Shown here one piece after another: positions 1-64,000 of a stretch of 64,000 bases of DNA. The position numbers were made by a program, and so were the translations under genes. Position 1 is the first letter of the stretch. Every line of letters starts with the position of its first letter. Origin of the DNA: Halichondria panicea. Taxonomy: Eukaryota; Porifera; Demospongiae; Suberitida; Halichondriidae. The notes under the pieces were generated by a model, which was not told where the DNA came from, ran no database searches, and saw only the letters and a program-made list of their open reading frames with translations. Location: positions 4,007,963-4,071,962 of the forward strand of contig NC_087382.1 in the NCBI RefSeq assembly GCF_963675165.1. Reading direction: 5' to 3'.

Positions 1-17
1 CTCTCTCTATACTATAG

Positions 18-653
18 GCATTGCTGTACATGAGGATGATCAAGGGGGTGAAAATCAATTGTGTACTAACAACTTGCAAGACATTTTCTCTGAATTAATG
101 GGTGCCATTAATGAATGGTTTGCATTGGGCCTTGCTTTAGGGATTCAAGATCCCATGCTTCAGGAAATAGAATCTAATAAAAAAAGCAACAAAGATCGTT
201 TGCGTGAAATGCTGGCCCACTGGTTGCGAACTTCACCTTCTCGTACATGGCGTGACATTTGCAATGGCCTCAGAAGTAACACTGTCGAACACTACGTTCT
301 AGCGGATAAAATTGAGAAGAAATACAACAATGGTAAAATTAGTGTGATCGTGTAAAGTTTACTATTATAGCCAAACACCATGCAGGTCAGCTATGTTGGA
401 AGCAAAGAAAAAGTTGGTCTAATAATGCGTGACTGTGTTCGTATATTGAAACTTTCTTTTTACTCACTGACTTGCTTCCCATGCAGGTGACTCGTCCCGA
501 CCACCGGGCCGTCATCCCCCTATCACTGGTGAGAAGAGAGAGGCCACTAAACACACTGAGCAAGGTGAGACTGTCGGTTGTTGGTTGGTCTATTTTACTG
601 GTAAGTGTCTCCATGCAGTTCTCCCCAAGAAACCTCGGTCAGAGAAGCAGTGA
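18..653 (+). CDS. 3' end of a death-domain protein (partial, 5' end outside window)
   Basis: Two exons are visible. Exon 18-332 follows an acceptor (ACTATAG) and encodes a death domain of about 85 residues, with the family pattern of WF...LGLALGI, an IES segment, LREML..WL and TW..I...LRS. Exon 487-653 follows CCATGCAG and joins in phase at AAT G|GT, giving a Pro/Arg/Lys-rich tail that ends at TGA 651-653. Death domains form homotypic complexes in apoptosis and innate signalling. The same two exons, nearly identical, end the ankyrin-Roc-COR-death gene at 22,827-23,478, so this is probably the tail of a paralog with the same build. That part is inference, because the upstream exons are not in the window. 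The domain call is firm; the exact last exon is less so, since a GTGAGA donor-like site at the CAAG near 564 could allow another ending. Confidence 0.8.
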
Positions 654-1293
654 GGGAGGAAAATAAACTATACGTGCACTTTCAGTTGACGTTCGCTTCC
701 TCATATAGAGAATAGAAATACGTAGTACAATTTTCTCGTAAATTTTTCCCCTAACACAATTCATTAATTGTTATAATTATTGACCGTTAATATTAACCTC
801 TTGTTATCTCAAGTGCTTGCGCGTAGTTTAAGTGGTTTGCGGACGGTGATCATGAAGCTATATATATAATTACCTTAAGGTGACATATTTTCACAGGTAG
901 ATTTGTTTGCGTTTTTACACATTTTGCTGGTATAATTTTTTGCGAAATGTCGATCTGGATACATTAAACAATAGGGCGGCCAATTATTTGCGAGTACTAA
1001 TTTTTGCGATTTTACTCTCATTCGCAGAAATAGCAGAAATTAATACACGCGAAAATATGGGTTTCATCTAAGGAGTATGCTACAGGTCATGCATGAATAA
1101 ACATCCTGTATGATAATTACATAATTAATTTTAACCTCTTTGTGAGGCTGCAAGCACTATAGATCTGTGCATCATGTTGATAGAATGCAATCATCAATTA
1201 TCTCTCATCAAAATACATAGTTGTTAACCAGCTTAAGCTTATAGCTTATGTAGTTGCTGGACATTGAACTACTACTACTGTATACTGCTGAGA
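654..1293. other. intergenic: 3' flank of death-domain gene and upstream region of receptor copy A
   Basis: No gene is seen. The stretch matches 23,479-24,096 almost base for base, including a small inverted-repeat element, showing that the death-domain 3' end and the following receptor were duplicated together. Before each receptor copy there is a shared block with TTATCTCAAGTGC and AGTTTAAGTGGTTTG. Confidence 0.7.
872..1060. mobile_element. small inverted-repeat element, right end lost
   Basis: The left end reads ACCTTAAGGTGACATATTTT. The full-length relative at 23,690-23,890 has the matching inverted right end (ATGTCACCTTAAGGT). Here the right end is deleted just after CGCGAAAATATG. The interior is non-coding and has TTTGCGA-type motifs. 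It is a MITE-like remnant shared by duplication of the surrounding region. Confidence 0.5.
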
Positions 1294-1647
1294 ATGAGTG
1301 TCCTTGTATTGTGTATGAGCTGCCTGTGTCTATGGCTGGGGAAGGTGAGTGGTATAATAGTCAGTAGCTGCAGTTGAGAGTACCAATGCTTGCAGCTCAG
1401 TGTACTGGTGTCTGTAGACTATGTGGTACAAGTGAAGATACTCTCCTACAGTAATCCATCCAACAGACGCTTTGATGGTCAATGTTGTGATCCAGACAAC
1501 GGTGAAGGATGTACCCTTGGAGAGCGCTGTGACACCTTTTTTGCCTACTGTCTTGTGCCACTTTTCAATACTACCATAGTGTGCCCCAATACTGCTCCCG
1601 GATTTTTTGCATTTAGTTCACGTACCATCACTGACGGGGCAGACATT

Positions 1648-2094
1648 GAGTAGCCCATTTATTTGTAAACTTACCAGAGAACTTTTAAAGCTAAGCTATA
1701 AAATTTTCAGAAGATATTACTCTAATCAAAAGTGTACCTAAAAACCAGTAAATGATGAATTATAGACACTGTGAGCATATGTAAGACCCATAAAGGGATG
1801 GTCAGGATACCTAAACCATTAATCTATTGTGTGATAAAAGTCTAAGACCTTAGCTGTTTAAGGTTAGTGTTTTATTACTCTAACCGGTTACCCACTATAA
1901 CAATTTGCTGTTGTTCTATTAATCACCACAAACCCACCACCTTATGTTTCAATGGAAACATTTTTGGATATGTTGTAGTTCAGTCATTCATCTACACACG
2001 GGTATCAACACCATTTCTTAGAAATGCTCCAATCAAAAGATATTTACATTTAAGTACAACTACTCACACATTTGTGGTAATCTACTCTCTAGAC
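1648..2094. other. unrelated sequence replacing part of receptor copy A
   Basis: This segment stands where the other copies have the second MNNL half, the DSL-like region and EGF 1-2. I see no open frame with recognisable content and no clear terminal inverted repeats. It may be a deletion filled by foreign DNA, or a gene-conversion scar. Confidence 0.45.
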
Positions 2095-2877
2095 TAAATG
2101 AACTGTACTAATAACCTTGATTCCTACACCTGTGTCTGCAATGCTGGCTATACTGGTGCTGATTGTGAGGTGGATATTGATGAGTGCTTGCTAATGGAGA
2201 CAGTGTGCAGTGGCCATGGTAATTGCTCTCATGGAACAGCCACCTTCACCTGCTCATGTGATCCTGGCTACACTGGACAGAGATGTGAGACTGACATTGA
2301 TGATTGTGTGAACGTAAACTGCAGTGGACAAGGCAACTGTACTGACAGAGTTAACGGTTATGATTGTGATTGTTTCCCTGGTTACATAGATGCAATTTGC
2401 CAGACTGACATTGATGAATGTGATGGAATAAACTGCAGTGGAAATGGTGGTTGTGTTGACATGGTGAACATGTTCCTATGTGACTGTGAACCTGGCTACA
2501 CTGGTGCTGATTGTGAGACCAACATTGATGATTGTGTGAATAGGAACTGCAGTAGAAATGGTGTGTGTGTGGATGGTGTCAACTCGTTCAGTTGTGAGTG
2601 TGTGTCTGGCTTCACTGGAGAGATGTGCAACACCACTTCAGGTATAATAAATTGTTTCATGCTGTATAAATTATACCTCTTGCAGAGTTGAATGGTGGTC
2701 CAGGGGATCTGATAGGAGGAGTGGTGGGAGGTCTTCTAGTGCTGATGATGCTGATACTCCTGCTCCTGATAGTGGTTGTGGTGGTGTGTGTACGAAGAGC
2801 TCATGATCAAGGGAAGACCATTCAAGACAATCAGTTGCAAGGTAAGCTGTTTGTGTATACCTAGTAACATTGAAGTA

Positions 2878-3073
2878 CAGTTGAGCCTCGGTTATCCGAA
2901 TCCCGGTTATCCGAATCCTCGATTATCCGAATGCTAGAGCATAGTGCAATCTGAGCATGCGCAGTAGGAAATTGCCCACGTGGCTGGCAAAAAGAAGGGT
3001 TTGATTATCCGAATATTTCACTTACCCGAATGGGCCCGGGGACAAAGGTGTTCGGATAACCGAGGCTCAACTG
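2878..3073. mobile_element. pogo/Tigger-like MITE, 196 bp, in the tail intron of copy A
   Basis: The ends are inverted repeats of about 24 bp (CAGTTGAGCCTCGGTTATCC at the left, its complement at the right) and are flanked by TA on both sides (2876-2877 and 3074-3075). CAG-starting termini with a TTATCCGAA core and a TA target site are typical of pogo/Tigger elements of the Tc1-mariner group. No coding capacity. The equivalent introns of the other receptor copies lack it, so it inserted after the duplication. Confidence 0.85.
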
Positions 3074-3577
3074 TAGTACACATGCGTATATGACTTTTTA
3101 CTGTTTACATTTCACTTACTTTACAACATGATTGGGTGTTTATGTTTCAGTATATGCCTGAGCTGTGTTTTGTCTCGAAATTACGCCCACTCATTAAGCT
3201 ATATACTCATGGACTGTTGTTTTCCACAGGAGACACCATTTCCTACATACTTGGAGACAATCCAGTGTATGGGATTCCTGAGAACAGAACAAACTCCATC
3301 ACTTCAGAAACAGCAGAGTTTAACAACCCATATGGCAGCCTGGAATCACTCAACGATGCAGAACTGCAATTTATGGAGATGCAGATTTCGAAGATGTACC
3401 TTATGAATTGGCCCCTGCAGTATCAGACTATGAGACACCTGTAGTACGCACCTGTGTATGACAATAGTATTACAGAAAATTAAGGGCAGAACAATATTAA
3501 TTTGAAATAATATTATGCTGATGCAGCACATTTTAATTTTGTACGAAGTAATTAGGGTAGTATAAGGTAGTGACATG

Positions 3578-3663
3578 ATGTTAGCTATGCAACCGTTGCC
3601 GAGTGTGAGGATGGACTGGGACAGACTGGTGACATCTATGATGACGTGTACACGAGGCAGTGA
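3578..3663 (+). pseudogene. vestigial type-II tail exon downstream of copy A
   Basis: This still reads as VSYATVAE...GQTGDIYDDV...TRQ and a stop, matching the last 28 codons of receptor copy C. It lies after the type-I (NPxY) tail and its stop. It has no splice acceptor that I can see, so it is a fossil of a different cytoplasmic tail. Confidence 0.65.
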
Positions 3664-3991
3664 CTTTATTATTTGCCTCTAAAGCAATTGCTACTTCAGT
3701 TTGCTTACGATTATTTTATGTTGATAACCTCTTGTTATCTCAAGTGCCTGCTTGCATGTAGTTTAAGTGGTTTGGTGGACTGTGGTAAATCAGCAAGTAC
3801 AGGCCATGCATGAATAACATCCTGTTTGAAGATTTATCTTTGAGTGACTTTGCAAGCACTATAGCATATTTATATCATGTTGATGGAATGCAAAGAAGAT
3901 GCATGTCTAACAGAGATCAGTAACATGTAGATTAACATATCAAGCATGCAAGAATAGTTGCTGTCATTTGAATTACTGTATGCTGCTGAGA
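3664..3991. other. intergenic between receptor copies A and B
   Basis: Contains only the shared upstream block of the receptor family (TTATCTCAAGTGC, AGTTTAAGTGGTTTG). No gene, TATA box or RNA seen. Confidence 0.5.
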
Positions 3992-6349
3992 ATGAGTGTC
4001 CTTGTATTGTGTATGAGCTGCCTGTGTCTATGGCTGGGGAAGGTGAGTGGTATAATAGTCAGTAGCTGCAGTTGAGAGTCCCAATGCTTGCAGCTCAGTG
4101 TACTGGTGTCTGCAGACTATGTGGTGCAAGTGGAGATGGTATCTTTCAGTCATCCATCCAACAGGCGCTCAGGCGGTCAATGTTGTGATCCAGCCAACAA
4201 TGGTGTAGGATGTACCCTTGGGGAGCGCTGTGACACCTTCTTTGCCTACTGCCTGATGCCACGTAGCAGTACTGCTATAGTGTGTCCCAGTAATCCCCCC
4301 GGATTTCTTGCATATAGTTTACGTGCCACCAATATCACTGACGGGGCTGACATTGATTTCTCACAATCTACTGTACTAGGACTCTCTAATCCATTCAATC
4401 TGACTGGAAAAACGACAGCCTGGGAGGTTAAGATTCACTGTTTTTTTTTGTATTCAAATTACCATTTATTGTATTTGCAGGGAGCTCATCAGCTTTACAT
4501 ACGAGTGCTTGATCTTGATAGCATTAGACCATTTCGCTTTGATCGTATTATAACGTATCGATTTGATCTGAGTCTCTCAGTGGGATTGACAACCACAGCA
4601 TTTGCCTCATCAGATACCGCTAATATCGCTGTGAGTACTACTGTGTTGTGTGCTCCATTCTTCATTGGAAGCAGTTGTCAGTTTTTCAATTACTGTCAGT
4701 CCAATGCTGTTACATGCAGTGACAGAGGAACATGTGTGAATGAAATGGACAGTTTCACTTGCAACTGTAACCCTCCCTACTTTGGTACAAACTGTGAGCA
4801 TCAAAACTTTTGCTACAACAGATATTGCAACGAAAGAGGAATGTGTACTAATAACCTTGATTCCTACACCTGTGTCTGCAATGCTGGCTATACTGGTGCT
4901 GATTGTGAGAACTGTGAAGGGCAGAGTTGCAGTGGAAATGGTGTCTGTATGGATGAGGTCAACTCTTATACCTGTGTCTGCAATGCTGGCTATATATACT
5001 GGTGCTGATTGTGAGGTGGATATTGATGAGTGTTTGCTAATGGAGACAGTGTGCAGTGGCCATGGCAACTGCTCTCATGGAACAGCCACCTTCACCTGCT
5101 CATGTGATCCTGGCTACACTGGACAGAGATGTGAGACTGACATTGATGATTGTGTGAACGTAAACTGCAGTGGACAAGGCAACTGTACTGACAGAGTTAA
5201 CGACTTTAATTGTGATTGTTTCCCTGGTTACACTGATGCAATTTGCCAGACTGAAATTGATGACTGTGATGGAATAAACTGTAGTGGCAATGGTGGTTGT
5301 GTTGACATGGTGAACATGTTCCTATGTGACTGTGAACCTGGCTACACTGGTACTGATTGTGAGACCAACATTGATGATTGTGTGAATAGGAACTGCAGTG
5401 GAAATGGTGTGTGTGTGGATGGTGTCAACTCGTTCAGTTGTGAGTGTATGTCTGGCTTCACTGGAGAGATGTGCAACACCACTTCAGGTATAATAAATTG
5501 TTTCATGCTGTATAAATTATACCCCTTGCAGAAGAGTTGAATGGTGGTCCAGGGGATCTGATAGGAGGAGTGGTGGGAGGTCTTCTAGTGCTGATGCTGA
5601 TACTCCTGCTCCTGATAGTGATTGTGGTGGTGTGTGTACGAAGAGCTCATGATCAGGGGAAGACTATTCAAGACATTCAGTTGCAGGGTAAGCTGTTTGT
5701 GTACCTAACATTGAAGTAGCTATATACATGCATGCACACTGTTTACATTTCACTAGTGTACAATGTGATCTGAGTGTTTATGTTTCAGTATGCTCGAGCT
5801 CATGAAAGGATTTACTAAAGTTTGCATGTCTTATTTCAGCTGGAGACAACCCAGTGTATGGGATTCCTGAGAACAGAACAAATACCATGCATCACTTTAG
5901 AAACAGCAGAGTTTGACAACCTGATATATGGCAGCCTGGAATCACTCAACAATGCAGAACTAGTCAATCCAATTTATGGAGACGCAGATTTTGAAGATGC
6001 ACCGGCTTATGAATTGGCCCCTGCAGTATCAGACTATGAGACACCTGTAGCACGCAGAGCTCAGGGGAAGACCATTCAAGACACTCAGTTGCAAGGTAAT
6101 AATTAAGTTGTTTGTGTACCTAACACATTGAAGTATAGCTGTATACTCACAATCATGCACGTCACACTGCTTACATTTCACTAGTGTATATTGTTTACTT
6201 GTGATTGGAGTGTTTATGTTCAGTATTCCTGAGCTTTGCTGTTGTTTTCCACAGGATATCTAGACACCATTTCCTATATCCCTGGAGACAACGAAGACGT
6301 ACCTTATGAATTGGCCCCTGCAGTATCAGACTATGAGACACCTGTATAG
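3992..6349 (+). pseudogene. receptor copy B: Delta-like EGF membrane protein, frameshifted
   Basis: The signal exon is 3992-4042, the MNNL exon 4094-4426, then a 54-bp intron and a long exon from 4481 with the degenerate DSL half (VLCAPFFIGSSC) and EGF repeats. At 4991-4998 GGCTATAC of the family reads GGCTATATATAC, a 4-bp insertion that shifts the frame and leads to TGA at 5006. The remaining EGF repeats (5007-5487) are open in the shifted frame. The transmembrane exon 5532-5687 (GGVVGGLLVLMLILLLL core) is fine. The first tail exon, starting at 5841 (CTGGAGACAACC), has a second 4-bp insertion near 5887, and its NPIY motifs lie in the shifted frame. The last exon ends at TAG 6347-6349. Two frameshifts argue for a pseudogene, though simple-repeat assembly errors could mimic the first. 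Confidence 0.75.
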
Positions 6350-6494
6350 TACGCACCTGTGCATGACAACAGTAATACACAAATAGAGCGCAGAACGATA
6401 TTTCAATGTGGTTGATGATTTTCATTTACTGAGACTCATGAAATATGCACATTTTATATGAAGTAGTAAGATAGTGAGTGACATGATAAATGTA

Positions 6495-6581
6495 AATGTT
6501 AGCTATGCAACCGTTGCCGAGCGTGAGGATGGACTGGGACAGACTGGTGATATCTATGATGATGTCAACACGAGGCAGTAG
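6495..6581 (+). pseudogene. vestigial type-II tail exon downstream of copy B
   Basis: Encodes the same NVSYATVAE...DIYDDVNTRQ stop segment as the end of copy C. It lies about 150 bp past the type-I stop of copy B and is apparently not spliced in. Same arrangement as after copy A. Confidence 0.65.
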
Positions 6582-6932
6582 CTTTATTATTTGCCCCAAA
6601 CGCAATTACTGTAGATCTCGATATTAACCTGTTGTTATCTCAAGTGCTTGCTCATATATATAGTTTAAGTGGTTTGCGAGCCGTGCATGGTCATGTAGCT
6701 ATAGGGGGTGATTTATCTATTGGAGAATAATTATGTACAGGTTGCAGGTTATGAATGAACATCCTGTATGAAAACATAATTTAAGTTGACTTCCCACTGG
6801 CTGCAAGCACTCTGTGCTGCATGTTGATCAATAAGGGTGCATGTGATACAGTACTAGCAGACATCTCTTTAAAATATAGCTGTATATCAAGCAAGATAGT
6901 TGCTGGCCATAAACTACTGCATACTGCTGAGA
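6582..6932. other. intergenic between receptor copies B and C
   Basis: Holds the shared upstream block of the receptor family and nothing else that I can support. Confidence 0.5.
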
Positions 6933-8690
6933 ATGAATGTCCTTGTATTGTGTATGAGCTGCCTGTGTCTATGGCTGGGGAAGGTGAGTGGTATAATAGT
7001 CAGTAGCTGCAGTTGAGAGTCCCAATGCTTGCAGCTCAGTGTACTGGTGTCTGCAGACTATGTGGTGCAAGTGGAAATGGTCTCTTACAGTAATCCATCC
7101 AACACACGTTTAGATGGTCAATGTTGTGATCCAGACAATGGTGGAGAATGTAACAGAAGGGAGCGCTGTGACACCTACTTCATCTACTGCCTGGTGCCAC
7201 ATTCCAGTACTACGGTGGGGTGTCTCAATACTGATACCGGATCTACTGCAGTCAGTAGCTATATCGAGGATGGGGCAGACATTGATTTCTCACAACCTAC
7301 TGTACTAGGACTCTCTAATCCGTTCAATCTGACAGGAATACTGACAACCTGGGAGGTAAGTGATACAGTGTAGCTAACAGTAGACTATTTCAATTCTGTA
7401 GGGAGCTCAGCTTTACATACAAGTGCTTGATTATGATACCTTTACATTAAATGATGCTATTGCGAGGTATCGATTTGATATGAATCTTCTCTCGGTGGGA
7501 TCAACAACCATATTATCTGCCTCATATACTGGGGCTAGTATCTCTGTGCGTGCTATTGTGTTGTGTGCTCCATTCTTTATTGGAAGCAGTTGTGAGATCT
7601 TCAATCACTGTGAGTTCAATGCTGTCACATGCAGTGACAGAGGAATGTGTGTGAATGAAATGGACAGTTTCACTTGCAACTGTAACCATCCCTACTTTGG
7701 TGCAAACTGCGAGCATCAAAACTTTTGCTACAACATAAATTGCAACGAAAGAGGAAGATGTACTAATAACCTTGAATCCTACACCTGTGTCTGCAATGTT
7801 GGCTATACTGGTGTTGATTGTGAGGTGGATATTGATGAGTGCTTGCTAATGGAGACAGTGTGCAGTGGCCATGGTAACTGCTCTCAATTAGGAATAGCCA
7901 CTTTCACCTGCTCATGTGATCTTGGCTACACTGGACAGAGATGTGAGACTGATATTGATGATTGTGTGAATAGGAACTGCAGTGGAAATGGTGTGTGTGT
8001 GGATGGTGTCAATTCGTTCAGTTGTGAGTGTATGTCTGGCTTCACTGGAGAGATGTGCAGTGTGGAGACACAAGGTAAACACTAACTTCCTTAACACACT
8101 TGACAGCTTATTTAGATGCTTGGTGAATGCTGCTGTATATTTATTCTTTTAGCATGTTTGTTTTCTATACTTTAGACGTGAGATCAGATGATGCAATAGC
8201 TATTACAGCAGGTGGAGTGGTGGGGGGACTAGTGGGCGTTGTGATGATTGCAGTCATAGTCATTCTCTTTGTGATTATTGTCAAGAGCAAGAGAGAGTTA
8301 TCTAAATACAACCGTAAGACTTTTTCAGTTGTGTGTACTGTAACTTAAACTTAAACATAACTTGTTTCTCTCCCTGCAGTAACTGTTAGTGGAGGAGGAA
8401 CTGCCAACAATGACATACCATGTCAAAACAATGTGGTGTACGGTGTGTGTGAGATGAACACAGCTCAACCTCAAACCAACACCCTCCCTACTGGCCTACC
8501 CCCGTCTTCTCTACAAGAGCAGGAGTATGGCTACCCATTGTGTTCCCTCCCACCAGTGTACGAAAGTGTGGAGGCGAGGGACGAGAAACTCATGATAAAT
8601 GTAAATGTTAGCTATGCAACCGTTGCCGAGCGTGATGATGGACTGGGACAGACTGGTGACATCTATGATGATGTCAACACGAGGAAATGA
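6933..8690 (+). CDS. receptor copy C: intact Delta/Jagged-like EGF membrane protein with ITIM-like tail
   Basis: Five exons (6933-6983, 7035-7355, 7402-8074, 8176-8313, 8380-8690) join in consistent phases to give 497 residues. Order: signal peptide (MNVLVLCMSCLCLWLGK plus the following hydrophobic stretch); MNNL/C2-like domain with CCDP, ERCDTYFIYC, GADIDF and LSNPFNL; a half DSL (VLCAPFFIGSSC..FNHC); four EGF repeats, the third and fourth of the calcium-binding DIDEC/DIDDC type; one transmembrane helix (AGGVVGGLVGVVMIAVIVIL) followed by KSKRE; and a 100-residue tail with tyrosines in PPVYESV, VSYATV and DIYDDV. VSYATV fits the ITIM consensus V.Y..V, so phosphatase or SH2 binding is possible. 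MNNL plus EGF is the layout of Notch ligands. True ligand function is uncertain because the DSL domain is incomplete. A start at 6933 is favoured because only there does a signal peptide precede a GTGAGT donor. Confidence 0.8.
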
Positions 8691-9386
8691 CTTCAATTTA
8701 CCCCTAACGCAATTGCTATTTATAAACTATACTTTTGTTATCTCAACTCTCAAGTGCTTTCTTGTAGTTTAAGTGGTTTGGGGGGACTGTGGTCACGTAG
8801 CTGTAGGTATCCTGATAGTGGGCTCATGCAAAACTAGAAAGTTAAAAGCACTAAGAGAATGCAGTGATGTCATTGTAATGATGTCATGAGATCATTGTAA
8901 TTACTGTAATGGGTGTAATCACTGTAATGGGTGTCCTTGGAATGTGCAGGCGCATGTTGCCCCACTAAACGAAACGCCATTAAAACGAAACAGCAGTCAA
9001 TAATGGGCGTGGCACCTAACTTTATCCTTAATCCTAACCTAGCCCATTATTTGTTTCCGGTTGTTTCATTTTAGTGACGTTGCGTTTTAGTGAGACTACA
9101 TGCAGGCGCAGGTCATGAATTAACATCTTGTACACACATGTGACAGTTACGAAGATTTTTATCTTTGAACGACTTCCCTCTTTTAAAATTGTAACTCACA
9201 ATTTTGAAAAAGAGAAGTCGCTGAGGTTGCAAGCATCTATCCTGCATGCATGCATATGTACATGTATATCATCATTGTTTATGGAATGCAAGGAGGATGC
9301 ATGTGACCAGTATACTATTATAGTAGCTGTTAACAAGACAGTAGTAAGTTGCTGGCTATTCATTGAACTACTGTATGCTGCTGAGA
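8691..9386. other. intergenic between receptor copies C and D
   Basis: Carries the shared receptor upstream block, a run of GTAATG/GTCATTG repeats (8860-8940) and one small inverted-repeat element (8955-9100). No gene seen. Confidence 0.5.
8955..9100. mobile_element. 146-bp MITE with 10-bp target duplication
   Basis: The imperfect inverted ends (TGTTGCCCCACTAAACG and the complement of CGTTTTAGTGAGACTACA) are flanked by the direct repeat TGCAGGCGCA at 8945-8954 and 9101-9110. A 9-10-bp target duplication suggests a Mutator-like origin. The family name is not certain. Confidence 0.75.
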
Positions 9387-11625
9387 ATGAGTGTCCTTGT
9401 CCTGTGTATGAGCTGCCTGTGTCTATGGCTGGGGAAGGTGAGTGGTATAATAGTCAGTAGCTGCAGTTGAGAGTCCCAATTGCAGCTCAGTGTACTGGTG
9501 TCTGCAAACTATGTGGTGCAAGTGAATATGCTCTCCTACAGTAATCCATCCAACACACTCCCTGGTGGTCAATGTTGTGATCCAGGCATTGGTGGAGGAT
9601 GTAACGGAAGGAAGCGCTGTGACACCTTCTTCATCTACTGCCTGATGCCACATGCCAGTACTGCTACACAGTGTCCCAATAATGAGCCCAGATTTACTGC
9701 AGTCAGTGACCATATCGAGGACGGGGCAACCATTGATTTCTCACAATCTACTGTACTAGGACTCTCTAATCCATTCTATCTGACTGGAATATCGACAGCA
9801 TGGGAGGTAAATGATACAGTAACTGCATATAGACTATTTCAGTGTTATTGCAGGGAGCTCAGCTTTACATACAAGTGCTTGATTATGATACCTTTACATC
9901 AAATGATGCTATTGTAAGCTATCGATTTGATCTGAATCTCTTAGTGGGATCGACAACCATATTATCTGTCTCAAGTACCGGGGCTAGTATCACTGCAAGT
10001 ACTATTGTGTTGTGTGCTCCTTTCTTCATTACAAGCAGTTGTCAGTTTTTTAATTACTGTCAGTTCTATGCTGTCACATGCAGTGACAGAGGAACGTGTG
10101 TGAATGAAATGGACAGTTTCACTTGCAACTGTGACCCTCCCTACTTTGGTGCAAACTGCGAGTATCAAAACTTTTGCTACAACAGAAATTGCAACGAAAG
10201 AGGAACATGTACTAATGGCTTTTATTCCTACACCTGTGTCTGCGATGCTGGCTATACTGGTGCTGATTGTGAGGATGATATTGATGAGTGCTTACTTATG
10301 GGGACAGTGTGCAGTGACCATGGCAACTGCTCTCATGGAATAGCCACCTTCACTTGCTCATGTGATCCTGGCTACACTGGACAGAGATGTGAGACCGACA
10401 TTGATGATTGTGTGAACGTAAACTGCAGTGGACACGGCAACTGTATTGACAGAGTTAACGGCTTTGATTGTGATTGTTTCCCTGGTTACACTGATTCTAT
10501 TTGTCAAACTGACATTAATAGATGTGATGGAATAAACTGTAGTGGCAATGGTGGTTGTGTTGACATGGTGAACATGTTCCTATGTGACTGTGATCCTGGC
10601 TACACTGGTGCTGATTGTGAGACCAACATTGATGATTGTGTGAATAAGAACTGCAGTGGAAATAGTGTGTGTGTGGATGGTGTCAACTCGTTCAGTTGTG
10701 AGTGTGTGTCTGGCTTCACTGGAGAGATGTGCAACACCACCACTTCAGGTATTGATAATATTGTTTCATTCTGTATAAATTATACCCCTAGCTTGCAGAG
10801 TTGAATGGTGGTCCAGGGGATCTCATAGGAGGAGTGGTGGGAGGTCTCCTAGTGCTGATGCTGATACTCCTGCTCTTGATAGTGGTCGTCGTGGTGTGTG
10901 TACAAAGAGCTCATGATCAGGGGAAGACCATTCAAGACACTCAGTTGCAAGGTAAGCTGTTTGTGTACCAAACATGGAAGTAGTATACACATGCAGATGC
11001 ACACTGTTTACATTTTACTAGACCGGTACGTATAGTTTACTTTATACAATGTGATTGGAGTGTTTATGTTTCAGTATATTATGCTCGAGCTCATGAAAGG
11101 ATTTTAAGTTTGTTTTCCACAGGAGACACCATTTCCTACATACCTGGAGACAACCCAGTGTATGGGATTCCTGAGAACAGAACAAATACCATCAACCCGA
11201 TATATGGCAGCCTGGAATCACTCAACGATGCAGAACTGGTCAATCCAATTTATGGAGATACAGATTTCGAAGACGTACCTTATGGATTGGCCTCTGCAGT
11301 ATCAGACTATGAGACACCTATTAGTATACGCAGAGCTCAGGGGAAGACCATTCAAGACACTCAGTTGCAAGGTATAATTAAGTTGTTTGTGTACCTAGAC
11401 TCTAACACATTGAAGTATAGCTGTATACTCACAATCATGCATGTCACACTGTTTACATTATATATTTTACTTGTGATTAGAGTGTTTATGTTTCAGTATA
11501 GTCATGAATAGATTTGCTGTTATCATCCACATGCAGGAGACACCATTTCCTATATCCCTGGAAACAACGAAGACGTACCTTCTGAACTGGCCCCTGCAGT
11601 ATCAGACTATGAGACACCTGTATAG
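9387..11625 (+). CDS. receptor copy D: intact Delta/Jagged-like EGF membrane protein with NPxY tail
   Basis: Six exons (9387-9437, 9486-9806, 9854-10748, 10799-10951, 11123-11371, 11537-11625) join in phase to 585 residues with no lesion. Order: signal peptide; MNNL domain; half DSL (VLCAPFFITSSC); six EGF repeats, several with DIDEC/DIDDC calcium-binding starts; a long transmembrane helix (IGGVVGGLLVLMLILLLLIV); and a tail with three NPxY motifs (NPVYGIP, NPIYGSL, NPIYGDT) and SDYETP. NPxY motifs bind PTB domains and endocytic adaptors, so this tail should signal or traffic differently from that of copy C. The last exon repeats the sense of the previous one (ISYIPG...SDYETPV), pointing to internal exon duplication in the tail. 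It is most like copy F. Ligand or receptor role inferred from domain order only. Confidence 0.8.
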
Positions 11626-11954
11626 TACGCACCTGTGTATGACAATAGCTAGTATAGAATAGAAGGCATGCAGAAACAATTTCGATGTTGTGAATTCTCT
11701 TGTATTAATTTTAATTGCAGTTGAGAAATCAGCCCTTCCCCCTTTTTATTTATACCCACACACACATTAACTTCGCAATTCACCATCTATTGTATAACAG
11801 TAAACACCTCACAGTGTAACGTTTGTACAATCATGTATTATTTACACCATTATAATTATTTATTTGTAGACTGGTAATCACTTCACACATTTTATAGACA
11901 TTCACAATTAAGTAATCGGGTTGCCACAAAGACTCTATAAATCAATGTTAGCGT
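11626..11954. other. 3' flank shared with copy F and the dynein 3' flank
   Basis: Near-identical to 32,133-32,446. It joins the 3' end of the receptor to the convergent dynein 3' end and proves that both were duplicated as one segment. No gene seen. Confidence 0.65.
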
Positions 11955-12893
11955 TTAGCTGTCAAGCTGACACAAAAGTGCCACCCCTTGTTCAACCCAG
12001 TGTTCCTCAGGCTTGTCAGTAGGGATCTTCATAGCGATGACAAAGTTTGTAGAGTGACCAGTAGTGGACAGGGTGCCTCTTCTGTCACTGGTCTTGTACA
12101 CTGGGGCAGTGTAGGTGAGCTTGTCAGGAATCTCATCTCTCTTGAGTGGCTTTAACCAGATCTGAACAGGGAGAGTCATACATCACAATCCTGTATGCAG
12201 CTACACACATACACGTGCATACACATCGACTATAGTACAGAGTGATGCCAAATAAAAACCACAGGAATTTTAATAGACAAACATTAAGAGATTTGTGGAT
12301 TTACAATTTGAAAGTTGTAACCTTTATTTGGTGTTAGTGAGGGCATAATTATTATTATAGGTAGGCCCGTATATAGGATTTCAGAATGGTTAAATGCTAA
12401 AGTGTATAATGTAGCCAACCATAACTATTGCTTTGGTGAGGTAAGCATACGAACGCAGTATGTACATATAAGGTGATCATGATTGGCTGCACTTTCAACA
12501 CTATAACTATAGCAACACAACAAATCTGAAATCCTCTGACTGTGTATGTACCAAACGAGAGTACGTGCAAGTTGACTTACTTTAGGCATGGGGTCAGTGA
12601 GGATCTTTTGATGAGACTCGCCTATCAGCTTGGTCTTTCTGCCCCACCTGGCTTAGCACACGTACACACCTATACAGGGACAAGAGCGTACTAACCCTAC
12701 AAGCTTATACTATAATTATATAGATAGAGGGAAGGAATAATCTGTTAGTCACACTGCACAACTAATAATTTTATTACTTACCATCTTCAGGTTTGGTTAC
12801 ATGTGCATGCATGGTGATGCACTCATCACCCGGCATCCAACATCTCTTAGTCCATTCCAAACAAATCGGTGCATGGATCTTGCATAGTTTTAA
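11955..12893 (-). pseudogene. duplicated, dead copy of the last three dynein heavy chain exons
   Basis: Exon copies at 11955-12161 (open; ends in [14 protein letters not shown]), 12581-12669 and about 12782-12893 match the live exons 32447-32653, 33021-33124 and 33262-33366. The middle one has lost 15 bases and reads an in-frame TAA right after GVYVC. The third is heavily diverged. No further dynein exons follow on this side, so this is a truncated segmental copy, not a second gene. Confidence 0.85.
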
Positions 12894-14151
12894 TACAATT
12901 TATATACTTTTGCTTTTAGTGTCAAAAGGTATAATTATATAGAGCTTGTGATGAAAAGGTTGCTTACCTTGAGCATCAGAAAAGATACTATATACCCTGT
13001 ACTTGATTTCAGTTGTTTTGGAGGGTTTATTCAGTTTTTAGCCTGCATGAACAATCATACAGTTTGAAGATTATTCTCTAGAGAGGAGAGTCGAGCAAGC
13101 TTAGAGCATGTTGATGATCTTCCAATGCTTCTCTTCAAGGTGTGTGTTAATCAGGTGTCTAATCTCAAAAGTGTATGGGGACTATACTACTCCGATGATG
13201 CTCTAAATTTGGGGGTAGATAAGTTCACGAGCTTTCACTGTAGGGTTGATTTGATGTAAGACCATTGCTGATCTAGTCCACTGAGCTGTTTTGTTAAGTT
13301 TTAATTGGGAGAGATTTGGGTTTGTCTTTTTGTAGTTAAAAAGAAAATTTTTTCTCCGCTGACTGTGGGGTGATTCCAACAAGATTCCAGAGATCTTATA
13401 TAGATTCCACAACATTCTGTACGAGATTCCTGGCCGTTGCGGATCCCTCGCATAATTTGCATGCAGGGAATATTTTTCGAATCTCTACAATACCATCGTT
13501 TTTATTTCGAGGCTTGGTGGGTTTTCACTATGCATCTTCTATGGTTCCCCCACCATGCATGCAGGAAGTGGATTTCTAGTAAGGGCTGCATATAGTTAGA
13601 AGCATCTATCATACAGTATGCCTGTGTATGATGTACCCAGCTTGCTAATTATTGTAGCAGCCTCACAATTATAGCTATGCACTACAGTTGGAGGTTGCTA
13701 GTATACAAGGACTTGGCATGAGATAATGGCTACTGGGCAGGACTCAGGGTGAGAGAACACATGCATGCACACCACATTGTGGCATGTCCATATATTACTG
13801 ATTGACTAAGAAAATTACGCCCCATCGAAAAGGTTATAATTTGACCCTTCTTGGAATTAGTTAGCTGCAAGAAATAAACCCTGGGCCCGTGTGTCACGAT
13901 CAAACACCTGAACACTAGTAGAAAATAAATGCCCCTCTGCTTAATATTTGAAATACGTATAATAGGCATAATATCTAGCTATAGGCACTTTGTTGGTGCT
14001 ACATCATTTGCCAATAATACTGCAATTTGATTGGCTAACGGAAGTGTTCTATCCAACTTAGAAAATCATGTACTTAGAAAATCATGTAGCAAAGAACATT
14101 CAAATCTGATTGGCTATAGAGAGACTCATGGTTGCTATGATCTAAAATGCT
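12894..14151. other. intergenic, no gene seen
   Basis: AT-rich sequence with short open frames only, none with recognisable content or flanking splice sites of note. It lies between the dead dynein fragment and a cluster of inverted-repeat elements. Confidence 0.45.
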
Positions 14152-14278
14152 TAGACACTGTTTAGGAAGTTTCCACATGATTTAGAAGCCCTCGCGCAGG
14201 GCTATTAGAACCCTCACTAGGTTTGGGATACTACAACCAGCCTTTTGGGCTGTAGAAACGTCCTAAAAACAGTGTCTA
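14152..14278. mobile_element. 127-bp inverted-repeat element
   Basis: The ends TAGACACTGTTTAGGAAGTTTC and the complement of GAAACGTCCT...AACAGTGTCTA are imperfect inverted repeats of about 22 bp. The interior has a small hairpin. MITE-like; family unknown. Confidence 0.55.
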
Positions 14279-14293
14279 TAAAATATAATTATT

Positions 14294-14700
14294 ATGTAGA
14301 CTCTCGCTATTCCGGCTCTCTGAAGTACGCCACCTCGATATACCGACCATTTGATTTGGCACGGATTGCTAGCTAGATATTTACTGCACAAAACTCACCC
14401 TGAAGTACGGCCACTCGCTATTCTGTATACTGGCCAGTGCTGGCTGCCCCAAAGTAGGTTTTCAATGTACGTTTATTACGGCCAGATATGAAATTTTGGG
14501 TGTGGTTTGGCAGATAAAATTGGAATAATGATTCATTCCTTCATTATCCTCGAGACAAGAACTGCAAAATTAGTAATTACATTCGAGGTAAGGTCGTTTT
14601 TAAGCCACGGCTATTTCTTAAAATACAGCCATGCATGCACCTCGCTATTCCGGCCAAGCTGCACTGTCCCAAGGGTGACCAGATTAACGAGAGTCTACTG
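14294..14700. mobile_element. pogo-like inverted-repeat element, about 406 bp
   Basis: The right end is complementary to CAGTAGACTCTCGTTAATCT and the left end reads GTAGACTCTCGCTATTCCGG, with TA next to both. The interior repeats CTCGCTATTCCGGCC-like motifs several times. Resembles non-autonomous pogo/Tigger termini. Confidence 0.6.
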
Positions 14701-14845
14701 TATATAGAGTCACCATGCACTACAGAAATGTCACGATGTTCATTTCATGAAAATTGCTTTCACAGCATGTGTATACAGCTATAGACTCGATCTGACAGTG
14801 AGCGCAAGTATATAATTATAATAATTATTGTTTCAGTATACCGTA

Positions 14846-15042
14846 TAGCTGGTAAGTTTCGTGGGGTAAAAAATTCGTTCAACTCGAGAAACAGTGGTTT
14901 TTGTGAGTAAAAATTTTGTTTAGTCTCGTTTCCTGCACTGCATTCATACATTCCGGTAAGCCACGCCTACGTTAAATTTCGTGGAGGTCAGCTTGCCCAC
15001 GAAAATAACGAATATTTTACCCCACGAAAATTACCCGCTATA
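14846..15042. mobile_element. 195-bp MITE with 33-bp inverted ends
   Basis: The ends AGCTGGTAAGTTTCGTGGGG and the complement of CCCCACGAAAATTACCCGCT pair over about 33 bp with few mismatches. TA flanks both sides. Non-coding. Confidence 0.7.
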
Positions 15043-15219
15043 CGTGACAGGCTTTGGGAAAACCAGACTATTGGAGCAGAATTTAGTATTGAGCTACAGC
15101 TAAATTTATGCCTACAGGGTAACTCACGTGCTGTATATAGCCCTGGGGAGAGCAATTTCAGTCAGTTTTGGCACTTGTATTCATGGTATCATAGTGCAAG
15201 TAATTATAAGAATAATTAT

Positions 15220-18200
15220 CACAGCTTACTGCTCCCAACTATTGTACAAGCCGAAGAGCAACTGGTAGTGGATTTGTGGGAGGCTGTTAGAGATGATGAT
15301 GTCATCAAAGTGAGGTCCCTGTTGGAACAGGGGGCCAACCCCAATCACCAACTGTATTGGAGAAAGGATTGGTGGAACATGTATATACTCCCTCCAGTAC
15401 ATGAAGCATGCAAGAAAGGCAATCTAGAGATCACCAAAGCACTCGTTAGTGGCGGAGCTGATATTAAGAGAGGTAATGAACTATACTGCATTTCACTGTG
15501 CTGTCAGGAAGGAAATAATTATGGAGCTTGTTGTGTTCTTGGTTAGATCTTCTTATATTATAGTATTGGCCTCAGGCTATCATAAATTAATGTGAACTCT
15601 CACTGTTAATGTATACAACATGATTATTAGTTATACTGAAACACGATTCCATGAGTTCATGTGTTTAACTTAATTAGTGTATCCCATGCAGCCTTCCCTT
15701 CCTGTTGGCCTATCCCATGCACTGACACCTTAATTCTCATGACCAGCTTTCTGATGTTAATTATGACGTACATGTTTGAACAACATTACGTAAATTATAT
15801 ACTAATTCTTGTGATGGAAAGTACAGGGCAGCATAATTGCTAGTGCAAGTATTTTGTGTATGATGCAATGACTCACATAGTGATCGAAATACACGCAGGT
15901 GAGAGGGATGGGAGCATCTTTACACCATTGCACTTTGCTTGTTGGAGTGGACGCAAAGACATTGTACAGTGGTTGGTGGAAGAATGCAAGTGTGATGTTG
16001 GTGAGTAATTCTGTAGTGGGTACACTGTTAAAAATGGGTAGTTACAATAGCACCCAAAGTGCTATGCCAACACTCACCTAATGGTGCTATCACAACACTA
16101 GGAGTGCAGTCGTAACTGCTACGTGTTACTAGAACAATAAAGGGTGCTATTATACACTTATAAGTGCTTGTGGAACACTTTAAACAGTGTTGTGCATGCA
16201 CTTACCTAGTTGTTAAAATCATATTACTCTAACTATACACCAGATGGTGTTACTCAAATAAGAATTGTGTGATTGCAGCACTATACATGGTGCAATGTAA
16301 GCACCTCTATAAATCACCTGCATGCAAATCAAGGCCAGTCTATAATGATTCATGTAGTTGCATGTGTAAATAAATAGTTGCTTATATAGTAACAAACCCG
16401 TTCCATTAAAATAGTTGAATCTGGTATAATTATTATACCTTTGTATTCAAGCATGCATGCAGGAGCAGATTATAATTATAGTCACCTTATTTATTATACT
16501 TATTATAAATTCTAATCACATGCGTAATTATGTATACAGGGGTGAAGCAGCACACTAGCTTGTACTGATGACGGAACAATCGGCCCGGCCTGTGAGGAAC
16601 TTTCCAAGAAAAAATTAGTGCACTTTTCAAGTGTACCGGCAATATTTTAGCTATTCAGTATTTATAACTTATGTGCCGGATGAATCAGTTATCATTATTA
16701 GTTACTGTAACTATGTGTTTGAAGTTGCAACATCTATTGAGGACTAGACTATGTGCATGTCATGCTAACGGACAATTAATTATTAATGCTCAACAATAAT
16801 TATTAACAATTCAATTGTCTGAAAAATCATACATCCTGTATTTAGCTAAGTAGCTGGCTTATAGTGTGTTCTTTCTACTCATACAGTTGCCCTGCAAATT
16901 TAACTCTTACTCTGCTCCCACCCCCCCTCTTCCATGCAAGGGCATACACTGATGATATGATCATAATTAATTGATGAGCACAGACTCAAATGCGTGGTGG
17001 GTAGCCAAGACTACATAAACAAAACAAAATCGTGGGTGGTAGATCTAATACGTGCAGCACTGATCTCACGTGAACCTTGAGATAGACAGCTGCCTGCATG
17101 AGAGTCTCTGCACACAGCTGTGTGCACCTTAACTGTACGAAGGCGCCGGGCCTACTCTAGCTGCTCTGGTACTACATGGACTAAGTTGCTAGATGTACTA
17201 CACTGCAAGATGGCACACTGCTTTGACTCGGAACTATAGAGTAAGTTGCTGCAAAACCATTGTTGTGCTAAAAAGCTTGACATAGACAGACTGCAAGTCT
17301 ACTACTCACTACTATAATTGTAACTATATAATAATTCTGGTTGGGCTTTGTGGGCAACTGTCCGTCAGTCTGATATGTTGGGCTTTGTGGGCAGCTGTCC
17401 GTCAGTCTGATATGTTGGGCTTTGTGGGCAGCTGTCCGTCAGTCTGATATGTTGGGCTTTGTGGGCAGCTGTCCGTCAGTCTGATATGCTGGGCTTTGTG
17501 GGCAGCTGTCCGTCAGTCTGATATGTTGGGCTTTGTGGGCAGCTGTCCGTCAGTCTGATATGCTGGGGTTTGTGGGCAGCTGTCCGTCAGTCTGATATGC
17601 TGGGCTTTGTGGGCACTTGTCTGTCAGTCTGATATGTCGGGCTTTGTGGGCAGCTGTCCGTCAGTCTGATATGTTGGGCTTTGTGGGCAGCTGTCTGTCA
17701 GTCTGATATGTTGGACTTTGTGGGCACTTGTCCGTCAGTCTGATATGTTGGGCTTTGTGGGCACTTGACCGTCAGTCTGATATGTTGGGCTTTGTGGGCA
17801 GCTGTCCGTCAGTCTGATATGTTGGGCTTTGTGGGCACTTGTCCGTCAGTCTGATATGTTGGGCTTTGTGGGCACGTGTCCGTCAGTTAGATGTATGTTG
17901 AGCGTTAGGAACACTTTCCTGTCAGACTGGTTTTTCGCACGTATCTACATTTGCATACAAATCATCATAATTATAATTTTTGTCTTCCGATTATTGTTAA
18001 ACTAATTTCCAATGACAATACAAGATATATAATGGTTGTTTCTTACAAAATTATCGCATCGTAAGAGCTATAGGTACTCTTTTCATGCAGGGTTCATGGA
18101 GTCGAGCTATTTTAAACAAGGTTAAAGAATATGCGTCGCAAATTGAGATTCAACATCTGTCCAAAGATAAACCACTGCTCTTTAAAAGGAATAGTCCAAA

Positions 18201-21200
18201 AACAAAGCGTAACAAAGGTGCTATATCAGGAGTGATAATTATGATCGACTAGCAGTTACAGATGTGCGTATATACTTACCTTCTATCCACCACTGACCGA
18301 TTATGTCTATGTAAGTCCACTATTAATCATTATTGCGTTCAAGCATATAGCTGTAAATGTTCGCAGTAGTAATAGAATTTTTTACCTATAGATTTACTTT
18401 TGAGGAAAGAATTCAAACAAAGGAGAACAATGTTAAGCTACGGGAGCTGGTCGAAGACTATGCAGTCACTGGTGCAGTCACAATCTAATGGTAAATAGAA
18501 ACCCATATCTTCAAACATACATTTTTTTTTATTCAGTTCTGAAGATGATACTGTAAGAAGAAGGATGCAGTACAAATGATATTTGTCAAGCTGCTGCTCC
18601 ACGTATGTAATGCATAAACAGCTAAATTGATATACTGTTACAAATACTTGATACTTGAGAACAGATTCTTCTGTTGCCCTTGAATTCATCCTGTGTGGGG
18701 GGGTATATGCTTATTATAACGAGAATAACCCTGTCATCATACATATATAATGATACACAGTAATGCATGCACACTGGATATTTGATAGAATAAAAGGTGA
18801 TATGTTAAAGTGTTAGGCTTTCGGCTTATTTGAATAATTGTCTCCTAATCACTTATATCACTGCCTACTGTTTTTGTGAGCCCCATCCTTATCCCATCAT
18901 AATTATATACATGCAGGTGGATGACATGCAACGTTCGTTCAAGGTAGAAAAAGTGCTATTGAATCTGGATCAATGAACTACTTCGTCATCGTAGAGAAAG
19001 AAGTGTATGAAGTAGATTCATTCTATGAAACTCTTGTACAAGTAACTATGTTTTTGACATTTTAGTACCCACGTGCATGTCAGCATGGCACCCTTTTATT
19101 TTTTATTTTTAAGGTCCCGAACTGCCTAAGTGTATTGTGGTCGTAGTTATTAAACACTTTATGAGGTTATATAGGTATACATATCTTTATACTTTTATTG
19201 TATATGCTATCGTGATGCATATCATTATACACATGCTATAATTATGTTACGTCATTTAAGTCAAGTGCATGAGCTTATCGAGAAGTGCAATAAGCATGCA
19301 TGCAATATTTTATGCTTTGCATGAAGAGTATAGCAATGACAACTGTACCTGTAGTAACATAGTAACAGCAGCACCCATCCCCAGTGCTTTAATAACACCA
19401 TTGTAGGTGTAGTTGTAAAAGTTACACACAGTTTGGAGTTGCAGTAACTCCAAGAAAGTGCAAGTACAGCACATTTTCATGCTGTTACAACTCCAAAATG
19501 AGTGTTTTAATAACACTAAAATCTGGTGCTGTAATAACTCCATATATGAGTGCCATATTTGGTACAATGGTTTTACCCCACTTTTGGGTGTTACAATAGC
19601 ACCACATTTTTAACAGTGTATATACTAACTGAATGGAAATGTAGTTGTATCATGCATCATGTATAATAATGGCAACTTTAATACAATACACCACAGTTTG
19701 ATTGTTGTGCTCCTGAAGTACATGGTAACTGCATGTAACTCTGATAATGCATGTATTGTAAGCATATTAATTGTACTCAGTATATATGTGGTTAACTGTG
19801 TGCTGAATTTGAAACCGTCAGTATAATAATACAATACGTCTGTCCCTCATCACCTGTCCAGATGTGATTGATGTTGATGGCCCCATTCCTTTTGACTGTA
19901 CAATACAGTATGGTTTTCATGAAGTTGTTGACTATCTCAAGTGTCTACAAAAACCCTTCACAGGTATGTGCATGCACACGTACTACTTACTTGTGTGTTA
20001 ATCTATCGCTGACATGGAGGAGGTGAAATGTGTCACTAGAAATCCCATACCTATATAATATCCCACCAATAGAACAAGTCACGCCAGTTGAATGTTTGTT
20101 TCTGTAAAGACAAGTGTTGATTACAAACACAAGCATTCTTGACCCCAAGATCCTCGTATACTTGGTTCATTAGAAAGTGTACTAATTACACATATCGGCA
20201 TAGTAACACTTGATATAACAATATATTTGGTCATGCGCTATAGCTGCCGCTCAGCATCAGCGTGAGAAGGAAGAAGCTTGGAAAAGCAAGCAACGCAGAG
20301 ATGGAGTGAGAGAAGAAGACTTACAGCCACTATCGAAACCCCCTCAAGATAAGAGCAGACGGAGTGGAGGTGCACCATTGTACACAGCAAAAACACTTAT
20401 GTTATATATATGAGATGCATCATCGTTATTTTAGTGTCATTTCAAAAGATGCGTTTCATATTAATGTAACGAATATGTTTTCACTGTGTAGTTAACACCC
20501 ACCTATACTTTTTCAAGGGACAAGAATCATGCAAGGTAGTCAATATAATAATTATTGTTTTTCAATCTATTTCAGAATCGAAGGATGAATCATCGAAGTC
20601 TGAGCTAGCCCTTAATGAAGCCATGAAGGCTGGATTTGTCCGTGTGAAGGCTACGAATATATTGTTCTTTGGAATGGCCGGCACTGGTAAAACCTCCACT
20701 AAGCATCTTCTTCTGGGACTGCCTCCTCCTAAAGATCATAATAGCACTCCATTAGCTAGCACGGCAGAGAGGATATGTATTCGACAAATTCGTGACACTA
20801 CAAAGCTGAAAATGGAAGCTCAAGAAGATCCCTCTAGAATATGGAGGCCAGTATCTAGTGATGATCTACAACGCATTGTTGCTGATGTTATGAAATCTTA
20901 TGTAACCAACTCAGATCCTAACTCTAAAGCATCTGCTATCCCATAAGAACTCAGCATTGCTCTGAAGCAAGTTGAATCTAGCAATGAATCGGGTACGCAA
21001 GTTGATGCAACTCCTTTGACTTCAAGAGCTAGTCTAACGAAACTATCGGTAGCTGGAGCAAAAACAAGTAAATTTCTCAACACTGTTTCGAATGTAATGG
21101 CAAGTATTCAGCGGTTTTCTGATGACGATCGTACTGCACTTCAAGAAAAGTTTGGATCTCATTGGATTTATATAATCGATAGTGGTGGCCAACCACATTT

Positions 21201-23478
21201 TCATAATCTACTTCCACTATTCATACCCAGAATTTCTGTGGCTTTGTATGTACTTCGTCTGTCTGACTGCCTAGACGATCATCCACTGGTTGAATACTAC
21301 AAGGACAACAAGCCAGTTGGTGAAGGTTTCAAGTCACATCTCTCAGTTCTGGATAACTTCAAGTATCTCGTGCAGTCAATTCAATCTCACAGTGAAAACT
21401 GCAAGTTGGTATGTATTGGTACTCACAAAGACCATCAATTTGATTGCAAGGAAAGATTATCTGACAAGAATAAAACTTTGTTGAACTTTATGGAGAAGGA
21501 TATTACTAAGAATTTGACCATGTTTTCTAATTTGGGCAAGAAAGAAATCATATTTCCTGTGGATTGCAAGCATTGCGATTCTGACAGTGAGAAAGTGGCA
21601 AAGACAATTCGTGAATGTATACAATCTCAAGAGCTGAATAATAATGAAATCCTAGTTCCTTTATGGTGGTTTGTTTTGGAAATTGTAGTCGAGAAAGTTT
21701 CAAACGATCATAACAGAAAAGTTTTAAGCAAGACCGAATGTGTAGAATTTGCAAAAGCATTTCAGAATTTTCACGAAGATGCACTTGTTGAAGCCTTAAA
21801 ATTCTTCCATGAGCATCACATATTTCACTACTATCCTGCCATTCTACCAAATGTGGTATTCTGTGATACTCAAGTGCTTCTTGATAAAGTAACAGAGCTT
21901 GTCGAGCATGCTGCATATGTGCGAGGAAGTAATGATCCAGCATCTGGATGTGGAAACTGGTTAGATTTTATTAACAAAGGGATTATTACAATTGAAATTT
22001 TATCTGACAAATTTTTTGAAAAGCATTATGTTGATGAACTCTTTGCACCCACGGATCTCATCGAAATATTCAAGCATTTACTGATAGCCGCCCCATTTAA
22101 TTTGGGGCAAGATAAGCGTTTTTATATGCCCTCACTTCTATCTTTGCTCCCAGTCAATGACAAACGGGCTGATTTGCTTAAGACCGGTTTAAACCCACTC
22201 GTTTTACAATTCAAAAGCAACTGGCAGTACTGTGGAGTGTTTTGCTGTCTCCAAGTGTACTTAATTAAAGAATGTGAATGGGATATTGAAATAGAGGATC
22301 ACCAAATAGAGGATCACCAGCAGCTGAGTAGAAACTTTGTACAATTTATTCATCGTAAAGAAGATTGTTTTATCACGCTAATTGATGAGCTTTCATTCCT
22401 CGAAATTTATTCTAGTAGTGATCGAAAAGAAATGTTGTCGTTGATAAGTGAAAATATTCGTTCAGGTCTTCAATCGGCATACAAAGCCCTCAAATACACG
22501 TATGAGGATCCTGAAGATGCATTTTTGTGTCCTCATAAATTTCCCGATTCTTCAACTAAAACAAGTCACCAAACCCCCCACCCAGCTTGTGTTCTGGCTC
22601 AAGGAACTGTTATGAGGTGTACTAAATTCAAAAAGATGACGTATAAGCTAGAAGACGGTCATAAAAATTGGCTCTCTGCTCGTTACAAACTGGAAGGTAA
22701 GACCATGTATATATAGTATAGTAAATATTCTATAAAGGCACATACAGTATATACTCTACATCGAGAGACTTACGTACGTGTGAATGTAGGTTTGTCAATA
22801 TTAATGTACGTATATAGTACATGCAGTGTTGGACGTCAAATTATCTGTTGATGTGCATGAGGATGATCAAGGGGATGAAAATCAACTCGGCACTAACAAC
22901 TTGCAAGAAATTCTCTCTGAATTAATGGATGCCATTAATGAATGGTTTAATTTGGGCCTCGCTTTAGGGATTCAAGGTCCCACACTTAAGGATATAGAAT
23001 CTAATGAAAAGTACAACAGAGATCGTTTGCGTGAAATGCTGGTCCACTGGTTGCGAACTTCACCTTCTCGTACATGGCGTGACATTTGCAATGGCCTCAG
23101 AAGTAACCTTGTCAAACACTACATTCTTGCGGATAAAATTGAGAAGAAATACAACAATGGTAAATGTGATCGTGTAAAGTTTACTATTATAGCCTAACAC
23201 CATCATGCAGGTCAGCTATGTTGGAAGCAAAGAAAAAGTTGGTCTAATAATGCGTGACTGTGTTCGTATGTTGAAACTTTCTTTTTACTCACTGACTTGC
23301 TTCCCATGCAGGTGACTCGTCCCGACCACCGGGCCGTCATCCCCCTATCACTGGTGAGAAGAGAGAGGCCACTGAACACACTGAGCAAGGTGAGACTGTC
23401 GGTTGTTGGTTGGTCTATTTTACTGGTAAGTGTCTCCATGCAGTTCTCCCCAAGAAACCTCGGTCAGAGCAGCAGTGA
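15220..23478 (+). CDS. ankyrin-Roc-COR-death domain protein with one premature stop
   Basis: The exons follow in phase: a first visible exon ending at 15472 (its 5' limit and the ATG are not resolved), 15899-16000, 19862-19963, 20244-20369, 20576-22696, 22827-23159, 23312-23478. Ankyrin repeats (LLEQGANPN, PVHEACKKGNLEITKALVSG, TPLHFACWSGRKDIVQWLVE) come first, then a Lys/Glu-rich linker. A Roc GTPase follows with G1 GMAGTGKTS (20671), G3 DSGGQPHF (21178) and G4 THKD (21421), then a COR-like region, and a death domain in the 22827 exon. This is the order of DAPK1 without its kinase. TAA at 20944-20946 interrupts the big exon, yet the frame is open for 370 bases before it and 1,750 after. It may be a fresh nonsense mutation, a population variant or a sequence error. 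Likely a GTP-controlled death-domain scaffold if expressed. Confidence 0.7.
16023..16190. mobile_element. MITE-like element with CACTGTTAAAAATG end
   Basis: The left end CACTGTTAAAAATG follows TA. The right end CACTTTAAACAGTG is an imperfect inverted match. The interior repeats AGTGCTAT and GGTGCTAT motifs on both strands. Related to the piece ending at 19,616. Confidence 0.5.
17341..17889. repeat. 37-bp minisatellite, about 15 copies
   Basis: Each unit starts TTGGGCTTTGTGGGC and ends CAGTCTGATATG. Units differ at a few positions, mainly the CAGCTGTC versus CACTTGTC variant in the middle, with no unique spacers between units, so this is not a CRISPR array. The last unit decays at GTCAGTTAGATGTATG. 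It lies inside the long intron. Confidence 0.95.
18091..18490 (+). other. two exon-like segments of unknown origin in the long intron
   Basis: 18091-18217 follows TTTCATGCAG and ends AAAG|GTGC. 18392-18490 follows TACCTATAG and ends AATG|GTAA. Joined, both read open in one frame (42 and 33 codons, phase 1 at each junction), with GSWSR and YGSWSKT in the products. The phases do not fit the surrounding ankyrin gene and no start exon is seen. Could be a fossil gene or chance. Confidence 0.25.
19320..19616. mobile_element. fragment related to the 16,023 element
   Basis: The right end (GGTGTTACAATAGCACC...TTTTTAACAGTG followed by TA) is the inverted counterpart of the left end at 16,023. The interior has repeated AGTGTTTTAATAACAC-like units. 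The left boundary is not clear. Confidence 0.4.
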
Positions 23479-24096
23479 GGGAGGAAAATAAACTATACGT
23501 GCACTTTCAGTTGACGTTCGCTTCTTCATATAGAGAAGAGAAATACGTAGTACAATTTTCTCGTAAATTTTTCCCCTAACACTAATTGTTATATAGACCG
23601 TTAATATTAACCTCTTGTTATCTCAAGTGCTTGCGCGTAGTTTAAGTGGTTTGCAGACGGTGATCATGCATGTAGCTATATATATAATTACCTTATTAAA
23701 GGTGACATAATTATTTTCACAGGTAGATTTGTTTGCGTTTTTACAGTTTTGCACATTTTGCTGGTATGTCGATTTGGATACATTAAACAAGAGGGCGGCC
23801 AATTATTTGCGAGTACTAATTTTTGCGATTTGACTCTCATTCGCAGAAATAGCAGAAATTAATACACGCGAAAATATGTCACCTTAAGGTATAATCGTTT
23901 CATCTAAGGAATATGCTACAGGTCATGCAAGAATAAACATCCTGTATGATAATTACATAATTAATTTAGATCTATCTGTGCATCATGTTGATAGAATGCA
24001 AGGAGAGATCATCAACATCTCTCAAAAAAATATATAGTTGTTAACCAGGCTTATAGCTTATGTAGTTGGTGGACATTGAATTGCATACTGCTGAGA
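23479..24096. other. intergenic between ankyrin-Roc-COR gene and receptor copy E
   Basis: Close copy of 654-1293, including the inverted-repeat element. No gene seen. Confidence 0.6.
23690..23890. mobile_element. full-length copy of the ACCTTAAGGTGACAT element
   Basis: Inverted ends ACCTTA..AAGGTGACAT and ATGTCACCTTAAGGT. About 200 bp, non-coding, interior with GCGAAAA and TTTGCGA motifs. The counterpart at 872 has lost its right end. Confidence 0.6.
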
Positions 24097-25833
24097 ATGA
24101 GTGTCTTTGTATTGTGTATGAGCTGCCTGTGTCTATGGCTGGGGAAGGTGAGTGGTATAATAGTCAGTAGCTGCAGTTGAGAGTCCCAATGCTTGCAGCT
24201 CAGTGTACTGGTGTCTGCAGACTATGTGGTACAAGTGGAGATGCTCTCCTACAGTCATCCATCCAACACACGCTCAGACGGCCGATGTTGTGATTCAATC
24301 AATCGTGAACCATGTGACGGATGGGAGCGCTGTGACACATACTTCATCCACTGCCTGAGGCCACGTGCCAGTACTACTACTGTGTGTCCCAATAATGATA
24401 CCTGATTTACTGCAGTCAGTACCAATATCGTGGACGGGGCAACCATTGATTTCTCACAACCTACTGTACTAGGACTCTCTAACCCATTCTATCTGACTGG
24501 AATATCGACAGCCTGGGAGGTAATTTAATGATATGCTGTATAGCAATTTAATATCTCTTGTGATTGCAGGGAGCTCAGCTTTACATACAAGTGCTTGATT
24601 TTGATACCTTTTCTTCAGATGATACTCTTGTAAGGTATCGATTTGATCTAAGTTTCTCAGTGGGATCGACAACCACATTATCTGCCTCAGATACCGGGGC
24701 TAGTATCGCTGTGAGTACTACTGTGTTATGTGCTCCTTTTTTCATTGGAAGCAGTTGTGACATCTTCAATCACTGTGAGTCCAATGCTGTCACATGCAGT
24801 GACAGAGGAATGTGTGTGAATAAAATGGACAGTTTCACTTGCAACTGTAACCCTCCCTACTTTGGTGCTAACTGTGAGGATCAAAACTTTTGCTACAACA
24901 GAAACTGCAACGAAAGAGGAACATGTACTAATGACTTTGATTCCTACATCTGTGTCTGCAATGCTGGCTATACTGGTGCTGATTGTGAGGTGGATATTGA
25001 TGAGTGCTTGCTAATGGAGACAGTGTGCAGTGGCCATGGTAACTGCTCTCATGGAATAGCCACCTTCACCTGCTCATGTGATCCTGGCTACACTGGACAG
25101 AGGTGTGAGACCAACATTGATGAATGTGTGAATAGGAACTGCAGCGGAAATGGTGTGTGTGTGGATGGTGTCAACTCGTTCAGTTGTGAGTGTATGTCTG
25201 GCTTCGCTGGAGAGATGTGCAGTGTGGTGACACAAGGTAAACACTAATTTCCTTAACACACTTGACAGCTTATTTAGATGCTTGGTGAATGCTGCTGTAT
25301 AATTCTTCTTCAGCATGTTTGTTTTCTATATATACTTTAGACGTGAGATCAGATGATGCAACAGCTACTATAGCAGGTGGAGTGGTGGGTGGACTAGTAG
25401 GCGTTGTGATGATTGCAGTCATAGTCATTGTCATAGTGCTTATCATTAAGAACAAGAAAGAGTCTTCAAAATACAACGGTAAGGCTATATATCTCAGTGT
25501 GTGTGTACTACACTAATGTAACTCATTTCTTTTTAGTGGAGGAGGAACTGCCAACAATGATATACCATGTCAGAACAACATGGTGTACGGTGTGTGAGAT
25601 GAACACAACTCAACCTCAAACCAACACCCTCCCTACTGGCCTACCAATCCTCTCTACAAGAGCAAGAGTATGGCTACCCATTGTGTTCCCTCCCACCAGT
25701 ATACGAAAGTGTGGAGGCGAGGGACAAGAAACTCATGATAAATGTAAATGTTAGCTATGCAACCGTTGCCGAGCATGAGGATGGACTGGGACAGACTGGT
25801 GACATCTATGATGATGTCAACACGAGGCAATAG
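24097..25833 (+). pseudogene. receptor copy E: Delta-like EGF membrane protein, disabled
   Basis: Same five-exon plan as copy C: 24097-24147 signal exon, 24199-24519 MNNL exon, 24570-25236 DSL-half plus four EGF repeats, 25341-25478 transmembrane exon, last exon from 25537. In the MNNL exon the family codon GGA reads TGA at 24403-24405, stopping the protein after about 85 residues. The EGF and transmembrane exons remain open. In the last exon, relative to copy C, the start is 10 bases shorter and two further 2-base losses occur near 25,594 and 25,650. The first pair compensates, but the third puts the VSYATV and DIYDDV motifs out of frame. A recently inactivated type-II-tail copy. Confidence 0.8.
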
Positions 25834-26167
25834 CTTTATTATTTGTCCCAAACGCAATTACTGTAGATCTCGATATTAACCTGTTGTTATCTCAAGTGCT
25901 TACTCGTTTAAGTGGTTTGCGAGCCGTGCATGGTCATGTTGCTAGGGGGTGATTCATCTATTGGGGAATAATTATGTACAGGATGCAGGTTATTAATGAA
26001 CATCCTGTACGAAAACATGACTTCCCACTGGCTGCAAGCACTCTGTGCATCATGTTGATTAATAAGGGTGTATGTGATACAGTACTAGCAGACATCTCTT
26101 TAAATTATAGCTGTATATCAAGCAAGATAGTTGCTGGCCATAAACTACTGCATGCATGCTGCTGAGA
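25834..26167. other. intergenic between receptor copies E and F
   Basis: Very similar to 6582-6932, with the shared upstream block. Nothing else seen. Confidence 0.5.
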
Positions 26168-29100
26168 ATGAGTGTCCTTGTATTGTGTATGAGCTGCCTG
26201 TGTCTATGGCTGGGGAAGGTGAGTGGTATAATAGTCAGTAGCTGCAGTTGAGAGTCCCAATGCTTGCAGCTCAGTGTACTGGTGTCTGCAGACTATGTGG
26301 TGCAAGTGAAGATGGTCTCCTACAGTCATCCATCCAACACACTCCCTGGTGGCCGGCGATGTTGTGATTCACCATGGGAATTCAACAGTGTAGTACCATG
26401 TAACGAAGGGGAACGCTGTGACACCTACTTCATCTACTGCCTGAGGCCACATGCCAGTACTGCTACACCTTGTCCCAGTAATGAGCCCGGATGTACTGCA
26501 GTCAGTAACTATATCGTGGATGGGGCAGACATTGATTTCACACAACCTACTGTACTAGGACTCTCCAATCCATTCAATCTGACTGGAATATCGACAGCCT
26601 GGGAGGTAAGATACTGTAGACTATTTCAATATACTATTGCTTGTGATTGCAGGGAGCTCAGCTTTACATACAAGTGCTTGATTTTGATACCTATTCATCA
26701 TATGATACTATTGTAAGGTATCGATTTAATCTGAATCCCTCCGTGTCAGTGGGATCAACAAGTACACTATATATATCTGCCTCAAGTACCGCTACTGCAA
26801 GATTTAGTGCTACTGTGTTGTGTGCTCCTTTCTACATTGGAAGCAGTTGTGATATCTTTGATTACTATCACTGTGAGTCCATATGCAGAGAACTGTGTGT
26901 GGATGAAATAGACAGTTTCACTTGCAACTGTAACCATCCTTACTTTGGTGCAAACTGCGAGCATCAAAACTTTTGCTACAACAGAATTTGCAACGAAAGA
27001 GGAACATGTACTAATAACCTTGATTCCTACACCTGTGTCTGCAATGCTGGCTATACTGGTGTTGATTGTGAAGACATTGATGAATGTGAGGGGCAGAGCT
27101 GCAGTGGAAATGGTTTGTGTATGGATGAGGTCAACTCTTACACCTGTGTCTGCAATGCTGGCTATACCTTGGTATAAAAAGTCACAATTCATGAATATAA
27201 TTAAACCTCTATAATGACGGTATAGGCATCAATATTATGGTTACATTCCATTCCAATAAGTGTACGTACGCATGGAGTGTACCATATAATTATGTCACTA
27301 CTGTAACAACTGTAACACCAGTCACCACTGTAACAACTGTAACACATGTCACCACTGTAACAACTGTAACATCTGTCAACATTGTAACAACTGTAACAAT
27401 TGTAACAACTGTAACAACTGTAACACTTGTCACCACTGTAACGCTAGTCACCACTGTAACAACTGTAACGTCTGTCAGCACTGTAACAACTGTAACACAT
27501 GTCACCACTGTAACAACTGTAACACTTGTCACCACTGTAACAACTGTAACACCAGTCACAACTGTAACACTTGTCACCACTGTAACAACTGCAACACCAG
27601 TCACAACTGTAACACTTGTCACCACTGTAACAACTGTAACACCAATCACAACTGTAACAACTGTAACACCAGTCACAATTGTAACAACTGTAACACCAGT
27701 CACAACTGTAACAACTGTAACACTAGTCACAACTGTAACAACTGTAACGCTAGTCACCACTGTAACAAGTGTAACATCTGTCAACACTGTAACAACTGTA
27801 ACACATGTCACCAATGCAACACATGTCACCACTGTAACAACTGTAACACCAGTCACCACTGTAACAACTGTAACACTTGTCACCACTGTAACAACTGTAA
27901 CACTTGTCACCACTGTAACACATGTCACCACTGTAACGCTAGTCACCACTGTAACAACTGTAACACTAGTCACAACTGTAACAACTGTAACACTTGTCAC
28001 TACTGTAACAACTGTAACACATGTCACCAATGCAACACATGTCACCACTGTAACGCTAGTCACCACTGTAACAACTGTAACACATGTCACCACTGTAACA
28101 ACTGTAACATCTGTCAGCACTGTAACAATTGTAACAACTGTAACAACTGTAACACCAGTCACCACTGTAACAACTGTAACGCTAGCCACCACTGTAACAA
28201 CTGTAACACTTGTCACCACTGTAACACTAGTCACAACTGTAACAACTGTAACACCAGTCACCACTGTAACAACTGTAACACTTGTCACCACTGTAACACT
28301 AGTCACAACTGTAACAACTGTAACACTTGTCACAACTGTAACACCAGTCACCACTGTAACAACTGTAACACCAGTCACCACTGTAACAACTGTAACACTT
28401 GTCACCACTGTAACACTAGTCACAACTGTAACAACTGTAACACTTGTCACCACTGTAACAACTGTAACATGTCACCAATGCAACACATGTCACCACTGTA
28501 ACGCTAGTCACCAATGCAACACACGTCACCACTGTAACAACTGTAACACCAGCCACCACTGTAACACCAGTCACAACTGTAACAACTGTAGCACTTGTAA
28601 CACTAGTCACAAATGTAACAACTGTCAACTGTAACACATGTCACCAATGCAACACATGTCACCACTGTAACAACTGTAACACTAGTCACCACTGTAACAA
28701 CTGTAACATCTGTCACCACTGTAACAACTGTAACACATGTCACCAATGCAACACACGTCACTACTGTAACACTTTAGTCTGGCACCACTATAGACTATAA
28801 GTACTATAAGAACTAGTGTTACAGTTGTTGCATGTGTTACAGTGGTGACAAGTGTTACAGTTGTGACTAGCGTTACAGATGTTACAGTGGTGGCATGTTG
28901 TTACAGTTGTGACTAGTGTTACAGTTGTTACAGTGGTGACTGGTGTTACAGTTGTTACAGTTGTGACTAGTGTTACAGTTGTTACAGTTGTGACAAGTGT
29001 TACAGTTGTTACAGTGGTGACTAGCGTTACAGTTGTTACAGTTGTGACTGGTGTTACAGTTGTTACAGTGGTGACTAGTGTTACAGTTGTTACAGTGGTG

Positions 29101-32100
29101 ACAAGTGTTACAATTGTTACAGTGGTGACTAGTGTTACAGTGGTGACAAGTGTTACAGTTGTTACAGTGGTGACTAGCGTTACAGTTGTTACAGTTGTGA
29201 CTGGTGTTACAGTTGTTACAGTGGTGACAAGTGTTACAGTTGTTACAGTTGTGACTAGTGTTACAGTTGTTACAGTGGTGACAAGTGTTACAGTTGTTAC
29301 AGTGGTGACTAGCGTTACAGTTGTTACAGTTGTGACTGGTGTTACAGTTGTTAGAGTGGTGACTAGCGTTACAGTTGTTACAGTTGTTACAGTGGTGACT
29401 AGCGTTACAGTTGTTACAGTTGTGACAAGTGTTACAGTTATTACAGTGGTGACTAGCATTACAGTTGTTACAGTTGTGACTAGTGTTACAGTTGTTACAG
29501 TGGTGACTAGCGTTACAGTTGTTACAGTGGTGACTAGTGTTACAGTTGTTACAGTGGTGACAAGTGTTACAATTGTTACAGTGGTGACTAGTGTTACAGT
29601 GGTGACAAGTGTTACAGTTGTTACAGTGGTGACTAGCGTTACAGTTGTTACAGTTGTGACAAGTGTTACAGTCGTTACAGTGGTGACATGTGTTACAGTT
29701 GTTATAGCTGTGACTAGTGTTACAGTGGTGACAAGTGTTACAGTTGTTACAGTGGTGACAAGTGTTACAGTTGTTACAGTGGTGACTAGCGTTACAGTTG
29801 TTACAGTGGTGACTAGTGTTACAGTTGTTACAGTTGTGACAAGTGTTACAGTCGTTACAGTGGTGACATGTGTTACAGTTGTTATAGCTGTGACTAGTGT
29901 TACAGTGGTGACAAGTGTTACAATTGTTACAGTGGTGACTAGTGTTACAGTGGTGACAAGTGTTACAGTTGTTACAGTGGTGACTAGCGTTACAGTTGTT
30001 ACAGTGGTGACTAGCGTTACAGTTGTTACAGTTGTGACTAGTGTTACAGTTGTTACAGTGGTGACAAGTGTTATAATTGTTACAGTGGTGACTAGTGTTA
30101 CAGTGGTGACAAGTGTTACAGTTGTTACAGTGGTGACTGGTGTTACAGTTGTTACAGTGGTGACTAGCGTTACAGTTGTTACAGTTGTGACTAGTGTTAC
30201 AGTTGTTAGAGTGGTGACAAGTGTTACAGTTGTTACAGTGGTGACTAGCGTTACAGTTGTTACAGTTGTGACAAGTGTTACAGTTGTTACAGTAGTCAAG
30301 TACGTGTTACAGTTGTTACAGTTGTGACATGTGTTACAGTTGTTACAGCTGTGACTAGTGTTACAGTTGTTACAGTAGTCAAGTGTTACAGTTGTTACAG
30401 TTGTGACTAGTGTTACAGTGGTGACAAGTGTTACAGTTGTTACAGTGGTGACTAGCGTTACAGTTGTTACAGTTGTTATAGTGGTGACAAGTGTTACAGT
30501 TGTGACTAGTGTTACAGTTGTTACTGTGGTGACAAGTGTTACAGTTGTTACAGTTGTTACAGTGGTGACAAGTGTTACCAGTTGTTACAGTGGTGACTAG
30601 CGTTACAGTGGTGACAAGTGTTACAGTTGTTACAGTTGTTACAGTTGTTACAGTGGTGAGTTGTGACTAGTGTTACAGTGGTGACAAGTGTTACAGTTGT
30701 TACAGTTGTTACAGTGGTGAGTTGTGACTAGTGTTACAGTGGTGACAAGTGTTACAGTTGTTACAGTGGTGATACGTGTTACAGTGGTGACTGGTGTTAC
30801 AGTTGTTGCAGTTGTTACAGTGGTGATTGATGTTACATTAGTTACAGTAGTGACATAATTATATGTTACACTTAATTATGTGGAATGGAATGTAACCATA
30901 ATATTGATGTCATTATAGAGGCTTAATTATATTCATGAATTGTGACTTTTTATACCAAGGTATAGCCGCAATGCTGGCTATACTGGTGCTGATTGTGAGG
31001 TGGATATTGATGAGTGCTTGCTAATGGAGACAGTGTGCAGTGGCCATGGTAACTGCTCTCAAGGAATAGCCACTTTCACCTGCTCATGTGATCTTGGCTA
31101 CACTGGACAGAATTGTGAGACCGACATTGATGATTGTGTGAATAGGAACTGCAGTGGAAACCGTGTGTGTGTGGATGGTGTCAACTCGTTCAGTTGTGAG
31201 TGTGTGTCTGGCTTCACTGGAAAGATGTGCAACACTGCAGGTATTGTAGTTCAAACTAATTCTGTTATAATTATCTGTAGTGTTATAGGAGGTGGTCCAG
31301 AGGGTATCACTCTGATAGGAGGAGTGGTGGGAGGTCTCCTAGTGCTGATGCTGATACTCCTGCTCCTGATAGTGGTCGTGGTGGTGTGTGTACGCATAGC
31401 TCATGATCAGGGGAAGACCATTCAAGACACTCAGTTGCAGGGTAAGCTGTTTGTGCATGTGCCTAACATTGAAGTAGCTATACATGCACACATGCACATG
31501 CACTGTTTACATTTCACTAGTGTATAGTTTACTTTACAATGTGATCTGAGTGTTTATGTTTCAGTATGCTCGAGCTCATGCATGAAACGATTTACTAAGT
31601 TTGCTTGTCTTAATTCAGCTGGAGACAACCCAGTGTATGGGATTCCTGAGAACAGAACAAACACCATCACTTCGGAAACAGCAGAGTTTGACAACCCAAT
31701 ATATGGAAGCCGAGAATCATTCAACGATGTAGAACTGGTCAATCCAATTTATGGAGATGCAGATTTCGAAGATGTACCTTCTGAATTGGCCCCTGCAATA
31801 TCAGACTATGAGACACCTGTAGTACGCAGAGCTCATGATCAGGGGAAGACCAATCAAGACACTCAGTTGCAAGGTAATAATTAAGTTGTTTGTGTACCTA
31901 ACACATTGAAGTAGCTATACACACAATCATGCACGTCACACTGTTTACATTTCACTAGTGTATATTGTTTACTTGTGATTCTTGTGATTGGAGTGTTTAT
32001 ATATGCCTGAGCTCATGAATAGATTTGCTGTTGTTTTCCACAGGAGACACCATTTCCTATATTCCTGGAGACACCAAAGATGTACCTTATGAATTGGCCC

Positions 32101-32132
32101 CTGCAGTATCAGACTATGAGACACCTATATAG
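26168..32132 (+). pseudogene. receptor copy F: Delta-like gene split by a foldback element
   Basis: The 5' part is intact: signal exon 26168-26218, MNNL exon 26270-26605, exon from 26653 with DSL half and EGF repeats. Inside an EGF repeat, at CNAGY, the sequence runs into an inserted element and stops after four more codons (27175-27177), giving a secreted, membrane-less product at best. On the far side the EGF resumes at 30,976 (NAGYTGADCE), with EGF exon to 31240, transmembrane exon 31289-31441, NPxY tail exon 31619-31873 (NPVYGIP, NPIYGSR, NPIYGDA) and last exon 32044-32132, all open. Apart from the insertion I find no lesion, so the disruption is probably young. Tail type as in copy D, and its 3' flank matches that of D. 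Confidence 0.8.
27160..30967. mobile_element. foldback-type transposon, 3.8 kb, with arms of tandem 9-bp repeats
   Basis: The outer ends are near-perfect inverted repeats (GGCTATACCTTGGTATAAAA at the left, its complement at the right) that stay alignable for about 165 bp. Inside them the left arm (about 27,296-28,767) is a tandem array of nonamers close to ACTGTAACA, ACTGTAACA, CCAGTCACC. The right arm (about 28,812-30,865) is the same array inverted. Only about 45 bp separate the arms, so the element could fold into one giant hairpin and encodes no transposase. The 8-bp direct repeat GCAATGCT flanks it (27152-27159, 30968-30975). Because the host also has GGCTATAC next to it, the repeat could be read as 16 bp. 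Long inverted arms made of short tandem repeats are the hallmark of Drosophila FB and sea urchin TU elements. Confidence 0.8.
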
Positions 32133-32446
32133 TATACATATGCACCTGTGTATGACAATAGCTAGAAGTATAGAATAGAGAAGGCATGCAGAAACAATTT
32201 CAATGTTGTGAAGTATCTTTGCAGTTGAGAAATCAGCCACTCCCCCTTTTGATTTACACACACACATTGACTATTGTCTAACAGTAAACACCTCACAGTG
32301 TAACGTTTGTACAATCATATATCATTATAATTATTTATTTGTAGACTGGTAATCACTTCACACATTTTATAGACGTTCACATATAATTATAATTATAGTT
32401 AAGTAATCGGGTTGCCACAAAAGACTCTATAAATCAATGTTAGCGT

Positions 32447-35400
32447 TTAGCTGTCAAGCTGACACAAAAGTGCCACCCCTTGTTCAACCCAGTGTTCCTC
32501 AGGCTTGTCAGTAGGGATCTTCATAGCGATGACAAAGTTTGTAGAGTGACCAGTAGTGGACAGGGTGCCTCTTCTGTCACTCGTCTTGTACACTGGGGCT
32601 GTGTAGGTGAGCTTGTCAGGAATCTCATCTCTCTTGAGTGGCTTTAACCAGATCTGAACAGGGAGAGTCATACATCACAATCCTGTATGCAGCTACACAC
32701 ATACACGTGCATACACATCGACTATAGTACAGAGTGATGCCTTGCAACGCATCGAAATAAACACCATGCACAGGCATGTATAGACAAACAACAAAGTGGA
32801 TTTACAGTCTAGAAGTTGTAAGCAAAGGATTTCAGAATGGTTGACTGCTGTAAAATGTAGCTAACCACATCCACTAATTGCTTTAGTGAGGAAACATACG
32901 CACACAGTGTGTACATATGGTGGTCATGATTGGCTGCACTTTCATCTTTATAACTAGCAACATGCCCACCTGAAATCCTCTGTGAATATACCAAACAAGA
33001 GTACGCACAAGTTCACTTACTTTAGGCATGGGGTCAGTGAGGATCTTTGGATGGGACTCGCCTATTAGCTTGGTCTTTCTGTCCCACCTGGCTCCATCCA
33101 GGAACAGCCCGTACACGTACACACCTATACACAGGGACAAAAGCGAAACCATTAGGTACATGCAAGGAAAATAGCATAACAATTTAAACAAGTAAACCTA
33201 ATTTTGGTTAGGTATACAGGGAAGAGATAAAATCTTTCACACTGAATAACTAACTACTTACCATCTTCAGGTTCAGTTGTGTACTCGTTATCATCCAACA
33301 TCTCAAAGTCCATTCCAAGCAAATCGATGGGAATGTGATACTTTCTTGCATAGTTTTGCTGAGCACCTACGTATATAGGCGAATAAAAAAGGACCGTTGT
33401 TATATTGATCACTTAGTGATGCGTGCAGTACACCTACAGGTTGATCAACTTCTAAAAATCCACCAGGCTTTGAAATGAGCACAGTGGTAGAATAAACGTA
33501 AGCTACTACCTATATCAATGCAATTATGAAATAGCCAAGGCCTATCAATAAAAAATCAAAGTACACAACAAAAAGAATAAATCTTACAAACTGTACCTGT
33601 GAGGAAAGCTTGTGTGAAGAAGAATCCAGAGATCCAGAATTCAGTAGGGGGACCTTGATCAAACCAATCTTGCAAGAACTTAAGTCTGGTGAGAAGATCA
33701 TTCACATACGAACCAAGCGGCTTTAACGAAGGGTAAGATTTCTTCTTCCATAGTCCCGGGATCTTCCCCTTTAGCATAGAGTCTGACACCTCCTCCAGTT
33801 CTGAGGACATGACTACTAGACCTCTGATGGCCTTTCGAATGTTCACCAAAGAGGCACGAACGACGATTGTGAGACGATTAAACCGCACCATCTCTTGTAC
33901 CAAGACTGTGTTCATACTCTGCAAACAATAGCAAGTAATTGTCAGGACAATTATATAGAAAACTACAACCAATATATACGTATGTAGGTTAGCTTAATTA
34001 CTTTTGAGATGATATGGGTGCCTAAAAGCAATAATTGATCTGGCAAAATTATTTCTGACAGCTACATGTACGTACGTATCATTGGTCTCGACAACTATAA
34101 TAATGTACCTGACTGTAGGTTGTTGGGTATTTCCTGAGAGCTTCATCAGTGTCAAAATCAGGAGGCAATTTGTTGAGAATATCTGTGGCCACTTCTCGAA
34201 GTGTTTCGTCGTCTGATTTACCTCCACCAGAAGTGGTACGAGCCTGCACAAACAACATACATGTGTGAGCAGGATAAACACACAATAAAGTGTAGTTGTG
34301 TAGAAAATGGCCCCAGAAATTCTGTTGTCAATAATTATGGCTTTTAGAATACTAACTGGTTGGAGCTTATCACCTCTAAAGCGTAATAGCAAATAAGTAT
34401 TTAGTAATACATTAATTTGACTCTTTTGTACATGTAGGAGAGTACAAGTAAACACTTGTGTGTGATTGCTATAGTTTCAGCTACACGTAGGAGAAAGGCT
34501 TGACAATATAATACTGGTGCTGTCATGTTTACATACTGCATGTCGGTTGGTTACCTGCGTGAGAAGGATACTGTCAAAGAGGAGGTTTGTTTCCTGTTGG
34601 TCCTTGGTGATGTCAGCATTGGCATTCATTCCAAACACCTCAGGGTGGGGAATGATGGGAAGTGTACGCACATACTCCAGATAGCTCTCATACTACACAG
34701 AGGGAAGGGAGGGAGAAAATAAATGTGGAGTACAGACGTAAGTTATACAAATTCGTTTTGTGAGCTACATGTACATGTATTAGCACCATCAGATAAACTC
34801 CCAATTAAAACAATAGCGCTCTGTACCCCCAAAAAATGGTATACTATCTTGTTCTATAATAGAGAAAATGTGTACGATACGGAGTTATATTGCAACACAC
34901 CTCTCCCGGTGGAGGGCAGTGATATGTGCCACTGTTTGAGAATGAGTACTCTTTCTGTGAGATGATTTCCTTGCAATAGAACTTGTTGAGGATGGTACCC
35001 AATGTTCTCCTGTCCCAATCATCAGTCACACGACCACCATAGTTGCACTGTCCAGTCAGATACTTGAGGGCAGCAAATGGCACCTCCTACACAGTCAAGG
35101 GGAAATTCAAAGAAAATTTGTTAATATGAACAATGTATAACATGTACATGTATGTACACTCGTACACATTAATGTATGGGGAAAAATAATGATGACTTTA
35201 TAGGCAGAATGGCAGTTATATAATTAGGCTTGTAATAATTATAATTGGCAGAGGGTTTTTCTAGCTTTTTAGCAAAGCATATACATGTAGTATATATTTC
35301 CCTGTACAATCTAGTCCCTTTTACAAATACTTTTATGTATACTAAGCCGGGGTAGTTCGTATAAAACCAAGAAAGTATAATTATTTGATGTCTCACCTCG

Positions 35401-36303
35401 TACTGATTCAGAAACATCTGCAACTGTTTGACACTGATTCTGAGGTCAGTCTCGTTGAATTCGTAGGATATGTTCCAGCCGAGAGGTCCAAAGTTCCTCC
35501 TCTCCTGCACTAGGGCGTGGAAGAAGCACATCCCAAACAGCAGCGACTTCCACTCGGCCTGTGAATGGGTAAACGAAACACTTGTTAATTTGTAATGCTC
35601 CTTGGCATAAACTACATGTACCTATGATGTGTAAAAGTATTGTAAAGTGAAACAAACCTGTCTATTGTGGTTATCGTACAAGCATAGGCCCTAAAACTAA
35701 TAAAAAAAGATACACAAGTTACACAACTTACAGGTCGTTTGCATGCACTGTAAAACTCAGGATCAGAGATGGGATCGTTCATATAGGACCGAATGATATT
35801 GGCCCTCATTCCCTTTGGAGGTTCGTTGGTCATTTTAACACCATTCTGTAACACAGAGACGGGGAAATGAGAGGAGGGGTAAGAGGTTAACCACATTCTG
35901 AAGTCTGGGTGGGTGGTGTCAGGGTTAAGTTCTTCACAGACTTTCTCTAAAGTTGGCATCCATGAAACGGCTAGATGACAGTTTTGTAGTACGACCCAGG
36001 TCCCTTCTTTTTGTCCAGATTCAATCATTTTGAGAGCGATAGGACCTTGCCCTTGACCCAGGGAGAGGGTACTCAGCTTGGCACCACCAAAGCCCTACAG
36101 AGATTGGCATGGGGTCATACAGTACAATCATAGTACACAGTATACAGAACAAAATACAGTAAAACAGCTGAGAATGCACAATCTTACTTACACATGTGAC
36201 AATCACCAGTACCCTAATTAAAATGTACACTCACACACATTTCCCCTCACACATCACAGGTGACAACACACCAGTACCCTAACCAACCACCCACCCTTCT
36301 AAC

Positions 36304-36371
<68 letters not shown>

Positions 36372-39300
36372 ACACACCTGATCGTCTGCAAACTTGAGCA
36401 GTGCATTCATGGGGTCACCTCCGGGGGACAGCACAAAGATGAGGGGAGCACAGCAGTGGGAGTCAGCAAACGCTTTGGGAAGGTTGAACGGTGGGGGCTC
36501 AATGTACTTCTGACCAGCTTTGGCCACTACAAAGTCTTGAACAGCAGGAATAACCTAAAGAGGAGTCCATGTAATAGTAATACGAGAGTACTTCAATGTG
36601 AACTATTGTTGAAAGTTCATTTGCACATACATGTATAGGAAGCCAATATACATTCCATTGTGCATGTTACAGTAGAAACTGTGTACCTTGTCTGGTCTCA
36701 AGACTCTGACAGTTATGAGTTTCTGGAAGTTCCCAAAAGATTCGTTCCATTTTCCAGGCAGTTTTTCAGCTTGAGGTTGGGTGCTATCATAGTAAGCCTT
36801 CCAGGAGCCGACCCTCTTAGTGAAGGACACACGAATTCCATTGAACCTAATGAAGGTTATAGAAAGCTACGTAAAATTATATGCATGCAGTCAATCAAAT
36901 GTAGAAAGAATTGCAGATCTAAACAGTGTGACCAGGCTCTCTGTTATAACAGAATACAACTTTTATGTTTGAAATTACATCCAAACACAAGTATGGGAGG
37001 AAGCTTAGCAGATTCTTCTCTCACATACAGCAAGCTTTGTCTAGTGTACATGACACACACACTGTACCTTGACAGCTCGTCCAGTCGACAGAGCTCATCC
37101 CAGGACTTCTGAGGGAGCCAGGTGGCAGGGTTGGGGTGAGGATTGTCCAAACCAATGCCTCCAGTCAACAGGAACCTCCATTCTTCCTCAGCCACTTGCT
37201 TCTCATGCTTGAGTCGATTCACACAGAGTACAAAAGAGAATAGAAGCTGTGTGTGTGTGTGTGTGTGTGTGTGTGCATGTGTATGTAGGATGCATCAAAT
37301 ACGTACGAACCAAGTCAATGAAAGTCTTACTGATCACGGACAATTTACCCAAGTGTGTAATTACTGTAATAATACCTTGTCCTTCTCAAAGAGTGATCGG
37401 CACACATTGCAATACAGAGAGTATGTGAAGTGTGTGATGAGGTTGCCCAGTCGAGTGTCCAACACATCAGACTGCTCAGCATTGTCAATAGACATCACAA
37501 ACAAGTTCACAAACCTATACAAAGAATAATATGTATGCATTGATACGTAAGTACATACGTGAATTACAAGTGAAAAGTGTTGAAATAAAAGTTTTTGATG
37601 AATTTACATAGGTAAGAAAAAACCCCTCCCCCATATCCATACTTTCGATCTTTCCAAAGTGGCGAAATGGTATTGTATTCCAATTAAAGCTGCATACATT
37701 GCATGTACACTATACGTATGTATATGCTTACCATGTGAGGGAGTACTGGTACATGGGTTCAATATTGGCCAAGTCTGAAATAGAGAAGAAGAGGATTGAA
37801 GATTGAATGGCCACTGGTTTGTAGCCGAGACGAGCTTTGTCGATTTTAATCTCAGTCTCCTCAGCAATAGCCTGTAAATTGAGAATGCGAATAAAACATG
37901 TTTTAAAATTATCGACAAAGACACACACACACACACACACACACACATCTAATTATCTAAAAAGTCTAATGCAGTACCGCATGTATACTATGCAATGTTT
38001 TGTAAGCGTCAAAAATAATTATATATGACATTGCAAAAATAGACCTATGAGATCACGATCCTTGCCAGGTAGGAAAAGTTATAGCGCAAAATTTTAGCTC
38101 ATTTGATTTAAGATTTTTCATTTGTACAACAGTGTAGTAATACGGTATCTTGCATACCTGTTTCTCTTCAATCTCATTGGCCAGTTTCTTTGAGGAAGAG
38201 AGCACTTGAATGGCTGTCTCATCTTCAAGAATGTTACCCTCAGAGCTCGACAACACCTCGAGAATCTTGTCCTCAATCTCCTTCAGTTGTTTCTTGTTCT
38301 CGGCAGACTAGGAGGGGGGGATACAGAGGGTTAATAATTCCTCTTTATAGAGTGGCACGAGGGTTAAAAACTGCATGTGTACGAACATTTTAACGCACAG
38401 AAAGGAAATGTTCATTTCTTGGTTAATCCTATTCCTTGTGATCTACACAATCCTTGTTTCAGTCAATAACACATTATTACAAATTCATCTAAATACTTGT
38501 ATAGTAGAGTACGCTATGTTTTGACGAGCTATACTCACCTGTAGAATGAGTTGATTCTTCTCTTCCTCTAGTTCTGGTCTCTCCTTGGCCACCACTATAC
38601 CGAGCAGCTGGTCTTGAAGACCCTCAGTGGTGATCATGAAGTTGAGCAGAGTTACCTGCATGGTTCACAACAACATGGACTTACAACAGCAAGATGAATG
38701 TACTTAGAACAAACAGATCTAACTGCCTAGTTTGGTTGTATGTTGAAATCATGCAACTACAATAATAATTTACTTCTGTTTACAACTACAATAATTAAAT
38801 CTACTTTTTCTTGTGTTCCTCCTATCATTTATTCGAGCATGACTCACTATAAGCAGTGTTGTAAATAATTACATAATTACGTATTAGTATACATGTACTA
38901 CGTGTATGGTATGTGTTCTACGTACCTTGACTGAGGTTTCAGGAAGGTAGTGAGGGTTCCTCAGTTTAGTAGTTATGTAGAACCGGAAATCCTTCGAGTA
39001 CTCAATGGTACTGTCTCCCAGTTTAATGCAAATACTGCCACCTTGTTTGAATGTCTGCTTGAGCAACAGAGGCTCCAGTATAGGGTCCAGCTCCTCACCA
39101 ATGTTCTCTAGTAGAACTGGTGTACCGAATTGGATGCAGTTTTCAAGAGTTCGAACGAAATCAGAGTCAGTTAGTTTGATAACGTGGAGATTCTTGGATT
39201 TCTCCATGTTTTTGACCCACTTGTTGGCCTGGCCTTGAGGGTCAATCATTAGAGGCCAACGACGAGCATTGCTGCAGGAAAAATAATATTTTAAGCAAAA

Positions 39301-41209
39301 TTATACTCACAGAATCAGAATGAGGTACAACATGTACAGAATCTCAATCCAAAAATAATTATGTCATGTACATGTACATACAGGTGCTGACTTGACAAAT
39401 CATTATGCTGATGAAATTATACAATAGGGAATTTATTGCATGGTACGTATGCTCACTCAAGGTTACCCATTAATTTACATGTATGACCTCACCTTATGAC
39501 AATGCCATTATCGATGGAGAAGGAGTCATTAGGGAGACCAGCGATATTCCATGCTCTGATCTTGACCTGCTCTCCAAGTATGGTGCTCAAGGAGAACTCA
39601 TCAGAGCAAGGGATTCCACGACTCACACACATCTCACGCCACTCTGTCACTTGGTCCTGTATAGTGTGAAATGATGGTGCTGATTATGAAGACAATTTAA
39701 AACCTTTAATGGGACCAAACCAAAGCCAATACTGATTATAATTATATGCATTTTCAGGAACTATACGTAAATTTGAGTGCCCATATAATTTCAGTCTAGA
39801 GAGCACAAGTTCTAAACGGAAAAAGTAGCTCTTTATTCTTATCATGGTCATAGGACTGAATATATATATGCCTTGGGTGAAAAGTGAGGTATAGCAGGAG
39901 TACATAAAAAGTTCCTGGGTATTGGTATGTTTTGAATACATGCAGTGTTGTGTTCTGTGTCACATGATATAGTGTACCTGTCTGAAAGCTGATGTGAATG
40001 CTCCCAGATAAGCGACCACTCCTGCAGCACACAGCACGTCTCCTGTCAAGTTGTTGTACTGATGGCCCAGGTCCATAGCTGCCTTGCCCCAGCGATCCTT
40101 CTCTCCTCCAAGACCACCTATCAACTGCTCAGCTCTGCACACAATATATAATTAGTCAATGCATGTGTGCACACTACTGGTCAATATAGTTGGGGATTGG
40201 TGACTAAAAACTACTGTGTTAGCAGGTAATTTAATTATAATGCAGTTAATGCATTATTACATGTACGTGTACATAGCCTACATGTACAGTACCCATCAAT
40301 AAAAAGTTCCCGTTCCGTTTGAGTAAAACGCACCGTTCCCGTTTAAACGCATTAAAAAAAACGCATAATGAACACATTGTATTATGCAAAACGCTACCGT
40401 TTTCACGCATGTGCAGAAAAATTGCTGAGTAAGCAGATTCGTTAACTTGTGATCGTGCGTACAGTACAGTGTAGCAGTAGCTAGCTAGCTAGCTTGTGTA
40501 CTACAGTATAGCTGATTGTCTAGCGCTTTAATCCTCTTAGTTAGCTTATAGATGCTATTTTGCAACAGGGCACCGTTTCCCCAGTTGTTCTCGGTCTCGC
40601 ATCAGCCCCAAGACTAAGTTGCCCTCCATTCAAGTTATTTGTGACCTGGAATGACCGTTTTTGAAGACCATCGTCTCTTCTCCAGTATGTCTGACTGCAT
40701 GGCTGCGTACTTTATAATAGCTAGCTAGCTAGCTAGCTCATTGTACTACAAATCATAACAGTATCATTGTGTAAGTAATTTCAATTTTTCATGATGAAGT
40801 CACCGTTTTAATTTATAATGAGAAATTGGTCGCGTTCTGCATCCAGTTTAACGCTACCGTTTATACGTGCGTTTTTAGAAACGGAACGGAAACTTTTTAT
40901 TGATGTATACTGTACATGTACTAGGGTCAGTTATTATGTGAACTGACAACCATTTAGTGTGTTGTACCTGATCAATTTCTTGGAGCACAGATCGACATCA
41001 GACTCGAGCTGCAGCTTCTTGCGGTTGTTCTCCTCAAAAGAGGCTTGCAGGTCAGCCAGCTTCTGTTGTACAGCTTTGAGATCTGCCCTCTTCCTGTTGA
41101 GATCACCCATGGCAATGGCCAGGTCAGCTTCAGCCTCTTTGAGCTTCGCCTTCTTTGGAGCTACTACCTTGGCCACACTGTGTACGTGTGTGTGTGTGTG
41201 TGTGTGTGT

Positions 41210-41262
<53 letters not shown>

Positions 41263-44200
41263 CGTGTGTGGGGGGGGGGGTGGTGTGGTAATACTGCATG
41301 CTCGGTGGTATATAGTGGGACTAGCAATGAGAATTTTTTGATAAGCAAATATGATTGATTAGGCCACTAGGGTAGGGCATTGGATGGCAATTACTATACT
41401 ATACACTTTTTTGAAACACGTACCCTTTCATTACATATACGTACATGTATATAGTTACGTAGATGAGGATGTACAATAATTATGGAGATGGCTACTGCTG
41501 ATGGAATGGACATTCAAATTTCATAACTTTGCCAAACTAGATACGCCTGAAGGATCAGTTATCATACAGTGAGAGGACGTAGATTACTAAAAGCACTTAC
41601 CGGTCATATTTCTCCATGGCCACCACCCACTTGCATAGACCCTCGGCTGCAGTCGATGCATTCTTAATCTTAGCAGGGTCAAACTCTGGGTTGTTGGTAT
41701 AGGTGCTTCGAATCTTGCCTATCACAGTCGGATTGATATTGTCCTGCACAAAACATACCAATTAAGGATCGTGTTATACTAACATCGAATCTCCGTGATG
41801 TGTCCAAGTGGTACGTGCATGGCTATTTTCAATAACATGTACTGTATGTGGTAAACTATTACAGTACTGACCACCACTAAGTACGTAGTGTGGGCGTACC
41901 CCCATGTAGCTGGAATCTTTGGAATATTACAGTCATTTAGAATGCGAGCAGGATGGTTGTCACTAATAAATTCGTTTAATCTCTCTCTATATACATACGG
42001 GCGTACCAATCTTGTATTATTTACGCACCTTATCGTATTCTCTGAGTGACTGCAAGAACTTCATATCACCGAGCAGCCTCTTTGAAGGGCCCCAGTAGTC
42101 CTCCATCTTCTTGCCTGATCCAGATGGGTCGGGAATTCTGTCTGGCTTGAAGCCCTTTAGAATACAGATAGCCTCCATGACTAGTTTGACACCAGCTGGA
42201 GGACTCTTCATGGTCTTGACCACAGTGATATCCTGTACGTGAGAGAGGTACATAATCTAATAGGTAACTTAATTGCTACTTCGAATTTAAGTGTTACGAA
42301 ACTCTTGCTAATTGACAAATAAGATACAAAACATAAATTTGTCGGCAAATAATATCAAAAGTTTGAACGCACTTGTGAAGTGAGTGTTTTCAGAGCAGCT
42401 AGAGCAGATTCCAGTATAGGGATGGCCTCGGCCAGGTCAGCATCACACTCGTCCTTTATAGCCTTCGCTTCCATGGCTTGCTTATTAGCCACTGCCTCGT
42501 CAGCTTTAACGACTGTTTCCTTTTTTGCTACCTCCTTTGACTCTTTTTCAATCACCACAATCATTTGAGCTACCTGAATACGGGAGGTCAATTATCACAC
42601 TAAAAGCAATTGAGAAAGTGAGCTGAATCAGTATATATCTTACGTAAGAAGAGAAGCAAAACTGAAGTACAGTACATATACACAACACATTACAGCCCTA
42701 AACAGACGCCATAATTATATACCCCTACTTAGAAAGTTTGTTCAGCTAAAACAACATCAACAAAAATTGTGAAAATTTTACTCTAAAACTCTATACAATG
42801 TATAACCACTGTACCTGTACACTGGACTCCTCTAGCTGAGGTTGGAGCTCCTCCAGTTGCTGTTGCATGCCTGCCACTTGAGAGGCAGCAGACTCTAGCT
42901 TATCCAGACCCATCTCATAACGACGCTTCATCTTCAACACCTCACTGTGTGTGGAAGGAAACATTAGTAGGAGATTCTGATACATACAACATAGAAACGC
43001 ACTATATACAGTGAAATAATTATAGAACTGGCATACTTACATGTACAGGAGTACTCCTGATACAATGTATTAGGAAAGTTTAAGGAGATGGCTATGGCCC
43101 AGCTTTTACTACAACTAAAGCGTAGAGACCAAAAAACGTCATACTATATACACAAACACACGTACTTGTACATTTACGTAGCTTATAGCCTAACTGTATA
43201 ACTATACCTTCTTTTCTTTGAAAGCAATGTCTTGTAGGTTGAGATGAGCTCGAGGTAGGAGGTTGGTGTCACATAGTTGTGTCTCTGTAGAGTGGCCAGG
43301 AACTTGCTTGATAGTTTTCTCGTGGTTTGATGAAACTCTTTGCACATGTCAACACAGCACTCTTTAACTGTGTCGTCCATTTCTACGTCGTCAAGGAAAC
43401 GACGAGCCACAATCTGTAGAGCATCATCGGGCCAACTCTATAGAGGGACGAAAAACAATCAGTAATCATTCAATTTCAATGTGAGGCACACATAGCAAAG
43501 ATATACATGTACTGCATTACAATGTTTGGCGACTGAAAAATTTGCGAACTCAGGCAAAGATCGGAATGTCATGTAAGTACTGTAAGTATTTGCGATCTTA
43601 TTTTTGCAAAGCCAGTAGCATTCGCAGAGTTTGATGCTTGCAAAACACTACTGTAATATAGACATGCATTCACACGTAGTATACATGCAGTATTTCCTTT
43701 CGTCACAAACAAACTACGAAGAACCAGAAATCGTTGAAACATGCATACAGTGTGTGTGCATGCATGGAGAATAAACACACTGTATAGATGTAGGTAGGTA
43801 TCTGTGTACCTGGAACCAATCGATGGTGCAGCAGTTAACTAGAGAGGGGAACATTCTGAGCCTGGTTCTGAATGCATCTCCAATGGGGCTCATAGCCAGT
43901 ACCACATGGAGCTGCTCTCTCACACGATCTATGAACATGTTGAACAGGGCCAGGGGAGTACCGTCTGTCTGCTTGGACTTCTCACGAGCTCTGTGTGTGT
44001 GTGTGGGGGGTGGGGTTGATCAAAGTACGAAAAGAATAGGCAACCAAATGGGTACTATATATATACATGTACCTTGTGATTTACCCACACACAAATATTA
44101 TTATATAGCCTATACATGTATACTTAATTTCTATACGGAGCTAGTACGTACAATTAAAAAATGTTACCAAAAACACTTGCAAAAATAGGCACATAAAGCA

Positions 44201-45234
44201 ATAACTCACTTGTCAATCTGTCTCATTTTGGAGCATATTTCGTTCTTCTCATCGATAGGAAACATGTTAGGGACCTCTCCTGTATTGAGGAGATTGCCAA
44301 TGTCCTCTAGAAAGTTCTCTTGTTTGATTTGAGTGTCTGTGAATAAGAACACAGCCGGTGAGCTACCCTCAGCACCTTTACGAAATATCTTTTTCAGATC
44401 CTCCCTCCATTCCAAAGAAGTGTAGCCTTTGCCGATCTCAACCTAAGGAGGAGGTACATGTAAAGTCAGTCAGTACTGTGTCCCCAGCACAGTAGTACAA
44501 TCAGCCGTTTTATTCAGTTTCCATGTTTTTTCTAATCAGGTATACGTACATGTACATAACAATTAAACTGATTACTAAAAAAACACTATAATTATTATAA
44601 TTATACATGTATACTTTCACACCATTCGCTTTACATTGCCTGAGTATACGTATTTAACTATTTTCCATGACAAAGTAATCATCAACTTCTTACCTGGAAG
44701 ACCTCAAAGTCGGACATGTATGCTGCCATTCGAGTGAGTGACTGTCGACCACTCCCCCCCACCCCCACCAGGAGGGCGTGAGCTCGTGGCTGTTTGATGA
44801 TACGGGAGATACGACACACGTGCTCAATAGCAAACCTACAGAAAAATAAATTATCAGCTCATACATGCAGTCCTTACCAAATACGGAATACAAAGTCCAT
44901 GCATCTATTAATGCAATAGGTCAATGTATGCAGTCTGGGCCAAATGAAGTACATTCGATCACCTATACCGTGGTAAAACTAAAACCAACGTATTTTGTCA
45001 TACAGACAGATCACAAATTATGGAGAGAAATTAGTTTGCTGTTAGCTCACCTGAACATGACCAGGTTCATGGGTTTCTTGCTGACATTGTTGTACTCATC
45101 CAGGAAGTTCTCTACCACCAGTCGAAGTTTGTTCACATCCAACACCTCCATATATGGTTTATTATCATTCTTGGGATCCACAAAATCACAAAACATGAGA
45201 CTACGAAGATCATCCTCTTCCACCACACCTGTGC

Positions 45235-45273
<39 letters not shown>

Positions 45274-48200
45274 GGTGAGTGGAAAATAGTACAACGCACA
45301 CATATACAGGCTTTCTATAGACAATTAATTACATGCATGTACAATGATTCTCAAGCCAATTCAATTTTGTATGATTAGTAATCGGCTTCTTCATTATTAT
45401 TAGGCAAGCAGTACATATTATAATAATTATACTTATAAAGTGAAACAAGTGATTGTACCATCCTTGTTGAAGTCCAGGTGTGTAAAGAGCTCATCAAAGC
45501 TGGTATCAAAATCTTTCTGCATGACTTCCTTGAGATTTTTAACCAGCCATGCTCTGTCCGAGTCATCCACGAGACGATCGTAATACACCCTCATGACCTC
45601 GTGAGCCCAGAGCCTCTTCAACACATTCACGTCATTCAGCGTAGAGGAATCACCAAGCAGGAAGCCTGCATGGAATGATTGGGAGCACATGTGAAGTATT
45701 ATAATAATACATGTATGCATAACTAAAAAATAGTAAATTTCAGCAATAATTGTGTACCTTAGGACAATAATAACTTAATTAATTATGGAATGTCCAATCT
45801 CATAATTAGAGATATCTTAAAAACTCATGAATGTCGGATAAGCCCAAAATTTGCTAACACTACAAAATAATTGCTTACGAATTTATAGACATGCACACTG
45901 ACTAGTTACACGTGTAGTCACCTTGAATAACACGAGCGAAATCTCTGAGATTGAAGAGGTAGTGAGACTTGGCTGGTGTAGGCAGCAGGTTAACCATGGC
46001 ACTCTTGTACATGGACATAGTCCCAGTCACCACTTGACTCCCCAACTCATTCACCTCAGCACTGAAGCCTTTGGACAAGTGCCAGTCCATGATACGACTG
46101 AACAACAGAAATTAGGGGAGGGGGATTGTCAAATAAATTAAGTGCCATTATAGATATTCACAAGATCAAATACTGTACATACTACAATATAAAAAAATGG
46201 TACACTTCCCAAATAGATTATTTGTACACCAGTTACGAATACTCAAAATCATCCTGACTACGCTAATTTTGCTGAATGGATAATAATAATGCTACACTGT
46301 ACACACACGTACCTGAAGATGAGCTTCATTGTGGAGTCATCGAACTCATTAATGGTGATGGTATTGAAATGCCTCAGAAAGCGAGAAGTGACCGGGTTCC
46401 TACCCCCACCAGGGGGACCCATGGCGGCTATCAGAACAATGTCTACCAGGTTCATCTACAGAAATAAACTCAAGTTATAAACAATTGATTCTTGTCAAAC
46501 ACACACGCAATGTAAGTACATGTACATTCAATGTACATGTGAGTAGCCCAAAACTCTCACCTTTGTGTTTTCCTTGAGGTCGTACCAGTTCCAGTGGTCC
46601 TGCCATTGTCTGAGTAGCTCGATGGGTGGCTGGGCCCCATACTCCTCACGGGCTGGCATGTTGAGATCATCCACAAACACAACCTTTGCGTGCGTGGTGT
46701 TAATGTGCAATGAGAGAGAAGAGACTAACGCAATGAAAACTAAGTTATTGGTATACGCACATGTCACCTTCTGCATGTGCGTAATTTATTAAAGAAATCA
46801 ATGGACAATTCACATTATAAGCTATAATTACAATGCAGTTACATCAGCGACAAAATAAGTACATACACTCTAAAACACAGAGCTACTAACTGTTTTCCAG
46901 CCCATGGGTGGGCCAAAGACTCCCTTTCTCCTCTTGTCCAGCTTTGAGAGGATAATGTTCTGAGTCTGGTTGGCGCTAGTCTGGGCAGAGAAATTGATGA
47001 GGACTGGCTTGTACACGTCCTTGGGTAGCTTGTTCAGAACAAAGTCCTATAGCAGAAATCACACAAAATGAGTCTATAAGAAAAAATACAACAAGCAAAC
47101 TCTAGTTGAAATAAATCAGTCATTAGGAAAGCTGGATGCGAATATTTTAAAAGTAGTGAGCAATTCTCTTTGAAAATATAAATATCACGACTTAATTTTG
47201 GCCTTACATATAATTGATAATAATACCTGTAATTATCATAGCGAAACTGTATTGCGCACAGATGTATTTGTCTACTGTACTGTGTACCAGGACACTTACT
47301 TGGATGTAAACAGACTTTCCTGTACCGGTTGGCCCCACAAACAGGCAGGGCTTCCCGTGCTTGACCAACATATCCATGAGGTACGTGTACCGTATAGTAT
47401 CAACCGTCGGAATAATAATAGAGTTGAAAGGAATGTCTTTAGGGATTGGAGAAACATCTTTGAGTTCGTCAGCCCAGAGCACCCATGACCCAGAATCTTC
47501 TTTGAGAAAGCGATAGTCATAGACCTCCCCATCCTCTGGAAATGGAACTGGGAAAGGTTTGGTGGGGGCACCACAGCTCTCGTAGAGATGGTATTGCTCC
47601 CTATATAGAGCATGCACTGGTCAATGACAAGTTCCAATTGTGTGTTGTATATTTCTCACTTTGTTTCCGGTAGTAGAGGTCCAGTCGTGATCTCTCTTAA
47701 TATGAAATTGAATTCTCTCCTACCCCCAGTGGCAGTGCTAGCTCCGATGGACCAGACCAGAGCAAATAAGTAGGTGCCCTATATACATGTAGATACATAA
47801 CAGAAGCATGGCAGTATAGCGATGATACGTTCAGTAACGCATACTTATATGGATAGTACTGAAGAACAATAATCATAATCAAATGCTTAGTACGTGTATA
47901 TATATGTGTGTGTGTGTATAGGTAGAGGACACACAATATACGCACCATGAGCCAGGACTCTACTTGTTTGGGCATGAGATTTAGTTTCTGAAATGTTGCC
48001 TCATCTTTGAACTCATCCAGCTGACTCTCATGAATATTCATGAGGGAATGGACCAGGTTGGCATCAGTGGTTTGACTTAGCTCCTATGCATGTGAAGGTG
48101 AAAAGAATAGTGGACACTCTATCTTTTAAAAAACGTAGCAGTATATATACGTACAGTATCTATTATTATGCACACATTTTTAATTAGAACGACAGCATAA

Positions 48201-51200
48201 ATGTACGTGTATAAGTACAGTAGCAGCAAATGTACGCATTGTAGCTAATATACAAATTCTGTACTACATGTATATACCTTGAAGCCTGATTTGCGTACAA
48301 AGTCCAACAAAGTAGGCACCATTCTCTTATAGAGTGACGCAATCAACTCTTTATGGTCGTCAGTAAGTGCTGGTGGTAGTGTATTGAGCCAGGAGAGCAG
48401 GTGAGGCTCCCATCCAAGCATGGAGGGTTCCATGTAGATCATGCCACATCGAGACACAGTGGCTGGAGAGGCCACCTCTAGATCCATGGGCTCAAATATG
48501 AGGTTAGTGGTGGAAGAGAGTTGGATAATTTCACCGCTCATCAGGCAAAGCTTTGCATGGGTAAATGGAATATTAATAAAAGACAATTTAACTTGTATAA
48601 TTTACACAGCTCTCACATACAGATTGTCCGTGATAAGTACAACGTATGTATTTAAAGTTCTGTATAAATTATACAATAATAAAAAGTACATGTATCAGCT
48701 CAGTAGCTATGTATAATGTAATTATACTAGCTGCACCTTTTTGTTGTCATCCAGTACAGTGTTCATGTTCTCAATCCAAATAGCATCCACTGGGCCATCA
48801 AAGATGAGCCACTTACGATCCGGAGTCTATTAACATGTGTACGTATAAAGACAAGAATACATCTATAAAATTAATGTTACCATACTGCAGAAAATAATAC
48901 AGCAGGTACATGTATGCACAAAGTGTTAACGTACTTGAGAAGAAGCAAAAGCTCTGTAGCTGACGGCGAGAATACCATCAGACCACTCGTGGGAGATAGG
49001 GTCAAATGATCCGTAGAGTTGGCCCATGGTGATGGACTTGGGATTGATGACTGTAATGATGACCTTCTGTTCATCTCCCAAACCCTGCATGAGTGGGTGT
49101 GTGTGTGCATGTGTGTGTGTGTGTGGGTGTATTGAGGGGCATGTAGTACAGCCAGTATAATCTCGCTAAATTTCCCGTTGAATAGAGACTATAGAAACTG
49201 TACACATTGTGTATACATGTACACATAAATTGTACATATGTAGAATAATTTTGCTAACTCATGGCCATATAGCTAATTCACCCCTAGCACTACGTGTTAA
49301 AGAGGGAGCCTATACTCAATGTGCAATAGTAGTATGTACATACATGCACGTACCTTTTCACAGATATCAGACAGAGCACCGGCCAACACTCTGTAAGCAC
49401 ATGTCTTGCCACCAAATGGTTCACCAACAATCATGAAACCATGACGGACAACCATCATTTCGTAGATCTGCAAAATCTTCCCCTCAAAAACTTCAGTTCT
49501 TTGCAAGTTCATTTTTTCACAGTTGTCTTTAATAGCCGGCAAGAGAAGCGAATAATCTGGTTCAGGTAGAGTTACACCAGGGAATAAATCAGACGTGATA
49601 CCGGCGAAAAGTGGTAAATCATGTGACAAAAACTTGGGTAAATTGACATCACGAATTGATCTCAACATTAAAATGTCCTCATTTTCCTCTGGATACTTTA
49701 ATTTAAGATTACCAGCTGCAGTTAATACAGATTTTACAGCACGCATGCCGTAATCGTAATGATGCTGAGAAGAGAGCTGCTCAGAGCAGAGTCGATAGGT
49801 GGCCACGATTTTCACGGAGAGCGGACGTGCATTGAAGAAGCCACAAGAATAGAGCACAATCTCGGCAATCATAGCGTAATCAGGCACCATCATGGCTACA
49901 GGTCTGAAGAGAGCTTTCAGATTGTCAGGTAACTCAGAGCGACCTATACAGATAATGAAAACAATAATTACTGACGCTTAAAAGATGGGAAAATTTCGTA
50001 GATTTTCAACAGCCAATTGCGAACACGGTTTACATGTACATGTATAAATTATTTACAGGAAACCAACACCTCAGTTGCTACGTACGCAGCTTACCGGCAT
50101 ATCCAGGGTTCATGGTGATGAACACAGAGCAGGTTGGGTCCAGTTTAATCTCAGTGCCCTCAAACAATAACATGGTAGCACCAGCGTTAATACCACGCTG
50201 TATGGTCATAATCTGCTGGGCTACCACAGACAACACTTCCAGATCGATTCGGTTGAACTCATCGAAACAGGACCATGCACCACAAGAGGCAAGACCTTTG
50301 AAGAACTTGCCCAGGGCAATATAGTCGAGACCATCAGAGCAGTTGAACACAACACACTACAGAGGAATGAAACAAAACCTGTAACTACAATTAGAAGTGA
50401 AATCTTGGGAGTAACGATATAACTATACATGTAACTTGGGTTATTTTCTGAAACTGGGAAATTTAGATCATTTTCGAGAATTTTCAAACCATAATTTACG
50501 AATAGCCATTTAAAAAAGATACATGCATGAAAACTACGCACTGGCATACAGAGATGATAGTCACCTGTTTAGCCACAGCCTTGGCCAGATCTTTGACTGT
50601 CTCAGTTTTTCCCGTACCAGCAGGACCTTCGGGAGCTCCACCCAAATGAAGATGAAGAGCACCAAATAAGGTACGGTAGCATCTATCCGTCAGTGGTGTG
50701 ATAACAAGACGACCGGAATTTCCGAGATATTCGTAACCGTAGGCCAAGTGAGAGTTGATCATACGAGTGATAATATTTTCCTCCTCCCAATAGTAGCGCA
50801 TTTGACTCAGCCACTCAAAATCATTCTCACTAGTCACCTCTGGCAGAGTATAAGATCACATGACACAATGTTTATCATAATTATTATACAAAAAAATAGA
50901 ACAATGAGAAGTTCAGATTTCTGTCTTTGCATAGAATAGACCAGTCAATAGTAACGTATACAGACATGTACATGTACGTGCAGAGCCTGAATAAGCAGAG
51001 TCCAGCCCCCCCCCACTTTTAAATAAGAATACGTACATACATGTATAACATTGTAATTTTGGCAAGAGTTGTTAGCAAATGTTCTGGGGTTGGCTGCCCC
51101 CCTACCTGACAGAAGCCTAAACCCCTCTAACTGGATGAAAAACATTCAAGGTTTAGATTCCGAACTAGAAAATACATTAACTCACTCTCTTTGACTAGTT

Positions 51201-53147
51201 TGACCATGACGTCTCGTGAGTGCACATCGAGCACCACTAAAGCACCGAGTGTAGTCCTGTTCTGCTTGTTCAGCTTGCCCCTCACCAACTTGACAATGGC
51301 ATCAATCTGAGAGTTGTTCTTCTCAAGATACGTCTCCAAAGCCTATAAGGGAAAGGATGGATATGTACATGATGAAATACATACGTACAAAGCGACTGTT
51401 AGGTACACATAATTATTCACCCAGTATACGTATCTCTATGGTCAATTTATACTAATGTATAGTAGTGTGCCAGCCTTGATTTTGAGGCTACTACATGTAC
51501 GTACAGTGGAACCCCTTAAAAATGCTTTATAACGAACACCTTTGAGGAACAAAGCGTTGTATAGTGGTTGGCCTTTGTTGACACGCAATGTCTATCATAA
51601 TTATGCATATCGATTTCTACAATCTGTCACTTACGTGCATGTACATGTACTGTACATGCTAAAGACAATGTTTTCAATTTTAAGAAAAATATTTACCTGT
51701 TGTCCATTTCTGATGGACTCGTGGACATAGTCAGTCCAGTATTTCTGTGATACACAGAGGACGGCTTGACCTGGCCAGTTAATGACCCAGCTGGTACGCT
51801 CTGACACTGTGTAGGCCAGCATAGACTCTTGAATCACCTATACAAGGAGATAACAACTTGAGTGAACCGGTGTTACATGTACAATGTATGTGTGTTACTG
51901 GTGAGCCTGCAAAGGCCTATGTACGTGGACATACACATATAATTATGATTTTCCTAAAGTGTTTTTTTATAATGTATATATGGATGGGATTTTTTCAAGA
52001 AAACCAGCGCTTTGATTCCTACTGCAAATATGGCATAGTTGCGCCTAGATACATCTTGAATACACTATTGTTACATAAGCACTACAGACAATAATAGCTA
52101 CCTTGTGTATAGAAGTGGACATAATGGTTTCTAGTTCGAGTAGCCATTTCTCGACTTGACCACGAGCCTTGGATGTAGAGATAACCTCACAGAGTGGGAC
52201 TATCTCCCCCTCACTGCTCTTCATGTGAGTAATGTCCAGGTCTTCTGTGAACGAGAGCTTTGCTATGCCCTCAAAACACTTCTTGAGATGCGGCTGGACT
52301 CTGTTCAGAGAGAATGAAATTGTTAGCATAGCAATTAATTCAACATAATAAAAGACTACAGTACTTATTTAAGGTGATCCTCTAATTATGCGACATTTGA
52401 ACATTTTATCGATTATAAATAGCACCATCATTTGTTTTATGTACACATGCATAGTCTTGCAAAAGTTAATATCACGTTAAATCGAATAAATACGGTAGTA
52501 CAAATACATTTATACTGTTGCCATGACAATAGTAGTTACCGTGTAGGGTCCTTTGTTTCTGAGAGGATTTCCAACATCTCATCGTTGGAGAGAAAGAAAA
52601 ATCGCGGAAAATAGAGTCTCTTTTTCTCGAGATATTCGTTGAGGCCTTTCAGAATGAGCTCCAATAGTTCGTTGGATTTTTTGAGTCTTTCAAGCATCTT
52701 GTCGATGGTTACGACCACAAGACAATGGTGGTCCTGTGTTTATGAAGAGAAAACAATCAAATTATGAGAATAACAAAACTAAATTGGCTTGCTTGCAGCA
52801 AGACAGGTGTACTAGCTACCACAAGCCAGGAACTATAAATATTTCAAGTGAAACAGCACAATACATCTAGTTCTATGGTTACTATTATAACTTAATTACG
52901 CAAGTTATAATAGTAACCATAGAACTAGATGTATTTGATTGTTATAGTGCATGTACTGACCGACTCGGAAGCCTTGATAATGTCCCTCCAGTTCTTGTCA
53001 ACCTGAGTGAAGCGACGGCCTTCCTCTGGCATCTGGGCCATGATATCAGGGGAGGAGAAGATGGGCTCCAGATAGAGCCAGGTGGCCTGCACCTTGAGCC
53101 ATTCATCGAGGATTTCTTGGACCAATAGCAACTTTCCTTCCCACTCT
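32447..53147 (-). CDS. axonemal dynein heavy chain, inner-arm type (N-terminal tail missing)
   Basis: Axonemal motor that slides doublet microtubules in cilia. I trace 48 exons, from 52961-53147 (linker, LDEWL...[13 protein letters not shown]) to 32447-32653 ([11 protein letters not shown]...LCQLDS, TAA), about 3,060 codons. Landmarks: AAA1 GPAGTGKT in 50565-50837 and FDEFNR in 50095-50356; AAA2 GEPFGGKT in 49354-49943; AAA3 GPTGTGKS in 47300-47600 and [11 protein letters not shown] in 46313-46455; AAA4 GVGGSGRQS in 44694-44835; stalk coiled coils in 42815-42944, 42373-42573 and 40968-41177, with the microtubule-binding tip at 42029-42232; AAA5 in 38926-39656; AAA6 and C-terminal domain below 36.9 kb. 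No lesion seen. The sequence resembles the DNAH3/7/12 group. About 950 tail residues of that family are absent: their exons lie beyond 64 kb or are lost. Introns are mostly 100-500 bp and often carry ACATGTAC runs. Confidence 0.9.
36307..36377. repeat. (CA)n microsatellite in a dynein intron
   Basis: About 35 CA units directly next to the donor side of the exon at 36378. Shorter CA/GT tracts lie at 37,247-37,274, 37,920-37,947 and 45,236-45,264. Confidence 0.95.
40294..40905. mobile_element. 612-bp inverted-repeat element in a dynein intron
   Basis: The ends CATCAATAAAAAGTTCCCGT and the complement of ACGGAAACTTTTTATTGATG match over about 30 bp. The interior has repeated AACGCTACCGTTT and AACGCACCGTT motifs and no reading frame. 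A target duplication is not resolved. It makes this the longest intron of the traced dynein part. Confidence 0.75.
41185..41281. repeat. (GT)n microsatellite with poly-G end
   Basis: GT repeat broken by two TACG/TGCG interruptions, then ten or more G. It lies in the intron before the stalk exon 40968-41177. Confidence 0.95.
52860..52935. repeat. perfect 34-bp hairpin in a dynein intron
   Basis: Arms 52860-52893 and 52902-52935 are exact reverse complements (start AATACATCTAGTTCTATGGT), with an 8-base loop AATTACGC. It lies 26 bp from the next exon, so a transcript would carry a long stem close to that exon's donor site. It could be a tiny inverted-repeat element or a small RNA precursor. Confidence 0.85.
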
Positions 53148-53862
53148 CTGTGACGGGTGGATGGATTCAAAATGAGCAAGAATCAACAATCTATCAGTCT
53201 TACGTATATACGTGTTGCTACTAGGCAGCCAGGCACAGCTATATAACTACATGTAAGCTATACGTATGCACTGACAATAATAGCCTCTTTAAGCCGCTCG
53301 CATACATAGCATTAGTTTGTATCGTGCATATAACTTTTATCACTATAGTATACTGTGACATGATATTATACATGCATGTATGCAAATAAAACAAGAATAG
53401 TCAGTATCATGTGTAAGCATTTTATAGTCTCATGTATACGTATACATGTACGTATTGTATAGAAGTTAGTCGAGTACAATATTGTTGAATAGGGAACGTT
53501 TGATTTGATTGTGAATTATAACCATATTAGTGTGCAAGGGCACATCATGTGCGTACACAGATCTTACTAACCATTAACATAACAATAGTTCCAGGTAGTT
53601 GGAAACAATTGGATTCAAAGAAACCAAAATTACAAGCATGCTCGTCGGGAAAGAGGTAGCTAGAGGCTCACTGTCAATAACCCACAACAACCCACAACAA
53701 GGGTACATGTATAGCAAGAGTAATAGAGTATACAGACAAACATATGGATAAAGGGAACCTAAGCCCGAGGTACCATACACAGAATCTATACAGCAGCCAA
53801 CATGCTTAATTATATACACTATACGTGTATTTGTCTGTACAACATTGCGTCCTCTTGCATGT
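53148..53862. other. dynein intron start and upstream region of peptide gene 1
   Basis: No dynein exon is seen upstream of 53147. The sequence recurs before peptide genes 2-4, including GGGAACGTTTGATTTGATTG and a CATATTAGTGTGC block. The palindrome-like TACACTATACGTGTAT lies about 40 bp before the TATA box. Confidence 0.6.
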
Positions 53863-53863
53863 C

Positions 53864-53870
53864 TATAAAA
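53864..53870 (+). promoter_or_regulatory. TATA box of peptide gene 1
   Basis: TATAAAA lies 79 bp before the ATG, in a block conserved in all four copies (GTCTATAAAAACACGACACG). Transcription would start about 30 bp on, giving a 5' leader of roughly 55 bases and excluding the upstream in-frame ATGs. Confidence 0.65.
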
Positions 53871-53948
53871 ACACGACACGACTGCCACAGAATAACCATT
53901 CCTCAAACTCATCCAACTACTTACAACCGACTCAAGAAACGCTCAAAC

Positions 53949-54323
53949 ATGAAGGTGGCTATTCTCGTCATGGCATTTGTTGCCCTCACAGCCAGTGTGG
54001 CTTACGCTGCTCCTACTGAGAATGAAGATGCTGAAATTGAGGCATTTCTGAACAAACTGATGGAGCAAGAAGAAGCCTCTGAGCAAGACGACCATGCTGC
54101 TCAAATGGAGTCCTTCCTTTCCCAACTCCAAGATGAAGATGATGACGGCGAGGAAGCAGACCTTCAGGAGTTCTTTGCTCGAGAGCAGATCCGAGCTAAG
54201 GTGCAAGGATGGAGGCGCATAGCCAGGAGTGTGGTAAGAGGAGTGAAGAAGTACGGACCAACAGCACTAAAGTACGGAGTGAAGTATGGACCAAGTGTAG
54301 TAAGGGCACTCGGTCGTCGTTAA
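53949..54323 (+). CDS. peptide gene 1: secreted acidic-basic precursor, antimicrobial-like
   Basis: Intronless, 124 residues. Residues 1-20 (MKVAILVMAFVALTASVAYA) are a textbook signal peptide with an AYA cleavage site. Residues 21 to about 83 form an acidic pro-region (about 22 Asp/Glu against three basic residues) with two imperfect repeats, EAFLNKL and ESFLSQL. The last 41 residues have 12 basic and no acidic residues: GWRRIARSVVRGVKKYG has basic residues spaced as on an amphipathic helix, then come GP/KYG motifs and the end ALGRR. Gly-Arg-Arg is a C-terminal amidation signal after carboxypeptidase trimming. Acidic pro-piece plus cationic amidated peptide is the design of styelin- and cecropin-like antimicrobial precursors; I recognise no specific family. 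The start is set by the TATA box and signal peptide. Confidence 0.8.
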   Translation: MKVAILVMAFVALTASVAYAAPTENEDAEIEAFLNKLMEQEEASEQDDHAAQMESFLSQLQDEDDDGEEADLQEFFAREQIRAKVQGWRRIARSVVRGVKKYGPTALKYGVKYGPSVVRALGRR

Positions 54324-54569
54324 GTGCCAGTGTTTCAGTGGTAACGTACTGTCGAAAACTGAGAAACTCATGTAGAAATAGACTAGTGTAGAAGAGTAGA
54401 ACTTAGAAATTTGATGCAAATGCAAAAATTGAAATGAGAATTTGTGTTTTCACACGATGTATGTAGTAGGAGTACTATTAGCGTACACTAGGAAACTATC
54501 TAACTGCAGGGAACCTAGTCATAGGGTAGTATACGCAGAATATAGCAGCTAAAGTAATAATACGTGTAT

Positions 54570-54700
54570 GGCCTTCCTCCGGCATCTGGGCCATGATATC
54601 AGGGGAGGAGAAGATGGGCTCGAGATAAAGCCAGGTGGCCTGCACTTTGAGCCATTCATCGAGGATCTCTTGGACCAATAGCAACTTGCCCTCCCACTCT
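54570..54700 (-). pseudogene. fossil dynein linker exon fragment 1
   Basis: A 131-bp copy of the first part of the live exon 52961-53147 ([20 protein letters not shown] on to PEEG). It stops sharply at GGCCTTCCTC, where the live exon goes on with [10 protein letters not shown]. No donor follows, so it cannot be spliced like the original. Confidence 0.85.
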
Positions 54701-55104
54701 CTGTGGCAGGTAGATGGATTCAAAATGAGTATTTTACAAAAATCCACGATCTACATGATCAGTCTCGTTTTTATAGTTACGTATACGTGTTGCTACTAGG
54801 CCAGGCACACTCAGCTATAACTACATGTAAGCTATATACGTCTGCACTGACAATAATATATATACCATGCACGTAGAAAATTTCGTGGTGTTTTTAATTT
54901 TGCGTTTTTCGTGGGTGGCTGCAGAACCTGAAAATTAGAACCCGTGGAAGGCTTTGTATGCCCTCATAATAAAGACAAAATATTGAATTGCACAAAATTT
55001 TACACCCGAGAAATATTCCAACCGTATGGTAGCCTCTTTAGCAGCTCACATAAATAGCTGTATTACAAGTGCATAACTTTCTACTAAGTGCTACAATATA
55101 TATA

Positions 55105-55827
55105 CAGGGATGAAAATAATAGCCGGCCACCGGCCAAAATCTGAGCATATAGCCTGCTTGGCCGTCTATTGTACTGCATGAACTACTGGACAACAACTGC
55201 GCATGCTCAGAAAATTAATTATCTGCCATGTGTGCAAAAAAGGCGAATCAGCAATAATTTGTAGAGCTACTAAATCTATCTACATACATGCATGTATCTA
55301 CGTAGCTAGTTCAAGAAAACTGAGTGCATCCCAGTGCCATTGATGCAAGCAGTTCAAAGCAAGAACCTATCCAAAGAGACAAGAAGTGGCAGTGCTCTTA
55401 TGAGAAGTATCATCAGTCCTGACTCCATGACTGGCTAGACCAGAAAGACATGTTTCTACTCTTTGGTGCTTTTGAGTTCAATAGACAGTCAGTGGACTTT
55501 AGACTGGTTTAGCTCGAACTTAGAGTCTGGTTTTATGAGTTGTGCTTTATACTACTATAATAATTTATTATTATTACGATTCTAAACATCAAAACAAAAA
55601 ATCAATAAGACATAATTATGATTATGACGACAGGCTATCAGGTCCATTCATTGGTGGCAGGTGAACATTGAAAATGACTTGACACAATGATAAAATACTT
55701 ATTTTCACCCCTGCGGACATGGAACGTCTGGCTGTGAGTGCCAGATCATCATTTGCTGATGGCCGGTCAACATTGAAAATGACCTGACAAAGTTCAGCCA
55801 GTGATAAAATACTTATTTTCATCCCTG
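55105..55827. mobile_element. inverted-repeat element, CAGGGATGAAAATAA ends, short form
   Basis: 15-bp perfect terminal inverted repeats CAGGGATGAAAATAA. The interior has a tandem of two TTGAAAATGAC(T/C)TGACA units near the right end. CAGGG-type ends recall hAT elements, but the target duplication is unclear in the AT-rich flanks. Relative to later units it lacks about 460 bp in the middle. Confidence 0.65.
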
Positions 55828-56421
55828 ATATAATTATACGTGTTATTGTACATGTATGCAGATAAAGACAAAACAGAACATAATAGTCAGTATACGTATG
55901 TCAAGTGCAGGCATTTTTATAGTCCATATGCATATAAGTATTGTATAGAAGTACAAAAGATAGTTGGATAGGAAAAGTTTGATTGTGAACTATAACCATA
56001 TTAGTGTCCAAGCTAGGGCACATCATGTGTGTACACAGATCTTACTAACCATTAACATAACAATAGTTCCAGGTAGTTTATTAACACCAGACGGTAGCAA
56101 AAAGAAACTTTGTGTACAGCCTAGCACACATGAAACATTCAGTAAACAGGTAGTTGGAAACAATTGGATTCAAAGAAACCAAAATTACAAGCATGCTTGT
56201 CGGGCAGGAGGTAGCTAGAGGCTCATTGTGTCAGGACTCACAACAACGGTGCATGTATAGCAATAGTAATAGAGTATACAGACAAACATATGGAACCTAT
56301 TGTTGATGAAGGGAACCTAAGCTTGAGGTACCATACACAGAATCTATACAGCAGCCAACATGCATAATTATATACACTATACGTGTATTTGTCTGTACAA
56401 CATTGCGTCCTCTTGCATGTC

Positions 56422-56428
56422 TATAAAA
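56422..56428 (+). promoter_or_regulatory. TATA box of peptide gene 2
   Basis: TATAAAA, same position and context as in gene 1. Confidence 0.65.
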
Positions 56429-56506
56429 ACACGACACGACTGCCACAGAATAACCATTCCTCAAACTCATCCAACTACTTACAACCGACTCAAGAAACGC
56501 TCAAAC

Positions 56507-56881
56507 ATGAAGGTGGCTATTCTCGTCATGGCATTTGTTGCCCTCACAGCCAGTGTGGCTTACACTGCTCCTACTGAGAATGAAGATGCTGAAATTGAGG
56601 CATTTGTAAACAAACTGATGGAGCAAGAAGAAGCCTCTGAGCAAGACGACCATGCTGCTCAAATGGAGTCCTTCCTTGCCCAACTCCAAGATGAAGATGA
56701 TGACGGCGAGGAAGCAGCCCTTCAGGAGTTCTTTGCTCGAGAGCAGATCCTAGCTAAGGTGCAAGGATGGAGGCGCATAGCCAGGAGTGTGGCAAGAGGA
56801 GTGAAGAAGTACGGACCAACAGCACTAAAGTACGGAGTGAAGTATGGACCAAGTGTAGTAAGGGCACTCGGTCGTCGTTAA
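56507..56881 (+). CDS. peptide gene 2: secreted acidic-basic precursor
   Basis: 124 residues, same layout as gene 1. Differences include Ala to Thr at the signal cleavage site (AYT), Leu to Val in EAFVNKL, Asp to Ala before LQEFF, Arg to Leu in EQILAKV and Val to Ala in RSVARGV. The C-terminus again ends SVVRALGRR. All six cited changes alter the protein, so the copies are not simply being homogenised. The AYT site may slow signal peptidase. Function inferred as for gene 1. Confidence 0.8.
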   Translation: MKVAILVMAFVALTASVAYTAPTENEDAEIEAFVNKLMEQEEASEQDDHAAQMESFLAQLQDEDDDGEEAALQEFFAREQILAKVQGWRRIARSVARGVKKYGPTALKYGVKYGPSVVRALGRR

Positions 56882-57010
56882 GTGCCAGTGTTTCAGTGGA
56901 AACGTACTGTCGAGAACTGAGAAACTCATGTAGAAATAGACTAGTGTAGAAGAGTAGAACTTAGAAATTTGATGCAAATGCAAAAATTGAAATGAGAATT
57001 TGTGTTTTCA

Positions 57011-57313
<303 letters not shown>

Positions 57314-57670
57314 CTACATGATCAGTCTCATTTTTATAGTTACGTATACGTGTTGCTACTAGGCCAGGCACACTCAGCTATAACTACATGTAAGCTATAT
57401 ACGTCTGCACTGACAATAATATATATACCGTGCACGTAGAAAATTTTGTGGTGTTTTTAATTTCGCGTTTTTCGTGGGTGGCTGCAGAACCTGAAAATTA
57501 GAACCCGTGGAAGGCTTTGTATGCCCTCATAATAAAGACAAAAATTAATATTGAATTGCACAAAATTTTACACCCGAGAAATATTCCAACCGTATGGTAG
57601 CCTCTTTAGCAGCTCGCATAAATAGCTGTATTACAAGTGCATAACTTTCTATCAAGTGCTACAATATATA

Positions 57671-58855
57671 CAGGAATGAAAATAACAGCCGGCCACCGGC
57701 CAAAATCTGAGCATATAGCCTGCTTGGCCGTCTATTGTACTGCATGAACTACTGGACAACAACTGCGCATGCTCAGAAAATTAATTATCTGCCATGTGTG
57801 CAAAAAAGGCGAATCAGCAATAATTTGTAGAGCTACTAGATTTATCTACGTACATGCATGTATCTACGTAGCTAGTTCAAGAAAACTGAGTGCATCCCAG
57901 TGCCATTGATGCAAGCAGTTCAAAGCAAGAACCTATCCAAAGAGACAAGAAGTGGCAGTGCTCTTATGAGAAGTATTATCAGTCCTGACTCCATGACTGG
58001 CTACACCAGAAAGACATGTTTCTACTCTTTGGTGCTTTTGAGTTTAATAGACAGTCAGTGGACTCTAGACTGGTTTAGCTCGAACTTAGAGTCTGGTTTT
58101 ATGAGTTGTGCTTTATACTACTTTGTTGCATTTTGAGTGGGCAGATCAAAGGAAACACTGTGCCAATATCTGCCATATGGCATAGGTCAAGCCTTGAACT
58201 GTGCCACTATCTAGATACTGGCATAGTATGGCTGAAGTTACCTAAAGCCCACCGTCCACCCAGTAACCTGAAACGGTCCCTTTTATAGTAATAACACTGT
58301 TAAACAGATTCAGTGGTAGGCATGCAGAAAATGTTTTTCATGCGTCTGGTGCATTCCACAGCCACCACAAGTAGTTGAAACTAGTTGTCCTATAAAAGGA
58401 GTGATGTGTACACGGAAAGGAATGCACAAGGAATGCAACAAATCAGTTGCTACACAGCTCACTCGTGCGCACATGGAATATATTGGCTCAGTACCCTTTG
58501 CCCTCGAGGCCTGCGGCCCTCGGGCCTAAGTCACTACTGAGCCAATAATTATATCCCATGTGGCACTCGTGCATGTGTCACAACTATAACATAATATTAT
58601 TATTACGATTATAAACATCAAAACAAAAATCAATAAGACATAATTATGATTATGACGACAGGCTATCAGGTCCTTTCATTGGTGGCAGGTAAACATTGAA
58701 AATGACTTGACACAATGATAAAATACTTATTTTCACCCCTGCGGATATGTGACGTCTGGCTGTGAGTGCCAGGTCATCATTTGCTGATGGCCGGTCAACA
58801 TTGAAAATGACCTGACAAAGTTCAGCCAGTGATAAAATACTTATTTTCATCCCTG
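57671..58855. mobile_element. inverted-repeat element, long form, 1,185 bp
   Basis: Starts CAGGAATGAAAATAA and ends TTATTTTCATCCCTG. The extra middle part holds a hairpin with arms TATTGGCTCAGTA and TACTGAGCCAATA around a GC-rich CCTCGAGGCCTGCGG loop. No transposase frame. Non-autonomous. Confidence 0.65.
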
Positions 58856-58907
58856 ATATAATTATACGTGTTATTGTACATGTATGCAGATAAAGACAAA
58901 ACAGAAC

Positions 58908-58945
58908 ATTCTTGCTCATTTTGGATTCAAAATGAGCAAGAATCA
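58908..58945. repeat. inverted junction of duplicated intron sequence
   Basis: TTCTTGCTCATTTTG and CAAAATGAGCAAGAA face each other across a 4-base loop. The right half is the sequence that follows the live dynein exon at 53,160. A nearly identical junction lies at 62,048-62,084. Marks a breakpoint of the rearrangement that built the larger repeat units. Confidence 0.6.
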
Positions 58946-59594
58946 ACAAACTACCAGTCTTACGTATATAGGTATTGCTACTATAGGCAGCCAGGCACAG
59001 CTATATAACTACATGTAAGCTATACGTATGCACTGACAATAATAGCCTCTTTAGCCGCTCGCATAAATACCATTAGTTTGTATCGTGCATATAACTTTTA
59101 TCACTATGGTATACTGTGACATGATATATTGTATATGCATGCAAATAAAACAAGAATAGTCAGTATCATGTGTAAGCATTTTATAGTCTCATGTATACGT
59201 ATACATGTACGTATTGTATAGAAGTTAGTCGAGTACAAAAGTCTAAAATAGGGAACGTTTGATTTGATTGTGAATTATAACCATATTAGTGTGCCAAGGG
59301 CACATCATGTGCGTACACAGATCTTACTAATCATTAACATAACAATAGTTCCAGGTAGTTGGAAACAATTGGATTCAAAGAAACCAAAATTACAAGCAGG
59401 GAAAGAGGTAGCTAGAGGCTCACTGTCAATAACAAGGGTACATGTATAGCAATAGTAATAGACTATACAGACACACATATGGATGAAGGGAACCTAAGCC
59501 TGAGGTACCATACACAGAATCTATATAGCAGCCAACATGCATAATTATATACACTATACGTGTATTTGTCTGTACAACATTGCATCCTCTTGTC

Positions 59595-59601
59595 TATAAA
59601 A
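59595..59601 (+). promoter_or_regulatory. TATA box of peptide gene 3
   Basis: TATAAAA. The preceding GCAT of the other copies is missing here. Confidence 0.65.
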
Positions 59602-59679
59602 ACACGACACGACTGCCACAGAATAACCATTCCTCAAACTCATCCAACTACTTACAACCGACTCAAGAAACGCTCAAAC

Positions 59680-60036
59680 ATGAAGGTGGCTATTCTCGTC
59701 CTGGCATTTGTTGCCCTCACAGGCAGTGTGGCTTACGCTGCTCCTACTGAGAATGAAGATGCTGAAATTGAGGCATTTCTAAACAAACTGATGGAGCAAG
59801 AAGAAGCCTCTGAGCAAGACGACCATGCTGCTCAAATGGAGTCCTTCCTTGCCCAACTCCAAGATGAAGACGATGACAGCGAGGAAGCAGACCTTCAGGA
59901 GTTCTTTGCTCGAGAGCAGATTCCAGCTAAGGTGCAAGGATGGAGGCGCATAGCCAGGAAGGTGGCAAGAGGAGTGAAGAAGTATGGACCAACAGCACTA
60001 AAGTACGGAGTGAAGTATGGACTCGGTCGTCGTTAA
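59680..60036 (+). CDS. peptide gene 3: secreted acidic-basic precursor, short C-terminus
   Basis: 118 residues. Signal MKVAILVLAFVALTGSVAYA, acidic pro-region with DDDSEEAD, then EQIPAKVQGWRRIARKVARG and KKYGPTALKYGVKYGLGRR. Compared with genes 1 and 2, 18 bases are absent in frame (the PSVVRA segment), leaving a 35-residue basic region, still with 12 basic residues and still ending in GRR. RKV in place of RSV adds a charge. Ile-Pro before Ala-Lys may affect pro-piece cleavage. Confidence 0.8.
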   Translation: MKVAILVLAFVALTGSVAYAAPTENEDAEIEAFLNKLMEQEEASEQDDHAAQMESFLAQLQDEDDDSEEADLQEFFAREQIPAKVQGWRRIARKVARGVKKYGPTALKYGVKYGLGRR

Positions 60037-60285
60037 GTGCCAGTGTTTCAGTGGAAACGTACTGTCGAGAACTGAGAAATTCATGTAGAAATAGACTAGT
60101 GTAGAAGGGTAGAACTTAGAAATTTGATGCAATTGCAAAAATTGAAATGAGAATTTGTGTTTTCACACGATGTATGTAAGTGTAGTAGGAGTACTAGCGT
60201 ACACTAGGAAACTATCTAACTGCAGGGAACCTAGTCATAGGGTAGTATACGCAGAATATAGCAGCTAAAGTAATAATACGTGTAT

Positions 60286-60416
60286 GGCCTTCCTCCGGCA
60301 TCTGGGCCATGATATCAGGGGAGGAGAAGATGGGCTCGAGATAGAGCCAGGTGGCCTGCACTTTGAGCCATTCATCGAGGATCTCTTGGACCAATAGCAA
60401 CCTGCCCTCCCACTCT
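60286..60416 (-). pseudogene. fossil dynein linker exon fragment 3
   Basis: Third 131-bp fragment with the same ends. Lys to Arg in EWEGRLLL. Confidence 0.85.
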
Positions 60417-60811
60417 CTGTGGCAGGTAGATGGATTCAAAATGAGAATTTTACAAAAATCCACAATCTACATGATCAGTCTCGTTTTTATAGTTACGTAT
60501 ACGTGTTGCTACTAGGCCAGGCACACTCAGCTATAACTACATGTAAGCTATATACGTCTGCACTGACAATAATATATATACCGTGCACGTAGAAAATTTC
60601 GTGGTGTTTTTTATTTTTCGTGGGTGGCTGCAGAACCTGAAAATTAGAACTCGTGGAAGGCTTCGTATGCCCTCATAATAAAGACAAAATATTGAATTGC
60701 ACAAAATTTTACACCCGAGAAATATTCCAACCGTATGGTAGCCTCTTTAGCAGCTTGCATAAATAGCTGTATTACAAGTGCATAACTTTCTATTAAGTGC
60801 TACAATATATA

Positions 60812-61996
60812 CAGGGATGAAAATAACAGCCGGCCACCGGCCAAAATCTGAGCATATAGCCTGCTTGGCCGTCTATTGTACTGCATGAACTACTGGACAA
60901 CAACTGCGCATGCTCAGAAAATTAATTATCTGCCATGTGTGCAAAAAAGGCGAATCAGCAATAATTTGTAGAGCTACTAGATCTATCTACGTACATGCAT
61001 GTATCTACGTAGCTAGTTCAAGAAAATTGAGTGCATCCCAGTGCCATTGATGCAAGCAGTTCAAAGCAAGAACCTATCCAAAGAGACAAGAAGTGGCAGT
61101 GCTCTTATGAGAAGTATCATCAGTCCTGACTCCATGACTGGCTAGACCAGAAAGACATGTTTCTACTCTTTGGTGCTTTTGAGTTTAATAGACAGTCAGT
61201 GGACTCTAGACTGCTTTAGCTCGAACTTAGAGTCTGGTTTTATGAGTTGTGCTTTATACTACTTTGTTGTATTTTAAGTGGGCAGATCAAAGGAAACATT
61301 GTGCCAATATCTGCCATATGGCACAGGTCAAGCCTTGAACTGTGCCACTATCTAGATACTGGCATAGTATGGCTGAAGTTACCTAAAGCCCACCGTCCAC
61401 CCAGTAACCTGAAACGGTCCCTTTTATAGTATAACACTGTTAAACAGATTCAGTGGTAGGCATGCAGAAAACGTTTTTCATGCGTCTGGTGCATTCCACA
61501 GCCACCACAAGTAGTTGAAACTAGTTGTCCTATAAAAGGAGTGATGTGTACACGGAAAGGAATGCACAAGGAATGCAACAAATCAGTTGCTACACAGCTC
61601 ACTCGTGCGCACATGGAATATATTGGCTCAGTACCCTTTGCCCTCGAGGCCTGCGGCCCTCGGGCCTAAGTCACTACTGAGCCAATATATCCCATGTGGC
61701 ACTCGTGCATGTGTCACAACTATAACATAATATTATTATTACGATTATAAACATCAAAACAAAAATCAATAAGACATAATTATGATTATGACGACAGGCT
61801 ATCAGGTCCTTTCATTGGTGGCAGGTGAACATTGAAAATGACTTGACACAATGATAAAATACTTATTTTCACCCCTGCGGATATGTGACGTCTGGCTGTG
61901 AGTGCCAGGTCATCATTAATTTTGCTGATGGCCGGTCAACATTGAAAATGACCTGACAAAGTTCAGCCAGTGATAAAATACTTATTTTCATCCCTG
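60812..61996. mobile_element. inverted-repeat element, long form, second copy
   Basis: Same length and nearly the same sequence as 57,671-58,855, with CAGGGATGAAAATAA ends. Its position in the unit is the same, so it was copied with the unit and did not insert afresh. Confidence 0.65.
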
Positions 61997-62773
61997 ATAT
62001 AATTATACGTGTTATTGTACATGTATGCAGATAAAGACAAAACAGAACATTCTTGCTCATTTTGTATCCAAAATGAGCAAGAATCAACAAACTATCAGTC
62101 TTACGTATATAGGTATTGCTCTATAGGCAGCCAGGCACAGCTATAATTATAACTACATGTAAGCTATACGTATGCACTGACAATTAGCCTCTTTAGCCGT
62201 TCGCATAAATACCATTAGTTTGTATCGTGCATATAACTTTTATCACTATGGTATACTGTGACATGATATATTGTATATGCATGCAAATAAAACAAGAATA
62301 GTCAGTATCATGTGTAAGCATTTTATAGTCTCATGTATACGTATACATGTACGTATTGTATAGAAGTTAGTCGAGTACAAAAGTCTAAAATAATTATAGT
62401 TGAATAGGGAACGTTTGATTTGATTGTGAATTATAACCATATTAGTGTGCAAGGGCACATCATGTGCGTACACAGATCTTACTAATCATTAACATAACAA
62501 TAGTTCCAGGTAGTTGGAAACAATTGGATTCAAAGAAACCAAAATTACAAGCATGCTTGTCGGGCAAGAGGTAGCTAGATGCTCATTGTGTCAGGACTCA
62601 CAACAACGGTGCATGTATAGCAATAGTAATAGAGTATACAGACAAACATATGGATAAAGGGAACCTAAGCTTGAGGTACCATACACAGAATCTATACAGC
62701 AGCCAACATGCATAATTATATACACTATACGTGCATGTACTTGTCTGTACAACATTGCGTCCTCTTGCATGTC

Positions 62774-62780
62774 TATAAAA
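62774..62780 (+). promoter_or_regulatory. TATA box of peptide gene 4
   Basis: TATAAAA, conserved context as in genes 1 and 2. Confidence 0.65.
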
Positions 62781-62858
62781 ACACGACACGACTGCCACAG
62801 AATAACCATTCCTCAAACTCATCCAACTACTTACAACCGACTCAAGAAACGCTCAAAC

Positions 62859-63215
62859 ATGAAGGTGGCTATTCTCGTCATGGCATTTGTTGCCCTCACA
62901 GCCAGTGTGGCTTACGCTGCTCCTACTGAGAATGAAGATGCTGAAATTGAGGCATTTCTGAACAAACTGATGGAGCAAGAAGAAGCCTCTGAGCAAGACG
63001 ACCATGCTGCTCAAATGGAGTCCTTCCTTGCCCAACTCCAAGATGAAGACGATGACGGCGAGGAAGCAGACCTTCAGGAGTTCTTTGCTCGAGAGCAGAT
63101 TCCAGCTAAGGTGCAAGGATGGAGGCGCATAGCCAGGAAGGTGGCAAGAGGAGTGAAGAAGTACGGACCAACAGCACTAAAGTACGGAGTGAAGTATGGA
63201 CTCGGTCGTCGTTAA
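62859..63215 (+). CDS. peptide gene 4: secreted acidic-basic precursor, short C-terminus
   Basis: 118 residues, the same basic region as gene 3 (RKVARG, KYGLGRR end), but signal and pro-region closer to gene 1 (VMAFVALTASVAYA, DDDGEEAD). The mix suggests unequal exchange or conversion within the array. Otherwise as gene 1. Confidence 0.8.
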   Translation: MKVAILVMAFVALTASVAYAAPTENEDAEIEAFLNKLMEQEEASEQDDHAAQMESFLAQLQDEDDDGEEADLQEFFAREQIPAKVQGWRRIARKVARGVKKYGPTALKYGVKYGLGRR

Positions 63216-63464
63216 GTGCCAGTGTTTCAGTGGAAACGTACTGTCGAGAACTGAGAAACTCATGTAGAAATAGACTAGTGTAGAAGAGTAGAACTTAGAA
63301 ATTTGATGCAATTGCAAAAATTGAAATGAGAATTTGTGTTTTCACACGATGTATGTAAGTGTAGTAGGAGTACTAGCGTACACTAAGAAACTATCTAACT
63401 GCAGGGAACCTAGTCACAGGGTAGTATACGCAGAATATAGCAGCTAAAGTAATAATACGTGTAT

Positions 63465-63595
63465 GGCCTTCCTCCGGCATCTGGGCCATGATATCAGGGG
63501 AGGAGAAGATGGGCTCGAGATAGAGCCAGGTGGCCTGCACTTTGAGCCATTCATCGAGGATTTCTTGGACCAATAGCAACCTGCCCTCCCACTCT
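63465..63595 (-). pseudogene. fossil dynein linker exon fragment 4
   Basis: Fourth fragment, opening a fifth repeat unit. The window ends about 400 bp later, just before the spot where the CAGGG element sits in the other units, so the array probably continues. Confidence 0.85.
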
Positions 63596-64000
63596 CTGTG
63601 GCAGGTAGATGGATTCAAAATGAGAATTTTACAAAAATCCACAATCTACATGATCAGTCTCGTTTTTATAGTTACGTATACGTGTTGCTACTAGGCCAGG
63701 CACACTCAGCTATAACTACATGCATGTAAGCTATATACGTCTGCACTGACAATAATTATATATACCGTGCACGCAGAAAATTTCGTGGTGTTTTTAATTT
63801 TGCGTTTTTCGTGGGTGGCTGCAGAACCTGAAAATTAGAACCCGTGGAAGGCTTTGTATGCCCTCACAATAAAGACAAAATATTGAATTGCACGAAATTT
63901 TACACCCGAGAAATATTCCACCCGTACGGCCTCTTTAGCAGCTCGGATAAATAGCTGTATTACAAGTGCATAACTTTCTACTAAGTGCTACAATATATAT

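What the first reader, a model, noticed from the sequence alone, without database searches (positions are those of the whole stretch)
53864..63215. Tandem family of four secreted, amidation-ready cationic peptide precursors
Four intronless genes, each with a TATA box, a clean signal peptide, a strongly acidic pro-region and a basic Gly/Trp/Tyr-containing C-terminus ending GRR. Seen directly: layout, charges, conservation. Known: this plan is shared by amidated antimicrobial peptide precursors of other invertebrates. Inferred: that these act on microbes or membranes. I recognise no named family, so it may be undescribed in sponges.
Basis: partly seen in the sequence, partly recalled or inferred. 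Interest (0 to 1): 0.88.

Follow-up and report, generated by a model that had tools for sequence, protein, structure and literature searches.

The report
Clustered modular antimicrobial-peptide-like genes, animal genome
Four neighbouring genes in this animal genome (said to be a sponge) are the edge of a family of at least 36 genes that look like precursors of amidated, membrane-active defence peptides with a shared front half and very diverse cationic tails, several of them strikingly like a sheep antimicrobial peptide; activity is inferred, not shown.

Summary
The window holds four intact single-ORF genes in 2.6-3.2 kb tandem repeats, each with TATA box, signal peptide, pro-region of net charge -18 or -19 and a cationic tail ending GRR. 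They are the start of a family of at least 36 ORFs, 35 on one contig (three clusters) and one on another. The front half is conserved; tails are highly diverse. 32 of 36 end in Gly with or without trailing K/R, and the genome encodes a PHM-PAL amidating enzyme. Pro-region and tail charges balance (rho -0.82, n=33). 26 of 35 tails are more amphipathic than their shuffles. The tail of window genes 3 and 4 matches sheep SMAP-29 at 15 of 22 residues (E 6e-6 against PDB), presumably by convergence. In some gene pairs upstream DNA is 2-5% different while 3' flanks are 32-40% different, and one gene is a clear chimera joined 8-13 codons before its tail. Best reading: amidated membrane-active defence peptides, diversified by tandem duplication and tail exchange. 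Against: no expression or activity data, no sign of positive selection, Tyr-rich and Arg/Ser-rich tails may do something else, and the sponge label was not verified. A new family of a known kind, with a modular twist.

The parts
53864..53869 (+). TATA box of gene 1
   Evidence: starts 85 nt upstream of the ATG
53949..54323 (+). gene 1 precursor, 124 aa
   Evidence: single ORF; in the genome search it finds itself at E 1.5e-75 and the next copy at 2e-71
53949..54008 (+). gene 1 signal peptide, residues 1-20 (cleavage site read by eye, no predictor run)
   Evidence: sequence; alignment A1
54009..54206 (+). gene 1 acidic pro-region, residues 21-86, net charge -18
54207..54320 (+). gene 1 cationic tail GW...ALGRR; putative mature amidated peptide (N-terminus inferred)
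   Evidence: moment p 0.004 and +9 core; SMAP-29 match E 1.3e-4
56422..56427 (+). TATA box of gene 2
56507..56881 (+). gene 2 precursor, 124 aa (tail 56765-56878)
59595..59600 (+). TATA box of gene 3
59680..60036 (+). gene 3 precursor, 118 aa (tail 59938-60033, six residues shorter)
62774..62779 (+). TATA box of gene 4
62859..63215 (+). gene 4 precursor, 118 aa (tail 63117-63212; same tail sequence as gene 3)
   Evidence: this tail matches SMAP-29 at 15 of 22 residues, E 6.2e-6
53480..64000 (+). tandem array (approximate bounds) of 2.56, 3.17 and 3.18 kb units that carries the four genes and continues past the window edge
   Evidence: next gene at C6:4073392, 1.4 kb beyond the window

Best explanation
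These are precursors of secreted, C-terminally amidated, cationic membrane-active host-defence peptides. Proposed path: the signal peptide sends the precursor to the secretory pathway; the acidic pro-region neutralises the cationic tail and keeps it harmless in the cell; an unknown protease frees the tail near its opening (G)W (no dibasic pair lies before it in the window genes); a carboxypeptidase trims the RR and PAM turns the last Gly into an amide; the tail then folds on anionic microbial membranes, for the KKYGPT tails as a helix, a Gly-Pro hinge and a second segment, as in SMAP-29, and permeabilises them. The family diversifies by tandem duplication, with the 5' half kept alike or shared between genes while tails diverge and are at times exchanged. 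Shown: gene structure, conservation pattern, charges, amidation signal and enzyme gene, motif similarity, a chimera. Inferred: secretion, processing, amidation in fact, membrane action, defence role.
For: Same prepro plan in 36 ORFs. Pro and tail charges balance: rho -0.82 over 33 genes and -0.92 over 11 subfamily means with motif-set boundaries. Amphipathic tails: 26 of 35 above shuffles at uncorrected p<0.05. Terminal Gly with or without trailing K/R in 32 of 36. PHM-PAL gene at C7 near 569.4-573.4 kb, closer to PAM (E 8e-6) than to dopamine beta-hydroxylase (E 0.13), and a PAL exon. SMAP-29 is the first hit of three KKYGPT tails at E 6.2e-6, 1.3e-4 and 0.0031, z 14-15 over shuffles for the window genes. 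SMAP-29 is a potent membrane-permeabilising antibacterial with N-terminal helix, hinge and hydrophobic C-terminus (PMC9692552, passages). Hydra AMPs are mostly bipartite in charge, multi-paralogue, clustered and taxon-restricted (PMC10945409, passages), and Trichoplax arminin-like precursors share signal, acidic region, basic C-terminus and final Gly (PMC12013895, passages).
Against: No expression, peptide or activity data. Tail dN/dS pooled 0.70 in subfamily A: no positive selection by NG86. 9 of 35 tails are no more amphipathic than shuffles, including all six Tyr-rich ones. Two tails are Arg/Ser-rich and end in Cys; one member has an acidic region of charge -105 and no cationic tail. Three of six tail queries to PDB hit no antimicrobial peptide. 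The release protease is unknown, and a carboxypeptidase was not searched for in this genome. The charge correlation is over related genes and not corrected for length.
Confidence: 0.72

Rival explanations
1. Cationic structural or biomineral proteins: tails bind silica, collagen or other anionic matrix; the acidic part prevents premature precipitation.
For: Tyr-rich tails with (RYY[A/S])n and Arg/Ser-rich tails look more like matrix or silaffin-type sequences (recalled, not compared here) than helical AMPs; they share the same prepro plan.
Against: 26 of 35 tails, including all four in the window, are amphipathic; amidation signals in 32 of 36, among them all six Tyr-rich genes; SMAP-29 likeness. 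The one sponge silica paper looked at (PMC10772126, five passages) gave no hit for acidic, lysine, arginine or tyrosine and so neither supports nor refutes.
Confidence: 0.1
2. Cytolytic deterrents aimed at predators, fouling organisms or neighbouring tissue rather than microbes, with the same membrane mechanism.
For: The same anatomy would serve; SMAP-29 is also haemolytic (PMC9692552, passages).
Against: No specific evidence; overlap with defence is large.
Confidence: 0.1
3. Signalling peptides: amidated ligands for receptors.
For: Amidated peptides from precursors are typical of neuropeptides; the genome has a PHM-PAL enzyme; sponge phoenixin precursors carry an amidation site (PMC9004410, passages).
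Against: One tail per precursor and no dibasic pair in the pro-regions of the window genes; highly divergent tails within a cluster, strong amphipathicity and high charge.
Confidence: 0.04

Closest known systems
Arminins (Hydra) and arminin-like precursors of Trichoplax
   Same: Signal peptide, highly acidic N-terminal region, basic C-terminal region with final Gly (PMC12013895, passages); several paralogues, most in one locus (PMC10945409, passages).
   Different: No sequence comparison was made (no arminin sequence at hand); arminins are described as confined to Hydra, with nine paralogues in H. vulgaris AEP; here at least 36 genes with several dissimilar tail types and a tail exchange.
SMAP-29, sheep cathelicidin peptide (PDB 1fry)
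   Same: 15 of 22 residues of the gene 3/4 tail, including GVKKYGPT and the Gly-Pro at the same place; 13 of 22 for gene 1.
   Different: No cathelin pro-domain: the pro-regions of the window genes have no Cys and no Pfam cathelicidin hit appears; a mammalian peptide, so convergence is inferred.
Frog skin AMP precursors (dermaseptin type)
   Same: Conserved signal and acidic pro-region with hypervariable tail (recalled; only a paper listing seen).
   Different: No KR processing site before the tail in the window genes; longer pro-regions (frog features recalled).
Styelins and cecropins
   Same: Linear helical cationic peptides; styelins are said to resemble cecropin (PMC10608444, passages); Trp near the N-terminus and amidation recalled.
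   Different: No Pfam cecropin hit.
ASABF-type defensin of the sponge Suberites
   Same: Ribosomal sponge AMP (PMC12466427 and PMC10608444, passages).
   Different: CS-alpha-beta and Cys-rich; here 11 of 36 tails have a Cys, one each, and the window tails have none (read).

Membership tests
Arminin-type precursors | signal peptide, acidic N-terminal region, basic C-terminal peptide | tested here: met
   signal peptides by eye, no predictor run
Arminin-type precursors | C-terminal Gly amidation signal | tested here: met
   32 of 36
Arminin-type precursors | sequence homology to arminins | not tested
   no arminin sequence at hand
Arminin-type precursors | antimicrobial activity | not testable with these tools
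   bench assay needed
Cathelicidins | cathelin pro-domain with Cys pattern | tested here: not met
   no Cys in the pro-region of genes 1-4; no cathelicidin family listed for two window proteins up to E 1 or ten other members up to 0.05
Cathelicidins | SMAP-29-like mature peptide | tested here: met
   E 6.2e-6, 15 of 22 identical for genes 3 and 4; 3 of 6 tails queried hit it
Cecropins | Pfam cecropin profile | tested here: not met
   not among the families listed
Defensin or ASABF | several Cys in a disulfide framework | tested here: not met
   window tails have no Cys; no tail has more than one
Amidated peptide precursors | PHM-PAL enzyme in the genome | tested here: met
Proneuropeptides | dibasic convertase site before the active peptide | tested here: not met
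   no dibasic pair in the pro-regions of the window genes; the single Arg of the AREQ stretch is kept in 12 of 20 aligned members

The most novel reading that the evidence does not exclude
A non-bilaterian animal runs a combinatorial arsenal: one intronless prepro cassette, kept uniform by gene conversion, is joined to interchangeable cationic tails (helical, Trp-rich, Tyr-rich, Arg/Ser-rich) by recombination near the processing junction, with pro-region charge tuned to tail charge; one tail type has converged on the helix-hinge sequence of a mammalian cathelicidin.
Probability: 0.45. Interest if true: 0.82.

Novelty: new variant of a known kind. Interest (0 to 1): 0.7.

Why it matters
If the host is a sponge: two recent reviews name a defensin-like ASABF as the ribosomal sponge AMP (one calls it one of the few well characterised), and none of the passages that I saw names a linear helical family. 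A gene family of at least 36 would open host-encoded control of sponge microbiomes to direct test. The SMAP-29 likeness suggests how narrow the space of good membrane peptides may be, and the natural series of charge-balanced pro/tail pairs is a ready experiment on how cells protect themselves from their own peptides.

Tried and rejected
Positive selection on tails: tested by NG86 on the 9 subfamily A genes and not supported (pooled dN/dS: signal 0.89, pro-region 0.36, tail 0.70; synonymous divergence also jumps in the tail); replaced by a mosaic/5'-homogenisation reading. Relatives in prokaryote genomes and viral contigs: 130 and 61 pattern matches, none confirmed. Identifying the species by assembly size in papers: 0 papers. 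Confirming the phylum by silicatein: 7 of 77 C1-peptidase matches were read; none is a clear silicatein; inconclusive. Structure prediction of the precursor alignment had not finished at its last poll and is not used. The sigma-70 scan is irrelevant to an animal gene. The charge correlation was first made with a boundary chosen by charge (rho -0.84, n=35), which is biased, so it was redone with sequence-motif boundaries (rho -0.82; 3 of 36 genes without a boundary dropped). That boundary pattern was itself written to end mostly in Gln, so Gln before the tails is not independent evidence. The SMAP-29 shuffle test used the charge-set tails. Matches not counted as members: C5:3244840 (E 8e-4, not read), tail-only pieces at C6:3924732 and 3926503, and four nested or out-of-frame rows of the 40.
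Full report
Observation. Four ORFs of 124, 124, 118 and 118 aa begin at 53949, 56507, 59680 and 62859. Each is one uninterrupted reading frame with a TATAWA box that starts 85 nt upstream of the ATG, a hydrophobic signal peptide of about 20 residues (by eye), a 66-residue pro-region of net charge -18 or -19 and a basic tail that begins GW and ends GRR. They lie in tandem repeats with spacing 2558, 3173 and 3179 nt.

The family is much larger. A protein search of the genome in which the window lies (131 Mb, 39 contigs) gave 27 matches; three more queries with divergent members gave 22, 28 and 25, overlapping sets. A profile of 20 members run over the ORFs of the fetched stretches lists 40 rows, of which four are nested or out-of-frame duplicates, leaving 36 members: 14 at C6:3.890-3.929 Mb, 18 at C6:4.062-4.099 Mb (the first four are the window's), 3 at C6:4.372-4.378 Mb and 1 at C4:0.911 Mb. 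One weak match on C5 (E 8e-4) was not read, and two tail-only pieces are not counted. The genome search scores only its best candidates, so 36 is a lower bound. TATAWA lies at -100 to -45 in 31 of 36 against 3.1 expected.

Anatomy. In an alignment of 20 of the 36 members most of the signal, several pro-region residues, an E-Q pair, the Trp that opens the tail and the last Gly are invariant or nearly so, while tails are highly divergent: KKYGPT tails, WWKKHRIG tails, Lys-rich amphipathic tails, tails with one Cys, (RYY[A/S])n tails and Arg/Ser repeats. 32 of 36 end in Gly alone or Gly followed by K or R. With motif-set boundaries, pro-region and tail charge are correlated (rho -0.82, 33 of 36 genes; -0.92 over 11 subfamily means); the genes are related and length was not corrected for. 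26 of 35 tails have a helical hydrophobic moment above their own shuffles at uncorrected p<0.05, including all four window genes (p 0.002-0.004); the 9 that do not include all six Tyr-rich tails.

Amidation. The genome has a PHM domain with an HHMLMFGC motif and downstream NHL-type exons near C7:569.4-573.4 kb. The PHM exon matches peptidylglycine monooxygenase at E 8e-6 and dopamine beta-hydroxylase only at 0.13; a PAL exon matches PAM best at 9.6e-5, with unrelated NHL proteins from 0.0014. So the enzyme to use the GRR ends exists. Proprotein convertase P-domains are present too, but the pro-regions of the window genes have no dibasic pair and the Arg of the AREQ stretch is kept in only 12 of 20 aligned members, so the release protease is unknown. 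A trimming carboxypeptidase was not searched for here; one is reported in the sponge Amphimedon (PMC6850559, passages).

Relatives. Pfam gives nothing sensible: for two window proteins nothing passes a cut-off; of ten further members two pass one, DUF4142 and GET2, over matches that cover mainly the acidic part, which I take as compositional. Of six tail queries to all PDB sequences, three (all KKYGPT tails) hit SMAP-29 (1fry) first: E 6.2e-6, 1.3e-4, 0.0031; the other three hit no antimicrobial peptide. The gene 3/4 tail and SMAP-29 share 15 of 22 positions including GVKKYGPT; against shuffles the window tails score z 14-15, and 21 of 35 tails reach uncorrected p<0.05. The motif [KR][KR]YGP[TRS] is in 9 of 36 members. 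SMAP-29 comes from a mammalian cathelicidin, so common descent is not plausible; I read convergence. A search for papers on SMAP-29 with convergence and invertebrates gave one unrelated listing.

How it evolves. In the 9 genes of subfamily A, signal, pro-region and tail have pooled dS 0.04, 0.17 and 0.47 and dN 0.04, 0.06 and 0.33. In some pairs the contrast of flanks is sharp: genes 1-4 and C6:4073392 against C6:4081515 differ by 3-5% in the 200 nt upstream and 32-38% in the 260 nt downstream; C6:4372015 against 4373921 by 2.4% and 40%. Other cross-type pairs differ by 10-25% upstream. Synonymous sites jump in the tail too, so the contrast is a mosaic, not only selection on tails. Gene C6:3925214 is a chimera: nt -890 to 306 are 93% identical to the Tyr-rich gene C6:3927013, nt 319-462 are 91% identical to the WWKKHRIG gene C6:3897187, a junction 8-13 codons before the tail; by protein its prepro is 81% like a Tyr-rich gene and its tail 80% like the other. 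C6:3893716 switches partners within the pro-region; its tail and the rest of its prepro both fit C6:4086719 best. The direction and mechanism of exchange are inferred.

Mechanism and rivals. The parts fit an amidated membrane-active defence peptide held silent by an acidic pro-region, as in Hydra arminins and the arminin-like precursors of Trichoplax (passages seen). The Tyr-rich and Arg/Ser-rich tails leave room for a matrix or silica role for part of the family, and the data do not separate microbes from predators or competitors as targets.

Phylum. I could not verify that this is a sponge: dynein, EGF, ankyrin and Death domains in the window fit an animal; attempts by silicatein and assembly size were inconclusive. 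Searches for print on sponge relatives were those, in an open-licence library, of which I saw listings and, for some papers, passages; absence there does not prove that the family is undescribed.

Noticed in passing
window 27293-28774 and 28816-30855: Two long minisatellites of 27-nt-based units (27/45/72 and 18/27/54/81 nt) whose consensus units look like reverse complements of each other, between EGF-type exons.
   Followed up: no
window 17340-17887: A 37-nt tandem repeat, 14.8 copies, 94% matches.
   Followed up: no
window 2098-11511 and 24564-31884: Several similar EGF-repeat ORFs, as if tandem receptor-like genes (Pfam run on two of them).
   Followed up: partly
window 20947-23197: Large ORF without a Pfam match at E 0.001 followed by a Death domain.
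   Followed up: partly
L010:7842-8957: Family member with the same signal peptide but an acidic repeat region of charge -105 and no cationic tail; perhaps a stand-alone neutraliser or a broken gene.
   Followed up: no
L016:1083-1793, L017:1524-2258, L017:2950-3822: Tyr-rich tails with YY repeats ((RYY[A/S])n in the third) and a conserved C-terminal part like KSYGNYGF...YMKSHYP..YRKYL; function may differ from the helical tails.
   Followed up: partly
11 family members, for example L012:1059-1403: 11 of 36 tails hold exactly one Cys (read), which would allow disulfide dimers.
   Followed up: no
G000 C6:4947247 and C6:4950268 (L044, L045): Two cathepsin L-type ORFs with identical protein over the domain, in one open frame.
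   Followed up: no
L048: C1 peptidase with Ser where the catalytic Cys is expected and Arg where His is expected; probably inactive.
   Followed up: no
G000 C1:14.86-14.92 Mb and C12:177-183 kb: Further clusters of copper monooxygenase exons apart from the PHM-PAL gene.
   Followed up: no
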